Assembly: GCA_003152315.1 (NCBI GenBank)
Contig: PLZV01000018.1
Location: forward strand, 37,206-101,205
DNA from: Verrucomicrobiota bacterium
GTDB lineage: Bacteria; Verrucomicrobiota; Verrucomicrobiia; Palsa-1439
Reading direction: 5' to 3'
Length of the DNA stretch: 64,000 nucleotides
The translations under genes were made by a program, and so were the position numbers. Below are positions 1 through 64,000 of the stretch, piece after piece (within the stretch, counting starts at the first letter, position 1; every line of letters starts with the position of its first letter). Under the pieces are notes generated by a model that was not told the origin of the DNA, did not search any database, and worked only from the letters and a program-made list of their open reading frames with translations.

Positions 1-2151
1 GGCGTCGGCGGCATCGAGGCCGAGGCGGGGATGCTCGGTCAGCCGGTTTACTTTCTCACGCCCGAGGTGGTGGGAGTGCACATGACGGGCGCGTTGGGTG
101 AAGGCGTGACGGCGACGGACCTCGCGTTGCACGTCACCCAGATGCTTCGCAAGGCGAAGGTGGTTGGCAAATTTGTCGAATTTTTCGGACCCGGCGCGAC
201 GTCGCTGCCCGTGGCTGACCGCGCGACCATCGCGAATATGGCTCCTGAATACGGCGCGACGATGGGCTTTTTTCCCGTGGATGACGAGTCGCTCAATTAC
301 CTGCGCGCGACGGGGCGCACCAACGAGCAAGTTGTCGCGTTCGGCAACTACTTCAAGGCGCAAGAGATGTTCGGCATACCGGACAAGGGCGACATTGATT
401 ACAGCGTCGAGCTCGAACTCAATCTCGCCGACGTGCGGCCGAGTGTCGCCGGGCCAAAGCGTCCGCAAGACCGCATCGAACTGCCGAACTTGAAATCCAA
501 GTTCGACGAGCTGTTCTCGAAGCCACTCACAGAAAACGGTTACAACAAACCCCAGGCTGAGATGGGCAAGCGCGTCCCCGTGCATCTTGGTTCGAGCACG
601 CCCGTCGAGCAACCGCAGCATGTGGGTGCCGGCAAGGATCGCGTCTCCGACAGTGAATCGGAGATGCGCGACCAACATCCCACGCCCGATACCGTTCACA
701 ATTCCGTGCCCACCCGCGATGGCGATTGGCAAATCGGTCATGGCTCGGTGGTAATCGCGGCCATCACCAGTTGCACCAACACCTCCAACCCCAGCGTGAT
801 GCTAGGGGCAGGCTTGTTGGCGAAGAAGGCGGTCGAACGTGGGTTGAAGGTCCCCGCGTATGTGAAGAGTTCGCTTGCGCCGGGTTCGCGTGTGGTCAGC
901 GATTACCTGACGAAAGCCGGATTGCAACCGTACCTCGATAAGCTCGGTTTCAATCTCGTCGGTTACGGCTGCACGACGTGTATCGGCAATTCGGGGCCGC
1001 TGCCCGCGCCGATTGAGGATGCGGTCGTGAAGAACGATCTCATCGCGGCGAGCGTGCTCAGCGGCAACCGGAATTTTGAGGCGCGCGTCCACTCCAGCGT
1101 GAAGGCCAACTTTCTCATGTCGCCGCCGCTGGTCGTCGCCTTTGCACTCGCGGGACGCGTGAACATCGACCTGACGACCGAGCCGATTGGTAAGGACAAG
1201 AACGGGAGCGACGTTTACCTGCGCGATCTGTGGCCGTCATTGCAGGAAGTCAAAGACGCGATGAAGAGCGCCTTGAAGCCCGAGGTTTTCCGGACGTTGT
1301 ACAAGGATTTCGCGGCGCAGAACCCGGCGTGGAATGAGATCCCCTCCTCCGTCGGCAATGTGTACCGCTGGGATTCCAAGAGCACATATATTCAGGAGCC
1401 GCCGTTCTTCGAGAACTTCGCGATGCAACCCGGCACCATCGGCGAGATCAAGGGCGCCATGGTGCTCGGCATTTTTGGCGATTCCGTGACGACCGATCAC
1501 ATCTCGCCGGCCGGCAGTTTTAAGAAAGATTCGCCTGCGGGCAAATACCTCGTTGAGAACGGCGTGCAGCCCGTTGACTTCAACAGTTACGGCGCGCGAC
1601 GCGGCAACGACCAGGTGATGACGCGCGGGACGTTCGCCAATGTGCGCATCAAGAACCTCATGCTGCCGGGGATCGAAGGCGGTGTGACCAAGTACAACGG
1701 CCAGCCGATTTCAATTTATGATGCCGCGATGAAATACCAGCAGAGGACAGTGCCGCTGGTTGTGTTCGCGGGGCAGGAATACGGCACGGGCAGTTCGCGT
1801 GATTGGGCGGCAAAGGGCACGAAGTTACTCGGCGTCCGCGCGGTCATCGCACAAAGCTTCGAGCGTATCCATCGTTCAAATCTGGTGGGGATGGGCGTGT
1901 TGCCCTGCCAGTTCAAGGAAGGCACAACCGCCCAGACGCTGAAACTCGAAGGCACGGAGACGTACGACATCCTTGGGCTGGACGAAAGCCTCCAACCGCG
2001 GCAGGAATTGACGCTGATAATTCAACGTCCCGACGGAACGGCGCAGAAGGTGCCGATCATCGCGCGCATCGACACACCGATTGAGGTGGAATACTACCGT
2101 CACGGCGGCATCCTGCCGTTCGTGCTGCGGCAGTTGGTGGCGCAGGCGTAA
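1..2151 (+). CDS. acnA: Aconitate hydratase, 5' end outside window
   Basis: Aconitase interconverts citrate and isocitrate in the cytoplasmic TCA cycle using a [4Fe-4S] cluster. The reading frame is open from base 1, and the residues before the first ATG (base 31) already match the family, so the gene starts upstream. 716 residues are visible; bacterial AcnA is about 890-900, so roughly 180 N-terminal residues are missing. Cluster ligands appear as SCTNTSN (about residue 256) and [10 protein letters not shown] (about 324). The swivel domain holds [13 protein letters not shown] and the substrate-binding [10 protein letters not shown] near the C-terminus. It converges with the phosphatase gene 20 bp downstream. 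Family assignment is firm; AcnA rather than AcnB follows from domain order. Confidence 0.96.
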
Positions 2152-2171
2152 CGCGGCGTGGAACCAGCCCA

Positions 2172-4325
2172 TCAGTTGACGGCGCTCGTCTCGACCGGCT
2201 GCGGGGCAACGCCGGTCGGGGAGCCGGCGACTTCGACCGCCACCAAACAAATATCGTCGATCAGCGGTATTCCACCTGTGAATTGATTGACGGCATCGAT
2301 CACCGCTTGTGTCAGGTCCGTGATCGTGCAATCGAGGTTCTGCTCCAACACGCGGCTCAAGCGCTCGCGCCCGAACTCTTCACCTTCCGCGTTGGCCGCC
2401 TCGATGATGCCGTCCGTGTACAACAGGAACACGTCGTCTTTCGCCGCGAAGCTTGTGAAGCTTGTGTAGTGGGATTCGCGAAACAGGCCGAGCGCGGGAT
2501 TATTGTGAAGGTTCTGAATCAGCGGCCGCACCGTCCGCCGCCGGCGTTCGGCGACCAGGGGCGACGGATGACCCGCCGAGGCGTAGGTGGTAATGCCCTT
2601 CTGCGTGTCCACGATCAAGTAGAAGGCCGAGACAAAGATAAACTGCTTGCTCTCCTGCACGAGATCGAAGAAGTGGCGGTTCATCAACTCCAGAAAGTGT
2701 GCCGGATCGTTGGCTTGCGCGGAGAGGTCCTGCAGGAGCGTCCGCAGGATGGCGGTCACCAGGGCGGAGCGCGTGCCGTGGCCCATCACATCCGCGATGA
2801 AAATGCCGGCGCGATGATCGTCGAGCTTGAGCACGTCAAAAAAGTCGCCGCCGACCGAGCTGGCGGCCTTGTAGATGTGGTGGAAATGGAGCGCCAGCGG
2901 AGCCACGCAGGTCTCGCTTGGCACCTGCGGGTAGCTGTGCGGCATCAGGGCCTCCTGAAACTCGCGGGCGAACTGGAGATCGCGCTGGATCTCCGCGGTC
3001 TTGAAGGCGATCTCCTCCTCCAGTTGTTCATGGTAGCGCAACACACGGACGGCCATCGCGACGAAGTCGTGGGCGAGATCCTCGATCTCGTCGCCGGTGT
3101 GGAGATTGCGGACGTCGTCCAGCGCATTGGTCGAGGCCCGGGAGGCGCGTGGTTGCGCGTTGGCGACGTTGGCATTTGGGGAGTCCACCAGCTTGGCGGA
3201 GGCAGCGACAAGCTGGGCGGCGGAACGCAACCGTTGGACGGGCATGATGATTTTGCTGTTGGCGATGTAGAGCCCAAGGAGGGTAAACGCAAGCACCACG
3301 AGCCCTCCCGTCGCGGCCAGCAGCCGCAATTGGCGCCGCACGGGCCCCAGGACAGCGGAGGCATCGTCGTGCACAATCACGTACAGCGGTCGAATGCCGA
3401 ACGGCACGGAATTGTCCATCAGCGGGCCGGTGAGTTGTAGGCGCGTGAAACCGATGAGCCGTGTCCCGGCCCCGTTCACTTCTTCGATGGCCCAGCCGGG
3501 GCGATTGGATGCGATGCGTTTCACCATCTCAGAGCCGACACCGGACGGCAACGATCCCACGCTGGGTGGACCAATCTCGAAGACGATACGACCCTCCGTG
3601 TCGACAAGCTGGCGGCGCGCGAGGGTGTCCGACAGGATGGGCTGAAGGGTGGAGAACAGCGGCGAGATTCTAAGCACGCCCTTCAGCACGCCGACCGGCG
3701 GGGCGGCGGGTTGCGTCCGGTCGCGGATCGGGATGGCCACATCAATCGAGTACACTTGTGCGCTCTCATCGAAGTTGATGCCTTCGGCGTAGACGCGGCG
3801 GTAACCGACTTTGATCCCGCGCTGCCACCAGACTTCGTCGGCCTGCCAGTAATCGCTGGTTTTCCCGGTGGCGGCCACGAGTTGTCCCTTGCCGTCCGTG
3901 ACGAAGATCTCGGCAAAGAGTGGATGCAACGATCGGAACTCCTCGAGTCGGCGGGCGATATCGTTGGCCAGTACGCGGCGCAGTTCGGGGGCCGTCGCGT
4001 CGAAAGCCGGCCAGCGGGCTTCCATCTGCTGGATGTGCGCGGCGAACTCCGCATCGGTCAGTCTGGGCTGCGTTTCGTTTTGGACATGGATTCGCTCGTA
4101 AAGGTCTGACAGCAGCAGCCAGTCGTCGAGTTCCTCCAACTGCTTGTCGACCGCCTGATTGAGTCCCTGGGCGAGGTGAATGGCGAGGGACTCGAAAAGA
4201 ACGCCCTTCTCGCGTCGATAGTGGTAGGAGCCGAGCACCCAGACGGTGATGATGCCGATGCACAACGGGATGCCCGCCGCGACAACCAGGATGCCGATGA
4301 ACTTCGTTCTGATGCCGAGGTGCAT
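2172..4325 (-). CDS. Membrane-bound PP2C/SpoIIE-type serine phosphatase with extracytoplasmic sensor and HAMP
   Basis: A 717-residue signalling phosphatase. An N-terminal membrane segment (about residues 8-30) is followed by a roughly 290-residue extracytoplasmic region resembling a double Cache sensor. A second membrane segment (about 330-350), a HAMP-like linker and a coiled coil (about 430-460) lead into a SpoIIE phosphatase domain. Metal-binding motifs are visible as GGDFFD, DVMGHG, LLYTDGI and DDICLV. Proteins of this architecture usually dephosphorylate an anti-sigma-factor antagonist (STAS protein) in a partner-switching module. No STAS or anti-sigma gene lies beside it, so the target is unknown. 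I see no clear Shine-Dalgarno sequence before the ATG. Confidence 0.9.
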   Translation of the reverse strand: MHLGIRTKFIGILVVAAGIPLCIGIITVWVLGSYHYRREKGVLFESLAIHLAQGLNQAVDKQLEELDDWLLLSDLYERIHVQNETQPRLTDAEFAAHIQQMEARWPAFDATAPELRRVLANDIARRLEEFRSLHPLFAEIFVTDGKGQLVAATGKTSDYWQADEVWWQRGIKVGYRRVYAEGINFDESAQVYSIDVAIPIRDRTQPAAPPVGVLKGVLRISPLFSTLQPILSDTLARRQLVDTEGRIVFEIGPPSVGSLPSGVGSEMVKRIASNRPGWAIEEVNGAGTRLIGFTRLQLTGPLMDNSVPFGIRPLYVIVHDDASAVLGPVRRQLRLLAATGGLVVLAFTLLGLYIANSKIIMPVQRLRSAAQLVAASAKLVDSPNANVANAQPRASRASTNALDDVRNLHTGDEIEDLAHDFVAMAVRVLRYHEQLEEEIAFKTAEIQRDLQFAREFQEALMPHSYPQVPSETCVAPLALHFHHIYKAASSVGGDFFDVLKLDDHRAGIFIADVMGHGTRSALVTAILRTLLQDLSAQANDPAHFLELMNRHFFDLVQESKQFIFVSAFYLIVDTQKGITTYASAGHPSPLVAERRRRTVRPLIQNLHNNPALGLFRESHYTSFTSFAAKDDVFLLYTDGIIEAANAEGEEFGRERLSRVLEQNLDCTITDLTQAVIDAVNQFTGGIPLIDDICLVAVEVAGSPTGVAPQPVETSAVN

Positions 4326-4550
4326 GCGTTACGGAAGCGGTCCGTCGTTCAGCTTGTCCCGAATAGCATAATGGCCGCAACAACACAACCTCGACAAGAG
4401 CCGCAGTGTTTATCGATTAATGATATTGACTTATGGGAATGTTGTTGTTAGGATTCGGTCGTGCAAAGGAAGCAGGCTTGGCTGGCGGCGACTGTGAGTC
4501 GTTGTTGCGCTGAACTACCACCCCGTAAACAGCCCGAGGGGAGGAGGCGC

Positions 4551-4690
4551 GAAAAACATGCGTTTCTGCGAAACGAACCCGAATTTTTTGTCTTCGAAAA
4601 GTGCATTTATCCAGCGGGGCTACAATGGGTTACACGATTAGAAATGAGTCGAACAATTCGGGTTCGTTTGGCAAAGCCGAATGCATTTTT
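4551..4690. repeat. Dispersed inverted-repeat element, copy A
   Basis: It shares a conserved left end (GAAAAACATRCGTTTCTGCG followed by AAACGAACCCGA) with a second copy at 39661-39790. The 15-base arm AAACGAACCCGAATT at 4571-4585 is matched by its exact reverse complement at 4655-4669. The interior differs completely between copies. The arms can form a long stem, so this may be a transcribed structured element or a miniature mobile element. Confidence 0.75.
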
Positions 4691-4800
4691 GACCCAAGAA
4701 CAGGGTTGCGGCAGCGCTTTTGACCCGGTTTTGCCCACAAATGGAGACCTGCGGTCATGCAAAGTGCGCGGTCGGGAGACCGGCGCACAACGAACGGAGC

Positions 4801-4844
4801 GGCCACGATCCTTCGGCTGAGCTCAGGACAGGCTCCGCGTGGCC
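4801..4844. repeat. REP-like palindrome
   Basis: GGCCACG at 4801-4807 pairs with CGTGGCC at 4838-4844 around a core containing CTTCGGCTGAGCTCAGGACA. From memory, a core of this kind recurs between genes in many environmental bacterial genomes. It is not a protein-coding feature. Confidence 0.6.
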
Positions 4845-4878
4845 CTCCATGCGGGGGACTACCGCTACCGTTGGGCGC

Positions 4879-4906
4879 TTGACTCTTTGGCTGGTGGCGA
4901 TATAGT
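4879..4906 (+). promoter_or_regulatory. Candidate sigma-70-type promoter of the suf cluster
   Basis: TTGACT (4879-4884) and TATAGT (4901-4906) are separated by 16 bases and lie 68 bases before the sufC ATG. Both boxes are close to consensus, and no other good pair lies nearer the gene. The start point is inferred only. Confidence 0.55.
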
Positions 4907-4919
4907 GAAGTTGGAATCG

Positions 4920-4932
4920 GACAAAAATTGTC
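4920..4932. promoter_or_regulatory. Candidate operator: short perfect inverted repeat in the suf leader
   Basis: GACAA-AAA-TTGTC lies just downstream of the predicted -10 box, where a repressor could block transcription. It does not match IscR or Fur consensus as I know them. An iron- or oxidative-stress-responsive regulator is a guess from the operon's function. Confidence 0.25.
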
Positions 4933-4974
4933 GCATTCAAAAAAGGCGTCCGATGGCATCGAGGAAGACAGACC

Positions 4975-5745
<771 letters not shown>

Positions 5746-5748
5746 GAC

Positions 5749-7158
5749 ATGAGCACTGCTTCACCCGATCAAGTTTTGCCGGGAGCCTACAAGGAAGGTT
5801 TCCACGACGTTAACATCAAGGCCCTGCACAAGGTCCCGAAGGGCCCGACGCACGAAGTCATCGATTACATGTGCGATACGAAAGGCGAGCCGGACTGGAT
5901 GCGGCAATTTCGCCATCGCAGCCTTGATCTGTTCTTGAAGGCGACCATCCCGGAGTGGATGCCCGGTTTGCGCGATATCGACTACGACGCAATCACCTAT
6001 TACGCCAGCCCGATTGAGAAATCCGCGCGGCGCTGGGAAGATGTACCGATCGAGATTCGCAACACATACGACAAGCTCGGCATTGCCAAGGAAGAGCAGA
6101 AGCTTCTCGGCGGTCTCGGCGCGCAGATCGACAGCGAGATGGCGTACCACAACATCCAGGAGTCGCTCTCCAAGCGGGGCGTGATCTTCCTGAGTTGCGA
6201 CGACGGCATGAAGGAGTATCCCGAGATTTTCAAGGAGCACTTTGCGAAGTCGATCCCGCCCGAGGACAACAAGTTTGCGGCGCTCAACTCCGCATTCTGG
6301 AGCGGCGGTTCGTTTGTGTATGTTCCGAAGGGTGTGAAGTGCGACGTCCCGCTGTCCGTGTACTTCCGCATCAACGCCGAGCAGTTCGGGCAATTCGAGC
6401 GCACGCTGATCATTTGCGAGGACGACAGCTTCTGCCATTACGTGGAAGGCTGCAGCGCGCCGGTGTACACGACGAATTCGTTGCACTCGGCGGTGGTTGA
6501 GATTTTTGTCAAGGATCGCGCGCGGTGCCGTTACACGACGATCCAGAACTGGTCGACCGACGTTTACAACCTCGTTACCAAGCGGGCGTTCCTTTACAAG
6601 AACTCGGTGATGGAATGGGTGGACGGCAATCTCGGGTCGAAACGCACGGTGAAATATCCTTCGTGCTACATGCTCGGCGAAGGCGGTCACGGCGAAATTC
6701 TGAGCCTGGCCAGTTCCGACAAGGGAATGTGGCAGGATGCGGGCGCCAAGCTGGTGTTTTTTGCGCCGAACTGCACGGGCCGCATCAACTCGAAGTCGAT
6801 CAGCGGCCATGGCGGGCGCGCCTCGTATCGCGGCCTGGTGCAGGTCAACGAAGCCGCCCAGAACTGCCGGGTACAAGTCAATTGCGACGCGCTGATTCTC
6901 GACGAGATCAGCCGTTCCGACACGTATCCCGTAATGGAAATCGACGGCGACCTCGCGACGATTGAGCACGAGGCCAGTGTTTCGAATGTTTCTGAAGAAC
7001 AACTATTTTACCTCCAGAGCCGCGGCATCAAGAAAGAGGACGCGGTCGCGATGATCGTCAACGGATTCATCGAGCCGATCGTCAAGGAGTTGCCGATGGA
7101 ATTTGCAGTCGAGATCAACCGGCTCATTAATCTGCAGATGGAAGGTTCCGTCGGGTAA
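5749..7158 (+). CDS. sufB: Fe-S cluster assembly scaffold SufB
   Basis: 469 residues, full length for SufB. With SufC and SufD it forms the scaffold that receives sulfur from SufS and builds the cluster. The C-terminal beta-helix region carries the family's conserved segments, such as SISGHGGRASYRGLVQ, DEISRSDTYPVMEIDGD and ATIEHEASVSNVSEEQLFYL. Candidate sulfur-accepting cysteines are in the central segment around residues 220-260. It is co-transcribed with sufC. A perfect palindromic repeat separates it from sufD. Confidence 0.97.
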   Translation: MSTASPDQVLPGAYKEGFHDVNIKALHKVPKGPTHEVIDYMCDTKGEPDWMRQFRHRSLDLFLKATIPEWMPGLRDIDYDAITYYASPIEKSARRWEDVPIEIRNTYDKLGIAKEEQKLLGGLGAQIDSEMAYHNIQESLSKRGVIFLSCDDGMKEYPEIFKEHFAKSIPPEDNKFAALNSAFWSGGSFVYVPKGVKCDVPLSVYFRINAEQFGQFERTLIICEDDSFCHYVEGCSAPVYTTNSLHSAVVEIFVKDRARCRYTTIQNWSTDVYNLVTKRAFLYKNSVMEWVDGNLGSKRTVKYPSCYMLGEGGHGEILSLASSDKGMWQDAGAKLVFFAPNCTGRINSKSISGHGGRASYRGLVQVNEAAQNCRVQVNCDALILDEISRSDTYPVMEIDGDLATIEHEASVSNVSEEQLFYLQSRGIKKEDAVAMIVNGFIEPIVKELPMEFAVEINRLINLQMEGSVG

Positions 7159-7159
7159 C

Positions 7160-7230
7160 TGTAGCGGCGGTCTATGACCGCCGTTCGGTGACCCGGAATC
7201 GGCTTTCGGCGCTCAGAGAGCGCCGCTACA
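7160..7230. repeat. Palindromic repeat inside the suf operon
   Basis: TGTAGCGGCG at 7160-7169 pairs perfectly with CGCCGCTACA at 7221-7230. Inside are two smaller hairpins, GGCGGTC-TAT-GACCGCC and GGCGCTC-AGA-GAGCGCC, giving a three-way, clover-like fold. It fills the sufB-sufD gap and would be transcribed, so it could set the sufB:sufD ratio or protect a processed mRNA end. It looks like a dispersed REP-type element. Confidence 0.75.
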
Positions 7231-7235
7231 ACAAC

Positions 7236-8474
7236 ATGACAACTGGACTCACACAACAAACCCTCGAAGCCATCGCCTCGGGCGAGCCCGGCTGGCTCAA
7301 GTCGCAGCGGCTGGCCGCGTGGCAAACATTCGAAAAGCTTCCTTTGCCCACCAAGCGCGATTTGCAGTGGCAGCGCTTCGACATTCGTGCTCTCAAACTC
7401 GACAAGTTGGCGTTGTCGGTTGAACAACCCGCGATCCGCGAACGGCTGACTCCCCTGCCCCCCGAGTTGAGCAAGAAGGGCGTCATCTTTTGTGATATGG
7501 CGACGGCACTCGCCAAGCACGGAGACGTGCTGAAGGATTATCTCGGCAAGAGCATTGCGCCGGACGAGCCGGCGAAGTTTCAGGCCCTGCATGCGGCGCT
7601 CTGGAAGAGTGGCGCGTTCCTCTATGTGCCGCGCAACATTCGCTGCGAGCTGCCGCTGGAAGTTGTGTACGAGATGGTCGGCCAGAACGTCGCCGGCTTC
7701 CCGCACACGCTGGTTGTTGTCGAGCCCGGCGCCGAGGCCACGCTCGTGCAGAAGTTCATCGGCGGCCCGCCTATTGGCAGCAATGGCGCGCCGAGCATTC
7801 ACGCAAGCGGCACTGAAGTGTTCGTGAAGGAAGGCGGCCATCTTCATTACATCAGCGAGCAGAATTTCTCGCCGAACGTTTATGATTTTACGGTGAAGCG
7901 CGCGCATGTCGCCCGTGACGCGGAGATCGACTGGGTGCTCGGCATGTTCGGCGCGTCGTTCCAGCGCTACGATGTCGAATGCATCATGGAAGGCGAAGGT
8001 GGCATGAGTTTCATGTATGCCGTCGGCGTGCTGGACCACAACCAGCAGTTCGGGCAATTCACGAAGCAGCATCACAAGACGGGCAATACGACCAGCGACC
8101 TGATGTTCAAGAATGTGTTGCGCGATTCCTCCATCAGCAATTACACGGGCGTGATCAAGGTCGAGAAGAACGCCAACGGCACCAACGCCTACCAGGCCAA
8201 TCGCAACCTGGTGCTGAGCAAGGATGTTCGCTGCGACACGCGGCCGATTCTCGAGATCGAGTCGAACCAACTGCGCTGCACGCACGGGGCGACGGTCGGC
8301 CAATTGGAAGAGGAACAGATTTTTTACCTGCGCAGCCGCGGGCTGACGCCGGAGCTGGCGCGTGATGTCTTGATCGAGGCGTTTCTCGATCCGGTGTTGG
8401 CGCGTATCCAGGTGGAGGCGGTGCAAAAAGAGTTTGCCAAGTTGGTTCATGACAAGGTAGTACGCAAGCAATGA
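7236..8474 (+). CDS. sufD: Fe-S cluster assembly protein SufD
   Basis: 412 residues; SufB paralogue that completes the SufBC2D scaffold. The C-terminal segment NQLRCTHGATVGQLEEEQIFY, shortened here in spirit to THGATVGQLEEEQ, contains the conserved histidine region of SufD. I place the start at ATG 7236. An in-frame upstream start at 7188 would put 16 residues inside the palindromic repeat and they resemble no SufD. The gene overlaps sufS by 4 bases (ATGA), implying coupled translation. Confidence 0.93.
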   Translation: MTTGLTQQTLEAIASGEPGWLKSQRLAAWQTFEKLPLPTKRDLQWQRFDIRALKLDKLALSVEQPAIRERLTPLPPELSKKGVIFCDMATALAKHGDVLKDYLGKSIAPDEPAKFQALHAALWKSGAFLYVPRNIRCELPLEVVYEMVGQNVAGFPHTLVVVEPGAEATLVQKFIGGPPIGSNGAPSIHASGTEVFVKEGGHLHYISEQNFSPNVYDFTVKRAHVARDAEIDWVLGMFGASFQRYDVECIMEGEGGMSFMYAVGVLDHNQQFGQFTKQHHKTGNTTSDLMFKNVLRDSSISNYTGVIKVEKNANGTNAYQANRNLVLSKDVRCDTRPILEIESNQLRCTHGATVGQLEEEQIFYLRSRGLTPELARDVLIEAFLDPVLARIQVEAVQKEFAKLVHDKVVRKQ

Positions 8475-9742
8475 TTGAACTCCTCGATGAGGTGCAGTTG
8501 GAGGAAATTCGCGACGACTTTCCGGTGTTGCAGCAGAAAGTTCACGGCAAGCCGTTGGTTTATTTTGACAACGCCGCCACTTCCCAGAAGCCGCGCATCG
8601 TCATTGACGCGATGAACGACTACTACCAGCGCTACAACGCGAACGTCCATCGCGGCATCCACGCGTTGGCGGAACGCGCCACGAGGGAATACGAGCTCGC
8701 GCGGGAGAAGATCGCCAGGTTCATCAACGCGCCATCGCAGGAGTCCGTTATTTTCACGCGTGGCACTACCGAGGCTATTAACCTCGTCGCGTATTCCTGG
8801 GCGCAGACCAATCTCAAGAACGGCGATGAAATCCTGCTGACGTTCATGGAACACCACAGCAACACGGTGCCGTGGTACCAGGTCTGCGAGCGCACCGGCG
8901 CGGTGATCAAGCGCATCGAGTTAAATCCCGACGGCACGTTGCGGCTTGACGATCTCGACAAACTCATCACTGAGCGGACAAAGCTCGTCGCCGTCACGCA
9001 ACAGTCCAACGTTCTCGGCACGATCAACCCGGTTCGGCTGATTGCCGATGCGGCCCACAAGAAGGGCGCCGTGGTTCTCGTCGATGGCGCGCAGAGCGTC
9101 CCGCACATGCCGGTGGATGTCCAGGCGCTCGGTTGCGATTTCTTCGTGTTCAGCGGCCACAAGATGTGCGGGCCGACGGCCAGCGGCATCTTGTACGGCC
9201 GGCGGGCGATTCTCGAAGCGATGCCGCCGTTTATGGGCGGCGGCGAGATGATCAAGGAAGTGTGGTTTGACCACGTGAAGTACAATGATCTGCCTTATAA
9301 ATTCGAGGCGGGCACGCCGAACATCGCTGAAGCCATCGGCCTCGGCGTGGCTGTGGATTACCTCACGCGTATCGGCATGGAAAAGATTCGCCAGCATGAG
9401 AAGGAGATCACGCAGTACGCGCTCGATTGCTTGAAGGACTTCCCCGAAATCACGGTGTACGGCCCCTACGATGTCGAGAAACGTGGTGGCCTGGTCACGT
9501 TTACTTTGGGCGATGTGCATCCGCACGACATTGCCACTTTCGCCGACCAGGATGGCATCGCCATCCGCGCGGGTCATCACTGCGCGATGCCGCTCCATAA
9601 GAAGCTTGGCCTCGCCGCCACCGCGCGGGCCAGTTTTTATCTCTACAACACCCGCGACGAAGTGGATACTTTTATCGCCATGCTTCATAAAGCCAAGAAG
9701 TTCTTCGGCGCCTGCCCCACCGGCCGCGCGATGGGTTACTAA
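8471..9742 (+). CDS. sufS: Group II cysteine desulfurase SufS
   Basis: PLP enzyme that takes sulfur from L-cysteine and passes it as persulfide to SufU or SufB. 423 residues, usual length. The Schiff-base lysine lies in FVFSGHKMCGPTASG (about residue 231), and the active-site cysteine is in RAGHHCAMPLHKKL (about 375). The N-terminus FDNAATSQKP is typical. The start overlaps the sufD stop. It is probably the last gene of the core operon; sufU lies about 1 kb downstream. Confidence 0.97.
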   Translation: MIELLDEVQLEEIRDDFPVLQQKVHGKPLVYFDNAATSQKPRIVIDAMNDYYQRYNANVHRGIHALAERATREYELAREKIARFINAPSQESVIFTRGTTEAINLVAYSWAQTNLKNGDEILLTFMEHHSNTVPWYQVCERTGAVIKRIELNPDGTLRLDDLDKLITERTKLVAVTQQSNVLGTINPVRLIADAAHKKGAVVLVDGAQSVPHMPVDVQALGCDFFVFSGHKMCGPTASGILYGRRAILEAMPPFMGGGEMIKEVWFDHVKYNDLPYKFEAGTPNIAEAIGLGVAVDYLTRIGMEKIRQHEKEITQYALDCLKDFPEITVYGPYDVEKRGGLVTFTLGDVHPHDIATFADQDGIAIRAGHHCAMPLHKKLGLAATARASFYLYNTRDEVDTFIAMLHKAKKFFGACPTGRAMGY

Positions 9743-9847
9743 CTGGTTGTTTGAACCGGGACGTTGCCACTACACATGACATTACCAACTTATCGGTTTC
9801 AAATTGACCCACTGCCGCGCCCGCACTAGTCTGCGTATGGAGGCACT

Positions 9848-10306
9848 ATGCAGGCACTATCGGTCGCGCAACTCATTCCGGTACTTCAGACCGCCATCGG
9901 TCCCACCATCCTGATTTCCGGCGTGGGGTTGCTCCTGCTCACCATGACCAATCGGCTGGCGCGGACCATCGACCGCACGAGAGCCGCTGCGCGCGAACTG
10001 CCTGACACGAGCGCGCCTGATCACGCAATGCATGCCGGGCAACTCCAGGTTCTCTGGAGGCGCGCGCGCCTAATCCGCCTGTCCATCGCACTGGCTTCCC
10101 TGAGCGCGCTTTTCGCCGCGCTGCTGATCATTGTGCTGTTTGTGACAGCCTTGTTACAGCTTGAAAACGTTTGGCTAATCTGCACCCTGTTCATCATCTG
10201 CCTGATTTGCCTGATCGGATCACTCTTTGTGTTCATTCACGATATTAATCTGGCGTTAGCTGCCCTGAAATTTGAGGTTTCGGGGAAAGACGTCAGGGGT
10301 GACTAG
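9848..10306 (+). CDS. DUF2721 family membrane protein
   Basis: 152 residues with an N-terminal hydrophobic segment (about 15-32), a basic stretch TNRLARTIDRTR that recalls the family's conserved motif, and two further membrane segments (about 80-105 and 110-130). Function is unknown for the family. It sits between sufS and sufU without evident coupling; a role in Fe-S metabolism would be guesswork. Confidence 0.75.
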   Translation: MQALSVAQLIPVLQTAIGPTILISGVGLLLLTMTNRLARTIDRTRAAARELPDTSAPDHAMHAGQLQVLWRRARLIRLSIALASLSALFAALLIIVLFVTALLQLENVWLICTLFIICLICLIGSLFVFIHDINLALAALKFEVSGKDVRGD

Positions 10307-10368
10307 AAAGAATTAAGATTATTTGAAACGAAATTGGATCTCGCGCGTCTAAACTTGTAGGAGGTCAT

Positions 10369-10539
10369 ATGAAAAACAGTGCCAAGAAGCACATTATGAC
10401 GTTGCGAGATGTAATCGGTATCGTATCGCGGTTTGCCCGCAACGATTACGAGACGAGCCTGGTCGTGGCAGACCTGCTCAACCGCGGGTTTGTTCGGGTC
10501 AACGCTGGTGGTCAATCCCGTCGGATCATTGTCCGCTGA
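10369..10539 (+). CDS. Small basic conserved-looking protein, 56 residues
   Basis: An AGGAGG ribosome site (10359-10364) precedes ATG 10369 at good spacing. The product starts MKNSAKKHIMTLRDVIGIVS and ends with a basic tail, GGQSRRIIVR. The middle (ARNDYETSLVVADLLNRGFV) could fold as a small winged or three-helix unit. From memory, similar short 'TLRDLI..VS..A..D.E....V..LL..G.V' proteins occur in PVC and other bacteria with no assigned role. The strong ribosome site and clean reading frame argue it is translated. Possible DNA binding is inference. Confidence 0.65.
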   Translation: MKNSAKKHIMTLRDVIGIVSRFARNDYETSLVVADLLNRGFVRVNAGGQSRRIIVR

Positions 10540-10575
10540 TCAACAGGGGTGTCGCACCAAGACGTGCGCGCAATT

Positions 10576-10595
10576 CCGCGAGGAAAGCCTCGCGG
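10576..10595 (+). terminator. Hairpin after the 56-residue gene
   Basis: CCGCGAGG-AAAG-CCTCGCGG is a perfect 8-bp stem followed by only a short T-run (TTTG). It could end transcription before sufU or be a processing site. The weak U-tract keeps confidence low. Confidence 0.35.
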
Positions 10596-10695
10596 TTTGC
10601 CTTCGTGCTTACGTGATTCCGGATGAAGCCTGTCTAGCGCTGATTGTCAGTTTTTTCCTTCCAGCACTCGCGTCTTGTGGTAGCTTTGTTGCGTC

Positions 10696-11130
10696 ATGAT
10701 GGAAGAGCTTTACCAGGAAATCATCCTCGATCATTATCGTCGCCCGCGCAACAAGGGCAAGGCGGAGCCTTCCGACATTTCCGCGCACGACTCCAACCCG
10801 CTTTGTGGCGATGAGATCGATGTGACGGCGAAGCTGGTGGACGACAAGATTGCCGAACTGAAGTTCGACGGCAAAGGTTGCGCAATCTGCACGGCTTCCG
10901 CGTCGATCATGACCCAGAAGCTTGTCGGGAAGACCCTGCCGGAAGCCACGCAGTTTATCGACGGTTTCCTGAACATGATGCGCGGCGCGGTGCCATTTGG
11001 CGGCAAGGAGATGGGTGACTTGAAGGCGCTGGAAGGCGTCCTGAAGTTTCCCGTGCGGGTGAAGTGCGCAACCCTGGCGTGGAATACCGCCCAGCAAGGC
11101 ATCCAGGAACGCGCGACAAAGAAATCCTGA
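10696..11130 (+). CDS. sufU: SufU-type Fe-S scaffold / zinc-dependent sulfurtransferase
   Basis: 144 residues, N-terminus MMEELYQEIILDHYRRPRNK as in SufU/IscU-like proteins. Three cysteine sites are present: NPLCGDEID, GCAICTASASIM and VKCATLAW. The insertion between the second and third cysteines, and the neighbouring sufS, favour SufU over IscU. SufU accepts persulfide sulfur from SufS in systems lacking SufE. It is separated from sufS by two small genes and followed 33 bp later by the DUF2203 gene. Confidence 0.92.
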   Translation: MMEELYQEIILDHYRRPRNKGKAEPSDISAHDSNPLCGDEIDVTAKLVDDKIAELKFDGKGCAICTASASIMTQKLVGKTLPEATQFIDGFLNMMRGAVPFGGKEMGDLKALEGVLKFPVRVKCATLAWNTAQQGIQERATKKS

Positions 11131-11163
11131 CACAGCCACTCCATTATCCACATCGACACACGC

Positions 11164-11550
11164 ATGCCCTATCAATTTGAAAAACACTTTACGCTCGAAG
11201 AAGCGCGGGCCCTGCTTCCCGAACTGCGCAGCATATTTCGGGACGCACACCGCCGCCGAGATGTCGTGCAGAAGACGGACACGGAACTCGGTCAAGAGTT
11301 AAAGCAGTCCGGCGCGGAAGTCGGCGGTGAAAAGGTCTCAGGTCTCTTGATGGACATGCTGCAACTCAACGTGCAGTTGCGACGCATTCAGGAGTTGGGT
11401 GTACAGATCAAAGACTTCGATCGCGGGCTCGTTGATTTCCCCCACATCCGCGATGGTCGCGAAGTGCATCTTTGCTGGGAACTCGAAGAAGATGACATCG
11501 AGTTCTGGCACGACATCGATACGGGCTACGGCGCCAGAGAGCGCCTGTAG
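11164..11550 (+). CDS. DUF2203 family protein
   Basis: 128 residues: an N-terminal FTLEEARALLPELR helix, a helical middle, then the family's C-terminal signature with FPHIRDGREVHLCWELEED and a terminal tryptophan-aspartate segment (FWHD). Function unknown. It follows sufU closely and may be co-transcribed. A small GC hairpin (GCGGGC-GG-GCCCGC, about 11569-11582) lies between it and the convergent gene. Confidence 0.85.
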   Translation: MPYQFEKHFTLEEARALLPELRSIFRDAHRRRDVVQKTDTELGQELKQSGAEVGGEKVSGLLMDMLQLNVQLRRIQELGVQIKDFDRGLVDFPHIRDGREVHLCWELEEDDIEFWHDIDTGYGARERL

Positions 11551-11581
11551 CTGCCCGGAAACACCATTGCGGGCGGGCCCG

Positions 11582-12592
11582 CTAGATCCTGCCGTTGTCA
11601 GCCTGTTTCGTCGAAAACGATTCCGGCTTCCAGTCGCCGTTCACGTCGCGATGGAACACATCGCGCTGCATAATCGTGGTACCGTTGGATTGATGGACTT
11701 CGTGTTCGACGATTTTTCGCTGCGGAACGAGAGGCTCGAGGAGTTCGTTGCCGGTTTTCGTAGAAAAGATCGAGCGGCCATTCTCGATCGTTTCCCGGGA
11801 TACGGAACCATCGGGGGCGGTCGTCTCCGTGGTGGTTGTGCGCCCGCTCAGTTCCCAGCCGGTGCGCCCGGGGGTGCGAACCTCGCTATCGATCTGTTTC
11901 TTTCCGCCCTGCGTGGAGATGGAAGTGGTCTCTTCGGCTGTGACCGCGAGCTTCCCGGTCAGATGATCCGCTGCCATGGTCTTGGAAGTGACGACCTTCT
12001 CATTCAGCCCGCGTTCAACGACCACCTCTTCCCGCTGGGTCTTGATGACCAGGTTACCGTTGACATCCGGGACCTTCTCCAAGCGAGTGGTGTTGGCTGT
12101 GCCATCGGCACCTTTGACGGTGTTCGCGTCTAGCACACGATCCAGCACGAGCTGGCCGCTGGTATTGCGGGTGTACATTTTCGTTTCGGCGGTTTCTCCG
12201 GAGGGTGACTTGCTGACCGTCTCGTCGGTGTGCCGCGACATGTGGTCCTGACCCTGTCGATCCTTCTCGACAACGTCCGTGGAACTGAACGACTTGTCGG
12301 GCGAGAGCTCTTTCTTGGTAGCCGTGCTTCGCTGCCATTCAAAATAGCTGCCGTCGTTAAGGCGGGCCTTCGTAACCGATTCCGTGTGCTGGGTTGTGGA
12401 ATCTACTTTCGTTTCCTTACTTTCTTTGATGAGCGGAACAAGATTCCGGTCAGAGGTAGTGATATTGACCTCGGAATGAGTGGCGGAGCCGTCAACTGAT
12501 TCGGTACCACGGACAATGACCTGCGCGAACGTTGCGGTGGTGACTGTGAAAGCGGCTGAGCCAATGGCAAAAACAAACGCACGTGTGTTCAT
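11582..12592 (-). CDS. Secreted protein of unknown function
   Basis: 336 residues. An N-terminal signal peptide (AFVFAIGSAAFTVTTATFAQ) is cleaved near residue 24. The rest is polar, rich in Thr, Ser, Glu and Lys, with no membrane segments, and reads as weak repeats of beta-strand-like 'ETxSKSPSGETAETK' and 'ETTAPDGSVSRET' stretches. I do not recognise a family. It lies 20 bp downstream of the thioredoxin-like gene on the same strand, so it is probably co-expressed with it. Confidence 0.75.
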   Translation of the reverse strand: MNTRAFVFAIGSAAFTVTTATFAQVIVRGTESVDGSATHSEVNITTSDRNLVPLIKESKETKVDSTTQHTESVTKARLNDGSYFEWQRSTATKKELSPDKSFSSTDVVEKDRQGQDHMSRHTDETVSKSPSGETAETKMYTRNTSGQLVLDRVLDANTVKGADGTANTTRLEKVPDVNGNLVIKTQREEVVVERGLNEKVVTSKTMAADHLTGKLAVTAEETTSISTQGGKKQIDSEVRTPGRTGWELSGRTTTTETTAPDGSVSRETIENGRSIFSTKTGNELLEPLVPQRKIVEHEVHQSNGTTIMQRDVFHRDVNGDWKPESFSTKQADNGRI

Positions 12593-12612
12593 AATGGTTT
12601 CCTATCTACAGG

Positions 12613-13698
12613 CTAATTAGCTTCATTTTTGGGTATTTCGCAAGTGCCAAAGCTGAATGAATATACCGATAGGCCGCGACTTTGGACAATGAGTTGAAGA
12701 TCGTACGTGCCGTATGGCTGGCGACCGATAAGATTATACATGCGCGGGCTCTTGGCCTCAACGTAGCTGCGCCCCTGCTCATCGTACTTGATGTCTCCGC
12801 CAGCGACTTCCTTCTTGAGCCAGTCGCCGTCCTGTTTTACGAAGACACGCAACCAGTAGGCGCCTTCGGGTTTCATCACCACGTTCACCTCGGTCGCGCG
12901 ATAGCGCAAGGCGATGAAATCCTGTGGCTCGTCCGTGTCGCGGGTGTGGCGCAGGTACTCGGATTGGTTGGCCCACTCGCCCGAGGCGTAAGCGCGCCCC
13001 TCGTCACGCTTGTCGGGAATGGCAAACAGCGCGGTCGCGTTCGAGGGAACATTGCCCAACTGTCCGCGTGTGTGGCCCAAGTATAACTCGGGTGTGATCG
13101 GATAACAAACGGCACCGGGTTTGTCGATGCCACGCACGGGTCCCATCGGCGCGGGGAAGTCTTTTGCCGAATCGATTTCGAGGAGCAGTTTTTGAATCGA
13201 CAACTCCGTCTCCGCATACGCGCCCTCACCAGTATGATCGAAGCGGATGCGCCCGTCTTTGTCGATTAGGAATACTCGAGGCGAATAGCGGTTGTTGTAG
13301 GCCTCCGCGATGCGCGAATCGCTGTCCACGGCAATCGGAAATGCCACCCCCAGCCGTTTCACGCCCGCGAAGACGTTTTGCGGGTCCATGGAGAAGCCGT
13401 ATTGGGGCGTGTGGATGCCGATGACAACGAGTCCGTCGCCCGCATAGCGCTTTTTCCACTCCTGGATGTACGGGAATGTGCGGATGCAGTTGACGCAACT
13501 GTACTCGAAGAAATCGAGCAATACGACCTTGCCACGCAGGTCGGCGACCCGCAAGGGCGTGGAGTTCAGCCACGTCAGGCTACCGTTGAGTTCGGGCGCC
13601 CGTTTCCCGCTCGCAAGACCTGTGGCGGCACGGCGCTGGCAGCTGAGTACACCCGCTGCAAACAGAAAAACGCATAGTTGTTTTCGAGGAATCCGCAT
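12613..13698 (-). CDS. Thioredoxin-like lipoprotein with C-terminal DipZ-like domain
   Basis: 361 residues. A lipobox (GVLSC, Cys about residue 20) predicts a membrane-anchored periplasmic lipoprotein. The thioredoxin fold (about 35-170) has the redox motif CVNC in FFEYSCVNCIRTFPYIQ, followed by IGIHTPQYGF. The C-terminal half resembles the carbohydrate-binding-like tail of DipZ and similar redoxins. The likely role is extracytoplasmic thiol-disulfide exchange or peroxide reduction; the substrate is unknown. It sits between fpg and a secreted-protein gene on the same strand with gaps of about 20 bp. Confidence 0.82.
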   Translation of the reverse strand: MRIPRKQLCVFLFAAGVLSCQRRAATGLASGKRAPELNGSLTWLNSTPLRVADLRGKVVLLDFFEYSCVNCIRTFPYIQEWKKRYAGDGLVVIGIHTPQYGFSMDPQNVFAGVKRLGVAFPIAVDSDSRIAEAYNNRYSPRVFLIDKDGRIRFDHTGEGAYAETELSIQKLLLEIDSAKDFPAPMGPVRGIDKPGAVCYPITPELYLGHTRGQLGNVPSNATALFAIPDKRDEGRAYASGEWANQSEYLRHTRDTDEPQDFIALRYRATEVNVVMKPEGAYWLRVFVKQDGDWLKKEVAGGDIKYDEQGRSYVEAKSPRMYNLIGRQPYGTYDLQLIVQSRGLSVYSFSFGTCEIPKNEAN

Positions 13699-13716
13699 CG
13701 CTCAAGCCCCGACCGA

Positions 13717-14448
13717 TCACCGCTGGCACTGCGGGCAACAATATGTACTGCGTTGCGCCTGCACCGTTCGGCGAATCGCGGTGCCGCAACGGCGGCAAGG
13801 CTTTCCTGCCCGCTCGTACACGGCAAACTGTTGCACGTCGAAGATGCGCGGGCCATATCTGATCACCTTGCGCAGCGACGTCACAATTCCTCGCTCCAGC
13901 GCGCGTACTTCCTCCGGCCGCAGCCGGTCTGCGCGGCGTCGTGGATTGACCCGCGCCCGCCAGAGGGATTCGCTAGCGTAAATATTACCCACACCCGCCA
14001 CCAGGTGCTGATCGAGCAAGGCGACCTTAACCGGGCGCGAGGTCTGGCGCAGTCGTGAAAGATCACAACCGTCGGCAATCGGGTCCGGGCCCAGTGCGGC
14101 CAAAGCGCGCTGGAGCTCGGCAGGCGTCACCACTTGCATCACGCCGAACCGCCGACCATCTTCAAAATATGCCGTCCCCTTCCCCGTTCGAATCGCCACA
14201 CGGTATCGCTTCGGTTCGGTGAACTCGAACCAACCTGTCATACGCAAATGCACGAGCAAATGCAGGCCGCCTGACAGATCGAATATGATGTTTTTACCAC
14301 GACGCCAAACACGCAGAATCTTTCGACCGACAATATCATGACGCAACTTGATCTTTGGGTCGCGAATCTCCACTGCCTGAATTCGTGCTCGTTCCAGTCG
14401 CGGCCCGAGTTGATTCACCAGGATTTGGACTTCAGGAAGTTCCGGCAT
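13717..14448 (-). CDS. mutM: Formamidopyrimidine-DNA glycosylase (Fpg/MutM or Nei-like)
   Basis: Base-excision repair glycosylase that removes oxidised purines, or oxidised pyrimidines if Nei-like. 243 residues, slightly short (Fpg is about 270). The N-terminus MPELPEV carries the catalytic Pro2 and Glu3. The beta-hairpin region HLRMTGW, the helix-two-turn-helix QHLVAGVGNIYASESLWRA and a C-terminal zinc finger (CRRCG...CCPQC) are present. It heads a minus-strand group with the thioredoxin-like lipoprotein. The Fpg/Nei distinction is not settled. Confidence 0.92.
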   Translation of the reverse strand: MPELPEVQILVNQLGPRLERARIQAVEIRDPKIKLRHDIVGRKILRVWRRGKNIIFDLSGGLHLLVHLRMTGWFEFTEPKRYRVAIRTGKGTAYFEDGRRFGVMQVVTPAELQRALAALGPDPIADGCDLSRLRQTSRPVKVALLDQHLVAGVGNIYASESLWRARVNPRRRADRLRPEEVRALERGIVTSLRKVIRYGPRIFDVQQFAVYERAGKPCRRCGTAIRRTVQAQRSTYCCPQCQR

Positions 14449-14491
14449 TGTCAGTTCGTTCTCTTTGGCTTCGCTGTCCCGACGGGGGTTG

Positions 14492-14518
14492 CCCGCCGCA
14501 GCGCCAAGCGAAGGCGGG
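14492..14518 (-). repeat. Short hairpin directly 3' of tRNA-Leu
   Basis: CCCGCC (14492-14497) and GGCGGG (14513-14518) flank GCAGCGCCAAGCGAA. On the minus strand the hairpin abuts the tRNA 3' end and could act in tRNA termination or processing. It also resembles a dispersed REP sequence. Confidence 0.4.
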
Positions 14519-14605
14519 TGCCCGGGGAGGGATTCGAACCCACACGGTGATTTAACTCACCTTCGGATTTTAAGTCCGATGCGTCTGCCGTTCCGCCACC
14601 CGGGC
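14519..14605 (-). tRNA. tRNA-Leu(UAA)
   Basis: Read on the minus strand: acceptor arms GCCCGGG/CCCGGGC, D-loop GGCGGAACGGCAGACGC, anticodon stem TCGGA/TCCGA with loop CTTAAAA (anticodon TAA), a long variable arm (GGTGAGTTAAATCACC) typical of class II leucine tRNA, and T-arm GTGGGTTCGAATCCC. CCA is not encoded. The gene's 5' half (14568-14605) belongs to the 40-bp att repeat, so that half and the upstream promoter region come from the integrated element. Confidence 0.95.
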
Positions 14606-14607
14606 AA
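14568..14607. other. attL: 40-bp direct repeat, left copy
   Basis: Identical over 40 bases to 22244-22283. It covers the tRNA anticodon loop, D-arm and 5' acceptor strand plus two flanking bases. The sequence immediately left of this copy continues the intact tRNA. Confidence 0.93.
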
Positions 14608-14657
14608 AGCCTGTATTTACTTGGTTTATACGGCGATTTACACCAAGCAAATTTTGT

Positions 14658-14680
14658 GGTTGCAACCTGAAGTTGTAACC
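14658..14680. promoter_or_regulatory. Left arm motif, candidate Int/Xis-binding site
   Basis: GGTTGCAAC-CTGAA-GTTGTAACC, an imperfect palindrome between attL and the integrase start. Nearly the same motif in reverse-complement orientation is at 22091-22112 near attR. Paired arm sites near both ends are expected for integrase or excisionase binding; this role is inferred. Confidence 0.45.
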
Positions 14681-14716
14681 AGTATCTTCTAGTCGTTGAT
14701 AGGAGACTGAAAACAT

Positions 14717-15844
14717 ATGAAGCAAACCTTAGTAAACGTAGCCGAAAACCTTTGGAAGAGTCAAGAAAGCGGGATTTACTACGCCATCCTCAAAGTCGGT
14801 GGAAGGCAGATCAAGAAGTCGCTTAAGACCAACGAGGCGAAGGTGGCCAAGCGCAAGCTCCGTGATTTGGAGAAGCAGTATCAGGAGCGGAGCGGGATTA
14901 TCAGCGATGAACCGACCCCCCGCTCGTTTCGTGAACTGGTCGAGAAGTTTCAACGCATCGCGCTGCCGGTGCGGCCTCTAAAACCGAAGGCCGCGCTGGA
15001 CTACATAACCCGCCACAACGCCCTGTTGAAGCATAGCGGCTTCTCCGCATTGCCCCTTAGCAAGATCAGCATGATTGATTGCCAGAAGTGGTTTGCCACG
15101 CGCCAGAAGATGATTAGCGCACAGCGGATGAACAACGAAACGTGCGCCTTGCGTGACCTCTTCGAGTGGGCGCGTGATAACGGATGGATGATGCACGACC
15201 CCGCCGCGAAGCTCCCCCGCCTGCGATTGCCCCGCCCAAACCCTGACCCGCCAACGGAAGATGAATTTCGACGGATTGTTGAAGTCCTGCGCGGTCATCG
15301 TGACCGGGATGCGGCAGACCTCACTGAGCTTATGGCCTATTCTGGATTGCGGTTGTCGGAAGCCTGCGGGTTGAAGTGGCAGGATGTAGATTTTGATAAG
15401 GGAGTGTTCTACGTAGCTGGCAAGGGCCGGGATGTCAGCGAGCGCGACAAGGTTCCCCTGTTCCCCGCCATGCGCGAGTTACTCCTGAGAATCCGGCAGG
15501 CCCGGCAGCAACGGAAGATCACCGGCATCAAACCCGAGGACACAATCATGCGCGTGGACGGATGCAGGGATGGACTCAAGGCTGCGTGTCGCGAGGCCAA
15601 ATTGCGACGAATATTTTCCCACCATGATATGCGAAAATACTTCGCCTCCCGGTGTATGGAGCAAGGTGTACCCATCCGCACCTTAGCGGGCTGGCTGCGG
15701 CATCTTGACGGTGGCGCTTTGCTGCTCCGAACTTATGCAGCCCATCAGGATAAGGCGTCAATGGAAGAGGCTGCGAAGATCAATCTGGCCGTCCCGATGA
15801 AGGCAGACAACGTGATTAAAATGAAGCAGGCGGCGAACTCCTAG
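14717..15844 (+). CDS. int: Tyrosine recombinase (integrase)
   Basis: 375 residues. N-terminal arm-binding region with GGRQIKKSLKTNEAKVAKR, SAM-like core-binding domain (about 75-165), and catalytic domain (about 180-350). Active-site residues: Arg in YSGLRLSEAC, His and Arg in HHDMRKYFASR, the second His in GWLRHLDGG, and nucleophile Tyr in LLRTYAAH. It would catalyse integration into and excision from tRNA-Leu(UAA). The gene begins about 110 bp from attL, preceded by AGGAG at 14701, and reads into the element. Confidence 0.95.
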   Translation: MKQTLVNVAENLWKSQESGIYYAILKVGGRQIKKSLKTNEAKVAKRKLRDLEKQYQERSGIISDEPTPRSFRELVEKFQRIALPVRPLKPKAALDYITRHNALLKHSGFSALPLSKISMIDCQKWFATRQKMISAQRMNNETCALRDLFEWARDNGWMMHDPAAKLPRLRLPRPNPDPPTEDEFRRIVEVLRGHRDRDAADLTELMAYSGLRLSEACGLKWQDVDFDKGVFYVAGKGRDVSERDKVPLFPAMRELLLRIRQARQQRKITGIKPEDTIMRVDGCRDGLKAACREAKLRRIFSHHDMRKYFASRCMEQGVPIRTLAGWLRHLDGGALLLRTYAAHQDKASMEEAAKINLAVPMKADNVIKMKQAANS

Positions 15845-15856
15845 GAGGCTATTACC

Positions 15857-16549
15857 GTGAAGAAAACAATCATCAAGACCGCGATGTATGAGAAGTACGA
15901 AAGACCTCTCTCCGAGTGCACCCCGCGCTTCACTGACCCGGTGAAGTACGCCGAGGCCCAAGCGGACCACCTGTTGAAGTTTTACTGCAAACAGGGACTA
16001 TTGAAACCTATCCCGCCGAGCTGGCGACCAAAACGGGGCCGATATGACCACAGGCTATTTTGCGGCCATTCGTACTCCGTCCAGCGGCATCCACTTAAAG
16101 ATAACGACCAATTCATACTTGAACAATTGCACGACTTGTCTCGTGACCTTCGCAGATTTGCCGAGTGCTACAGGGCAAGCGAACATGAGGAGGCCGCGTT
16201 TCGTGCAATTAGAATCGGCAGACTATTGGAGCAGCTTGAGGTTTGTCAGTACGATGCGGATGTAAAATACGGACGCCCCGGACTACAGCAACTCACAAAG
16301 AACAGGGAGAAGGCCATCGCAAAGCGACGCGAGGAGTTCGCGCCCGTCCATCAGGAAATCATCAAGAAGCTGAAAGCCAGTAGATCGTGGCAAGGGATTA
16401 TCAACGACTTCGCTGCCGGCAAGCACAACCTCCCTGCCGACGAGCACAACCGTCCTGCCGACGAGCACGGCAAAGTGAAGATCAAGGTCAGTCGAAGCAC
16501 TGTCGCTCGCCTAGCCAGACGCTACCGGAAGTCCATCCGTAAAAAGTAG
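15857..16549 (+). CDS. Element protein of unknown function, 230 residues
   Basis: GTG start at 15857 with AGGAGG at 15843-15848, 12 bp after the integrase stop. The product is basic and mostly helical, with no recognisable family. Near residues 186-205 is a short in-tandem repeat, NLPADEHNRPADEHGK, followed by a basic C-terminus (VSRSTVARLARRYRKSIRKK) that could be a helix-turn-helix contacting DNA. It may assist the integrase or regulate the element; this is inference. Confidence 0.75.
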   Translation: MKKTIIKTAMYEKYERPLSECTPRFTDPVKYAEAQADHLLKFYCKQGLLKPIPPSWRPKRGRYDHRLFCGHSYSVQRHPLKDNDQFILEQLHDLSRDLRRFAECYRASEHEEAAFRAIRIGRLLEQLEVCQYDADVKYGRPGLQQLTKNREKAIAKRREEFAPVHQEIIKKLKASRSWQGIINDFAAGKHNLPADEHNRPADEHGKVKIKVSRSTVARLARRYRKSIRKK

Positions 16550-16598
16550 TGCCATCCTGTTAAGCGTGACACCTGCCGCCTGAGTTATCGTCGGCAGC

Positions 16599-16850
16599 AT
16601 GAAGCAAGAACAAGTTGTCACAAGCAATCGGCAGCGGCAGGCCGACCCTGCCACCAAAAACTTAGAAGTACTCCAAGCGCAGTTTCCCGGACAGGTCGCG
16701 CTGACCCGCGACCAGACCGCGAAGGCGTGCGGGTTTAAGCATCCCGTCACGGTGGATAGACTCCGCCAGCGCGGGCTTCTCCACCCTAACCTCACAACCC
16801 GCCGTCCCGTTTACCCACTCACCGAGATTGCGCGATTTATCTCGCAATGA
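16599..16850 (+). CDS. Small MerR/excisionase-like HTH protein
   Basis: 83 residues. After a polar N-terminus comes VALTRDQTAKACGFKHPVTVDRLRQRG, followed by RRPVYPLTEIARFI. This is the order of a winged HTH of the excisionase/MerR N-terminal type: helix-turn-helix, basic turn, then a strand and helix. It may be the element's excisionase or a repressor. Its stop overlaps the primase start (ATGA at 16847). Confidence 0.65.
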   Translation: MKQEQVVTSNRQRQADPATKNLEVLQAQFPGQVALTRDQTAKACGFKHPVTVDRLRQRGLLHPNLTTRRPVYPLTEIARFISQ

Positions 16851-17797
16851 TTCGAGATGAAACCCAGACGGCGCACCCGATGAAGTCATCAGATACGAGA
16901 CAGCTTCCGCAATTTCTATCTGAAATGCTGGACGCTCGCCCCAATGCAGGTGAGGGAGTAAATAACTGGCTCTTTCGAGTATCCCGGCAGCTTCATGCAC
17001 ACTTGCCAGTGGGCGAAATAATTTCCTTGCTGGAAAATCGCGTTGCTAATTGTGGACGCCGTGTTAGCCGGAAAGAGATCGAAAGAGCGGTTCAGAACAC
17101 CATCCCGTGCGCGTGGCAGCCTCATGGCCGTGCGATAACACACCACACCACATCGAAGTGGCCTACCGTCAATCAGGAGCGCCGCGACGCCATCAGCAAG
17201 GAAGGCGGACTAGCTGACCTTTGGGAACTTTCGCCGGTACGCCTGCACGATAATGCGCCACACACGGAGCAGATCGTTGACCGATTTTTCCCGGGCGATT
17301 CGTTTTTGTGTTGCGGGAAATCCAGCACCGTCTTTGATACCCGGTTGCGGGGCTCATGGCGGGGCGAACTCTCTGCCCTATCGCTTATCGTGCCATCTCC
17401 CATGACTGCCACCACCGGCACGACCAAAGAAGGGAAGGAATCGACCCACACCCTGAGCAACACCGGGCCACGCCGTTTCCTGATTGTGGAGTTTGACCAG
17501 GGTGCGACCGACGAGCACGCCGCATTGCTGATTCACTTGGCTGGATTCGCGCCGTTGGTGTGCGCCGTTCACAGCGGAAACAAGAGCCTTCACGGATGGT
17601 TTCTCGTGGAAGGACAACCAGAAGATAAGGTGCACCGATTTTTCCGCTATGCCGTTTCTCTCGGTGCAGATCACGCGACATGGACACGCTCACAATTTGT
17701 GCGGATGCCCGATGGTGTGCGGGACAACGGCAATCGGCAGACCGTTTTTTATCTGAGTTTCAAACCCTTGGAGGCTTCCGTTGAATTCGCTTCTTGA
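16847..17797 (+). CDS. AEP-like (archaeo-eukaryotic type) primase of the element
   Basis: 316 residues. The N-terminal part (about 20-90) resembles a PriCT-like helical domain. The C-terminal half has sequences typical of phage and plasmid AEP primases: the acidic motif FLIVEFDQG (about 205), the S-x-H type motif HSGNKSLHGWF (about 240) and WTRSQFVRMPDGVR. It would synthesise primers for element replication together with the downstream helicase. It starts by ATGA overlap with the HTH gene. I see no full second metal-binding DxD, so activity needs testing. Confidence 0.72.
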   Translation: MIRDETQTAHPMKSSDTRQLPQFLSEMLDARPNAGEGVNNWLFRVSRQLHAHLPVGEIISLLENRVANCGRRVSRKEIERAVQNTIPCAWQPHGRAITHHTTSKWPTVNQERRDAISKEGGLADLWELSPVRLHDNAPHTEQIVDRFFPGDSFLCCGKSSTVFDTRLRGSWRGELSALSLIVPSPMTATTGTTKEGKESTHTLSNTGPRRFLIVEFDQGATDEHAALLIHLAGFAPLVCAVHSGNKSLHGWFLVEGQPEDKVHRFFRYAVSLGADHATWTRSQFVRMPDGVRDNGNRQTVFYLSFKPLEASVEFAS

Positions 17798-18836
17798 TAC
17801 CGCCGAAATCCGCGACGTGCCGGACACAACACCAGAAGTGCGGGAGATGAAGCAATCCGCCGACACCCTACCGCCCATTGTCGATGCCGCTGAGTTTTTG
17901 GCGGAACATATCGAACCACCTGCCGAATTGGTGGAGGGAATAGTACATCAAGGCTCAAAGTTAGTGCTTGGTGGCGGCTCTAAGACGTTCAAGACATGGA
18001 CCCTCATTGACCTTGCTGTATCTGTTGCCACTGGTGAGTCGTGGCTTGGATTCGATACCCAAAAGGGCAGGGTTCTATTTGTGAACTTCGAGATTCAACA
18101 CGCGTTTTTCCAGAAGCGTATTGTTTCAGTTACCCATGAGAAGCTGATAACGCTTCCCACTGGACAACTGGACATCTGGAACCTGAGAGGCCGGGCGACA
18201 AGTTACGAGGTGTTAATCCCACACATCACCGAGCGGATAAATCAGGACTACGCGCTTATCATTCTTGACCCTATTTACAAACTCTATGGCAAGGCCAATG
18301 AGAACGCTGCCAATGAAGTAGCACAGCTACTCAACGCCATCGAGCAACTGGCGGTAGAGAGTGGCGCGGCAATCGCGTTCGGGGCGCATTACAGCAAGGG
18401 GAATCAAGCCAACAAAGAGGCCATTGACCGGATTAGTGGTAGCGGTGTTTTTGCTCGTGACCCTGATTCAATACTGAGCTTCACAAGGCACGAGGAGGAG
18501 GATGCGTTCACGGTCGAGGCCACGTTGCGGAACTTCATTCCCATAGAGCCGTTTGTTGTGCGGTGGGGACACCCACTCATGCGCCGGGATGGTTCACTTG
18601 ACCCGGCCAAGCTGAAACAGACTGGTGGAAGGCCGAAGCAGTACACCGTCGAGAAGATTCTGGACGTGCTTAGGGGCAAAAAACTCACCACCCAAAAGTG
18701 GCTTGAGGCCGCTACTCCCGAAACTGGCATTTCCAAGACACGTTTTTACGCCTTGCTTGAAGAAGTAAAGAAGCTGCCGAACGTGCGGAAAAACCAAGCA
18801 GGCCAATGGTTTATCGAGGATGCCGCGAATGACTAA
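17781..18836 (+). CDS. RepA-like AAA_25/RecA-fold replicative helicase
   Basis: 351 residues. TTG start at 17781 with GGAGG at 17770-17774, overlapping the primase gene by 17 bp. Walker A GGGSKTFKTWT (about residue 60), a Walker B-like LIILDPIYKLYG (about 155), and the sensor-like AIAFGAHYSKGNQ (about 195). These match hexameric RepA/DnaB-type helicases of plasmids and integrative elements. The C-terminal 80 residues look like a winged helix (YTVEKILDVLRGKKLTTQKW). Together with the primase it suggests autonomous replication after excision. Confidence 0.85.
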   Translation: MNSLLDTAEIRDVPDTTPEVREMKQSADTLPPIVDAAEFLAEHIEPPAELVEGIVHQGSKLVLGGGSKTFKTWTLIDLAVSVATGESWLGFDTQKGRVLFVNFEIQHAFFQKRIVSVTHEKLITLPTGQLDIWNLRGRATSYEVLIPHITERINQDYALIILDPIYKLYGKANENAANEVAQLLNAIEQLAVESGAAIAFGAHYSKGNQANKEAIDRISGSGVFARDPDSILSFTRHEEEDAFTVEATLRNFIPIEPFVVRWGHPLMRRDGSLDPAKLKQTGGRPKQYTVEKILDVLRGKKLTTQKWLEAATPETGISKTRFYALLEEVKKLPNVRKNQAGQWFIEDAAND

Positions 18837-18987
18837 CACTACTCCCAAAACTAGTTTCGGTACTTTTGGGAGTCCCAAGTCCCATATCTCTTTAGGATAT
18901 GGGACGGGAGTAAGTACTGCCCGAACTCCCGAAACCCAGACGGCAACCCTATCAGCCTTCGCAGCACAACAGAGAGCAACGGCATGA
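18829..18987 (+). CDS. Small coupled ORF, 52 residues
   Basis: ATG 18829 overlaps the helicase stop, and the stop TGA 18985-18987 overlaps the next ATG (ATGA). The product is low in hydrophobics and rich in Ser, Thr and Gly (starting MTNTTPKTSFGTFGSPKSHI). Its DNA is dominated by palindromes, so it could be a by-product of a structured site. The precise overlaps at both ends support real translation, at least as a coupling relay. Confidence 0.45.
   Translation: MTNTTPKTSFGTFGSPKSHISLGYGTGVSTARTPETQTATLSAFAAQQRATA
18841..18931. repeat. Cluster of perfect hairpins at the end of the helicase gene
   Basis: Three stems: ACTCCCAAAA (18841-18850) with TTTTGGGAGT (18864-18873); GTCCCATATC (18879-18888) with GATATGGGAC (18896-18905); CGGGAGT (18905-18911) with ACTCCCG (18925-18931). 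The ACTCCC/GGGAGT word occurs four times. Candidates are a replication origin or helicase-loading site, or an mRNA structure controlling the downstream genes. Confidence 0.7.
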
Positions 18988-19109
18988 AAGGAATAAGTCA
19001 TAAGTGCTTGATAGTCCCCCACTTAGGGTCCTTCCGTAAGTCGTTGTGGCTGAACGGTCTAACGACGAGGGTATACACCCCATCATACTTACGCTGTGAC
19101 ATTTTATGA
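18984..19109 (+). CDS. Small coupled ORF, 41 residues
   Basis: ATG 18984 overlaps the preceding stop and its own TGA (19107-19109) overlaps the next ATG at 19106. The product starts MKGISHKCLIVPHLGSFRKS. No family is recognised. The double ATGA overlap is the main evidence that it is translated. Confidence 0.45.
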   Translation: MKGISHKCLIVPHLGSFRKSLWLNGLTTRVYTPSYLRCDIL

Positions 19110-19885
19110 ATGAGATTCTTTTTCAAATCCTCGGTCGCACTGACGCCATTTTCCACCCGCGCTGCGGATTTGCGGGCGACCAAGAAAGCGTGGTCTGGGA
19201 GCGCCGGCACTTTTACACCGAGTGCGGCCTTCGCTGGGTATCCCATGGAGATCACGCCGCGTTGCGAAAAGCCTCGGAACGTTGCCTCAAAACCTTGGAA
19301 GGCGACGGGCTGATCGAAAGCTACCGAGCGGGCGGCAGGATCACGCATGTCCGATTAACAAATTCTGGCGACCAACGGGCGCGGGCTGAGTGTGGTCTGC
19401 CCGGCTTGTCTGGTGCTGTGAAGTTGTTCCAGAAAATTCAGCGGCTTATCGACTCCGGCGACGTTGTTGAAGACCGGTACGTTGCAGAAACTGGTCTTGG
19501 AAATTTCGTTTACGACAACGGCGGGGAATTGGGCGGGAACTGGCAAGGCCACCGTTCAAAACTTGCCCGAAGGTTAATGCCGCTCTTGTCGCGAGGACTC
19601 GTGGACTCGAATTGCTGCGATGCGAGAATCTTTTACACCCTGACGGAATCCGGTAGGCGTGCTATCGAGAAACCACCCGCACCTCTTTCGAACCTTCCGA
19701 AATGCGACCCCACCGCTGCGGACATTTGGGCTGAAGCGTGGGTTGAAGAATTTGAAGACATGCAGACCGCTGCGAAAACTTTGAAAAGCAACATCGGGAT
19801 TTTCCCTGAAATTTTAGATGTCCGAACCCGAAACGAGATCACCGCCGCACCAGCGGCAGAACACCAAGGAGTAGAAGCGAAATGA
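19106..19885 (+). CDS. Element protein with two winged-helix-like units
   Basis: 259 residues, unrecognised family. Two segments have the pattern of a winged helix: about 50-90 (ALRKASERCLKTLEGDGLIESYRAGGRITHVRLTNSG) in shortened form KTLEGDGLIE...ITHVRLT, and about 145-185 (KLARRLMPLLSRGLVD...IFYTLTESGRRA). Both end in the 'hhTxxG' wing seen in transcriptional regulators. A role in control of the element or in replication initiation is possible. ATGA overlaps occur at both ends. Confidence 0.7.
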   Translation: MNEILFQILGRTDAIFHPRCGFAGDQESVVWERRHFYTECGLRWVSHGDHAALRKASERCLKTLEGDGLIESYRAGGRITHVRLTNSGDQRARAECGLPGLSGAVKLFQKIQRLIDSGDVVEDRYVAETGLGNFVYDNGGELGGNWQGHRSKLARRLMPLLSRGLVDSNCCDARIFYTLTESGRRAIEKPPAPLSNLPKCDPTAADIWAEAWVEEFEDMQTAAKTLKSNIGIFPEILDVRTRNEITAAPAAEHQGVEAK

Positions 19886-20175
19886 CTATGCAAATCTGGA
19901 CGAACCCCGCGACCGCAACGACGTGCGGCGCTTGCAAGACGGCAATGACCGTCAAGTTGAACGAAGTCTATTTGTACCGCGACGGCGCACCTGTCCACGA
20001 TCACCACGCGACCCCTGAAGATCAAAAACAATTGAAGGCTGAGAGGGCGACACGCCAGGGCAACAGCGCCGAGCATCAAAAAGCGTCGCGCAAACGGGCA
20101 CTGGCGACGGCAATGACCGCCGCGCAATGGGTTTGCGCGGCAAAAGAAGCCAGCCGGGAGAGACATCATGGTTGA
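19882..20175 (+). CDS. Small element protein, 97 residues
   Basis: ATG 19882 overlaps the upstream stop (ATGA); AAGGAG lies at 19866-19871. A CxxC (TTCGACKTAM, about residue 15) near the N-terminus could bind zinc only with partners, for example the HDHH histidines at about 39. The rest is a charged, alanine-rich helix. No family recognised. Confidence 0.6.
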   Translation: MTMQIWTNPATATTCGACKTAMTVKLNEVYLYRDGAPVHDHHATPEDQKQLKAERATRQGNSAEHQKASRKRALATAMTAAQWVCAAKEASRERHHG

Positions 20176-20428
20176 GCCAATTCTCCATGGCACGTTCGCA
20201 AAGCAAACCACTCATTCTACTTGCCCGAAGTGTGGCAATGGGTTCACCGTGCCGGACATGGGCGCTTGCATCCTTGACGAGCAGAAACGCCCGGTGTGTC
20301 CCAAGTGCACCGGCGAACGTGGGCGCAAATTGATCGCGAAGATGGATTTTGCGCAACAGGACGACGCAACTTGCACAATGCTTTTACATCCTCACCGCCA
20401 AAACCAAAACCGCAGATCGACCAGCTAA
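20168..20428 (+). CDS. Small zinc-ribbon protein, 86 residues
   Basis: Overlaps the previous gene by 8 bp; ribosome site GGGAGAG. Two CPKC knuckles (STCPKCGNGF about residue 18 and PVCPKCTGERG about 42) make a four-cysteine zinc ribbon of the kind found in small DNA- or RNA-binding phage and plasmid proteins. The tail after residue 60 is disordered-looking. Confidence 0.65.
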   Translation: MVEPILHGTFAKQTTHSTCPKCGNGFTVPDMGACILDEQKRPVCPKCTGERGRKLIAKMDFAQQDDATCTMLLHPHRQNQNRRSTS

Positions 20429-20437
20429 GGAGACATC

Positions 20438-20956
20438 ATGCAGACACCGAAAGAAATCGTAAGAACACAATTCCCAGATAGCGAACAAGTCCGCGCTGAC
20501 CAAAAGCAGGCCGAGCACGACCGTCAATGGAATATCACTAGAGAATACAACCGCTACTGCCTTGAATTTGACCGCAAATTTATGACACCCCGGCAGCAAC
20601 GGCAAAACGAGTTGGGTTCTGAAGAAGGAACCGCCCGGCAAGAATTGGCTAGGGCATCCAGAAGCGTGGAAAACTTCCTGAATAGCCAAAAGTCCACTTT
20701 GGAACGGGCCGCAGGCAACGACTACAGCGACCTTATCGAAGAAGGCAAGACCGACTTCGCGGCAGGAAACGCACTTCGCGCACAAGCGGTGGAAGCCTAC
20801 CAGAAACAATATCCGCGACTGACTGTCGTGTATGAAGACGCCAAGACCGCACACGCACAAGCCATGAAGAAGCGCGACGACTGGCTACGGCAAAACAGGC
20901 CGATGTTTCCGCCGCTTTTCAGTTTGTCTATAGACTGGAAAAATATGCACGCATAA
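20438..20956 (+). CDS. Coiled-coil element protein, 172 residues
   Basis: AGGAGACATC precedes ATG 20438, nearly the same leader as the zinc-ribbon gene. The product is strongly charged and helical from about residue 12 to 150, probably a long coiled coil, and ends with a hydrophobic MFPPLFSLSIDW segment. No enzyme motif or family is recognised. Confidence 0.65.
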   Translation: MQTPKEIVRTQFPDSEQVRADQKQAEHDRQWNITREYNRYCLEFDRKFMTPRQQRQNELGSEEGTARQELARASRSVENFLNSQKSTLERAAGNDYSDLIEEGKTDFAAGNALRAQAVEAYQKQYPRLTVVYEDAKTAHAQAMKKRDDWLRQNRPMFPPLFSLSIDWKNMHA

Positions 20957-21109
20957 CTTTTTGGCGCGTCGCGTGTCGGCTTATTCCTTAGCCGACAGCC
21001 GGGGAACGGCTCACGGCAGCGCGATGCGACCGGGCGCGGGCGGCTGTGGCAGCGGCTACGGAAAATTGGCCGGGCTGCCACGGCCCGTCGCTTGGCTTTC
21101 AGTGAGTAC

Positions 21110-21658
21110 ATGACAACAGAAGCAATCAAGATCATCTGCGACACCCGCGAGCCATGGCCGCATCCGTGGGCGCGTTGGTTGCCTTCCCATGTCCAGATTG
21201 AACGGGCCACACTCGAAACGGGCGACTTCGCTTTGGCTGGCCTACCAGACGGGGCGGTTGTCGAGCGCAAGACCGTTTCCGACTTTCACGGATGCGTTAC
21301 CAGCAACCGCGAAAGATTCGAGCGCGAGCTTGCCCGCAGCCGGTATGTCGGGCGATTCGTTGTCGTTGTCGAGGGCAGCTTGTTCGATTGCATAGACGGC
21401 AGTGGCGGACCGTCAGAGGCCAGCTTGATCGGCACAGTGGCAGCATGGAGCAGGAGATTTTGCCCTATCATCTTCGCGGGCGACGAAAGACACGCGGCAG
21501 TGTTGGCGTGGCGATACCTGGCTGGACAGATCACCGAGGGCCATCGCATCATCCGTGCGGCAGAGCGCGAAACCGCGGGTGTGGCTACGGCTGAGGGCCA
21601 TCTGGCCATTGCGAGCAAAAAGAACGTGCCTCTACCAGTGCATCGGGCTTGTTTTTGA
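21110..21658 (+). CDS. ERCC4-domain nuclease
   Basis: 182 residues. The XPF/ERCC4 catalytic motif is clear: CDTREPW (about residue 11), ETGDFALAGL (about 35), then VVERKTVSDFHGCVT with the ERKxxxD signature, and RERFERELAR. This family cleaves branched or 3'-flap DNA, so it could process replication or recombination intermediates of the element or attack competing DNA. I choose ATG 21110 over an in-frame TTG at 21092; neither has a strong ribosome site. The last 20 residues diverge from the family, so the end may be altered. Confidence 0.82.
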   Translation: MTTEAIKIICDTREPWPHPWARWLPSHVQIERATLETGDFALAGLPDGAVVERKTVSDFHGCVTSNRERFERELARSRYVGRFVVVVEGSLFDCIDGSGGPSEASLIGTVAAWSRRFCPIIFAGDERHAAVLAWRYLAGQITEGHRIIRAAERETAGVATAEGHLAIASKKNVPLPVHRACF

Positions 21659-22243
21659 CCAGACGGCAAACCACGTTCGCGGCTGGCTGCAATCCCCAGT
21701 GGTACACGTCGAGCAGATCGGCAGGCCCGAACGCATCGCCAGAATCCGAACGCACCAAGACGGGTATGCGATAATGGCTTGAAGGGTGTTCCGTGCTCAA
21801 CATCAACGATGGGCTGAGTTGTGTTTCCATGGCGGACATCATGCTCCTACCGTGAGGCGTTGGCAACTTCCAACGTGCCAGCTATCGCGGGCCGCTGAGA
21901 TCGTGCGTTCCTTGCCCTTGTAGCTTGACGATTCTGGCCTTGTGGCGACGTAGGAGGCTCTTTCCGCCAGTATCATCATGCGACCACGGCATCATCGACG
22001 CAGTGGCGGGCGTCCTAGAGACATAAAACAGGCAACGTAGCGGGCAATCTTCACACACCGCCCCCCTCTTCCCCTCTAAACATCCTCACTGGTTGTAACC
22101 CGAGTTGCAACCCGCCCTCAAAAAAAGAGCGTATTCAAGGAGAGATAAGCAGACCACTTGACCGACCTCTAAACCCTGTCCTGATTGCGTCAGCGGGGTG
22201 GAGTGGCGACAAGCGAACATGAGCGCAAAATCGACGTTTTGAC
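21659..22243. other. Right end of the element without a supported gene
   Basis: I see no convincing ORF. Short open stretches lack ribosome sites and family resemblance. The region holds the right arm motif (22091-22112) and runs into attR at 22244. It may carry cis-acting sites or remnants. Confidence 0.5.
22091..22112. promoter_or_regulatory. Right arm motif, candidate Int/Xis-binding site
   Basis: GGTTGTAAC-CCGA-GTTGCAACC, the near reverse-complement counterpart of the left motif at 14658-14680. It lies 131 bp inside attR. Confidence 0.45.
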
Positions 22244-22283
22244 TTTTAAGTCCGATGCGTCTGCCGTTCCGCCACCCGGGCAA
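22244..22283. other. attR: 40-bp direct repeat, right copy
   Basis: Identical to 14568-14607. Only the 5' half of tRNA-Leu is present, and the left neighbour sequence does not continue the tRNA, so this is an attachment remnant and not a second tRNA gene. Confidence 0.93.
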
Positions 22284-22321
22284 TATGCTCACTGTGCCTG
22301 ACTTACAGCGATCGGCTGCGC

Positions 22322-22702
22322 TTACGTAAAGTCCACTGTAGTCACTTTTGCAGTCACTTCAACGTCCAAAAGGCCAATCACCCGCCGCTTATGTTCGGAT
22401 GCAAGGAGCGCGTATCGCATGGTCATGCCGATGGTTTTGTGGCCAGTCAATTCTTGCACAGTGCGCACGTCCGCGCCAGCCATAATCAGCCGCAAGATGT
22501 AGGTGTGCCTCAGCAAGTGAACGATCCCGTCCTTGCCGAGCATGGCCGCGTCTTGAGCCCGCTCAAACGGCTCACCGAAACTCCGCTCGGTGTTGAATCT
22601 GTCGCCGCAACTTCGTCTTTGGCAGGTCAGTAGCAGGGGCGAGCAAACCTCAGACGGGAGCAATGCCCAGCCGAGCGACTCATCGGGAGTCCGCAACGGC
22701 AC
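22322..22702 (-). pseudogene. Tyrosine recombinase C-terminal remnant
   Basis: About the last 100 codons match an integrase catalytic domain: HLLRHTYILRLIMAGADVRTV, in which the H-x-x-R is seen, then TGHKTIGMTMRYALLASEHKRR containing the second His and the nucleophile Tyr. The N-terminal domains and the first catalytic Arg are absent; sequence before about 22618 shows no resemblance. It lies 39 bp beyond attR and reads towards it, marking an older element that used the same tRNA region. Confidence 0.8.
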
Positions 22703-23166
22703 CAGACTACGTCATACCCCGGCGTTGATATTGTCGGCGGTACCGCAGCAGCGTTTCCGTGGTCCTCACACCGGTGGTAACCAAGTTGAGTGGTTACCAC
22801 GAGCACGCGAAGTGTTCAGGTGTACTGGACATCATAATGTTCAACATGTAAGGCCCGGTGGACACTCGGCCCGCAGTATTCTCAACTTGGTCAGCATTCC
22901 GGAAGATACCTATTTGTTACGCAACTCCATAACCTGCATATCAGCTGCTACTTACACCGACGCAGCGCCATGGCCATGGAAAGCTTATTTTTACTGGCTT
23001 TTTTGGCATAGATGTCGCTATCCTGAGGGCGGCGAGGTGAGGTGTGCCGTTGACCTGTGGGTTGCGCATGGGCCGCGTCCAAACCTATTGCCATAGTACG
23101 TGTGTGTCCGTGTCGGCTACATCGTCGGTGAGAACGGTGGAACAGAACGATTACAGGTTGCTTTTT
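22703..23166. other. Non-coding stretch before the giant gene
   Basis: No gene supported. A perfect 10-bp hairpin, GTGGTAACCA-AGTTGAG-TGGTTACCAC, is at 22774-22800, perhaps left from the decayed element or a regulatory site. An in-frame extension of the giant gene to 23044 looks non-coding. Confidence 0.5.
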
Positions 23167-26100
23167 ATGAAAAAATCATGCTTCGCATTTCTATCCATGG
23201 CAGCGCTTGTTCTGCTCACCGCCAATTCCGCGCTGGCCACTGCCACCGTCACCGTTCAGGCCAATGGGACGATCTCCGCTGACTGCACTGGCGGGGTCTA
23301 CTCCAATCTGCCCGGCCCAGTACTCACGGAGGGAGCTACTGCGGACATTGGCGTTGGCACGATTATTTTGAATGTGGCTCCGGGGTTCGAGTTCAATCCA
23401 GCCGCTACGGTTAACGTCGTCACCTCGCGAACGGGCGCCGGTACCAGCCCCTTGCTCCAGTTGGCCTCGGAAACGGCCACGGTCACGTCCAGCAACATCA
23501 CCATTACCTCAGTGGCCCCGGACGGAGGTACCGCAAGGACGGTTCTGACTTGGTCGGGCATCCAAGCACGGCCCACCGCCGTGTCGCCGCTAGCGACGAG
23601 TAACATTGTGATGTCTACGTCCAGCACGATCGTCATTACCGGCATCGCCAAGGGAACAACGAATTTCGGCACGCTCCGCGAAGTTGCTGGTACAGCGGGC
23701 ACGAAACTGGGTTTCACGACGGCGCCAGCTGCGACGAACGTTGCCGGAGTCGCGATGGCCAACGTGGTAGTACAGGTCCAGGGTGCGGCTGGGAATAATG
23801 TTGCCTCCAACAACGTGGCGATTGCTGTGGCCTTGAATACGGGCTCCTTTGCCAGCGGCAGCACGAACGCCACGACCGGGGCCGGAGGGTCTGCCACGTT
23901 CAGCAATTTGGTCATCAATACGCAGGGGAGCTATACCCTGACCGCTTCCGCTCCTGCGACGGGTCTCTCCAACTCGCCCGCCGCTCCATTTGTGGTCGTG
24001 GCAGGTCCCCCGAGCACTTTCCAGTTCTTACAGGATGCGCCTTCGACAATCCTCGCCGGAACGACTTTCCCATCCGCGGTCACAGTCCAACTCATCGACG
24101 CGTTTGGCAACTTGATCAGCAATAAGACGGTAACGCTGAGCCTGCTTGGCGGCGGCACCCTCAGTGGCACGACATCGCAACCATCCGACGGAACGGGCGT
24201 GGCGACGTTTAGCGGTTTGAGTGTTGCCCAGGCCGGAACCAATAAGGCCCTCGTCGCGAGCATTAGCAGCCCATCGATGTCCATCACGGGGGCAACGTTC
24301 ACCGTGACGGCGGGATCAGCCACCAAACTGGGTTACACCACCGCGCCGGCTGCATCGACCCCTGCTGGCGTAACGATGGCCAGCATCGTGGTGCAGATTC
24401 AGGATGCGGCGGGCAACAGTATCGCATCCAACGGCGTGCCGATCACGGTGGCGTTGAACGCGGGCGCCTTTACCAGCGGTACCACCACGATCCTAACCGC
24501 GCCGGATGGCTCGGCCACCTTCAGCGATTTGCTCATCAACACGTCCGGTAACTACACCCTCACGGCGTCCTCCGCCGGGAACATTTTCACCGCGACACCC
24601 GCGGTTCCATTTACAATTGCCACGGCGACGCCCAGCGTCATCCAGATCACGCAAGATGCGCCCGCCGTGACCAGCGCCGGGGCGGTGTTCTCGCCGGCAG
24701 TGACGGTGCACGTAGCCGATTCGCTTGGCAACCCGGCCACCAATACACTGGTATCACTGAACCTTCTTGGCGGCGGGTCCCTCAGTGGAACGGTCGCACA
24801 TGTGACCGACATCACCGGTGTGGCCACGTTTAACAATTTGAGTATCAGTGTCGCCGGGACCAACTACGCTCTCGTTGCCAACTCCGTCAATTCCTTGTCC
24901 GTCACCGGTAACACTTTCACCGTGACCTCGGCCGCCGCCACCAAACTGGTCTACACGAGCGTTCCAGCCATTACCAATACTGCCGGCGGCACCTTGTCCG
25001 CCTTCACCGTGCAGACGCAGGATCAGTTCAACAACAATGTTCCGTCCAGCGGCGTGCCGATCACCATGAGCTTGGGTACCGGCACTTTCGCCAGCGGTAC
25101 CCCCTCAACCAACTCCGATGTAAATGGCTCGGCCACCTTCGGTGACCTGGTCATTACCAACGCCGGCAACAACACGCTGACGGCATCGTCGCCAGGGCTG
25201 GCTTCGGCGAACAAGTCGCTGGTCATTCTCCCGGCGCCGTTTACCATGACCTTCCAGCAGGATGCGCCTTCCGTCACCAATGCCGGGTCCGTGTTCACGC
25301 CCGCGGTTGCTGTGAGGATTGCCGATGTCTTCAACAACGTGCTCAGCAACCGGACGGTCACGCTGTCCCTCCTGAACGGCGGTACCCTAAACGGCACGCT
25401 ATCGCGCACGACAACCAACAACGGTGTGGCGACGTTCAACAACCTGAGCATCAATGTTGCCGGGACCAACTACGCTCTCCTCGCCTCTTCCACCAATTCC
25501 ATGTCCGTCACCGGCAATACGTTTACCGTGACCACGGCCCCCGCTTCCAAACTGATCTACACCGTTCTGCCGCCCGCCTCCGGCGTCGCCGGCGCGACGT
25601 TGACCGCGTTCACCGCCCAGGTTGCGGATCAATTCAACAACAGTGTCGCCACCAACGGCGTGCTGATCTCGATGGGTCTGACGAACGGCACCTTTGCCAG
25701 TGGGACTACTTCGAGCAACTCCGACGCGAATGGCTCGGCCTCCTTTAGCGACCTGGTCATTACCAACGCTGGCAACAATACCCTCATTGCATCGGCACCC
25801 GGCCTGACTTCGACCAACCGGTCCCTTGTTATTTCACCGGCGGACCTTACCCTCACACTCCAGCAGGATGCGCCTGCCGTGACCAACGCCGGGGCTACGT
25901 TCACGCCTGCGGTCGCCGTCAGACTCGCCGACCAGTATAACAACGTCGTCAGCAACCGGACCGTCACTCTGTCGCTGCTCAATGGTGGCGGCCCCCTCAA
26001 CGGCACGCTATCGCGGTCGACCACCAACAACGGCGTGGCGACATTCAATAACCTGTCGATCAATGTCCCAGGGACTAATTACGCCCTCGTTGCCGTCTCC

Positions 26101-29100
26101 ACAAATTCCTTGTCCGTCACCGGTCAAATCTTCACCGTGACCGTTGGCGCACCCTCGAAACTGATGTACACCACCCTGCCGCCTTCGACCGCCACAGCCG
26201 GTGGGACGTTGTCGACCTTCGTCGTGCAGGTTGAGGATCAGTTTAGCAACCTTATCTCGACCGGCGGCGTGTCGATTGCGCTCGCCTTGAACACCGGCTC
26301 CTTCGCCAGTGGTACGACTAATACCGTCACAGATCCGGATGGCTCATCGACCTTCTTCGATATAGTTATCAACACCGCCGGTACGTACACGATGACGGCG
26401 AATTCGCCGGGATTAACGTCTGCGGGTCGGGTGGTCACGGTGGCTCCGGCCACTGCCACCAGCCTTACGTTTGTCCAACAGCCGCCCGCCGCGACCAATG
26501 CCGGGGCGGTGTTCACACCCGCCGTGACGGTGAAAGCCACCGATCAATTTAACAACACGATCAGCAACTTGACGGTCACCGTCAGCCTTAATGGCACCGG
26601 CACCTTGAGCGGCACACTGTCGCGGACGACGTCCACCAGCGGCATCGCTACGTTCAACAACTTGAGCGTCAATCTGCCCGGCACCGGCGATTTCCTGACG
26701 GCCAGCACCACCAGCCCGGCCCTGTCGGTCAACAGCGCCAACTTCAACATCAATGTAGGTCCGCTTGATCACTATTTGGTCTCCGCCACAACGCCGCAAT
26801 CGCGCGGAACCCCGTTCACCGTTACCGTCACGGCGCAGGACGTGGCCAACAACACCGTCAACAATAGTTCCAACGTCGTCACCATGAGCGGCAGCACCGC
26901 CAATGTGCAGTTTGACGGCAACGGGAACAGCATCTTTGGCGAGACCGGCGACAACACACAGGTATTGTCGAACGGGACGTTCACCATCAGCACCGTCGAT
27001 AATAATCCCGAGACCGTTACCGTCACTGCCACAGACACGAACGCGAAGACAGGCTCGACGAACATTACCGTCAATGTTGCCGTCGGCGATTATCGCAGCG
27101 CCGCCACGGGCAATTGGAATACCGCGGCCACCTGGCAAATTTGGAATGGCACGGCGTGGGTCACGGCCAGCACCCCACCCGCAGGCGGAGCCGGCACCAA
27201 CATCACCATTCAAAGCACCCATACGGTGACAGACAATACGGCCGTGGGCCTGACTGGGACGCTCATTGCCCAGGGATCCCTGAGTTTCTCCGGCGGATCC
27301 ATCTCGGTCGGATCGGGCGGCCTGGTCCAGAACTTTGGAGCCATCAATGGCACGGCGACAACCCTGATCTTCAACTCGGGCGCCACGTACCAGCACGCCG
27401 AAAATGGCGGTACCATTCCGACGGCCGCCTATAATTCCAACTCTCTGTTACGGGTGACGGGCATTACCAGTACGATCACAAACTTGCCCAGCACTGGCCT
27501 GAACGGCAACGTGGAATGGAACTGCCCGAATCAGACGGCGGCCGCCGCGATCTTCCTTAGTTCGTCGACTACAATCGGCGGTAATTTCAACCTTGTGTCG
27601 ACCGGCAGTGGGTCGATCATCGGCGGAGGTACAGCTGCCCGTAACTTGAGTGTTGGCGGCAATATGAATGTTTTGGGCGGCACCTACAATGCAATCGGTG
27701 GGAACGGTAGTTCGGTGGGAAATGTGGCCGTAACTGTGGGGCAGAATCTAACAGTAAGCGGCGGCAGTTTTGCAATGGTCTTTGGACAAAGTAGTTTCTC
27801 CAGCGCTTCAGGAGCGTTGACCGTAGGCGGCAATCTCTCCGTGGGCGGCGGGACGCTGACGATTCTAACAGGCACCACGTCGAGTTCGAGCGGCATTTCT
27901 TCCATGACGGTCAGCGGAAATACCAGTATCGCTGGAGGATTGCTGAACCTCACGAGTGCCACCAGCGGAAACGCCAATGGAGTTACCGCCAATCTCAGGG
28001 GCAATTTGGCCATCAGTGGTGGCACGATCAGCCGCGGAGGCACCCTCCCGGCCACCGTTAACTTTGCCGGAACTGCTACACAGACTTACTCCAAGTCTGC
28101 AGGGACAATTAGTGGTGCAGTCAACTTTGCGATTCTCCAAGGTGCCACGGTTAATTTCGGCACGTCCTTCCTGGATGGCTCCAGTGGAACCTTCACGTTG
28201 AACTCGGGCGGAGCAATCGGCCTCGGCGACCCGGCGGGCATCACGACCAGTGGGGCGACGGGTAATATCCGTGTGTCTGGTACGCGCACCTACAGCACGG
28301 GCGGCGTATACATTTATAATGGCTCGGCCTCCCAGGGCACAGGCAACGGCTTGCCCGCGACGGCCAGCAGCCTGATCGTCTCCAACACGGGCGGCAGCGT
28401 CACACTGGGCGCCAATGTGAGTATCACCAGCAATCTGACTGTTTCTGCTGGGACATTTGATTTGGGGAGCTTCACTGCGAACCGTGCGACCAGTGGAGGT
28501 ACGCTCACGGTCGCGAATGGTGCGGCCTTGAATATTGGCGGGACGAATCCATTCCCATCCAATTATGTCACACTGAACCTCGGGGGAAATAGCACGGTCA
28601 ACTACGAGGGGTTGGCTCAAAACATGTCAGCGCTGGCCTATGGCGATCTCACGACCAGTGGCAGCGGCATCAAGACGCTTCTGGCGGGCCCGACGTCCAT
28701 TGCCGGGGACCTGAATATTGATGTCGGCACGACCTTCAACGCCGTCACCAACAGCTTCAGCCTGGCCGGCAACTTGACCAACAACGGCACCGCTTACGCC
28801 TTTAGCGGACCGCAGACCGTTACCTTCACCGGCTCCGGCACTCAGAATGTTTCCGGCGCGTCTTCGACGGCGTTTAACACGTTTGCGATTGGCAGCAACT
28901 CCGTGATCAATCTGGACAACAACAATAACGCCCTCGAGTTTACGATCGCGGGCCTGGATCAAGCCGGCGGCACGTGGGGTTCGACGGCCTCCGGTGCGGC
29001 CAACCCCGATGACGCCAATTTCCTGGGGAACGGAACATTGGACGTCACGCCACCGACGTTTGGCATTAGCTTCCTGCAGGATGCTCCCGCCGTGACCAAC

Positions 29101-32100
29101 GCCGGCGCAGTGTTCTCGCCACCCGCGGCGGTTCAGTTGACCAGCTCGGCCACCAACTTGATCATCAACAAGATGGTCACGCTCACGCTCAACGGCGGCG
29201 GCACCCTGAATGGGACGCTCTCGCAACTCACAGACACCAACGGCGTGGCGGTCTTCAACAATCTGAGTATCAACGTGGCCGGGGTCAACTATTCACTGAC
29301 AGCCACCATTACCAATCCTTCCTTGTCCGTGACCGGCAACGTCTTTACCATCACCACAGCCGCCGCCGCCAAACTGTCCTACACCGTGCTGCCGCCCGCG
29401 TCCAGCGGCGCTGGCGGAACCCTGTCCGCCTTCACCGTGCAGATTCAGGATCAGTTCAACAACAATATTCCGTCCAGTGGCGCGCCGATCACCATGAGCC
29501 TGGGCACCGGCACGTTTGCCAGTGGTACCACCTCAACCAACTCCGATGTAAATGGCTCGGCCACCTTCAGCGACCTGGTCGTTACCAACGCCGGTAACAA
29601 CATCCTCACCGCGTCGTCGCCCGGGCTGACTTCGGCCAATCGGCCGTTGGCCATTCTCCCGGCGCCGTTTGCCATCACCTTCCAGCAGGATGCACCGTCT
29701 GTGACCAATGCCGGGGCCGTGTTCACACCTGCGGTCACCGTGAAGATCGCCGACCAGTTTAATAACGTGCTCAGCAACGCGACGGTCACGCTATCCCTGC
29801 TGAACGGCGGTACCCTTAACGGAACGCTGTCGCACACGACAGCCAATACCGGTGTGGCGACATTCAACAACCTGAGTATTAATGTCCCGGGAACCAACTA
29901 CGCCCTCGTCGCCACCTCCGCCGCCAATTCTTTGGCCGTCACCGGCAACACGTTTACCGTGATCACGGGTGCCGCCAGCAAACTGGTTTACACGACTCTG
30001 CCGGTCGCGACGAACACTGCCGGCCAGACGCTGCCCACTTTCGTGGTGCAGGTTGCCGATTCGTTCAATAACCCGATCCCGACAAACGGCGTGCCGATCA
30101 CGATGTCGCTGAGCACCGGCACCTTCGCCAGTGGTACGACCAATATATTTACAGACGCGGATGGCTCATCGACCTTCTTTGATCTGGTCATTACCAACGC
30201 CGGGAACAATATTCTGACGGCGTCGGCCACGGGTCTGACTTCGACCACCAAGACGATTACAATTCTGAACACGGCAATCAGCAGTATTGCCTTTATTCAG
30301 GATGCGCCGTCCGTGACCAACGCCGGGGCCGTATTCACGCCTTCCGTCACAGTGAAGGTAACCGATACATTGAACAATGGGATCTCCAACGCCACGGTCA
30401 CTCTGAGCCTCAATGGCGGCGGAACCCTGAACGGGACCCTCACCCACGCCACCGCTGGTAGTGGTGTGGCCACCTTTAACAACTTGAGCATCAATCAGCC
30501 CGGCAACGCGTATTCCCTCACGGCCAGCCTCACCAATTCCCTGTCCGTTACCGGTAATACGTTCGCCATCACTGTGGGACCGATTGCCCGGTACGTAGTG
30601 ACCGCCGCAACGCCGCAAACACGCGGGGTCCCCTTCGGCGTGACAGTCACAGCCCAGGACGTGGCCAGTAATACGGTGCCCGATAGTTCCACGGTGGTGA
30701 CGATGAGCGGCAGCTCGGTCAATGTGCAGTTTGACAGCAACGGCGACAGCATCTTTGGTCAGAACGGTGACAACATGCAGGTATTGTCGAACGGGACGTT
30801 CACCATCAGCACCGAAGACAATATTGCCGAGACCATTACCGTCACCGCTACGGATGGGACCGGAAAGACCGGCACCAGTCCATCCATTGCCGTCAACGCA
30901 GCAGCTGGTGATTATCGCAGCGCCGCCACTGGCAATTGGAATGCCACGGCCACCTGGCAAACCTGGAATGGCTCAAGCTGGGTGGCGGCGAGCACCACGC
31001 CTGCGGGCGGCGCCGGCACCAACATCACAATTCAAAGCACCCACACGGTGACGGACAATGTAGCCGTGAGCCTGACAGGCACGTTGATTGCCCAGGGAAC
31101 GGCAAGCTTCTCCGCCGGCGGATCGATCACCGTCGGGTCCGGCGGCTTGGTGCAGAACTCGGGTGCCATTAATAGTACTGCCACGACATTGATCTTCGCC
31201 TCGGGCGGCACCTACCAGCACAACTTCACGACCACTGTCGGCACTATCCCGACAGCCGCTTGGAACGCCGGATCAACCTGCCAAATGATCGGCTACACCA
31301 CCTTTGACAACAGCGGTGGCAGCCCCGCCATCGGCGGCATCAATCAGACGTTCGCAAACCTCATGTGGAACTGTCCCAACCAGTCAGGCACGGTTTCCGG
31401 TTTCGGGAGTCTGAGCACTCTGAGCGGTAATATGACAATGAAGAGTACCGGAACAGGCGTCATGCGGCTCGGCGCCAACGGGATCGGCAACTTGGCCGTT
31501 GCCGGGAATTATTCCCAGTCCGGCGGCCATTTCGAAATTACGGCTGCAGCTGCCCGGACGCTGACAGTCAGCGGCAGTTTCGCGTTGAGCGGTGGCACGT
31601 TTGATATGACCACTAGCGGCAATGGCACCTTGAATGTGGCCGGCAATTTCAGCCAGAACGGTGGCACGTTTACCGAGAGCAACGGATCTTCCCCGGTAGC
31701 GAACGTCGTTTTCGATGGTACCGGGATCCAGACGTTCACCTCGGGCGGGATCGTCTCCGGCCAGATCAATTTCACTGTCAATGGCGGTGCAACGCTCATG
31801 ATGGGCACGAACCTCCTGGGCAGCGGCAGCACCGGCACGTTCACCCTCTCCTCCGGCGGGACCTTGGGAATCGGCAATGCGCTGGGCATCACGACGTCGG
31901 GAGCGAGCGGTAATATTCGTGTGTCCGGTACGCGCACGTACAGCACCGGCGGCAATTACATCTACAACGGCCCGGCCTCGCAGGTCACGAGCAACGGCTT
32001 GCCCGCGACTGTCAGCAGCCTGACCGTCAGCAACACGGGAGGAATCGTCACGCTGGGCTCCAATGTGAGCGTCACCAGCAATCTGGCCGTTTTCGCGGGG

Positions 32101-34488
32101 ACATTGGATTTGGGCAGCTTCACGGCGAATCGTGCGACCAGCGGAGGCACGCTGACGGTGGCGAATGCCGCGGCCTTGAAGATCGGTGGCACGAATCCGT
32201 TCCCATCCAATTATGCCACCCTCAATCTCGGAGCGAGCAGTACCATCGAGTACGAGGGATCGGCCCAGAACGTGTCAGCTCTGGCCTACGGCAATCTCAC
32301 GACAAGTGGCAGCGGCACCAAGACCCTCCAGGCGGGCGCAACCACCATCGCTGGAGAATTGACCATTGGTTCCGGCACCACCTTTGACGCCGGCACGAAC
32401 AACTTCAGCGTTGCCGGTGATTGGAGCAACAACGGCAGCTTCGCATCCAGTGGCTCGCAGACCGTTTCCTTTAACGGCACCAGCCCGCAGAACGTCGATG
32501 ACGGTACGTCTTTGACGACCTTCGACAACGTCACGATCAACAGTAACTCCGTGCTGAATCTTGCCTTCAACGGTTCAGACAATGTCCAATTCCTGGTTAT
32601 CGGCGGCGTGACCGAGACTACGGGCACCTGGGGCGCGACCGGCTCCGGTGCAGCCAATATCGACAACGTCCACTTCCAGGGCACCACCGGGACGCTGAAC
32701 GTCCTCGCCGCGCTTACGGTCCCATCCAGCACGGCGTTGATCACTTCCGCCAATCCGCAGACATACGGCCAGCCAGTTACCTTTACGGCGACCGTTACGG
32801 GAACCGGGCCGGTACCGACAGGCACCATTACGTTCATGGATGGTGTGAACACCATGGGCACCGGAGCACTGAATGGCTCGGGCCAAGGGCTCTTCGTTAC
32901 CAATACGCTGCCAGCGGGTCTGCATTTGATCACCGCGATCTACGGTGGCGACGTTAACTTCAATGGCAGCACCTCCGGCGTCCTGTCGCAGCAGATTAGC
33001 CAGGCTGGGTTGACGGTCACCGGAATTACGGCCAATGACAAGACCTACGACGGCGGCACAAACGCCACGCTCAACACGGGTGGCGCGACGCTCGTTGGCG
33101 TGATTGGTTCGGACAATGTGACGCTCAACACGGGCGGGGCCACGGGATTCTTTACCGATAAGAACAAGGGCATAGGCAAGACGGTGAATGTGAGCGGGCT
33201 GACGATCAGTGGTACGGATTCCGGCAATTATTCCCTGACGCAACCCACAACCACCGCGACCATTTCCACGCTGTCGATCTCGGTAACGGCCGCCACAAAC
33301 AGCAAGACCTATGACGGCACGAACAACGCGGCGGCTTCGCCGACGATCACCACCGGCAGCTTGCAAGGCACGGATATCGCCGGCTTCTCGGAAACCTACG
33401 ACAACAAGAACGTGGGCACGGGTAAGACGCTCACGCCAGCCGGCAGCATCATCGACGGCAACGGCGGTAATAACTACAATGTCTCGTTCTTCCCGAACGT
33501 CACGGGCTCCATCGGCACGCGTTCGATCACGGTGACAGCAGCGACAAACACCAAGACGTATGACCAGACGACCAGCGCGGCGGCTTCGCCGACGGTCACC
33601 ACCGGCAGCTTGCAAGGCACGGATACCGCCGGGTTCTCGGAGACCTACAGCGACAAGATCGTGGCCACAGGCAAGACGCTCACGCCAGCCGGCAGCGTCA
33701 ATGACGGCAATAGCGGCAATAACTACGCGGTCACTTTCACCCCGGTCAGCACGGGTGTCATCAACGCGCTCTCGCTTACGGTGAGCGCCACGGGTGTGGA
33801 CAAGCCGTACGACGGTACGACGAACGCCACCGTCACGCTCTCCGATAACCGTATCTCGGGTGACAGCTTCAGCGACACCTACACGACGGCCAGCTTTGCC
33901 GACGCGAATGTGGGCAGCAACAAGACCGTGAACGTGTTCGGTATCGCGATCTCCGGGATCGATGCGACCAACTACACCGCCAATACCACGGCCAGCACCA
34001 CGGCCAATATTACGGCAGTATCCCTGACGATCACCGCCGACAACAAGAGCAAGACGGCAGGATTGCCCAATCCGCCACTGACGGCCAGTTACGCCGGCTT
34101 CGTCGTTGGCGATGACACCAACAACGCGCTGACAACGCAGGTGACCTTGAGCACGACGGCAACCACCAACAGTCCGGTGGACACGTACCCGATCACCGCC
34201 AGCGGCGCCGTGGCACCGAATTACACGATCAGCTACAACAGCGGCACGCTCACCGTGGTCGCGGTACCACAGTTGACGACCCTCAGCATCAGCGCGGGAC
34301 AATTCATCTTCAGCTTCCCGACGATCTCAAATCAGTTGTACCAGGTGGAATACAAGGATGATATGGCCGCGCCAACCTGGACCCTTTCGGGCGGTCAGCT
34401 CCCTGGCACCGGCGGTTCGATCACCGTTACCAATACGATCGTCGGGCCGAAGCGCTTCTTCCAGGTGGACGTCACGCCGGGACAATAA
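23167..34488 (+). CDS. Giant secreted Ig-like/YDG-MBG repeat protein, 3,773 residues
   Basis: ATG 23167 begins a clear signal peptide (KKSCFAFLSMAALVLLTANSALA). Order: a leading domain (to about 170); five two-domain Ig-like units of about 203 residues, each starting near a 'xKLxYTxxP' motif (coding near 23701, 24321, 24940, 25546, 26154) with DQFNN and FASGT words; a filamentous block with a G8-like YRSAATGNWNTAATWQ (27091-29040); more Ig-like units (29090-30580); a second filamentous block (to about 32700); an Ig-like PQTYGQPVTFTATVTG domain; four YDG/MBG-type repeats (KTYDGTNNA, KPYDGTTNA); and a C-terminal domain with YQVEYKDDMAAPTW. It is probably a cell-surface or released adhesin. No PEP-CTERM or LPXTG anchor and no autotransporter barrel is visible. 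Confidence 0.88.
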   Translation: MKKSCFAFLSMAALVLLTANSALATATVTVQANGTISADCTGGVYSNLPGPVLTEGATADIGVGTIILNVAPGFEFNPAATVNVVTSRTGAGTSPLLQLASETATVTSSNITITSVAPDGGTARTVLTWSGIQARPTAVSPLATSNIVMSTSSTIVITGIAKGTTNFGTLREVAGTAGTKLGFTTAPAATNVAGVAMANVVVQVQGAAGNNVASNNVAIAVALNTGSFASGSTNATTGAGGSATFSNLVINTQGSYTLTASAPATGLSNSPAAPFVVVAGPPSTFQFLQDAPSTILAGTTFPSAVTVQLIDAFGNLISNKTVTLSLLGGGTLSGTTSQPSDGTGVATFSGLSVAQAGTNKALVASISSPSMSITGATFTVTAGSATKLGYTTAPAASTPAGVTMASIVVQIQDAAGNSIASNGVPITVALNAGAFTSGTTTILTAPDGSATFSDLLINTSGNYTLTASSAGNIFTATPAVPFTIATATPSVIQITQDAPAVTSAGAVFSPAVTVHVADSLGNPATNTLVSLNLLGGGSLSGTVAHVTDITGVATFNNLSISVAGTNYALVANSVNSLSVTGNTFTVTSAAATKLVYTSVPAITNTAGGTLSAFTVQTQDQFNNNVPSSGVPITMSLGTGTFASGTPSTNSDVNGSATFGDLVITNAGNNTLTASSPGLASANKSLVILPAPFTMTFQQDAPSVTNAGSVFTPAVAVRIADVFNNVLSNRTVTLSLLNGGTLNGTLSRTTTNNGVATFNNLSINVAGTNYALLASSTNSMSVTGNTFTVTTAPASKLIYTVLPPASGVAGATLTAFTAQVADQFNNSVATNGVLISMGLTNGTFASGTTSSNSDANGSASFSDLVITNAGNNTLIASAPGLTSTNRSLVISPADLTLTLQQDAPAVTNAGATFTPAVAVRLADQYNNVVSNRTVTLSLLNGGGPLNGTLSRSTTNNGVATFNNLSINVPGTNYALVAVSTNSLSVTGQIFTVTVGAPSKLMYTTLPPSTATAGGTLSTFVVQVEDQFSNLISTGGVSIALALNTGSFASGTTNTVTDPDGSSTFFDIVINTAGTYTMTANSPGLTSAGRVVTVAPATATSLTFVQQPPAATNAGAVFTPAVTVKATDQFNNTISNLTVTVSLNGTGTLSGTLSRTTSTSGIATFNNLSVNLPGTGDFLTASTTSPALSVNSANFNINVGPLDHYLVSATTPQSRGTPFTVTVTAQDVANNTVNNSSNVVTMSGSTANVQFDGNGNSIFGETGDNTQVLSNGTFTISTVDNNPETVTVTATDTNAKTGSTNITVNVAVGDYRSAATGNWNTAATWQIWNGTAWVTASTPPAGGAGTNITIQSTHTVTDNTAVGLTGTLIAQGSLSFSGGSISVGSGGLVQNFGAINGTATTLIFNSGATYQHAENGGTIPTAAYNSNSLLRVTGITSTITNLPSTGLNGNVEWNCPNQTAAAAIFLSSSTTIGGNFNLVSTGSGSIIGGGTAARNLSVGGNMNVLGGTYNAIGGNGSSVGNVAVTVGQNLTVSGGSFAMVFGQSSFSSASGALTVGGNLSVGGGTLTILTGTTSSSSGISSMTVSGNTSIAGGLLNLTSATSGNANGVTANLRGNLAISGGTISRGGTLPATVNFAGTATQTYSKSAGTISGAVNFAILQGATVNFGTSFLDGSSGTFTLNSGGAIGLGDPAGITTSGATGNIRVSGTRTYSTGGVYIYNGSASQGTGNGLPATASSLIVSNTGGSVTLGANVSITSNLTVSAGTFDLGSFTANRATSGGTLTVANGAALNIGGTNPFPSNYVTLNLGGNSTVNYEGLAQNMSALAYGDLTTSGSGIKTLLAGPTSIAGDLNIDVGTTFNAVTNSFSLAGNLTNNGTAYAFSGPQTVTFTGSGTQNVSGASSTAFNTFAIGSNSVINLDNNNNALEFTIAGLDQAGGTWGSTASGAANPDDANFLGNGTLDVTPPTFGISFLQDAPAVTNAGAVFSPPAAVQLTSSATNLIINKMVTLTLNGGGTLNGTLSQLTDTNGVAVFNNLSINVAGVNYSLTATITNPSLSVTGNVFTITTAAAAKLSYTVLPPASSGAGGTLSAFTVQIQDQFNNNIPSSGAPITMSLGTGTFASGTTSTNSDVNGSATFSDLVVTNAGNNILTASSPGLTSANRPLAILPAPFAITFQQDAPSVTNAGAVFTPAVTVKIADQFNNVLSNATVTLSLLNGGTLNGTLSHTTANTGVATFNNLSINVPGTNYALVATSAANSLAVTGNTFTVITGAASKLVYTTLPVATNTAGQTLPTFVVQVADSFNNPIPTNGVPITMSLSTGTFASGTTNIFTDADGSSTFFDLVITNAGNNILTASATGLTSTTKTITILNTAISSIAFIQDAPSVTNAGAVFTPSVTVKVTDTLNNGISNATVTLSLNGGGTLNGTLTHATAGSGVATFNNLSINQPGNAYSLTASLTNSLSVTGNTFAITVGPIARYVVTAATPQTRGVPFGVTVTAQDVASNTVPDSSTVVTMSGSSVNVQFDSNGDSIFGQNGDNMQVLSNGTFTISTEDNIAETITVTATDGTGKTGTSPSIAVNAAAGDYRSAATGNWNATATWQTWNGSSWVAASTTPAGGAGTNITIQSTHTVTDNVAVSLTGTLIAQGTASFSAGGSITVGSGGLVQNSGAINSTATTLIFASGGTYQHNFTTTVGTIPTAAWNAGSTCQMIGYTTFDNSGGSPAIGGINQTFANLMWNCPNQSGTVSGFGSLSTLSGNMTMKSTGTGVMRLGANGIGNLAVAGNYSQSGGHFEITAAAARTLTVSGSFALSGGTFDMTTSGNGTLNVAGNFSQNGGTFTESNGSSPVANVVFDGTGIQTFTSGGIVSGQINFTVNGGATLMMGTNLLGSGSTGTFTLSSGGTLGIGNALGITTSGASGNIRVSGTRTYSTGGNYIYNGPASQVTSNGLPATVSSLTVSNTGGIVTLGSNVSVTSNLAVFAGTLDLGSFTANRATSGGTLTVANAAALKIGGTNPFPSNYATLNLGASSTIEYEGSAQNVSALAYGNLTTSGSGTKTLQAGATTIAGELTIGSGTTFDAGTNNFSVAGDWSNNGSFASSGSQTVSFNGTSPQNVDDGTSLTTFDNVTINSNSVLNLAFNGSDNVQFLVIGGVTETTGTWGATGSGAANIDNVHFQGTTGTLNVLAALTVPSSTALITSANPQTYGQPVTFTATVTGTGPVPTGTITFMDGVNTMGTGALNGSGQGLFVTNTLPAGLHLITAIYGGDVNFNGSTSGVLSQQISQAGLTVTGITANDKTYDGGTNATLNTGGATLVGVIGSDNVTLNTGGATGFFTDKNKGIGKTVNVSGLTISGTDSGNYSLTQPTTTATISTLSISVTAATNSKTYDGTNNAAASPTITTGSLQGTDIAGFSETYDNKNVGTGKTLTPAGSIIDGNGGNNYNVSFFPNVTGSIGTRSITVTAATNTKTYDQTTSAAASPTVTTGSLQGTDTAGFSETYSDKIVATGKTLTPAGSVNDGNSGNNYAVTFTPVSTGVINALSLTVSATGVDKPYDGTTNATVTLSDNRISGDSFSDTYTTASFADANVGSNKTVNVFGIAISGIDATNYTANTTASTTANITAVSLTITADNKSKTAGLPNPPLTASYAGFVVGDDTNNALTTQVTLSTTATTNSPVDTYPITASGAVAPNYTISYNSGTLTVVAVPQLTTLSISAGQFIFSFPTISNQLYQVEYKDDMAAPTWTLSGGQLPGTGGSITVTNTIVGPKRFFQVDVTPGQ

Positions 34489-34661
34489 TGATTCTGGGAA
34501 TCACGACATAGCCCGTTCGTTGCGGAAGCGAAGTTCTCGTGGTTGTGCCCGCGAGCGCCTGACAAACTGGAGCCTTGTCCCAAGAGGGTGACGGCACTGA
34601 CTGCTGCGCGAATATCCAGAGCGATGTCCAACTACTGACCGGCAAACGCGCAGGAGCGCAG

Positions 34662-35969
34662 TCACGTTTTCTTCGTGGACTGTTCGTGGAGTTTGCCGAG
34701 TCTGCGAATCTCGGGCCACATCCACGCAGTCAGTGCCACAACGATGATCGTCCCGATGCCGCCGCTGACCACGGAGGCCACCGGGCCGAAGAAACGCGCC
34801 ACGGTGCCGGATTCGAACTCCCCCAATTCGTTGGAAGCGCTGATAAACACGCTGTTAACTGCCGAGACGCGACCACGCATCTCATTGGGCGTACGCAACT
34901 GCACCAAACTATGCCGCACCACGACGCTGATGTTGTCCGCCGCACCGCAGACTGCCAGCATCAGCAGCGACAACCAGAACAATGAGGAGAGGCCGAACAC
35001 GATGGTCACAATGCCGAACGTCGTCACCGCCAGCAGTAACGCCCGGCCGGCCCGCCGTAGCGGCGGGAGATGCGACAACGTGACGGCCATGCCGATGGCC
35101 CCGACGGCGGGCGCCGCGCGCAGCCAGCCCAAGCCCGTCGGCCCCACGCGCAGGATGTCACGGGCGTAGATGGGTAATAGCGCGGTCGCACCGCCCAGTA
35201 AGACGGCGAAGAGATCGAGGGTGATAGCGGCCAGGATCAGCTTGTTATTAAGCACGTACCGAAAACCTGCCAATAACGTTTTGAGCGAAGCGGTTCCAGC
35301 CCGCTGCGTCACGGGACGGGCCGTGAGCGCCGCCACGCAACAGCAATTCACCAGAGCCATGGCCGCATCGACGACATACACCCACATGGTGGTCTTTTGG
35401 AGGCCGATCATGAACCCGCCCAGCGCCGGACCCGCGACGCAAGCGATTTGATACCCGGTGCTCCTCCAGGTAACGGCGCTGCCGAATCCATCGTTGGAAA
35501 CCAACTGGGGCAGCAACGCCTGGCTGGCCGGCCAAAAAAAAGCTCGTCCACCCGCACCCAAGAGCAACATTGCATACATCCATCCGACCGATCCGCGTTG
35601 GTGAGAAACGATCGCCAATCCCAGTGATGCCATCACCATCACCAGCAGACCAAACAGCACGATTCGACGGCGATCCAGGCGGTCGGCCAATTGTCCCGCG
35701 GGCAGGGCCAGGAGCATAATCGGGATGGCCTGCACCAAGCCGGCCCAGGCGAGGGCCATGGCCGAACCAGTGCGCTCATAGAGTTCCCAACCGACTGCGA
35801 CCGACTGCATGTTGGCGCCCATGTTGACCGCCAGATACCCGAACAGGTAGAAGCGATATTCTCGCAATCGGAAAGGCGCATAGGGGTCGCGAGGCCCCTC
35901 CATGCCCGCCGAAGACGCCTCGGGTGGTGGGGTCTCAATCAATTCCTCAGGATCGGGAACCTCATCCAT
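34662..35969 (-). CDS. Major facilitator superfamily exporter (EntS/MFS_3-like)
   Basis: 435 residues with about 12 membrane segments after a 35-residue polar N-terminus. The loop-2/3 motif appears as GQLADRLDRRRIV, and FRLREYRFYLFGYLAVNMG opens the first helix, as in EntS-like efflux proteins. The substrate cannot be deduced. It converges with the giant gene. Confidence 0.85.
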   Translation of the reverse strand: MDEVPDPEELIETPPPEASSAGMEGPRDPYAPFRLREYRFYLFGYLAVNMGANMQSVAVGWELYERTGSAMALAWAGLVQAIPIMLLALPAGQLADRLDRRRIVLFGLLVMVMASLGLAIVSHQRGSVGWMYAMLLLGAGGRAFFWPASQALLPQLVSNDGFGSAVTWRSTGYQIACVAGPALGGFMIGLQKTTMWVYVVDAAMALVNCCCVAALTARPVTQRAGTASLKTLLAGFRYVLNNKLILAAITLDLFAVLLGGATALLPIYARDILRVGPTGLGWLRAAPAVGAIGMAVTLSHLPPLRRAGRALLLAVTTFGIVTIVFGLSSLFWLSLLMLAVCGAADNISVVVRHSLVQLRTPNEMRGRVSAVNSVFISASNELGEFESGTVARFFGPVASVVSGGIGTIIVVALTAWMWPEIRRLGKLHEQSTKKT

Positions 35970-36403
35970 GCAGCGATGTGTTTACCATTTACTTTGCCAA
36001 GCGGCAAACAGTTGGGTGAAACCCTATCAGTAGGTGCAACGAAGTGGTGGTCGTTCTGTGCGCGAACAAGGCGGGTGCTTCAGGAATAAAAGACGATGCC
36101 GATCTTCCGTCCTCAGTCAGACAAAAAACAACAAGCGTCGCGGGCTGAAAAGCCAGTCGACGCTTGTTGTTCAAACGGTATGACTCACACCCTAAGGCGA
36201 GAATCAGTTTTGAGGCAATCTACCGGCGTATTTGCCTTCGTCAACGAAGAAAAGCGGCAAATCCGGTTCCCATTGGGACACGGAGTGAAAATCGCCACGG
36301 CAATTGCCGATAACATCAACAGTCAAGCCAGGACCTGTCCACACCGCTGTAGAATATGCGTTTGACTTGAAATCCTTTGGTCTCTTACACTCCGCCCGAA
36401 TTT
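35970..36403. other. Intergenic region between divergent genes
   Basis: No gene supported. It holds a long hairpin at 36128-36170, described separately. Upstream sequence for the outer-membrane protein gene begins around 36360. Confidence 0.5.
36128..36170 (-). terminator. Strong intrinsic-terminator-like hairpin, minus strand
   Basis: ACAACAAGCGTCG (36128-36140) and CGACGCTTGTTGT (36158-36170) form a perfect 13-bp stem, with an inner GGCT-GAAA-AGCC. Read on the minus strand it is followed by TTTTTTGT. No minus-strand gene lies directly upstream (rightwards), so it may end an unannotated small RNA. Confidence 0.55.
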
Positions 36404-37348
36404 ATGAATACTCCAATATCGCGCGCGTTCCTTGTGTCTTTCGGAAGAACGGAACTATTCTTGCTGATTGTGTTGGCCCTTCTTGGCGGAGCCACGTGCG
36501 GTCTGGCGCAGTCGGACGCGCAGCCCGTCAACCCTCTGCCCATGCCGCCGGTGACAGTCACAGCGACCAACGAGCTTTCTGAGGAAACTTTGATGGGGCC
36601 GAACCAGCAGCCCGAGTGGACAGCTCGGCGGCGGTTCGCGCTTACGCGTATTTATGTGCAGCCGCCGTGGCAGGCGGAAACTGAATTCGGCTGGGACGCG
36701 GTGTACCCGCGCGGCGGCTCACCCCAGCACACGTTGCAGCAGGAGTTCGAACTCGGCTTGCCGTACCGGTTCCAAGTCGACTATGAGGTCCACGGCGCCA
36801 ATTTCAATGAGGGTGATACGGGCGGCGGCCGTTGGCACTACGCTGATAGCGAATTTGAATTACGATGGGCCCTCGCTGACTGGGGCAAGATCCCATTGAA
36901 CCCCACGATAAAAGTCGAATGGAAGCATAACAATGGCGGCACCGACGCGGCCGAGGTCAACCTGCTGCTTGGCGACGAGCTGGCCCCGCGTTGGCACTGG
37001 GGCTCGGACCTGTTTTATGAGCAGGCAGTCAATGGCGACCGCCGGACTGAGAAAGCGGTCAGTTTGGCTATTAGTTACTCGGCAATCGACGAGAAACTCG
37101 GCGTTGGCATGGAAACGAGATTGGACAGTGAGAATGATATCGGTGACCGCCACGCACACTTGAACTTGGAACTAGGCCCGAGCTTGCAATGGCGTCTGAC
37201 GTCGCGCCTGCATCTTGACCTCGAACCGCTTTTTGGCGTTACGGGCTTTGCCCCACACGTCGAAACATTCGTGTTTATGGGATATGACTTTGGTCCGGGC
37301 TCAGAACCCGGTGAAGGAGTCAGGCCGGTATCGCTCCAGACCAAGTAA
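36404..37348 (+). CDS. Outer-membrane beta-barrel-like protein
   Basis: 314 residues from ATG 36404; an in-frame TTG at 36377 is less likely. Signal peptide with hydrophobic LFLLIVLALLGGATCG and AQS cleavage. The mature part alternates short amphipathic strands with Trp, Tyr and acidic loops (FGWDAVYP, YEVHGANFNEGDTGGG, LHLDLEPLFGVTGF) and ends in a strand, as expected for a small barrel. It resembles no enzyme I know. Export across the outer membrane or a structural role is inferred. Confidence 0.7.
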   Translation: MNTPISRAFLVSFGRTELFLLIVLALLGGATCGLAQSDAQPVNPLPMPPVTVTATNELSEETLMGPNQQPEWTARRRFALTRIYVQPPWQAETEFGWDAVYPRGGSPQHTLQQEFELGLPYRFQVDYEVHGANFNEGDTGGGRWHYADSEFELRWALADWGKIPLNPTIKVEWKHNNGGTDAAEVNLLLGDELAPRWHWGSDLFYEQAVNGDRRTEKAVSLAISYSAIDEKLGVGMETRLDSENDIGDRHAHLNLELGPSLQWRLTSRLHLDLEPLFGVTGFAPHVETFVFMGYDFGPGSEPGEGVRPVSLQTK

Positions 37349-37400
37349 AGTAACCCGGCAACATCGCGAGCCGCCAACCAGCCATTCGTACAACCTCGAC

Positions 37401-37426
37401 GGACTGAAGAAGTAGTCCTTCGGTCC
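37401..37426. terminator. Hairpin between convergent genes
   Basis: GGACTGAAG (37401-37409) pairs with CTTCGGTCC (37418-37426), with one G-U pair. It lies between the convergent genes ending at 37348 and 37452 and may serve both strands. No U-tract follows. Confidence 0.3.
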
Positions 37427-37451
37427 CGGCGGGTTCAGTGTTACGGAGCGC

Positions 37452-37892
37452 TCATTGATTCGGGCTGGGATTCAGCATGTCATCGAGGCGCTCCCTCTTC
37501 TGCTCCTCTTCTCGATCATGTGCCCTGCCCATGCGGGCGATCCGGCTGGCAACGAGATCCTTGCCCACTTCCGCATACGTTACGGCCACGGCATCCCCGG
37601 TTTTCAACTGCGCCAGCACTGCGCTGGCATTTGTCAGAATGTCGATCTGACAGTCAGGAGTAACCTTGAAGGTTTTGGATAATGGCCAATGTTGAACCGT
37701 AATCAACCCAGCCTCGGCATCGATCCTGCCAATCGTGCCTTCAAACTCAGTATTCGAGGGCACAATCTTGCCCTTCTCCGTCACGGTACCTGCAGTCGGC
37801 GTCGATTTCAGCACGGACGACTGTTCCGCGCACGAGAATGATAGAATCGCGGCACCCAACCCGATGACAACTGGAATTACGGAGTATTTCAT
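37452..37892 (-). CDS. Small lipoprotein of unknown function
   Basis: 146 residues from the ATG at 37892, which has a GGAGGAGG ribosome site. Lipobox ILSFSC (Cys about 21). The mature part has an OB- or SH3-like pattern (FEGTIGRIDAEAGLITVQ, LKTGDAVAVTYAEVGK) and a charged tail (REEEQKRERLDD). It is likely periplasmic and membrane-anchored. An upstream in-frame start at 37928 overlaps the ribosome site and is rejected. Confidence 0.75.
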   Translation of the reverse strand: MKYSVIPVVIGLGAAILSFSCAEQSSVLKSTPTAGTVTEKGKIVPSNTEFEGTIGRIDAEAGLITVQHWPLSKTFKVTPDCQIDILTNASAVLAQLKTGDAVAVTYAEVGKDLVASRIARMGRAHDREEEQKRERLDDMLNPSPNQ

Positions 37893-38057
37893 CGCGCAGC
37901 CTCCTCCTGTATTCGTTTTCACTTTCACTGCCTCATGTATAGAAGCTTCGCCCCATCTCTTCCGATATTCAAGTTCCGGATTCGCTGCCGGAGCCGTCGG
38001 TAGAGAGCGTATCTTGACACTGCCACCACCGTAGCGACGTTACGCGTTTTGTCGTGC

Positions 38058-38130
38058 TGTAGGTAGGGGCAGACCGCTGGGCTGCCCGTACCCCGAAAAA
38101 CACGGCGCGCCCGGCGACCGCGTCCCTACC
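38058..38130. repeat. Palindromic intergenic repeat
   Basis: GTAGGGGCAGACC-GCT-GGGCTGCCCG is a hairpin starting with GTAGGG; CGCGTCCCTACC closes the unit. It looks like a REP sequence of the type also near 52157-52265. Confidence 0.45.
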
Positions 38131-38143
38131 CCGCACAATACCA

Positions 38144-38198
38144 CTATGGTAGGTATGTATGTATGTGTATGTATGTATGTGTATATGTATGTATATGT
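38144..38198. repeat. GTAT simple-sequence tract
   Basis: About 55 bases of GTAT units interrupted by GTGTAT and ATAT variants, directly abutting the left inverted repeat of the transposase element. It could vary in length by slippage. Confidence 0.85.
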
Positions 38199-39327
38199 AT
38201 GGGGTCAGGTCTCAACATCAAACAATTTGATTGACGCGCGGTGGGGGCACACAGTAGTTATACAGGCCATGGCGCGACCGTTACGCATCGAGATAGCTGG
38301 GGGCTGGTATCACGTGACGGCCCGGGGTAACGAGCGCCGCGCGATTTTCCGTGACGACACCGACCGCAAGCACTGGCTAGCCTTGCTGGAGCAATGGGCG
38401 GAGCGGTTTGAAATACGGATCCACGCCTATGTATTGATGGACAATCATTATCATTTACTGCTGGAGACCCGTGCGGCCAACCTGACACAGGCCATGCAGT
38501 GGTTGCAGGTTAGTTACACGGTCTGGTTCAACCGTCGGCATCGGCGTTCCGGGCATTTATTCCAAGGCCGCTACCGCGCCATTCTTCTGGAGGGAGAAGC
38601 ACTGGGCTGGGAATTGAGTCGATACGTCCATCTGAATCCCGTGCGCGTGACAGCGTTGGGATTGAACAAGGCCGCGCAACGGCACGCGCGGGCTGGCGTG
38701 AACGGAAGACCGAACGCGCAGCAAATACGCAAGCGGCTGGATCGACTGCGACAGTATCGGTGGAGTTCCTACCGCGTTTACACCGGTTTGACCGACCGGC
38801 CGAAATGGTTGACCATCCAGGCGGTGTTGGCTTCTGGCGACGGAGCGATCAGGGCTGCGCAGCACCAACGCTATCGGCAATATGTGGAAGAAGCGATTCG
38901 CGAGGGCCTGCCCGCAAGCCCGTGGGAGCGTCTGGAAGCGCAGGTATTGCTCGGGGGAGCGGAGTTCATGCGGCGCATGAAGCGACAAGCGCGGGGCAAC
39001 ACGCGGGAACAGCCGCAACTAAAACGGCTACGAGAGCGGCCCCGGTTTGCGCGCATCGTGGCGGCAGTAGAGATTGAGAAGGGCGAGAGTTGGAAGACCT
39101 TTCGCGATCGACAGGGTGATTGGGGGCGGGATGTCGCGTTGTATCTGGGACGACGACGCGGGGGCATGCGCTTGCGCGAGTTGGCTGAAGCTGCGGGCGG
39201 TATCGACTACGGCTGCGCACAGATCGCTGTGCACCGCTTGGGGCAACGACTCGCGCACGATCAGAAACTGCGGCGTTTGGTCAAGAAACTAGAAAGCGAA
39301 TTGTTTGATGTTGAGACCTGACCCCAT
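38199..39327. mobile_element. RAYT transposase element with perfect 29-bp inverted ends
   Basis: The 29 bases at 38199-38227, beginning ATGGGGTCAGGTCTCAACAT, are the exact reverse complement of 39299-39327. One transposase gene fills the element. Its stop codon lies inside the right repeat. Total length is 1,129 bp. Confidence 0.88.
38269..39321 (+). CDS. REP-associated tyrosine (Y1, HUH) transposase
   Basis: 350 residues from ATG 38269. N-terminus ARPLRIEIAGGWYHVTARGN is typical. The HUH metal site is in MDNHYHLLLE, the basic motif FNRRHRRSGHLFQGRYRA follows, and the probable catalytic Tyr is in ELSRYVHLNPVR. The extra C-terminal portion (about 200-350) has YRWSSYRVYTG and a basic helical region, and ends inside the terminal repeat. 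It would cut and join single-stranded REP DNA. The longer in-frame ORF to 38146 only translates the GTAT tract. Confidence 0.9.
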   Translation: MARPLRIEIAGGWYHVTARGNERRAIFRDDTDRKHWLALLEQWAERFEIRIHAYVLMDNHYHLLLETRAANLTQAMQWLQVSYTVWFNRRHRRSGHLFQGRYRAILLEGEALGWELSRYVHLNPVRVTALGLNKAAQRHARAGVNGRPNAQQIRKRLDRLRQYRWSSYRVYTGLTDRPKWLTIQAVLASGDGAIRAAQHQRYRQYVEEAIREGLPASPWERLEAQVLLGGAEFMRRMKRQARGNTREQPQLKRLRERPRFARIVAAVEIEKGESWKTFRDRQGDWGRDVALYLGRRRGGMRLRELAEAAGGIDYGCAQIAVHRLGQRLAHDQKLRRLVKKLESELFDVET

Positions 39328-39360
39328 TTCCCTTAATCCGGGGATCTCGACCTGAGGTAA

Positions 39361-39591
39361 ACGGGCGGGACGCCCGTTCTACGATCCGTTAATCCGCTCC
39401 GAGGGGGGGGGTCCAAGCCTGCATATCATTAATCGATTGTTTTACTGGACAAGATGTTGGGGGATGGGTATAGTTGGCGCGTGAATGTGAGAGCATTTTG
39501 GATTGGGGAGACCCGCGCACGACGGCAAGGCGGACGGCTACTGGCGGGACGCCAGTGCCACTCGAAACAGAAGGTTGCGGGCGGGACGCCC
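39361..39591. repeat. Three hairpins with a shared GGCGGGACGCC core
   Basis: ACGGGCG-GGA-CGCCCGT (39361-39377), ACTGGCG-GGA-CGCCAGT (39540-39556) and GGGCGGGACGCCC (39579-39591). The outer arms change together between copies while pairing is kept. Confidence 0.7.
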
Positions 39592-39660
39592 ACGCCATTG
39601 CGCCGACGGCACATATTCGGCGCGTCTCGTCGGACTCGGCTATCGGAGAACGAGGGTCTT

Positions 39661-39790
39661 GAAAAACATACGTTTCTGCGAAACGAACCCGATTTGCAAA
39701 CGCGAAATTGCGCACGGATGTTGCAGGGTGGCAGGAGGTTAGGATGCGCAAAAAATTTATTCGCAATCGGGTTCGTTTGGCGAAGAAATG
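39661..39790. repeat. Dispersed inverted-repeat element, copy B
   Basis: Arms AAACGAACCCGATT (39681-39694) and AATCGGGTTCGTTT (39765-39778) pair perfectly. Relative to copy A at 4551-4690 one A-T pair is lost from both arms together, so pairing has been kept. Confidence 0.75.
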
Positions 39791-39901
39791 CGCAGGTGAC
39801 TCGATGTCGGTCAACTCAATGACTGGACGTTTCCTCTTGAGTAACCGAGCTTCTAATGCCTATTCTCCGACCACACGGCTAAATAGGAGTCCACTACCGT
39901 C

Positions 39902-40960
39902 ATGAAAAAATACGTTCGTCAACTCATTCGCCTGGTCGCACTGGGGATACTCGGCATCGTGCTTGTTCCCGGTTGTCGTGCCGACGGCCCGTACCACTTT
40001 TTGAAGGAAATAGCTGTCGGCGGCGAAGGCGGCTGGGACTATCTCTCCATCGATGAAGGCGCACGCCGCCTCTACCTCTCCCATGCCACCAAGGTTGTGG
40101 TGATTGACATCGACAAGGAGAAAGTTGTTGGCGAAATCGCCGATACACCCGGGGTCCATGGTCTCGCACCCGCGCCGGAGCTTCAACGCGGCTTTACCAG
40201 CAACGGTCAGGAATCCAAGGCCAGCATTATCGATCTGAAAACACTCAAGACCCTTTCCAAGGTGGACACCGGCCAAAATCCGGACGCGGTCCTGTATGAG
40301 CCGGGCCAGCAAGAGGTCTATACGTTTAACGGGCGCGGGCAATCGGCGACGGTGTTTGAGGGCAAGACCGGCAAGGTGGTCGCCACGATCACGCTTCCCG
40401 GCAGACCGGAGTTTCCCGCTGCCGATCCGAAAGCGGGGCGCGTCTACGACAACATCGAAGACAAGAGCACTGTGGTCGCGATCGATACCAAGACGCACCA
40501 GGTCACGAATACCTGGTCGATCGCACCGGGCGAAGGGCCTTCGGGTATGGCGATCGACGTCGCGCATCACCGACTCTTCCTTGGCTGCCACAACAAACTA
40601 ATGGTGATGATGGACAGCGCCACCGGCAAAGTGATCGGCACGGTGCCCATCGGGGACCGGGTTGACGCCAATGCGTTCGATCCAGGCACGCAGTTCGCCT
40701 TCAGCTCCAATGGTGACGGCACCGTCACCATCGCCCACGAAGAATCGCCCGACAAACTAATCGTTGTGCAAACGCTGGCGACCGAACGGGGGGCGCGTAC
40801 CATGGCGCTCGATCCCAAGACCCACAGGATTTACCTGGCTTCCGCCAAATACGAGCCGCAACCAGCGCCAACCCCAGACGCCCCTCGGCAGCGTCCGAAG
40901 ATTATTCCCGGTAGTTTCAAAGTCCTCGTGTATGGGATGGACAAGACAGCCGGTCACTAG
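39902..40960 (+). CDS. Secreted YVTN/YncE-like beta-propeller protein
   Basis: 352 residues; N-terminal hydrophobic segment ending VLVPGC (Cys about 25), so probably a lipoprotein. The body has repeated blades: GGWDYLSIDEGARRLYLSHA, TKVVVIDIDKEKVVGEI, SIIDLKTLKTL, VVAIDTKTHQVTNTW, ARTMALDPKTHRIYLASA. This pattern fits a seven-bladed YVTN/YncE-type propeller. Function unknown; a binding or scaffold role at the cell surface is inferred. AGGAG is 11-15 bp before the ATG. Confidence 0.85.
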   Translation: MKKYVRQLIRLVALGILGIVLVPGCRADGPYHFLKEIAVGGEGGWDYLSIDEGARRLYLSHATKVVVIDIDKEKVVGEIADTPGVHGLAPAPELQRGFTSNGQESKASIIDLKTLKTLSKVDTGQNPDAVLYEPGQQEVYTFNGRGQSATVFEGKTGKVVATITLPGRPEFPAADPKAGRVYDNIEDKSTVVAIDTKTHQVTNTWSIAPGEGPSGMAIDVAHHRLFLGCHNKLMVMMDSATGKVIGTVPIGDRVDANAFDPGTQFAFSSNGDGTVTIAHEESPDKLIVVQTLATERGARTMALDPKTHRIYLASAKYEPQPAPTPDAPRQRPKIIPGSFKVLVYGMDKTAGH

Positions 40961-40997
40961 CCGCGGCATTTCGTCGTACCGATAATGGCGGGCTCAG

Positions 40998-41594
40998 TCA
41001 CCCACCCTGCCCAAACGGAATGGCCAGCTTGAGGCCGATGAATGCCTGCCCTGTCTGGGGGTCGTGAATGGTAACTTCCGACTTAATCTGGGCATGGCCG
41101 AATCTGCCAAACATGGGAAGGGAATACTGCGGCGCGGGGATTCGGCTGCCGGGCTCGTTCGGCGGCGCATCCCCGAGATCATACGTGAACTCGAATCTCT
41201 TGGCTGTCTCCTGCGCAGTAAAGGTCATTCGATCGAGCCCATACTTGGCGACTTGAAACATTCTTCCGATGGGCGATAAACTTTCCTCCTGGATACCGTA
41301 TTCACTTTCAAACTTCATCCACCGGTCCGCAGGGCTCGTGATATTGGGTTTGATGATATCGCCCACGTCCCGTCCCTTCGCGTCGACGACAAAGGCTGCG
41401 TTCGTTTGGGTTGTGGAGTGCGGCAGGGCGGGCCGCGAAAGGTGGGAAGGATTACTATAGTCCACCAATCGGGTGGTCTGTAGAGTCTGTGCCTGGGCGC
41501 AAGAAACTGGCCCAAAACACACGACGAACCTCGCTACGGCTACCCATAGGACTGCCAGCGATGAACGGTTGATGCTTCTCGGCTTCAACTTCAT
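40998..41594 (-). CDS. Secreted protein of unknown function
   Basis: 198 residues from ATG 41594; a longer in-frame start at 41639 adds 15 residues with no signal character. Signal-peptide-like segment LAVLWVAVARFVVCFGPVSCAQ. The mature part ends with alternating strands (KSEVTIHDPQTGQAFIGLKLAIPFG) and may be a small barrel or beta-rich protein. No family recognised. Confidence 0.65.
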   Translation of the reverse strand: MKLKPRSINRSSLAVLWVAVARFVVCFGPVSCAQAQTLQTTRLVDYSNPSHLSRPALPHSTTQTNAAFVVDAKGRDVGDIIKPNITSPADRWMKFESEYGIQEESLSPIGRMFQVAKYGLDRMTFTAQETAKRFEFTYDLGDAPPNEPGSRIPAPQYSLPMFGRFGHAQIKSEVTIHDPQTGQAFIGLKLAIPFGQGG

Positions 41595-41692
41595 CCAAGT
41601 CACCCGGCCACAACTTACACCCGTTTCAACATTTTGCAAATGGATGCGGCCAGAAAAAGGTGATCAGCCTGTAGCGAGAGGCCGCGAACAAC

Positions 41693-42658
41693 TCATTCGC
41701 TCTTTGGTTTGCCAGACTCTTTCTCGATCTCGCGCAGTTTCCTGAGGCGGTCCTTGACCTGACGTTCGGCATTGACCTTCTTCATCTGCTCCAGCACGTC
41801 CGCGTAAAGTTCCAGGATCGCAATGAGTTCAGGATTATTGGCGCCGACGAGCTTCTCTTTCACCGCCAAATCGCGTTTGAGGTACGGCTCAGCCGACATG
41901 AACTTGCCCTGATTGTAATAGAATTTTGCCAGGAAATCCAAGGACTGGGCGACATCAGCGCCGTCCGGCTTTGCTCTTTCACGGATCGCCAGCGCGCGCT
42001 TGTACATGGCCTCGGCCTCCTTGTATTTCCTCAGCTTCTCGTCGAGGTACGCGATGTTGTGGCAGACGTTGCCCAGCTTCGGATCTTCCGGGCCCAACGA
42101 TTTTTCCCGGGCAGCAAGCACGCGCTCATGCAGGGCCAGAGCGTCCGCGTATTTGTTCTGGCGCTGGTACGCCCAGGCCAGCGTCTCGCACGTGTCGATG
42201 GTTTCGCTGTTATCCGCGCCTTTGGCCTTCTCGAGAACCGCGATCGCCTTTCGGAGTGCCTGTTCCGCGTCGGTGTACTTTTCCAATAAGACGTAAAGGG
42301 AGCCGAGGCTTTCCCAAGTGCCGGCAACTTCAAGGGACTCGGCGCCGATGTTCTTTTCCTGTATCGAAATGATGCGCTGATAGATCGGGACGGCGTCGGC
42401 GTAGCTCTTCTGCGCTTCGTGCATACGGGCGAGATTCAAGAGCATGTTCGTGAGCTTCTCATCATCCGCGCTCAGCTTCTCTTCGGCCATCTTGATCGCC
42501 TGCCCTTCGCGCTCGACGGCCTCGGCATACTTGCCCTGCTGAAACAACTCGATGGCTTGGGTGTTAACGTCCGCGTAGGTGAGCGCCTTGGCGGGATCGG
42601 CCGTAACGACGGTTGTGAGGAACAGCATCGCGAGAGACAACGTAAGAAATGTCTTCAT
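41693..42658 (-). CDS. Secreted tetratricopeptide-repeat protein (TPR_12 type)
   Basis: 321 residues from ATG 42658, which has GGAGG upstream; an in-frame start at 42694 is rejected. Signal peptide (TFLTLSLAMLFLTTVVTA). About six 42-residue TPR units of the kinesin-light-chain type follow: GKYAEAVEREGQAIKMAEE, KSYADAVPIYQRIISIQEK, KYTDAEQALRKAIAVLEKA, KYADALALHERVLAAREKS, KYKEAEAMYKRALAIRERA, KFMSAEPYLKRDLAVKEK. It probably mediates protein interactions in the periplasm. It is divergent from the neighbouring CBM-like gene. Confidence 0.87.
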   Translation of the reverse strand: MKTFLTLSLAMLFLTTVVTADPAKALTYADVNTQAIELFQQGKYAEAVEREGQAIKMAEEKLSADDEKLTNMLLNLARMHEAQKSYADAVPIYQRIISIQEKNIGAESLEVAGTWESLGSLYVLLEKYTDAEQALRKAIAVLEKAKGADNSETIDTCETLAWAYQRQNKYADALALHERVLAAREKSLGPEDPKLGNVCHNIAYLDEKLRKYKEAEAMYKRALAIRERAKPDGADVAQSLDFLAKFYYNQGKFMSAEPYLKRDLAVKEKLVGANNPELIAILELYADVLEQMKKVNAERQVKDRLRKLREIEKESGKPKSE

Positions 42659-42831
42659 GCAGTAGCCTCCTACACTTGAAATGTACCAGTCCACCCGCTA
42701 CGCCGCAACTGTGTTCGGTGGCAGGTCCATGGAATCCCGGCCACCGTCAATCGCACCATAATTCCATATAGATTTCTTGCTAAAACAAGGGCGAATGGCA
42801 TTGTTAACCGGAACTCGAAAAGGAAGACGAC

Positions 42832-44427
42832 ATGAAACGATTTGCACTCCGCTCGCTCGCCTTCACCGTCGGCCTACTGTTCCTGGCCGACCGCCCCACC
42901 CTGTCGCAATCCGCCACGAATGTCTTTTTCAGTGGGGCTTTCGAGAACATCGACGCGCGCGGCGTATTGTTGGATTGGAAACCCATCAGCGGCGATACGG
43001 TGCGCCTCGCGGAAGAAGGCAGCAACCATTATTGCGTCCTTACGACGACGAATGCGCAGCGGCCAACGGTGATCAGCACGAGACTGCCGCTCGATCAATC
43101 GTGGAGAAAATTGAAAGTGTCCGCGCGGCTGAGAGCCCGGAATCTGCAACTTGGCGAGCAAGCCTGGCAGAATGCCAGGGTGATGCTGCGTTTTGAAGAT
43201 GAGATCGGCAAACCCCTCGGCTTTCCGTCCTGCCCGCAATTGAGCGTTGATTCAGACTGGGTGACACTGAGCACGACGTTCGGAGTGCTCACGGGCGCGA
43301 CGACGCTCGCCATCGAGCCGGGCGTTTATGGTCCCGCCGGTGAGTTGAGCGTGGACGACATCACGGTGCTCCCGAACCCGCCCATCGAGGCGCTCCCGAT
43401 TCAAGCGGGCTTTCCGGAGGGCACGTTTGAAAAGCTCGAAGCGGACGGCAGCCCGGTGGGTTGGAAGCTGCCCAAGGAACCGAACGTGAAGGTTCTTGAG
43501 GAGAACGGTAATCACTTCCTCCGCCTCGTCAATGAAAGATCCGGCAGTACCACGGCCATCGAGGACAATCGCTTCACACTCGATTCGAAGTGGAAAGTGC
43601 TGAAGGTCAGCGCGCGATTGCGGAGCAAGGACCTCAAGATTGGCACCAACACGATGGATGGTGCGCGGATGCAGTTCGTCTTTGAGGATGCCACCGGTAA
43701 AATGGTTGGCGGGTGGCCGCCGGCACCGGCGTTACGGCAGGATTCCGATTGGGTCACCAAGACAGTGCGAGCCCCGATTCCGCCGGGCGCGATGTATGTC
43801 AAGCTTCTGCCCGCGCTGTACGACGCGACGGGAACGTTCGACATGGACGATGTACAAATCGGCGAGGCACCGGCTCTGGAGGCTTTGCCGCTAACAACAG
43901 GCTTTCCAGAAGGCACATTTGAGAAGCTTGACGACGCAAGCCGACCGCAAGGTTGGCGGTTTAGTGATCCGAAATTGTGCGCGGTGGTCGCCGAGGGAAG
44001 CAACCACTTCCTGCGGGTCTCGAACGACACTCCGGGTAAGAGCATCCAGGCGCAAGGACGTTTCCAACTCGATCCAAAATGGATTTCACTTAAAGTGACC
44101 GTGCGGATGCGAACCGTTAATTTACAGCTTTCCACGGCATCGAATGTTGTCTCCGATGCGCGGCTGCAGTTTGTATTTGAGGATGGTCAGGGCAAGCGCG
44201 TCGGCGGCTGGCCGAAAGTCCCGACGCTGAAAACAAACTCCGCCTGGATTGTGAACGACGTCGTCAACGATATTCCCAAAGGGTCGGTTTACATCGTGTT
44301 CGCGCCCGCGCTCTACAACGCGACCGGGGACCTGGACGTCGATGACATCACGGTGGAGCCCAAGTTGGCGACGGAGCAAGCTGCGCCGCCGGCAGCGGCG
44401 CCTGCCAACGGCAATCTGCCGCAATGA
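42832..44427 (+). CDS. Secreted protein with three CenC-like/galactose-binding repeats
   Basis: 531 residues with a signal peptide (SLAFTVGLLFLADRPTLSQ). Three copies of about 165 residues (near 30-180, 195-345, 360-510) share FPEGTFEKL, GNHFLRL, LKVSARLR, ARMQFVFED, VGGWP and DMDDVQI. These are jelly-roll features of carbohydrate-binding CenC-like modules. No catalytic domain is attached. It may bind polysaccharide at the cell surface; ligand unknown. Confidence 0.8.
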   Translation: MKRFALRSLAFTVGLLFLADRPTLSQSATNVFFSGAFENIDARGVLLDWKPISGDTVRLAEEGSNHYCVLTTTNAQRPTVISTRLPLDQSWRKLKVSARLRARNLQLGEQAWQNARVMLRFEDEIGKPLGFPSCPQLSVDSDWVTLSTTFGVLTGATTLAIEPGVYGPAGELSVDDITVLPNPPIEALPIQAGFPEGTFEKLEADGSPVGWKLPKEPNVKVLEENGNHFLRLVNERSGSTTAIEDNRFTLDSKWKVLKVSARLRSKDLKIGTNTMDGARMQFVFEDATGKMVGGWPPAPALRQDSDWVTKTVRAPIPPGAMYVKLLPALYDATGTFDMDDVQIGEAPALEALPLTTGFPEGTFEKLDDASRPQGWRFSDPKLCAVVAEGSNHFLRVSNDTPGKSIQAQGRFQLDPKWISLKVTVRMRTVNLQLSTASNVVSDARLQFVFEDGQGKRVGGWPKVPTLKTNSAWIVNDVVNDIPKGSVYIVFAPALYNATGDLDVDDITVEPKLATEQAAPPAAAPANGNLPQ

Positions 44428-44471
44428 GCCGGGGATTCCGGTGGGACGAAGCGCGCCGACACGTGATTGAG

Positions 44472-45215
44472 TTACTCGTCCAGGTGGAACTCAATGGGAA
44501 CTTCGACCTGTGAGCTTACGGGAATGCCCGCCACGGTCGCGGGCTTAAAATGCCACCGTTTGACGGCCCGCATTGCGGCCTGATCGAGCAAGACGTAGCC
44601 GGAGCTTTCCTTGACCGCCAAGGTTTCGACAGTACCCTCCGCATTCAGCCGAACGCTCAGGATAACGGTCCCTTGTTGTCCCATCCTTCGTGCTTCGAGC
44701 GGATAGATCGGTGGCGGGTTATTGCCGTAGCGCGGATCGCCCCAAGCCGCACCTCCGCTGCCACCTCTTCCGCGTCCGGTACCCGGGCCGGGCACACCAC
44801 CCCCAACCGTGCCCGTGCGATGAACGGTGCCGCCAGTGCTCGCATACAGATTGGTGTTGATGGGATGTGGCTTCGGGGCTTCGGTCGGCGGCGTGGGCGG
44901 CGGTAGCTCTGCGTTGGGATCGGGCATAATCATCTCATCGGTGGGGACTACATCCTGTTGTAACTCGGGAGTCGCCTCGGGAACCGGCTGATCGGGAGGA
45001 GGTGGAGGTTCCGGCAGAACGGGAGCGCTGTCGCCGCCGCCGGGCGGGCCTTCCGCAAGTTCGACTTCGACGTTGCCATCACCCGTGCCAGTCACAGCTT
45101 CTTGAACCACAAGACCGCGACCGAACAAAACCAGGGCATGCAGGGCAATCGCCACCGTAAAGCTCAGAATGAGCCGCTTGGAAAATGAATCGAGCATGTC
45201 AAAAACTAGGGCCAC
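44472..45215 (-). CDS. tonB: TonB family energy transducer
   Basis: 247 residues: short cytoplasmic N-terminus, one membrane anchor (LILSFTVAIALHALVLFG, about 14-31), a Pro-rich periplasmic spacer (PEPPPPPDQPVPEATPE), a Gly-rich segment, and a C-terminal TonB domain (IYPLEARRMGQQGTVILSV, then AVKRWHFKPATVAG). It links the proton-motive force harvested by ExbB and ExbD to outer-membrane receptors. It is the last gene of a three-gene operon, 24 bp after exbD. Confidence 0.93.
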   Translation of the reverse strand: MALVFDMLDSFSKRLILSFTVAIALHALVLFGRGLVVQEAVTGTGDGNVEVELAEGPPGGGDSAPVLPEPPPPPDQPVPEATPELQQDVVPTDEMIMPDPNAELPPPTPPTEAPKPHPINTNLYASTGGTVHRTGTVGGGVPGPGTGRGRGGSGGAAWGDPRYGNNPPPIYPLEARRMGQQGTVILSVRLNAEGTVETLAVKESSGYVLLDQAAMRAVKRWHFKPATVAGIPVSSQVEVPIEFHLDE

Positions 45216-45239
45216 CCCGTGGCGAAGTCAACCGCCTCA

Positions 45240-45662
45240 CTATTTATGGATGACCTGTTCCTTCTTGGTCTGGATGGCGACTTTCACGATACCGACCTGA
45301 CGCGCCTCGTCGAGCACTGTCACCACCTTGCCGAACACGACTTTCTCGTCGCCATTGATGAAGACTTTCGGTTCCGCATAGGTATCGCGCAGTGACTCCA
45401 GGTATGGACGTAACTGGTCCGGTTCGATCTTCTCTTTGTTGTAAAAGATGTCGCCTTGCTCGGTAATGCTAATGATGGCGAAGTCCTTCTGCTCTTGGGG
45501 GGCACTGGTCGCCGCCGCCGGCAGATTCACCTGCACACCTTGGTTCTTGATCATGCTGAGGGATACCATCAGAAACGTTGCGAGCAGGAAGAACATGATG
45601 TCGATGAGCGGAATGATCTCGATGCGTGCTCGCTTGCGGGAACTGGGTGAAGGAACATTCAT
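45240..45662 (-). CDS. exbD: Biopolymer transport protein ExbD
   Basis: 140 residues, single N-terminal membrane segment. The conserved acidic residue that carries protons lies in IEIIPLIDIMFFLLATFLM. The periplasmic domain has KVFINGDEKVVFGKVV near the end. It works with ExbB. The operon order is exbB-exbD-tonB with short gaps (9 and 24 bp). Confidence 0.93.
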   Translation of the reverse strand: MNVPSPSSRKRARIEIIPLIDIMFFLLATFLMVSLSMIKNQGVQVNLPAAATSAPQEQKDFAIISITEQGDIFYNKEKIEPDQLRPYLESLRDTYAEPKVFINGDEKVVFGKVVTVLDEARQVGIVKVAIQTKKEQVIHK

Positions 45663-45671
45663 TGGCCAGCC

Positions 45672-46343
45672 CTAGTGAGCCGATGCTCCCGATGAAGCGG
45701 AACGTCCCACTTGCATGCTCGAACCACCGGACCCGGTGGCCGCGCCCCCGCCCTGTCCGAGCAATAGTTCGAGTTGGGAGCCGGCGTCCTGGACGACGTT
45801 GCGCGCTTCCTCGAGTCGGGCGTTTAAATAGTTGAAGGGGATCAACGCCGTAATGGCGATGGCCAGGCCGAACGCCGTGGCGATAAGCGCCTCCGCGATA
45901 CCACCGGTGATCGCCATGGGGCTGCCGAGTTCCTGCGCGCCGAGCAAGCCGAACGCGCGAATGAGTCCCGTGACTGTCCCGAGCAAGCCGAGCAACGGTG
46001 CGAGGGTGATGATCGTGTCGAGAATCGGCAGGCCGCGGTTGAAGCGTTGCAGCTCCTGATTGGCCGCCTTGAGGTAGGCGTTGCTCAGCGACTTTTCGCG
46101 ATGTGTCAACCCATAGACGACAATGCGGGCGATGTAATCATTGCTGCCTTCGCCGGCCCGAATCGCGGCGTTAATATTGCCCTTTTCGACCTGGCTGAAA
46201 ATATTCTCCACGACATCGGGGTCGCGACGGAAATGCTCACGAACGCGAAAGAGAATCCGTTCGATGACTGTTGTCAGGGCAACGATAGACGTGATCAACA
46301 GCGGCCACATAACCGGGCCGCCCTTCAAGAATAGCCGTATCAT
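45672..46343 (-). CDS. exbB: MotA/TolQ/ExbB proton channel protein ExbB
   Basis: 223 residues, N-terminal membrane segment (GGPVMWPLLITSIVAL), cytoplasmic helix, and two further membrane segments. Signature LDTIITLAPLLGLLGTVTGLI and IAEALIATAFGLAIAI. C-terminus Gly/Ser/Ala-rich. First gene of the operon. Confidence 0.94.
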   Translation of the reverse strand: MIRLFLKGGPVMWPLLITSIVALTTVIERILFRVREHFRRDPDVVENIFSQVEKGNINAAIRAGEGSNDYIARIVVYGLTHREKSLSNAYLKAANQELQRFNRGLPILDTIITLAPLLGLLGTVTGLIRAFGLLGAQELGSPMAITGGIAEALIATAFGLAIAITALIPFNYLNARLEEARNVVQDAGSQLELLLGQGGGAATGSGGSSMQVGRSASSGASAH

Positions 46344-46590
46344 GGTTTCTTCATCCGTAATGGCATTGTTCGGGAACGGTTCGCAGAAGATAAGATCGCT
46401 AACTCAAAAGGGCTCTCCTCACCTTTAATGCCTGTCGTACCAGAGGCAAGGCGAAGGTAGGAGCAACCTGAAAAAAAGTCTAGCCCTTTCTTGCGGAGCG
46501 TTTTCCTTCAAAAAAAGCTTGTCATCCGAGTTACATTTTCATAACAAGAGCTTGTCTCACCCAACCAAGTGTTCGTGGAGGCTAGGAGAT

Positions 46591-46974
46591 ATGAAGAGTA
46601 CCACCTCTCTGCGTGGTTCAGCCGAAATGGGTGTCGCGCGACTGCTGCCGTTGGTTTTAGTCGCAAATCTTGCCGTCGCAACGGTAGCATTTGCCGATGA
46701 CCAAACGAGCTCACCGGCGAAACCGGTCACAGCCATTGTGGAAGCCAACACCACCACGAATACACCCAGTTCAGTCAAGAGCGAAGGGCTGAAGGGCAAA
46801 GTAATCATTACGGGTTCGAACATCCCACAAGACGTCAAGCGAGTTGGGCGCACGACCGACGCCATTTCCCCGGTCCTCATCATTGACCAGCAGGACATCC
46901 AGCGCAGCGGCGCAACGACTGTCGGAGATGTTCTGAAGCGAGTACCATTTGCCACGACGGGGCCGGGACGCTGA
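46591..46974 (+). pseudogene. TonB-dependent receptor reduced to signal and partial plug domain
   Basis: 127 residues from ATG 46591, with AGGAGA just upstream. Signal peptide (LLPLVLVANLAVATVAFA), then a plug start: KVIITGSNIPQDVKRVGRTT, VLIIDQQDIQRSGATTVGDV, then a stop inside the plug after TTGPGR. The about 600-residue barrel is missing, and sequence after the stop does not resume it in any frame. It is divergent from exbB. It is either a decayed receptor or a deliberate orphan plug; I lean to decay, although ribosome site and signal are intact. Confidence 0.75.
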
Positions 46975-47028
46975 GTTTGGCATATCTCGGAATTGCTCGC
47001 GTCCATTTCCAACGACGCTGATAAACAA

Positions 47029-47448
47029 TCACCCGCGATAGGTGGCGGAGGAAGTGGGTGTCTCCCACAGTCGCACTTCGACAACGGGTAGTCCCTCGGC
47101 GCGGGCGTGGTTGAAGATGAGCTTCGCGATATTCTCGGCGGTCGGGTTTTCGTCCATCACATAAAACAACTCGCCACGTTGTTTCAGCAGCGGCAGAATT
47201 GGGTCATCCTTGTGCAGTAACATCCGATGGTCGAGTGTCTCATCAATCCAGTTCTTGACGGCCTCTTTAATATCCGAAAAATCCTGGACCATGCCGCGCA
47301 CATCCAGTTTCTCCGCCTCGATGTGCACCTCCACCCGCCCGTTGTGGCCGTGCAGATGTCGACACTTCCCCTCGTAGTTGAGCAACCGATGCCCGTAACA
47401 AAAGTCGATGTGTTTCGTGACCCGGAACATGCCGCAATGATGCCGCAT
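47029..47448 (-). CDS. queD: 6-carboxytetrahydropterin synthase / PTPS family (QueD-like)
   Basis: 139 residues. It converts 7,8-dihydroneopterin triphosphate to a carboxy- or pyruvoyl-tetrahydropterin. Zinc-binding histidines are in CYGHRL and CRHLHGHNGRVEV, the catalytic Cys is at GKCRHLHGH, and DHRMLLH and PTAENIA follow. GAGG precedes ATG 47448; a shorter start at 47430 gives MFRVTKHI and is also plausible. Queuosine precursor synthesis is usual, but the adjacent pteridine-reductase-like gene allows a pterin-cofactor role. Confidence 0.9.
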   Translation of the reverse strand: MRHHCGMFRVTKHIDFCYGHRLLNYEGKCRHLHGHNGRVEVHIEAEKLDVRGMVQDFSDIKEAVKNWIDETLDHRMLLHKDDPILPLLKQRGELFYVMDENPTAENIAKLIFNHARAEGLPVVEVRLWETPTSSATYRG

Positions 47449-47514
47449 TTTACCTCGGAAGGCAATGCTGGAGGGTCGCGCACTTCAGAGTCGCTGCCGT
47501 CACGATCGCGAGGA

Positions 47515-47670
47515 TTATGATTGCGGCCGGGCCCGTAATCCGCGGCCTTTCCGAAGCGCCGCAATCTGGAGCGCCACCTCCCAAGCTTCACCAGCCCGGG
47601 AGAAGCGATCCGCAAAATCCTTGTCCTTTAGCTGCTGCTCCAGATAAACATCGAAATTCGTCTTTTTCAT
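47515..47670 (-). pseudogene. Truncated XRE/HigA-like antitoxin fragment, 51 residues
   Basis: Starts MKKTNFDVYLEQQLKDKDFA and continues to EVALQIAALRKGRGLRARP, then stops. This is the N-terminal helix seen in HigA-type antitoxins, up to where the helix-turn-helix ('GLSQKELA') would begin. The HTH itself is missing. It starts directly after the SDR stop, suggesting former co-transcription. No toxin gene is nearby. Confidence 0.55.
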
Positions 47671-47671
47671 A

Positions 47672-48415
47672 TCACGCTCCCGCAATCAGGCGACCGCCAT
47701 CGACGACCAGCGTGTGGCCCGTGATGAAATCGCTGCCTTCGATTAGGAACAACACAGAATTTACAATATCCTTGGGTGATCCCAGTCGTTTGACCACCGT
47801 CGCGTCGATGACTGCCTGCGTCTCCTCTTCCGTGAAGTCGGGCGGCAGCAAGATGGGACCTGGCGCGATGGCATTGACCTGAACGCGAGGCCCGAGCGCT
47901 TTGGCCAGAGATTTTGTCAGGCAAATCACTCCGGCCTTGGAAACGCAATACGGTAGATAATCCGCGTAGGGGCGGATGGCGGACCAATCGGCGAAATTGA
48001 TGATCTTGCCGTCGATTTTCCGTGCCTGCATATGTCGGCCGACTTCGAGCCCGAACAGAAAAGGCCCTTTCAGGTTGGCGTCGATATGAAAATCCCAATC
48101 GCGCTCGGTCAACGTATCGAAGGGCGTCTTCTTATACACGGCGGCACTGGCCACGAGTACGTGAATCTCGCCGAAGTGCTTCACGGCTTTGCTGACTGCC
48201 GCGCGGACTTCCGTCATCTTGGCTTGATTCGCCCCGACGGCGATGGCGTCCACCCCCAGCGCTTTGATTTCCGCAACGGTCCGGCGAGCGTCCGCTGCTG
48301 ACGAATTGTAGTGCACCACGATGTTTGCGCCGCGGCGCGCCAAGCCGAGGGCGATCTCCCGCCCGACCCGTTTCGCCGCGCCCGTCACCAGTGCGGTTTT
48401 GCCTTTGAGCTTCAT
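47672..48415 (-). CDS. Short-chain dehydrogenase, pteridine-reductase/FabG-like
   Basis: 247 residues. NADP(H) motif VTGAAKRVGREIALGLARRG: the TGxxxRxG form is typical of pteridine reductases (PTR1/FolM). Catalytic Ser/Tyr/Lys appear as NFADWSAIRPYADYLPYCVSKAG with YxxxK. C-terminal LRLG-type loop and LVVDGGRLIAGA. Proximity to a PTPS-family gene makes a pterin substrate plausible, but FabG-like activity remains possible. Confidence 0.8.
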   Translation of the reverse strand: MKLKGKTALVTGAAKRVGREIALGLARRGANIVVHYNSSAADARRTVAEIKALGVDAIAVGANQAKMTEVRAAVSKAVKHFGEIHVLVASAAVYKKTPFDTLTERDWDFHIDANLKGPFLFGLEVGRHMQARKIDGKIINFADWSAIRPYADYLPYCVSKAGVICLTKSLAKALGPRVQVNAIAPGPILLPPDFTEEETQAVIDATVVKRLGSPKDIVNSVLFLIEGSDFITGHTLVVDGGRLIAGA

Positions 48416-48521
48416 TGTGCCGTTTAGCTTACTGGAGGCCCGCGACTAGACGCAAGGGAAAGTGAGGGGTGTATTCTCCTGGCTCATTGTAAATATCAGA
48501 AAGCAGGGATGTGGGCGCGGG

Positions 48522-48866
48522 ATGGTTGCAGCGCAAGCGGCGGCACGTGTAAATTGCCAAGTGTTGACCCCTTCGACTGACCCCTTCCCACAGCGAAGTG
48601 GCGCTTCTCTGATAGCCGCTAAAGAAAAATTGACAGCCAAGGAAAAGAAGGAATTAGCACGGCTAACCGAAGAACTTGGCGGTTTGGATGCAACGCTTAC
48701 TCTTCGTGATCCATTGTACGAGCGCTTTGTCGAAGCGATGACCGTCCTTGGTTACGATCGTGATCTGTTGACTGCAAAACTCACGCGAGAGCAGCGTCGA
48801 AAGCAGCAAAAGCTTGCCGTAGAAATCTTGGAGAGCATGAAGAAGGACCGAAATGCGCCACGTTGA
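48522..48866 (+). pseudogene. C-terminal remnant of an HNH-associated AAA ATPase
   Basis: 114 codons, of which about the last 80 look like the C-terminal tail of OLD/PtuA-type ATPases: KEKKELARLTEELGGLDAT, RDPLYERFVEAMTVLGYDRD, LTREQRRKQQKLAVEIL. No Walker A, Walker B or signature motif is present upstream in any frame, so the ATPase body is absent. It overlaps the HNH gene by 14 bp, as in intact pairs. It could instead be a small standalone partner. Confidence 0.55.
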
Positions 48867-49716
48867 TCTAAAAAAGATCCAGAAGCGTCTTCCGAAAGGC
48901 TGGTCCGAGACTGCAGCAGCAGCAAATAAGGCAATAAAGGATTTAGAGAAGGAAGCGCGAAAAAAGGCGATCAATAAATCTCAAAAATGGCAGGAGCTTC
49001 GGAAACCGTTAGGCAATTTTCTAGACGGTAAATGTTGGTATTGTGAATCGAGGTTGAAACGTTCGCTAACTCCGATTGACCACTATCGCCCCAAGAACAA
49101 TATATCGGAAGTCCCAGACCACGGCGGATATTGGTGGCTTGCGTATAGCTGGAGCAATTATCGGTTCGCATGTTCTCACTGCAACATGTATGGCACCGCC
49201 AAGAGTCGAGGTGTAGCGGGCGGAAAGGCTGACCACTTCCCGCTCTGGGATGAAAGCAAGCGCGCCAAAGGACCAAGGCCCTCGCCTGACGTCCCCGATC
49301 CCATAGATTCAGAGCAACCGCTGATTTTGGACCCGACGTTGGAGGCTGACCCGGGGTTGTTATGGTTTAATCCGGATGGGACAGTAATTCCGCACCCAGT
49401 AATTTGTAGCGACCAGAAGGGTTATTTCCATAAACGAGCAACCGAGTCGATACGAATTCTGGGACTTGCTCAGGATGAATTGAAGGAAAGGCGAGGAAGG
49501 CATTGCGAAAAAATCCTAGAGTGCTTAGCAGAAGCGGATGATCTGTTGGTCAAATCGAACGTAGGTGATGCGACGGCGGGTAATGTACTCCACCGCCGAA
49601 TTCGCGAACTGAAGGAAGCGTTTGAGGTCATGGCTGAGTATTCAGCGGCGACACGTGCAACGTTGATGGCTCAGCGAGGAACGAGCAAGGCAGTTGATCT
49701 AGTGTTGGGGGCATAA
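48853..49716 (+). CDS. HNH endonuclease, PtuB/Septu-like
   Basis: 287 residues. The zinc-stabilised HNH core is KCWYCESRLKRSLTPIDHYRPK followed by WWLAYSWSNYRFACSHCN (four cysteines and the catalytic His). Then DHFPLWDE, EQPLILDP and LWFNPDGTV follow, as in the TIGR02646/PtuB family. Such nucleases act with an ATPase (PtuA) in Septu or retron-associated phage defence. Here the ATPase is only a fragment. The ATG is at 48853. Confidence 0.75.
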   Translation: MRHVDLKKIQKRLPKGWSETAAAANKAIKDLEKEARKKAINKSQKWQELRKPLGNFLDGKCWYCESRLKRSLTPIDHYRPKNNISEVPDHGGYWWLAYSWSNYRFACSHCNMYGTAKSRGVAGGKADHFPLWDESKRAKGPRPSPDVPDPIDSEQPLILDPTLEADPGLLWFNPDGTVIPHPVICSDQKGYFHKRATESIRILGLAQDELKERRGRHCEKILECLAEADDLLVKSNVGDATAGNVLHRRIRELKEAFEVMAEYSAATRATLMAQRGTSKAVDLVLGA

Positions 49717-50311
49717 CCACACAGATGGACGCAACTAGTGTCCGAAAAGGGGCCAGTCCTGCATAATCGCCTATTTGTGTTCATCGTCTCTCGCGCAAGC
49801 AGTTGGCGAGGGATCTGCCGTCGCTCTTCGAGCTATGGCGGACTCGTCCACTGGCGCCCATCTGAAGGCGGAGGGCAATCCAGTTCAAGGTCACGGTGGT
49901 TTCGTGGCGCAGGCGACGGGGGCAAGAACACCTTAACGCTCAACACACAACGTCCAACGCTCAACGCTCAAGTTTGGGCAGTGGGGATTCGGACAAGGGG
50001 GAACGAGGCGGCGATATTTTGATGAACGGCGCGGACGGCTGGATACCCCGTCGAACGGGGCATCTAGCCCTACAATTCGGAGGCGAAACGGAGTCAGTCC
50101 CGCATCATCGCCTACCCGATGGCAATCGCACCGCGTCAACGCCTTGGGAAGTCTGAATTTGCTGGACTTTCTGGCGCTTCCTTGCTCTGCTGCCTTACTG
50201 GAGAAGCGAAGGGGCTGGCGTCTCGTTCGGGCTTTCTCACCGGTGTCGCTCGGAAATACGAGGACGCGCTGACACTGCCGTGTGCGCTCTAATCTTGGAA
50301 CGAGGTAACTC
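49717..50311. other. Repeat-rich non-coding region
   Basis: Contains REP-like words 'cagtcctgcataatcgcc' (49751) and 'cagtcccgcatcatcgcc' (50095), a palindromic repeat with GCTATGGCGGAC (about 49838), a degenerate CTCAACG tandem array (49932-49972) and an ACGGCGCGGACGG repeat (about 50026). No gene is supported. Confidence 0.6.
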
Positions 50312-52012
50312 ATGAAGCAGCGGAGCTTGCGGACTTGGCAGATGATCGTGGTGGCTGTCGTTGGGCTGGGCTGGGGCTTGCCGGCCAGTCAGGGCCAGAC
50401 CACCAATACGTGGATACTCTCGACGATCGATTATTGGTACGTCAATACCAATTGGTCCGCCGGCATCGCGCCGTCCAGCACGTTTGGGCTCGTGAGCATC
50501 GTCAACACGCCGAGCAAGTTCGTGGCGATTGACTCAATCACAACAGCAAGCCACCCGGGGACGATGACGATCAGCAATCTCTTGGTATCCGCCCCGGTGG
50601 GGTTCTCTAACGGATTATTTCTCATTCCCGGCGCTACGAATGTGCCGTTGCGGATCTTGAACACGTGCACGATTTCCACGAATGGCGCTTTGGAGATTGA
50701 AGCCGGCACGGTGGAAGTGGACCTCGTGGGCGGGAGTGGGTTTCTCGTCGACGGCATTGTGGATGTCCATGTGAACATCCCCCCTTCCATAGCCCAACTG
50801 AAGACGCTGAACACGGCGAGCGACGTGGGCGCGAGTGGCTCCGGCAGCCTGACGGTCGGATCCGGCGCCCTGTGGCAGGCTCAGAATGTGAATGTGGGCG
50901 CAAATGCCGGCTCGCAAGGCACGTTGACCATCGGGGGCGGCACGAACACACTCTCGGGAGACCTCTCTGTGGGCAACCCGGCCAATGCCACGGGCACGGT
51001 CTGGTTGACGGGCGGTCTATTGAGCACCACCCCTACCGGTTCATCGATTATTGGTGGTAATGGCACCGGCCGGATGACGGTGAGCAATGGCACGTGGAAC
51101 ACCGTTCAGGTGGAAGTTGACACGCAAGGCACGTTGACCATCGCCGGTGGCACGACCACCATAGCGGCTGGCGAGTTCTTTATTGTGGGTTCGGTCTGGA
51201 TGACGGGCGGTCAATTGACAGTGACGTCGGATTCAGTCGCTACTCCCGTGTACATCGCCAACAACTTTTTCCCCGGGCGGATGACGGTGAGCAATGGCAC
51301 GTGGCAGGCCGGGTGGGTGTTCGTGGGCTATGCGGGGACGGGCGGTCCTTTGACCATCGCGGGCGGCACAAGCACAATCAGGGATGGCCTCATTGTCGGC
51401 CAACCTGGCTGCGGATCGGGCAGCGTCACGATGAACGCCGGCACGCTGGCCGTGACCAACGCCGCCCACAACGCCGTCCTCGATCTGCAGGGCGGCACGT
51501 TCACGCTCAGCGGCGGCACGCTCCTCGTGGACACGCTCGTGATCACGAATGCCTGTGGACGTCTCATCAAGACCGGCGGCACGCTCTCCGCTACCACCAC
51601 GAACCTTGCCCCGGGTTTGAGCGCGGTCGGCGACAGCATCCCGAATAGCTGGAAACAGCAGTACAAATTCAACCCGTTCGATCCGAACCTGGCCAACGAG
51701 GATCCGGATGGTGACGGCCAGAGCGATCTTGCCGAGTATCTGGCCGGCACCAATCCGACCAACAGCGCCTCCTTCTTCGGTGTCACTGCTGTCACGAAGA
51801 CCAACAACGACATCCGCGTGACGTGGATGACCGGCACCGGCAAGACCAACGCGCTGGAACGCACTGCCGGCGTGGCCGGCAGCTTCGCGACCAACAACTT
51901 CGCCGCGATCTTCTCCGTCACCAACACCACCGGCACCACGACGAACTATCTGAATACTGGTGCGGCCACCAACCCGGCCGCGCTGTTCTACCGCGTCCGC
52001 CTCGTGCCGTAA
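50312..52012 (+). CDS. Secreted beta-solenoid repeat protein with C-terminal Ca-binding-type segment
   Basis: 566 residues with a signal peptide (TWQMIVVAVVGLGWGLPASQG). The body is a parallel beta-helix-like array of GTLTIGGGTNTLSGDLSVG and RMTVSNGTW units (about 180-430), as in autotransporter passengers. Near residue 465 is DPDGDGQSDLAEYLAGTNP, a thrombospondin-3-type calcium-binding repeat. A C-terminal Ig-like domain ends in ALFYRVRLVP, a motif also found at the ends of other Verrucomicrobial secreted proteins. No barrel or sorting signal seen. Surface function unknown. Confidence 0.82.
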   Translation: MKQRSLRTWQMIVVAVVGLGWGLPASQGQTTNTWILSTIDYWYVNTNWSAGIAPSSTFGLVSIVNTPSKFVAIDSITTASHPGTMTISNLLVSAPVGFSNGLFLIPGATNVPLRILNTCTISTNGALEIEAGTVEVDLVGGSGFLVDGIVDVHVNIPPSIAQLKTLNTASDVGASGSGSLTVGSGALWQAQNVNVGANAGSQGTLTIGGGTNTLSGDLSVGNPANATGTVWLTGGLLSTTPTGSSIIGGNGTGRMTVSNGTWNTVQVEVDTQGTLTIAGGTTTIAAGEFFIVGSVWMTGGQLTVTSDSVATPVYIANNFFPGRMTVSNGTWQAGWVFVGYAGTGGPLTIAGGTSTIRDGLIVGQPGCGSGSVTMNAGTLAVTNAAHNAVLDLQGGTFTLSGGTLLVDTLVITNACGRLIKTGGTLSATTTNLAPGLSAVGDSIPNSWKQQYKFNPFDPNLANEDPDGDGQSDLAEYLAGTNPTNSASFFGVTAVTKTNNDIRVTWMTGTGKTNALERTAGVAGSFATNNFAAIFSVTNTTGTTTNYLNTGAATNPAALFYRVRLVP

Positions 52013-52276
52013 CCAACTTTGGATTGGCACAGCCGGCAATTCAGTTACGGAAACCTGGCAGCGCATTCTGTTGTTGCGGGGTAAAACAACGTGTGTTCGG
52101 TAATTTTGGGCAACAGAATGGCTACAGGCTTGGACTTATCTGGTTCATCTCCCTTTGATAGACGGCGCGGACGGCTGGGCCAGCCGTCCCTACCAACGAC
52201 CGGCTATGGCGCCCACCGTGCCCTTCAATACCGCGGCTGAGCCTCCGGGACGGAGGCTGCTACACCCGAAAAGGGA

Positions 52277-52399
52277 TCAGTCCCGCATAATCGCATAGCG
52301 GTTACTCATTTGCTCGAGTAACTCTTCGCGAAACGCATCCCGGCCCAGATACCAGCCTCGGCGGATGGCTTTTAGGGTTTGCGGTTCGGCCGGAGTGCG
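52277..52399 (-). pseudogene. RAYT transposase C-terminal remnant
   Basis: Minus strand: LKAIRRGWYLGRDAFREELL then EQMSNRYAIMRD and stop. The GWYLG...FREELLE pattern is the usual C-terminal part of REP-associated tyrosine transposases. The rest is absent. It is immediately followed by a REP-like GGGATCAGTCCC hairpin (52273-52284). Confidence 0.6.
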
Positions 52400-52436
52400 G
52401 CGGTGACTGAGTGAGTGGGCGTTTCGTTGAATTTCC

Positions 52437-52508
52437 GGCTATTTCACCCCGTGAAACAGCCAATGTTTACGGGGGTTTGGAAGAAAAGCTTGTGAAAGCT
52501 TCCAAACC
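52437..52508. repeat. Two successive hairpins upstream of the TIGR04073-like gene
   Basis: GGCTATTTCAC-CCC-GTGAAACAGCC (52437-52461, one mismatch) and GGTTTGGAAG (52474-52483) with CTTCCAAACC (52499-52508). The second is followed by TTCCATAG, not a T-run. Confidence 0.5.
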
Positions 52509-52923
52509 TTCCATAGTGCGCTCACGTGGTTTTGGAGATGGGGGTACAGTGGGGGCGTGAAGAGGAATTATGAGTAACACGAAGGGCATCCGCCGTCGCA
52601 AAAGCTATGGCGGACACGCGATGGAGACAGGAATGGGACGCGAATGGGGAGGCGGGAAACACCTAAACGCTCAACGTTCAACGCACAACACTCAACGCTC
52701 AAGTTCTCGGAGGGGGAAGAGGTTCACTACGAAGGGCGGCGGGGGTGTGGTGAACAACCATGAAACACGGTTAACGACAGCCAACGACGTGTTAATTTTT
52801 TTGGCGGGAATGGGCACCACAACCGGTTGTGGTTTTTATTTGGCGGGGGAGGAGATTTTGGCTGAGAATTACGTGCAAGGGAAAGAAATTGAAGCGGAGG
52901 CACCAACCCGCTATAGTGAGCGC

Positions 52924-53274
52924 ATGAAAGCCAAACTACTCGGTTTGTTGCTGGTCTTTGCACTCCTCCTTCCGTTCCGCGCGGTGGCCGAAACTGACGA
53001 AGCCCCCCGGGGCCAGAATGCTTTGCGCAAATTCGGTCGTGGTATTGCCAATGTACTGTTCGGCATCGTGGAAGTTCCCAATCAGATCACCAAGGTGACT
53101 TCGGAACACGGTGGCGGCGCGGGCGCGACGTACGGTGTGGGAAAGGGATTCGTGCGCTGGATGGGACGCGAATTCACCGGAGTCTATGATATCGTCACTT
53201 TCCCGGTTCCGTTCCCCAAGGGATACAAGCCGATCATGCACCCGGAGTTTCCCGTGGAAGACTATGAGCCGTAG
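52924..53274 (+). CDS. Exosortase-associated TIGR04073-like small exported protein
   Basis: 116 residues from ATG 52924. Signal peptide (AKLLGLLLVFALLLPFRAVAE). The mature sequence NALRKFGRGIANVLFGIVEV, GREFTGVYDIVTFPVPFPKG, and YKPIMHPEFPVED matches, from memory, the TIGR04073 family found with exosortase systems. It overlaps the next gene by 11 bp. The ORF extending left to 52570 runs through repeats and is rejected. Confidence 0.75.
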   Translation: MKAKLLGLLLVFALLLPFRAVAETDEAPRGQNALRKFGRGIANVLFGIVEVPNQITKVTSEHGGGAGATYGVGKGFVRWMGREFTGVYDIVTFPVPFPKGYKPIMHPEFPVEDYEP

Positions 53275-54022
53275 TCTCTGGGTCGCGCTCTGTCTTCTCG
53301 GCGCGATTACGGGTGCGCACGCGGACCAGGACGTGGCGGCCGGGGATGCGGCGCTTGCGAAATTCGATCTCGGCGCGGCCCTCAAAGCCTACCGCACAGC
53401 ACACATGCAGTCGCCCGACAGTTACGAGGCCACTTGGAAACTCGCGCGGGCACTCGCGGATACCAGCACGCTTTCCAAAGATCCAATCGAGCAGAAGCAG
53501 TGCTGTGTGGACGCCGAACAATTGGCCCGTGCCGCCGTGAAACTCAATCCGGCCGACTCGAAGGGGCACGCTTACCTTGCCGTGGCCGTCGGCAAGCTGG
53601 CGCTTTATGAGGGTGGCAAACGCAAGGTGGAACTGGCCAGTGAAGTGCAGAAGGAATCCGAGCGGGCCATCAAACTCAACGACAAGGAAGATCTCGCCTA
53701 TCATGTACTGGGCGTCTGGAACCGTGAAATGGTCGAGTTGAACTGGGTCTTACGCAAGTTCGCCGAGTTGATCTATGGCAAGTTTCCATCCGCCTCGCTG
53801 GATGACGCGGTGCGCAATCTCACGCGGGCCACCCAGATCGCGCCCCAGACCGTCCCGCATCGTGTGGAACTCGGCATCACCTTCGCCTCGGGACGACGGT
53901 GGCAGGAAGCCAACGACAACCTCGAGAAGGCGCTTGCCATGCCGAAGGCCTGGGTCACCGATGACTATTACTGGGATAAAGCACGCCAGACGCTCCCACG
54001 GGTGAAGTCGCATCTTGATTAG
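53264..54022 (+). CDS. Secreted TPR protein (regulator of microtubule dynamics-like)
   Basis: 252 residues from ATG 53264; signal peptide [19 protein letters not shown] pattern: [79 protein letters not shown]. The arrangement resembles the RMD1-like TPR family seen in bacteria and eukaryotes. Function unknown. Overlap with the upstream gene and 8 bp before xseA suggest co-expression. Confidence 0.8.
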
Positions 54023-54029
54023 CGCGTCC

Positions 54030-55394
54030 ATGACAGTCCTCCCGGCAAAAGTTCTCAGCGTCACCGAGTTGACGCACTGCGTCAAAGATCTGCTTGAAGA
54101 ACTCTTTCCAAGCGTGTGGGTCGAAGGCGAAATCTCCAATGTTCGGTCGCCGTCTTCCGGCCATGTCTATTTCACACTCAAAGATGCCGGTGCGCAATTG
54201 GCCGTGGTGCTTTTTCGTGGCGTCGCTGCCAAGGTTGGGTTCAAGCTGAAAGACGGCTTGCAGGTCATCACTTTCGGCGACATCAGCATCTACGAGAAGA
54301 GTGGGCAATACCAGCTCGTTGCCCGCCAGCTTCTGCCGAAAGGATTCGGCGCCCTCCAGTTGGCCTTCGAGGAGTTGAAGCAGCGCCTCGCCAAGGAGGG
54401 ACTATTTGATTCGTTGCGCAAGCGGCCGATCCCCGCCCTGCCCCAGCACATCGGGTTGGTCACATCGCCCACGGGTGCGGCGATCCGCGATTTCCTCAAC
54501 ATCATCGACCGCCGCTTTCCCAATGTGCACATTGTCATCCACCCCGTCCGCGTGCAGGGCGAAGGCGCTGCCGCGGAAATCGCTGCTGCTATCGACGACT
54601 TCAATGCGCTACACACCTCCGGTCGCCTGCCTCTTGACGTGATCATTGTGACGCGCGGCGGCGGCTCGCTCGAAGATCTGTGGGCTTTCAATGAAGAAGT
54701 GGTCGCCCGAGCCTTCGCCCGTTCCCAAATCCCCACGATTTCCGCCGTCGGGCATGAGATTGATTTCACCATTGCGGATTTCGTCGCGGATCTGCGGGCG
54801 CCGACACCCAGCGCCGCCGCAGAATTGGTCGTGAAGGCGAAGGAGGAATTCAAACAGCGGATAGAGCAGTATCAGGTGCGTCTGCAAGGCGGGTTGCAAC
54901 TCCGACTCGCAGCAGCCCGCCAACGCTTTTCCGGTTTGGCTTCCAACTACGTGTTTCGCAAACCGACGGAAATCATCCGCGAATACCAGCAGCGAGTCGA
55001 CGACTCTGGCCACCGCCTGGCGCACGCCACTCGCGTGACTCTCGCGAGGCAGCGATCACGGTTGGCGACTGCCTCCGGAAAATTCAAACTGCTTGGTCCA
55101 CAGGCACTTCTTGCTAACGGACGGCAGCAAGTCGCTTTCAACGAACAGAACCTCCGCACGGCGTGGGCCCGCCGCTGGCAAGAAACGGGACACCGCTTGG
55201 CCCAAGCCAGGGCCAAACTGGAGCTCCTCAGCCCCAACGCCACTTTACAGCGCGGTTACAGTATTACGCTCATTCCCGGGACCGGCGAGATCGTCCGCAG
55301 CGTAACCCACGTCGCGGCAGGAACTAAGATTTCAACCAAGGTGCTTGATGGTGCGTTCGATTCTGTGGTATCTTCCCCAATTGACATAGAATGA
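54030..55394 (+). CDS. xseA: Exodeoxyribonuclease VII large subunit
   Basis: 454 residues. OB-fold N-terminus ([20 protein letters not shown]), catalytic domain with [53 protein letters not shown], a long coiled coil, and the C-terminal [13 protein letters not shown] 54030 is preferred over an in-frame TTG at 54015. It overlaps xseB by 4 bp. Confidence 0.95.
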
Positions 55395-55705
55395 AAGGCA
55401 AGAAAAAGGGAGCTGAGCCCGTTCTGAGTAGGAACGGGCTAACGTTTGAGTCGGCCATCCAGCGGCTCGAAAAGATTGTGACCGATATGGAGGAAGCGGA
55501 ATTGCCGCTGGAGGACGTTCTCAAAAACTACGAGGAAGGCACGCGCTTGGTTCGGTTCTGTAGCCAGAAACTGGACGAAGCTGAAAAGAAGATCGAGATC
55601 CTCACCAAGAAGACGGACGGCAGTGTCGCGCTGGAACCGTTCAAAGTTGAACGCGGAGAGGGTAACGAACAAGACTCCGCGGACGAGAGTGGCAAGCTGT
55701 TCTGA
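55391..55705 (+). CDS. xseB: Exodeoxyribonuclease VII small subunit
   Basis: 104 residues; [38 protein letters not shown]. It forms the complex that degrades single-stranded DNA. Basic N-terminal extension and acidic tail are longer than in E. coli. ATGA overlap with xseA; dxs begins 17 bp later with AAGGAG. Confidence 0.93.
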
Positions 55706-55722
55706 CAAGCAAGGAGCCTGGA

Positions 55723-57669
55723 ATGGGACGTTATCTTGACATGATCAATTCGCCGGCCGACGTCAAGCTGCTCACGATGGAGCAGTTGCAGACGTTGGCG
55801 GAGGAAATCCGCCATGAGCTGATCACGGTGCTGAGCAAGACCGGCGGCCATCTAGCGCCGAATCTCGGCGTGGTCGAGTTGACCATTGCGCTGCACCGTG
55901 TTTTTGAGTCCCCCAAGGACAAGTTTGTCTGGGACGTCAGCCACCAAGTGTACGTCCACAAGCTTCTGACCGGCCGTCGCGGGGCTTTTTCCAAGATTCG
56001 CCAAACCGGCGGCCCCATGGGTTTCGCATTCCGTGCGGAGAGCCCCTACGACTGTTTTGGTGCCGGCCACGCTGGGACGGCGCTTTCTGCCGCACTCGGG
56101 ATGGCCGCTGCGCGTGACCGGGGCAAGACGGATGAGAACGTCATCTGTATCGCCGGTGACGCGGCCCTCACCAACGGCATCACATATGAGGCGCTGAACA
56201 ACATCAAGGCCACGACCAAACGCTTCATTGCCATCCTCAATGATAACGAGTGGAGCATTGCCAAGAACGTCGGCGCGATCGCCGAATACCTCAACCGTAT
56301 TGTGCGTCATCCATCTTACGCAGCCGCGCACAAGCGGATCGATCACTTCCTGGAGCGCTTCCCTCGCGTCGGTCCCGAGCTGGCGCAGATCGGGCACAAG
56401 GTGGAAGAAGCCGTCAAAGGCATCATCGTCCCCAGCTTGTTGTTCGAGGAGTTTGGACTCCGCTACATCGGTCCCGTCGACGGCCATAACACGCAATTGC
56501 TCATCGACACACTGACCTGGGCCAAGCAGCAGGATGTACCCGTACTAATACACATTCTCACTAAAAAGGGCAAAGGCTATGAAAAAGCCATTGAGGACCC
56601 CCAAACGTTCCATGGCTGCGGACCATTTGATGTCGCCACCGGCAAGTCGCCAGCCAAGAAGGAAGGCGTACCACCCAATTATCAAGAAGTCTTCGCAGAC
56701 GCTCTCGTGCGATTCTGCGACGTGAACAGCAAACTTATCGGCATCACGGCCGCGATGCCCAGCGGCACGAGCCTCATTAAACTACAGAAAGCGAAGCCCG
56801 ACCGTTATTTCGACGTGGGCATCGCTGAGGAGCATGGGGTCATTTTCGCGGCAGGCATGGCGACCATGGGGTACCGACCTGTCTGTGCAATTTATTCCAC
56901 GTTCCTTCAACGTGCTTACGACTGCATTATTCACGACGTCGCGTTGCAGAACCTGGATGTGATTTTCGCCATGGATCGCGCCGGCTTGTCGGCTAATGAC
57001 GGCCCGACACATCATGGCGTGTTTGACATCGCCTATGCGCGATGCATACCGCGGGCCATCCTTATGGCGCCCAAGGATGAGGACGAGTTTGTCGATATGT
57101 TGTGGACCGCGTTGCAGAATCATGGCCCCATCTTCGTTCGTTATCCACGCGGTGCCGGTGAAGGTGTGCCCATCAAGGAGCGCCCCGCCATCCTGCCGCT
57201 TGGCAAAGCCGAAGTGCTGCAGCACGGAACCGATGTCGCCGTGATCTTCTACGGTGCTATGACCAAGATGGCCCGAGAGACAGTTGCGGCGTTGGAAGCA
57301 GACGGTTTGTCTGTCGCCCTCGTCAATGCGCGGTTCTGCAAGCCAATTGACCGTGAAATACTCGAGAAATACGGACGCATCTGCAAGGTGCTATGCACGC
57401 TGGAGGATCATGTGCTTATGGGCGGTTTCGGCAGCGCTGTCCTGGAAACACTCGAAGACTTGCGAATCGACACGCCAGTGGCCCGTGTCGGTTGGCCCGA
57501 TAATTTCATCGAGCATGCCACCAGCAATCAGGATCTCCAGGATAAGTATGGTTTGAACTCCAAAACCGCGATTGCCAAGGTCAAGGAACTGCTCGCGGAA
57601 TCCGCAGCGCGGCACGAGAAGCCCCAGCAGTTTCGTGTCCTCGGCGCCGCAAGTGTGCGCACAGCTTAA
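55723..57669 (+). CDS. dxs: 1-deoxy-D-xylulose-5-phosphate synthase
   Basis: 648 residues, full length. TPP enzyme that condenses pyruvate and glyceraldehyde-3-phosphate in the first step of the MEP isoprenoid pathway. TPP motif GDAALTNGITYEALNN, catalytic GHAGTALSAALG region, pyrimidine-domain DRAGLSANDGPTHHGVFD, and GEEHGVIFAAG-like IAEEHGVIFAAGMA. C-terminal transketolase domain with VGWPDNFIEHA. It overlaps tlyA by one base (TAATG). Confidence 0.96.
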   Translation: MGRYLDMINSPADVKLLTMEQLQTLAEEIRHELITVLSKTGGHLAPNLGVVELTIALHRVFESPKDKFVWDVSHQVYVHKLLTGRRGAFSKIRQTGGPMGFAFRAESPYDCFGAGHAGTALSAALGMAAARDRGKTDENVICIAGDAALTNGITYEALNNIKATTKRFIAILNDNEWSIAKNVGAIAEYLNRIVRHPSYAAAHKRIDHFLERFPRVGPELAQIGHKVEEAVKGIIVPSLLFEEFGLRYIGPVDGHNTQLLIDTLTWAKQQDVPVLIHILTKKGKGYEKAIEDPQTFHGCGPFDVATGKSPAKKEGVPPNYQEVFADALVRFCDVNSKLIGITAAMPSGTSLIKLQKAKPDRYFDVGIAEEHGVIFAAGMATMGYRPVCAIYSTFLQRAYDCIIHDVALQNLDVIFAMDRAGLSANDGPTHHGVFDIAYARCIPRAILMAPKDEDEFVDMLWTALQNHGPIFVRYPRGAGEGVPIKERPAILPLGKAEVLQHGTDVAVIFYGAMTKMARETVAALEADGLSVALVNARFCKPIDREILEKYGRICKVLCTLEDHVLMGGFGSAVLETLEDLRIDTPVARVGWPDNFIEHATSNQDLQDKYGLNSKTAIAKVKELLAESAARHEKPQQFRVLGAASVRTA

Positions 57670-58442
57670 TGGGACTCGGACAGCCGCGCATTGAGCCTGT
57701 GACTACAAGCATGCGTGATCGCATCGATACCCAGCTCGTCGCTCGCGGTTTGGCGGAAAGTCGCGAGAAGGCGAAGCGTTTTATTCTCGCGGGAGCGGTA
57801 CGAGTTAACGGGCAGCTTGCCCACAAACCTAGCGACCTTGTCGCGGAAGGTGCCGTGCTCCTCATCGAAGTTGCCGAGAAATACGCCAGCCGCGGTGGCC
57901 ATAAGCTCGAAGCCGCACTTGACGCCTTCCAGATTTCCTGCAACGGCCTCGTCTGCGCCGATCTCGGCGCGTCCACAGGCGGCTTCACCGATTGCCTGTT
58001 GCAACGTCAAGCCGCGCGCGTGCACTCTGTGGATGTTGGCAAGGGCCAACTCGACTGGAAATTGCGCCAGGATGCGCGCGTCGTCGTCCACGACGGGATC
58101 AACGCACGCAATCTCACGGTGGCCGCTCTTGGCGAACCAGTTGATCTCGCTACCATCGATGTCTCATTTATCTCATTGACCAAGGTGCTTCCCGCGACTG
58201 TTGACATCCTCAAGGCCGGAGCCACACTCGTGGCCCTTATCAAGCCCCAATTCGAAGCGGGAAAAAAGCTCGTGAAAAAAGGTGGCGTCGTGCGAGACTC
58301 CCGGGTGCACGATGCCGTAACCAGGATGATCCAGGACTTTGCAACAAAGACACTCGGGCTGACTCTGCTGGGAATCATTGAGTCTCCTCTGCTGGGTCCC
58401 GCCGGCAACAAGGAGTTTCTCATCGCGCTGCGCAAACCGTGA
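57669..58442 (+). CDS. tlyA: TlyA family rRNA methyltransferase (hemolysin A-like)
   Basis: 257 residues. S4 RNA-binding domain (ARGLAESREKAKRFILAG, VRVNGQLAHKPSDLV), then an FtsJ-like SAM domain: ASRGGHKLEAAL, ADLGASTGGFTDCLLQR, VDVGKGQLDW, KPQFEAGKK. It methylates ribosomal RNA. Start at the ATG overlapping the dxs stop; an in-frame ATG at 57711 gives MRDRIDTQ and is equally possible. GTGA overlap with nadK. Confidence 0.92.
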   Translation: MGLGQPRIEPVTTSMRDRIDTQLVARGLAESREKAKRFILAGAVRVNGQLAHKPSDLVAEGAVLLIEVAEKYASRGGHKLEAALDAFQISCNGLVCADLGASTGGFTDCLLQRQAARVHSVDVGKGQLDWKLRQDARVVVHDGINARNLTVAALGEPVDLATIDVSFISLTKVLPATVDILKAGATLVALIKPQFEAGKKLVKKGGVVRDSRVHDAVTRMIQDFATKTLGLTLLGIIESPLLGPAGNKEFLIALRKP

Positions 58443-59317
58443 AACCACGCATTCCAAAGATTGTGGGCGTTGCCGCGCACGCCGGAAAACCCGAATCGCG
58501 TGACCGCCTGTTCGAACTGCTCGCCCTGCTTAAAGAGAGCAAGGTCAACGTCCTACTCGAACACGAAGCGGCAACCCTCGCGACCATGCCGGGCTCAGCG
58601 TGCACACTTAAAGACATCGGAAAGCAAGCCGACCTCATTATTGTGCTCGGTGGCGACGGTACGATTCTTCGCGTGGCCCGCGAACTGGAAGGCTCCGCAG
58701 CACCACTCCTCGGTGTGAACTTGGGCAATCTCGGATTCCTCACTAGTGTTCGTGGCGAGGAACTGACGAGCGCGCTCCGCAAGGTGTTGCGTGGCGAATA
58801 TCAGATTAGCGAACGCCAAGCGCTGCAGACCACGCTCCTACGCGGCGGCAAGCGCAAGGACGCGCACCGGGCGCTCAATGACGTTGTGATTTCCCGCGGC
58901 GCGTTTTCGCGAATCGTGCGCCTCAGATTGTCGGTCGATGGTGAGTTGTTGACAGAATATGTGTGTGACGGCATGATATTCGCCACGGCGACCGGGTCGA
59001 CCGCGTATTCATTGAGTGCGGGCGGACCGATTATGGTGCCGACAGCGCGGGCACTGATAATCACACCCATCTGTCCGCATGCGTTGAGTAACCGTTCCGT
59101 CATTGCGGGCGAGAACTCGGTGGTTCGCTGCCAGGTGATAGGTGCGGCGGGTGAATTGCTGTTAACGGTAGATGGCCAGGTGCAATTGCGTATGGAAGTT
59201 GGTGATGAGGTGGAGGTTCGCCAATCGTCCCGCACCATCCAACTGGTCACCCCGAAGAATCATTCGTATTTCGAAGTCCTAAGAAAGAAATTGAAATGGA
59301 GTGGTGCAAATGTCTAA
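58439..59317 (+). CDS. nadK: NAD kinase
   Basis: 292 residues, GTG start overlapping tlyA. Phosphorylates NAD to NADP. Motifs GGDGTILRVAREL, GVNLGNLGFLT, LNDVVISRGA, ATATGSTAYSLSAGGPIMVP. It overlaps the downstream PTS gene by 8 bp. Confidence 0.94.
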   Translation: MKPRIPKIVGVAAHAGKPESRDRLFELLALLKESKVNVLLEHEAATLATMPGSACTLKDIGKQADLIIVLGGDGTILRVARELEGSAAPLLGVNLGNLGFLTSVRGEELTSALRKVLRGEYQISERQALQTTLLRGGKRKDAHRALNDVVISRGAFSRIVRLRLSVDGELLTEYVCDGMIFATATGSTAYSLSAGGPIMVPTARALIITPICPHALSNRSVIAGENSVVRCQVIGAAGELLLTVDGQVQLRMEVGDEVEVRQSSRTIQLVTPKNHSYFEVLRKKLKWSGANV

Positions 59318-59792
59318 TGGACCGAAAACTTCTCCATCGAAAATCGCATCGCTGCTAAGCCCAGCTGCAATCCGACTGGAGTTGCAGGCCAAACAGAAGG
59401 TCACGGCCTTGCGCGAAGTGGCGGAATTGCTGGCGCAAAGCAAATGCGTGGGCAATTTTGAAGCGTTCTTCAACGAAATCCTCCAGCGTGAGCGCGTCAG
59501 CAACACGGCGCTCGGCCACGATGTCGCGATTCCCCACGCGCGCACCGACCAGTGCTCAGATATCCTGATCGCCGTTGGCCGCAGCCGCGAAGGGATTGAT
59601 TTTGAAGCCAAGGATGGCCAACCCGTGAAGTTGATCTTTCTGATCGGTACGCCGAAACAGATGGTGACCGATTACCTGCGGGTGGTGGGAACCCTCGCGC
59701 GCCTGCTGCGGCAGGACGACCTTCGTCAGCGCTTGCTGGATGCGCCGGACGCCGTTGCGTTTATCAAGATCATCGAGATCGCCGAGTCGTAA
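59310..59792 (+). CDS. PTS EIIA-type protein (PtsN/fructose-like)
   Basis: 160 residues from ATG 59310. EIIA-Ntr/fructose-like domain with the phosphorylatable His in GHDVAIPHARTDQC (about residue 78) and PVKLIFLIGTPKQMVTDYLR. No EIIB, EIIC, HPr or EI gene is in the window, so a regulatory nitrogen-PTS-like role is more likely than sugar uptake. Confidence 0.85.
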   Translation: MSNGPKTSPSKIASLLSPAAIRLELQAKQKVTALREVAELLAQSKCVGNFEAFFNEILQRERVSNTALGHDVAIPHARTDQCSDILIAVGRSREGIDFEAKDGQPVKLIFLIGTPKQMVTDYLRVVGTLARLLRQDDLRQRLLDAPDAVAFIKIIEIAES

Positions 59793-59814
59793 CGTGGGCG
59801 TCGCACCAGCCATG

Positions 59815-60747
59815 TCATGTGTGCAGTGAGGCCAGGTAGCGCTCTGCATCAATCGCTGCCGCGCAACCAGTCCCTGCCGCTGTGACGGCCTGTCGATACA
59901 CGCGGTCCACACAGTCGCCTGCCGCGAACACACCGGCCACATTCGTGTACGTACCCTTCTTGCAGAGGATGAATCCCTCCGCGTCCCTGTCAATCTGCCC
60001 CTTGAAAAGGTCGGTGGCTGGCACATGCCCAATCGCCACGAACACACCCGCGCATGGCAGTTCGGAGGTTGCGCCCGTCTTGAGATTCTTCAGCTGCACC
60101 CCGGTCACCACATCCTTGCTGGCGTCGTAGATGTCCGTGACAACCGAATTCCACACGGCCTGAATCTTGGGATTCGAGAGGACACGATCCGCCATAATCT
60201 TCGAAGCCCGGAGGCTATCGCGACGATGAACGAGGCACACCTTCGAGGCAAAGTGAGTCAGATAATTCGCTTCTTCACAAGCCGAGTCTCCGCCGCCGAC
60301 AACGACCAGTACCTGGTTGCGAAACATTGGCAGGGCTCCGTCGCACGTTGCGCAATACGTCACGCCTTTGCGCTCCAGTAAGTCCTCGCTCTTCAGTCCC
60401 AGGTGCCGATGCGATGCACCGGTCGCAATGATGACCGCTTTCGCCTCAATGACCTCTTCTTCCAGCCACAACGTGAGTGCCGACTTGCTGAAATCAACCT
60501 TTGTCACCTTTACACCGTAGCGGGTTCGTGTGCCGAAACGTTCCGCTTGTTTCTGCATCCCCATCATCAGCTCGGTACCATCGATACCCTCAGGAAACCC
60601 GGGATAGTTCTCAACGATGCTGGTCGTGGTGAGCAATCCACCGGGTTGCTCGCCCGTAAGCAACAGTGGGTGCAGATTTGCGCGCGCAGTGTACAGCGCC
60701 GCTGTCCAACCAGCGCAACCAGAGCCAATAATAACTACGTTTTCCAT
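59815..60747 (-). CDS. trxB: Thioredoxin reductase
   Basis: 310 residues from ATG 60747; an upstream in-frame TTG at 60759 is not needed. FAD motif VVIIGSGCAGWTAALYTARA, redox CATCDG (about residue 138), NADPH motif VVVVGGGDSACEEANYL, and the C-terminal FAAGDCVDRVYRQAVTAAGTG. Reduces thioredoxin with NADPH in the cytoplasm. It converges with the PTS gene. Confidence 0.95.
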   Translation of the reverse strand: MENVVIIGSGCAGWTAALYTARANLHPLLLTGEQPGGLLTTTSIVENYPGFPEGIDGTELMMGMQKQAERFGTRTRYGVKVTKVDFSKSALTLWLEEEVIEAKAVIIATGASHRHLGLKSEDLLERKGVTYCATCDGALPMFRNQVLVVVGGGDSACEEANYLTHFASKVCLVHRRDSLRASKIMADRVLSNPKIQAVWNSVVTDIYDASKDVVTGVQLKNLKTGATSELPCAGVFVAIGHVPATDLFKGQIDRDAEGFILCKKGTYTNVAGVFAAGDCVDRVYRQAVTAAGTGCAAAIDAERYLASLHT

Positions 60748-60837
60748 AGACGATTCCAAACTTGTATCAGCTTAGATGCGCGAGACTAATGGCAAGATGC
60801 AGAGGTGGTCAAGGCTGGAGCCGGGCAGGGGCTGACA

Positions 60838-61461
60838 TCAGGAATATCCATGACCGCTTGGCGCGGCTGGTTTCGCGCTGTCCCGCCGAAGTTGCTCGGC
60901 CAGAATGATTGCGCGAGCCACTTCAACAAGTTTGCGATTCTCATTGCGGGCCGTCTTCTGCAACTTTAGGTACGCGACCTCCTCGTCGATGCCCGTTTGC
61001 CGCATCAGAATACCCTTGGCGCGCTCGACGAGTTTACGCGATTCCAAGGCTTCGTTCATCTGCTGGATTCTTGCCTCCAACTCCTTCGATTTCTCGAAGT
61101 TTGCAAGCGCCAATTCAATGGCGGGCTTGAGCTGTTCACCGGTGAATGGTTTAACCAAGTAGGCGTTGGCCCCGGCTCCGGCGGCCTCGCTACCGAGACC
61201 GGATTCCGTATGAGCGCTGAGAATAATGATCGGAGTCGGACGTTGGCTTTGAACCAGCCGCGCAGCCTCTAACCCATCCATCTTCGGCATGCGAATGTCA
61301 AGAATGACCAGATCTGGATTGGTTTCACGAGCGAGCGCCACCGCTTGTTGGCCGTCACCGGCTTCCCCGACGACTGCGTGTCCCATCGTCATGAGTATCT
61401 TTCTCACCACCATCAGTGTGAGACCATCGTCATCGGCAATGAGGACTCGAAGAGATTTCAT
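60838..61461 (-). CDS. ANTAR-domain response regulator (AmiR/NasT/EutV type)
   Basis: 207 residues. Receiver domain with acidic pocket (LIADDDG), phosphorylatable Asp in LVILDIRMPKMDG (about 54) and Lys in LVKPFTG. A short coiled coil (about 125-145) leads to an ANTAR domain: ESRKLVERAKGILMRQTGID and AYLKLQKTARNENRKLVEVA. ANTAR proteins bind RNA hairpins and prevent transcription termination. The gene follows the sensor kinase on the same strand after a 60-bp gap. Confidence 0.93.
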   Translation of the reverse strand: MKSLRVLIADDDGLTLMVVRKILMTMGHAVVGEAGDGQQAVALARETNPDLVILDIRMPKMDGLEAARLVQSQRPTPIIILSAHTESGLGSEAAGAGANAYLVKPFTGEQLKPAIELALANFEKSKELEARIQQMNEALESRKLVERAKGILMRQTGIDEEVAYLKLQKTARNENRKLVEVARAIILAEQLRRDSAKPAAPSGHGYS

Positions 61462-61521
61462 CTAAATCCAAACACCCGCGATCGCTTCTCCGAACGCATC
61501 TTAGTGCGGTCCCCTCCAAAG

Positions 61522-64000
61522 TCAAGCTCGTGCCGCTGCAAGGACAGACCGGTTCCGTTCGGCAGGCCCTGGCCCGTGTAGAACTATCTCAAACCGCAGT
61601 TCGGCGCGGACGCCACCATCGCGTGAATGGATCTGCAGATCGCCACGAAGATTCACTTGCGCCAGTTGCGCCACAATGTTCATCCCCTGCCCTTCGAACT
61701 CACGCCAGTCTTTACCATCGTCAAACCCACCGCCGTTGTCGGCCACAACCAACTGCATATGATCATCCTGCTGACGACACTGGATTTGGACACGTAACGG
61801 CTGTCCCGAGAACGGGCAGCCATGGAGGAACGAATTCGAAACCAATTCGTTAACAATCAACGCGAGCGGTACGGCCTGGTCTGCCCCCAGCCACAAGGGT
61901 TCGACCTCGACCGCCACTTCGGGCGCCCCGTTCGTTCCCGACGCGGAACTGACTAGGGTGTGGATGATAGTCGCGATCAATGTTCGTATGTCCACCTTCT
62001 CCGGCATTTCTTCGCTCAGCAAGTTGTGCACTTGCGCGATCGCTTGGATACGCGTAATCGCCGTCCTCAGGAAACCCGCTGTCGGTCCGACCTGAGCCGT
62101 GTCGGCCTCCAGTTGCAATAGTCCGGAGATCATCTGCAGGTTGTTCTTGATACGGTGATGCGCTTCCTCGATAAGCAACTGCAAGAGATTATTCTTGCGA
62201 CCGAGATCCTTCAATAACTGCGCGTTATCAATGGCCACCGCGGCCCGGCTGGCAAACGCCTCCATAAGTTCAAGGTTCGCCGGCGTAAACTCCACCGCGT
62301 TCGCCCCGTGCCGTGTCAAGCTCAGGGCGCCAATGAGTTCGTTGCGTGAAATCAAGGGCACAACCAGGGCGGACCGAACATCCGCCTCGCGGAGCACCGG
62401 ACTATAGCCGTGCTCCACGACTTCCTGACGGGTGAAGATCCTCCCCTGATGTTGGGGGCGAATCTGCCCGAAGAGACCCAGCGTCGCCGGATACCGCATG
62501 CCGATGAGCCGCGTGAAGTTTATGCTGGCCGCGACGATCTCCACACGTTCCTCCGTCGCGTCGTAGTGGGAAATGTAGGCGGCGCCAGCCTGGAGCAGCG
62601 CGGCAGCGCGCTCCAGGATTCGCTGCAACAGTGGTTCCAGTTCCAGTTGTTGTGCACTACCACTGCTGATGTCCACCAGCGCCGTGAGCTTCTCGTTTTC
62701 ACGGAGTTGCGTCTCGTACAACCGCGCATTGGCAACGGCAATGCCCAGCTGGTTTCCCATGGCCGTGATCATCTCCACAACTTCGGGAGTGAACTCAATC
62801 GGTTGGCGATTCACGAGCGCGAGCGTCCCCAGCAACTCACCCTTCGCCTTCACGGGCACCACGATGATCGCCCGGAAGCCGTGTGGCGCCGCCATTGATG
62901 GGACGGCTGGCGGGTGCACAGTCATATCGCCTATCACCACCGCCTGGCCCGATGCCGCCACGTAGCCGGGCGTCCCTTCGCCCCATTTCAACACGCCGAT
63001 TTGTTCGACAAACTCGTCGGGCAGTCCGATTTGCATGTACAGACGCAGTTGTTGATGCTTCAGATCGGCAAGGTAGATGGCACCACCATTCATGCCCGCG
63101 CTTTCCAATGCGACAGCAAGGGTGTTGCGGGCAATCTCGTCAATATTCAGGGAAGAATTGGCTACCCCCGCCAATGTGGTGAGTGCCGCGAGTTGCCGAT
63201 TCCGCCGGAGCAATTGCTGCTGGCGCTGACGTGCCTGGGTAACATCGCGGACGATGAACTGTAATTCAAGCACCCGCTCTCCCTCACGCGAAAACACGCT
63301 GCCGCTGCACTGTAAATCGATCCATAACCCGTCCTTGCGATGAAACCGGTATTCGAGATTGTGGATAGATTCACCTCCCAGCAGCACGCTGAGTGCGCGC
63401 CGCACGGTCTCAATATCGTCCGGGTGGACATACTCCACCAAACCCGACCGGGCCACCTCATACAAGGCATAGCCAAAGATCCGCGGAAATGCGCTGTTGG
63501 CAAACCGCGGTCGTCCCGACGTGTCCGCGATATAGATCGCGTCATCGGAGTTCTCGACAAGGGCGCGGTATTGTTCCTCGCTCGCGCGCAGATCGGCCTG
63601 CAACTGGGCGTGCACCATCGCGTTGCCGATCTGATTGCTGACCACCTCGATAAGATCGACGTCAGCTTCGTCGAACTCTCGCAATTTGTACGTGCCCAGC
63701 CCCAGCAAACCGACGACGAACCCGTGCGCCCGAATCGGCACCAGCACTGCCGAGTGGAATCCGGCTCGCACGGCGTCGGTGCGAAACAGGTGCGCGTTCA
63801 AGGTAAAATCCTCAATAATACGCGCCTCACCATTCAGAACGGCATCAATGACTTCCGTGCCCTTGCGCAGCACAGTCACCTGTCGGACGAACGCGTCGTT
63901 GAGCCCGCGCCAGGCAAACAGATGAAGAGCCTTGTCCGTGTCCTGCAAGATGTACACCGCGCCCGCGTCCACCTTCATCACAGCCAGAATGGCATCGAGG
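61522..64000 (-). CDS. Cytoplasmic PAS/GAF sensor histidine kinase (HisKA_2 type), N-terminus outside window
   Basis: At least 825 residues visible; the 5' end lies beyond base 64000. Domain order: GAF (to about 120), PAS (about 130-250: EQYRALVENSDDAIYIADTS, YRFHRKDGLWIDLQ), second GAF (about 290-430), third GAF (about 455-600), then HisKA_2: HHRIKNNLQMISGLLQLEAD (phospho-His about 623), N-box VNELVSNSFLHG, and G-box DNGGGFDDG. There are no membrane segments, so it senses a cytoplasmic or diffusible signal. HisKA_2 kinases commonly pair with ANTAR regulators, and one follows directly. Confidence 0.93.
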   Translation of the reverse strand, partial: LDAILAVMKVDAGAVYILQDTDKALHLFAWRGLNDAFVRQVTVLRKGTEVIDAVLNGEARIIEDFTLNAHLFRTDAVRAGFHSAVLVPIRAHGFVVGLLGLGTYKLREFDEADVDLIEVVSNQIGNAMVHAQLQADLRASEEQYRALVENSDDAIYIADTSGRPRFANSAFPRIFGYALYEVARSGLVEYVHPDDIETVRRALSVLLGGESIHNLEYRFHRKDGLWIDLQCSGSVFSREGERVLELQFIVRDVTQARQRQQQLLRRNRQLAALTTLAGVANSSLNIDEIARNTLAVALESAGMNGGAIYLADLKHQQLRLYMQIGLPDEFVEQIGVLKWGEGTPGYVAASGQAVVIGDMTVHPPAVPSMAAPHGFRAIIVVPVKAKGELLGTLALVNRQPIEFTPEVVEMITAMGNQLGIAVANARLYETQLRENEKLTALVDISSGSAQQLELEPLLQRILERAAALLQAGAAYISHYDATEERVEIVAASINFTRLIGMRYPATLGLFGQIRPQHQGRIFTRQEVVEHGYSPVLREADVRSALVVPLISRNELIGALSLTRHGANAVEFTPANLELMEAFASRAAVAIDNAQLLKDLGRKNNLLQLLIEEAHHRIKNNLQMISGLLQLEADTAQVGPTAGFLRTAITRIQAIAQVHNLLSEEMPEKVDIRTLIATIIHTLVSSASGTNGAPEVAVEVEPLWLGADQAVPLALIVNELVSNSFLHGCPFSGQPLRVQIQCRQQDDHMQLVVADNGGGFDDGKDWREFEGQGMNIVAQLAQVNLRGDLQIHSRDGGVRAELRFEIVLHGPGPAERNRSVLAAARA

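Follow-up and report, generated by a model that had tools for sequence, protein, structure and literature searches.

A minimal integrative element at the 5' half of a tRNA-Leu(UAA) gene in Verrucomicrobiota, with resemblances to PICMI phage satellites

Gene content of the element

The window, by which we mean the whole stretch of 64,000 nucleotides that was analysed, contains an element of 7.7 kb in which ten genes, all with intact reading frames, are enclosed by exact 40-bp direct repeats. The features of the element and its flanks are listed below, with supporting matches in brackets.

14516..14606, minus strand: tRNA-Leu(UAA), integration target, intact at the left junction (ARAGORN; Rfam tRNA, 5e-11)
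14568..14607: left att core of 40 bp, corresponding to tRNA positions 0-39, from the 5' end to the anticodon loop
14608..14716: left arm, rich in AT (0.62, against 0.42 in the window)
14657..14681: arm-type inverted repeat TGGTTGCAACCTGAAGTTGTAACCA; the motif is also at both ends of the element in genome G388
14717..15844, plus strand: tyrosine recombinase, int (PF00589, 2e-18; phrog_1, 7e-46)
15857..16549, plus strand: protein X, 230 aa; int precedes it and the HTH gene follows, as with the X genes of sisters
16599..16850, plus strand: small MerR/HTH_17-type protein, 83 aa (phrog_2474, MerR-like, 1e-4; phrog_66, excisionase, 0.0075)
16847..17797, plus strand: AEP-like primase with EFD, SGxKSxH and R-x5-R motifs (phrog_2597 primase half, weak, 0.02; alignment; fold searches)
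17781..18836, plus strand: RepA-like hexameric helicase (AAA_25), its gene overlapping that of the primase (PF13481, 4e-27; phrog_2597 helicase half, 4e-60)
18837..19105: non-coding gap behind the helicase, with inverted repeats and copies of CTACTCCC(G/A)AAACT
19106..19885, plus strand: double winged-helix (wHTH) protein, 259 aa
19882..20175, plus strand: 97-aa protein (open reading frame; no match under 0.01)
20168..20428, plus strand: zinc-ribbon-like protein, 86 aa (weak zinc-ribbon matches, 0.002-0.01)
20438..20956, plus strand: 172-aa protein, coiled-coil-like by eye (no significant match)
21092..21658, plus strand: ERCC4/Hef-type nuclease (PF02732, 5e-7; phrog_3490, 1e-11; Hef nuclease 1j22, 4.5e-4)
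22090..22113: right arm-type inverted repeat TGGTTGTAACCCGAGTTGCAACCC
22244..22283: right att core, the displaced original 5' half of tRNA-Leu
22322..22702, minus strand: C-terminal part of a different tyrosine integrase, lying outside the element (PF00589, 4e-10, profile positions 108-170 of 172)
Predicted attP junction: right end ...CGACGTTTTGAC + core + AGCCTGTATTT... left end
Predicted attB junction: tRNA 3' half + core + TATGCTCACTG...

The original prediction of an integrase, a candidate excisionase, an AEP-like primase, a RepA-like helicase and an ERCC4-type nuclease is supported by profile and fold matches. The small HTH protein (P0003) has no Pfam match itself; six proteins of the sister pool match PF12728, and its family profile matches the HTH proteins of sister elements (hhalign, probability 97%). 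We presume it to be an excisionase or AlpA-like activator. Protein X, for which database searches (including Pfam and PHROGs) gave no match, has a C-terminus that appears HTH-like by eye; from its position, it may be the counterpart of iolg/icg in the phage-inducible chromosomal minimalist islands (PICMI) of the Vibrionaceae, which measure about 6-7 kb (PMC10803314).

Among PDB structures, the AlphaFold model of the primase (pLDDT 90) best matches a CRISPR-associated Prim-Pol (Foldseek probability 0.91, E 0.035); in BFVD it matches primase-helicase proteins of phages (E 3e-11). Searched by sequence, the primase profile gave only chance hits in the PDB. Motifs together with a weak fold match tentatively suggest a primase. 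The adjacent helicase matches RepA of RSF1010 (1g8y, E 0.007). Judging from its sequence, the gap behind the helicase gene is a candidate replication origin, and the double-wHTH protein that follows is a candidate initiator or regulator, with relatives directly behind the helicase in one sister locus (L173) and at the distal element end in another (L174). An AlphaFold model of this protein alone was discarded (pLDDT 36), as was one borderline PADLOC match (0.009) among the window proteins. No transfer or virion family in Pfam, PHROGs or NCBIfam matched any protein of the element, in agreement with the original prediction.

Integration at the 5' half of tRNA-Leu(UAA)

The original prediction had taken the perfect 40-bp repeats to bound the element, and they do so exactly; it had not recognised them as the 5' half of tRNA-Leu(UAA). 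With up to three mismatches allowed, the core has only two copies in the window (0.00 expected in shuffles), and a search for a third within the window found none. Element DNA now supplies the 5' half of the tRNA gene as well as the region upstream of it. A TATAAA box resembling a -10 element lies on the minus strand 18 nt upstream of the tRNA (a consensus match only), and the left arm region presumably holds divergent promoters for tRNA-Leu and int; a scan for promoters and terminators returned hits no more numerous than in shuffles. The TGGTTGCAACCTGAAGTTGTAACCA repeat is a candidate binding site for the integrase or Xis. Absent from the original prediction were the arm-like repeats at both ends and the foreign integrase fragment, a remnant of an earlier insertion that lies outside the right repeat.

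Comparison with two congeneric genomes reveals both states of this site. In G389 it is empty, and the 90-bp tRNA there is identical. In G388 the same tRNA is occupied by an element with a 76%-identical integrase, the same GGTTGCAAC arm sites as the window element and different cargo; this site was loaded independently. A repeat that is part of a tRNA, a rebuilt tRNA and an empty site in a relative together identify the window element as a tRNA-targeted tyrosine-integrase element. A search of IMG/VR with the integrase gave no match.

The 5'-half target is the more unusual feature of the element. In the tree, its integrase belongs to a clade found at tRNA 5' ends wherever the site is known; the host genome has five integrases of this clade, each at a different tRNA, and a second copy of the 5' half of each of those five tRNAs is present. 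This arrangement has been described as rare in bacteria. In the usual 3' reconstruction, with which this clade contrasts, the tRNA keeps its own promoter.

A family of elements across the Verrucomicrobiota

Of 388 genomes sampled from the phylum, 38 encode the primase, as do 30 named Verrucomicrobiota contigs; all named relatives are from this phylum, and searches of 50,697 phage and 72,556 plasmid records found none (E 0.01). No contig showed the terminal overlap that would signal a circle. Fourteen elements bounded by repeats, 4.2-11.3 kb in size, lie at different tRNAs. All share int, the small HTH gene, the primase and the helicase, usually with protein X, followed by variable cargo; in seven of them (L035, L059, L064, L121, L126, L132, L173) int and X overlap by exactly 4 bp. 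The helicases of the sisters include D5_N, DUF5906 and DUF3987 types (DUF5906 in five sister-pool proteins, DUF3987 in one). The window element is a member of a large Verrucomicrobiota family that seems to be undescribed; no description was found in the literature searched, as the original prediction of a little-described type had anticipated.

The conserved unit is integrase, X, small HTH, primase and helicase, plus variable cargo, and not the primase-helicase-ERCC4 synteny that had been proposed. The ERCC4 nuclease is accessory and exchangeable. The host genome carries another element with a 70%-identical copy of its gene. ERCC4 recurs in the tRNA-bounded elements L176 and L178 and beside a primase-helicase pair in L177. 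The trio was rejected as ERCC4 was undetected in the other primase-bearing loci examined.

The replication proteins are of the phrog_2597 type, which occurs in temperate phages, and an integrase fragment adjoins the element, as could be expected of a degraded prophage that retains only integration and replication genes. Such an origin is very improbable, given that all ten reading frames are intact, that the repeats are exact and that the same compact order recurs in fourteen elements with different tRNAs and cargo and without portal or capsid genes; the window element likewise has none of the portal, major capsid and terminase genes of a tailed prophage.

Sister cargo includes restriction-modification and toxin-antitoxin genes, which are typical of satellites and islands. 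These, and the presence of several such integrases per genome, would also suit a defence or genomic island that only integrates and excises, keeps its primase-helicase for copy number and has no dedicated transfer route (moving in vesicles or by generalized transduction). We regard an island of this kind as distinctly unlikely, since terminase genes in two sisters indicate a phage route and the broad distribution over the phylum implies efficient transfer.

Those terminase genes, a TerS in L040 (4e-23) and a TerL in L064 (3e-21), occur in two of the fourteen elements; the window element has neither. Structural or conjugation genes in homologous loci had been named as what would count against a compact element of this kind. 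The two terminases bear this out in part; no portal, capsid or relaxase gene was identified, and a Pfam search of 53 cargo proteins, drawn from 12 sister elements, found none of these families. The sister cargo pool also contains two matches to PHROG 'virion structural protein' families, without gene assignment. In the host genome as a whole, the relaxase family PF03432 and the portal family PF04860 are both absent; given the latter absence, the genome houses no helper prophage with a portal of that type.

The original prediction had left the choice between a satellite and a small plasmid-like element; the sister terminases favour the satellite. An integrative plasmid-like or mobilizable element, with an RSF1010-like replication module, integrated by int and spread by conjugative mobilisation in trans (from an oriT) or by natural transformation, would fit a helicase resembling RSF1010 RepA, a primase, helicase and wHTH set recalling RepB', RepA and RepC of IncQ, the wHTH protein directly behind the helicase in L173, and a window element free of terminase. 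It is nevertheless unlikely: relaxase and T4SS genes, the marks of integrative conjugative or mobilizable elements, are found neither in the element nor in sister cargo, the primase has relatives in no plasmid record, the helicase has a distant one in only three, all called non-mobilizable, and the single-sequence wHTH fold provides no usable model.

Proposed life cycle and significance

With an integrase and replication genes and no complete virion gene set of its own, the window element fits the general description of a phage satellite. We think it is probably, if by no means certainly, a minimal, replication-competent integrative element that spreads as a helper-dependent, PICMI-like satellite packaged by phage. 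The smallest phage satellites known, whose layout the family resembles, depend on the particles of another virus for their movement. Against this reading stand the small share of elements with a terminase gene (two of fourteen, the window element not among them), the lack of primase relatives in the phage and plasmid records and the absence of the PF04860 portal family from the host genome. The integrase would bind the GGTTGCAAC arm sites on both sides. Its attP contains a copy of the 5' half of tRNA-Leu(UAA) and would be recombined with the 5'-half site in the host, up to the anticodon loop. Integration would restore an intact tRNA whose 5' half and upstream region derive from the element, and the tRNA is therefore presumably transcribed from element DNA, divergently from int. 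Once made, the small Xis/AlpA-like HTH protein may act together with the integrase, and perhaps with protein X, to excise the element, by analogy with PICMI. Replication of the circle would then rely on the AEP-like primase and the RepA-like helicase, and the double-wHTH protein may start it at the 18837-19105 gap. Since the element has no transfer or virion genes, a helper would be needed; given the TerS or TerL genes of sister elements, packaging into phage particles is the likeliest route. Genes downstream of the core, ERCC4 included, would be exchangeable accessories.

A broader proposal, which we put forward with considerable doubt, is that of an undescribed satellite family spanning the phylum, part of it equipped with the tRNA-5'-half integrase clade. 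With each such integration, element DNA would take the place of a host tRNA's promoter and 5' half, and the tRNA would often be one that has no redundant copy. Its expression would then depend on the element, which could couple it to induction or act as an addiction device. Through this integrase clade, a single genome offers several natural cases for testing whether host or element drives transcription of the rebuilt tRNA. The satellite families known so far come from a small number of host groups, and phage satellites and Verrucomicrobia are practically absent as a joint subject from the literature searched. A family defined by its primase, with restriction-modification and toxin-antitoxin cargo, in a tenth of the sampled genomes of the phylum provides a ready marker for satellite surveys and a test of whether the PICMI arrangement holds generally as a minimal plan.

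Comparison with known systems

PICMI have the gene order int-iolg-alpA-prim, and DUF3987 and DUF5906 are the models that define their prim (PMC10803314). The family described here shares the order of int, a protein of unknown function often overlapping int by ATGA, HTH/AlpA, primase/helicase and accessory genes, as well as small size (4-11 kb here), the lack of capsid-remodelling genes and variable defence cargo. Held against the PICMI model, the window element has the PF00589 integrase (2e-18); near int, where the model has an AlpA of PF05930 or PF12728, lies the HTH protein that matches its sisters by family profile but has no Pfam match itself, and the helicase is AAA_25 instead of a DUF3987/DUF5906 prim. 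The family differs further in its sites, at tRNA 5' or 3' halves (tRNA-Leu(UAA) in the window) instead of the fis locus, in its Verrucomicrobiota instead of Vibrionaceae hosts, and in its separate AEP-like primase gene with exchangeable helicases; its helper dependence is presumed.

The layout of int, AlpA-like protein and primase-helicase is likewise that of PICI, P4-like and cfPICI elements. Many PICIs carry TerS, as does one relative here; unlike these elements, the window element has no capsid-remodelling or packaging-redirect genes recognised by Pfam, PHROGs or NCBIfam models. Relative to RSF1010/IncQ, the RepA-like hexameric helicase beside a primase gene and a wHTH protein is similar, whereas our element has no mob genes and no recognised iteron array, and is integrated where RSF1010 is a free plasmid. 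Tycheposons and VEIMEs, marine elements proposed as phage satellites (PMC11389934), are likewise described as small and integrative, carry variable cargo and depend on a helper to spread, in different hosts. A parallel for the target site is found in Thermococcus, where pTN3-type integrases use an attB of about 40 bp that is the 5' half of a tRNA-Leu gene (PMC5495485, PMC8371274) and the rebuilt tRNA is likewise cut off from its own promoter; pTN3 is archaeal and its int is split by integration, whereas the int gene described here remains whole and its clade uses many different tRNAs.

Repeats and gene content of the window's element

The integration site comprises the following features:

14516-14606, minus: tRNA-Leu(UAA) (ARAGORN)
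14568-14607 and 22244-22283: direct repeats (att cores)
22322-22702: truncated foreign integrase
23044-34488: 3814-aa repetitive protein with YDG, MBG and Ig-like domains, adjoining the site

As the original prediction held, the repeats are identical (40/40 bp), with no further copy in the window. Given the position of the tRNA gene, the repeat matches the 5' half of that gene, starting at the 5' end and reaching the anticodon loop. Ten ORFs, all on the plus strand, occupy the interval; domain searches back the predicted integrase (int), small MerR/excisionase-like HTH, AAA_25 helicase and ERCC4 nuclease, and weakly the primase, and among these ORFs they returned no transfer-class or virion-class match, in keeping with the proposed absence of such genes. 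The confident predicted model of the primase supports its fold assignment, with a Prim-Pol domain as best PDB match (E 0.035, not significant alone) and further matches to phage primase-helicases in BFVD. EFD, SGxKSxH and R...R motifs are conserved in an alignment of its relatives.

A family of primase-bearing elements

Primase relatives turned up in 38 of the 388 genomes sampled across the phylum, and all 30 named contigs carrying them are from Verrucomicrobiota; most are MAG contigs, and ORF calls outside the window are our own. Fourteen primase loci, the window's included, are bounded by direct repeats built of tRNA sequence.

Primase elements bounded by tRNA repeats, with sizes

Window's element, 7.7 kb
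L035, 9.2 kb
L040, 9.6 kb
L042, 6.3 kb
L059, 7.1 kb
L064, 11.3 kb
L068, 10.2 kb
L116, 10.8 kb
L118, 7.8 kb
L121, 4.2 kb
L122, 8.8 kb
L126, 8.3 kb
L132, 7.6 kb
L173, 7.9 kb

Most share the order int, X (the protein encoded between int and the small HTH gene), small HTH, primase, helicase, cargo; int lies at the opposite end in L118, primase and helicase are fused in L040, and L121 seems to have lost its helicase. Helicase types differ (AAA_25, D5_N, DUF5906, DUF3987). The primase-helicase-ERCC4 trio is not the conserved unit; the core runs from int to helicase and excludes ERCC4. L176 encodes an ERCC4 nuclease 70% identical to the window's, and others occur in tRNA-bounded L178 and, beside a D5_N primase-helicase, in L177, suggesting that the nuclease may help in replication or resolution. 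Relatives of the double-wHTH protein, encoded immediately downstream of the helicase gene in L173 and also present in tRNA-bounded L174, mark it as a candidate initiator; fold prediction of this protein alone gave no usable model.

The L118 contig ends exactly at its second core (101-140 and 7835-7874), which might reflect an assembly break where excised and integrated forms coexist. Four elements (L120, L127, L135, L144) are in MAG records titled Akkermansia muciniphila, names that look doubtful for such MAGs.

Among the sister cargo, L035 encodes an MvaI/BcnI endonuclease plus a C5 methylase, and L132 pairs a C5 methylase with HNH; other cargo genes specify a HigB toxin and Cro-type regulators. 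A Sel1-repeat protein (L122, 13090-14340, minus) recurs in primase loci L038, L046, L056 and L141, possibly as shared cargo. The expectation that homologous loci lack structural and conjugation genes stood in part: terminase genes are present (TerS in L040, TerL in L064), while a Pfam search of 53 cargo proteins from 12 sister elements listed none of the portal, capsid or relaxase families. PHROGs gave two single 'virion structural protein' family matches, the gene not located, among the best 25 of 61 families in the cargo pool; because the libraries were searched as a pool, a rare structural gene could be missed.

Integration at tRNA 5' halves

Repeats of 5' halves lie within one contig in the window, L042, L118 (by sequence), L173 and L176. 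In all orientable tRNA-bounded primase elements except L068, int is directed away from the att site and the tRNA is antisense to it. The window's integrase falls in a supported clade in which every member with a known site abuts a tRNA 5' end. On the tree, three changes suffice to explain the 5'/3' label, versus 7.3 in shuffles (0/500 as low), with several 5' labels assigned from tRNA position alone; L118 and L128 integrases lie outside the clade, implying more than one change in this trait.

The next four closest integrases in the window's genome (31-33% identity; L185-L188, same clade, contigs C7, C12, C53 and C62) abut the 5' ends of tRNAs Arg-TCT, Arg-CCT, Lys-CTT and Arg-ACG. For each of these tRNAs a second copy of the 5' half (39-40 bp, 98-100% identical) is present elsewhere; one such pair lies on a single contig, 29 kb apart, indicating that larger elements also use this integrase type.

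L176 is a second 5'-half element of this genome (contig C61, about 38 kb past the window's right end; 1362-13691, 12.3 kb, 47-bp repeat at tRNA-Leu(CAA)) and also encodes a 656-aa protein tied by similarity to primase-helicases. At L125 (406-3167), tRNA-Ser(CGA) lies between two divergent integrases, one at each end (5' and 3'), as if two elements shared one tRNA gene.

Site history in congeners

The congeneric genome G389 has the same mutM-tRNA-Leu locus, its tRNA 100% identical, without the element; window 22679-22752, beyond the right repeat, matches G389 335 bp upstream of the tRNA, identifying an empty site. A second congener, G388, has an element at this same tRNA, with an integrase 76% identical to the window's. 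A second G388 contig, likely the other end of that element, carries a core copy with zeta toxin and AAA+ ATPase genes on the element side (L101, 10046-14420: zeta-toxin-like kinase, possible antitoxin, 760-aa ATPase). In both elements, repeats of GGTTGCAAC lie just inside both cores, as arm-type integrase sites would, and are candidates for such sites. The truncated foreign integrase to the right indicates earlier traffic at the site.

The tRNA-int intervals are AT-rich (0.47-0.66, mostly >0.6; whole window, 0.42), and those of the window and G388 contain suitably spaced TATAAA or TATAAT boxes; we infer that element DNA replaced the tRNA promoter.

Comparison with known systems

A review of archaeal recombinases describes the 5'-half arrangement seen here as confined, in archaea, to pTN3-like integrases and as rare among bacteria (PMC8371274). 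PICMI, phage satellites of Vibrionaceae, carry int, an int-overlapping gene required for excision, an AlpA switch and a primase required for replication, and depend on virulent helper phages (PMC10803314). Because the fis site, the host group and the helicase domain of the window's element do not fit, we do not class it as a PICMI. The family resembles PICMI in gene order, in size, in the overlap of int with X and in the type of cargo, and this likeness makes a PICMI-type satellite the best functional model for the window's element and its predicted excision, replication and packaging.
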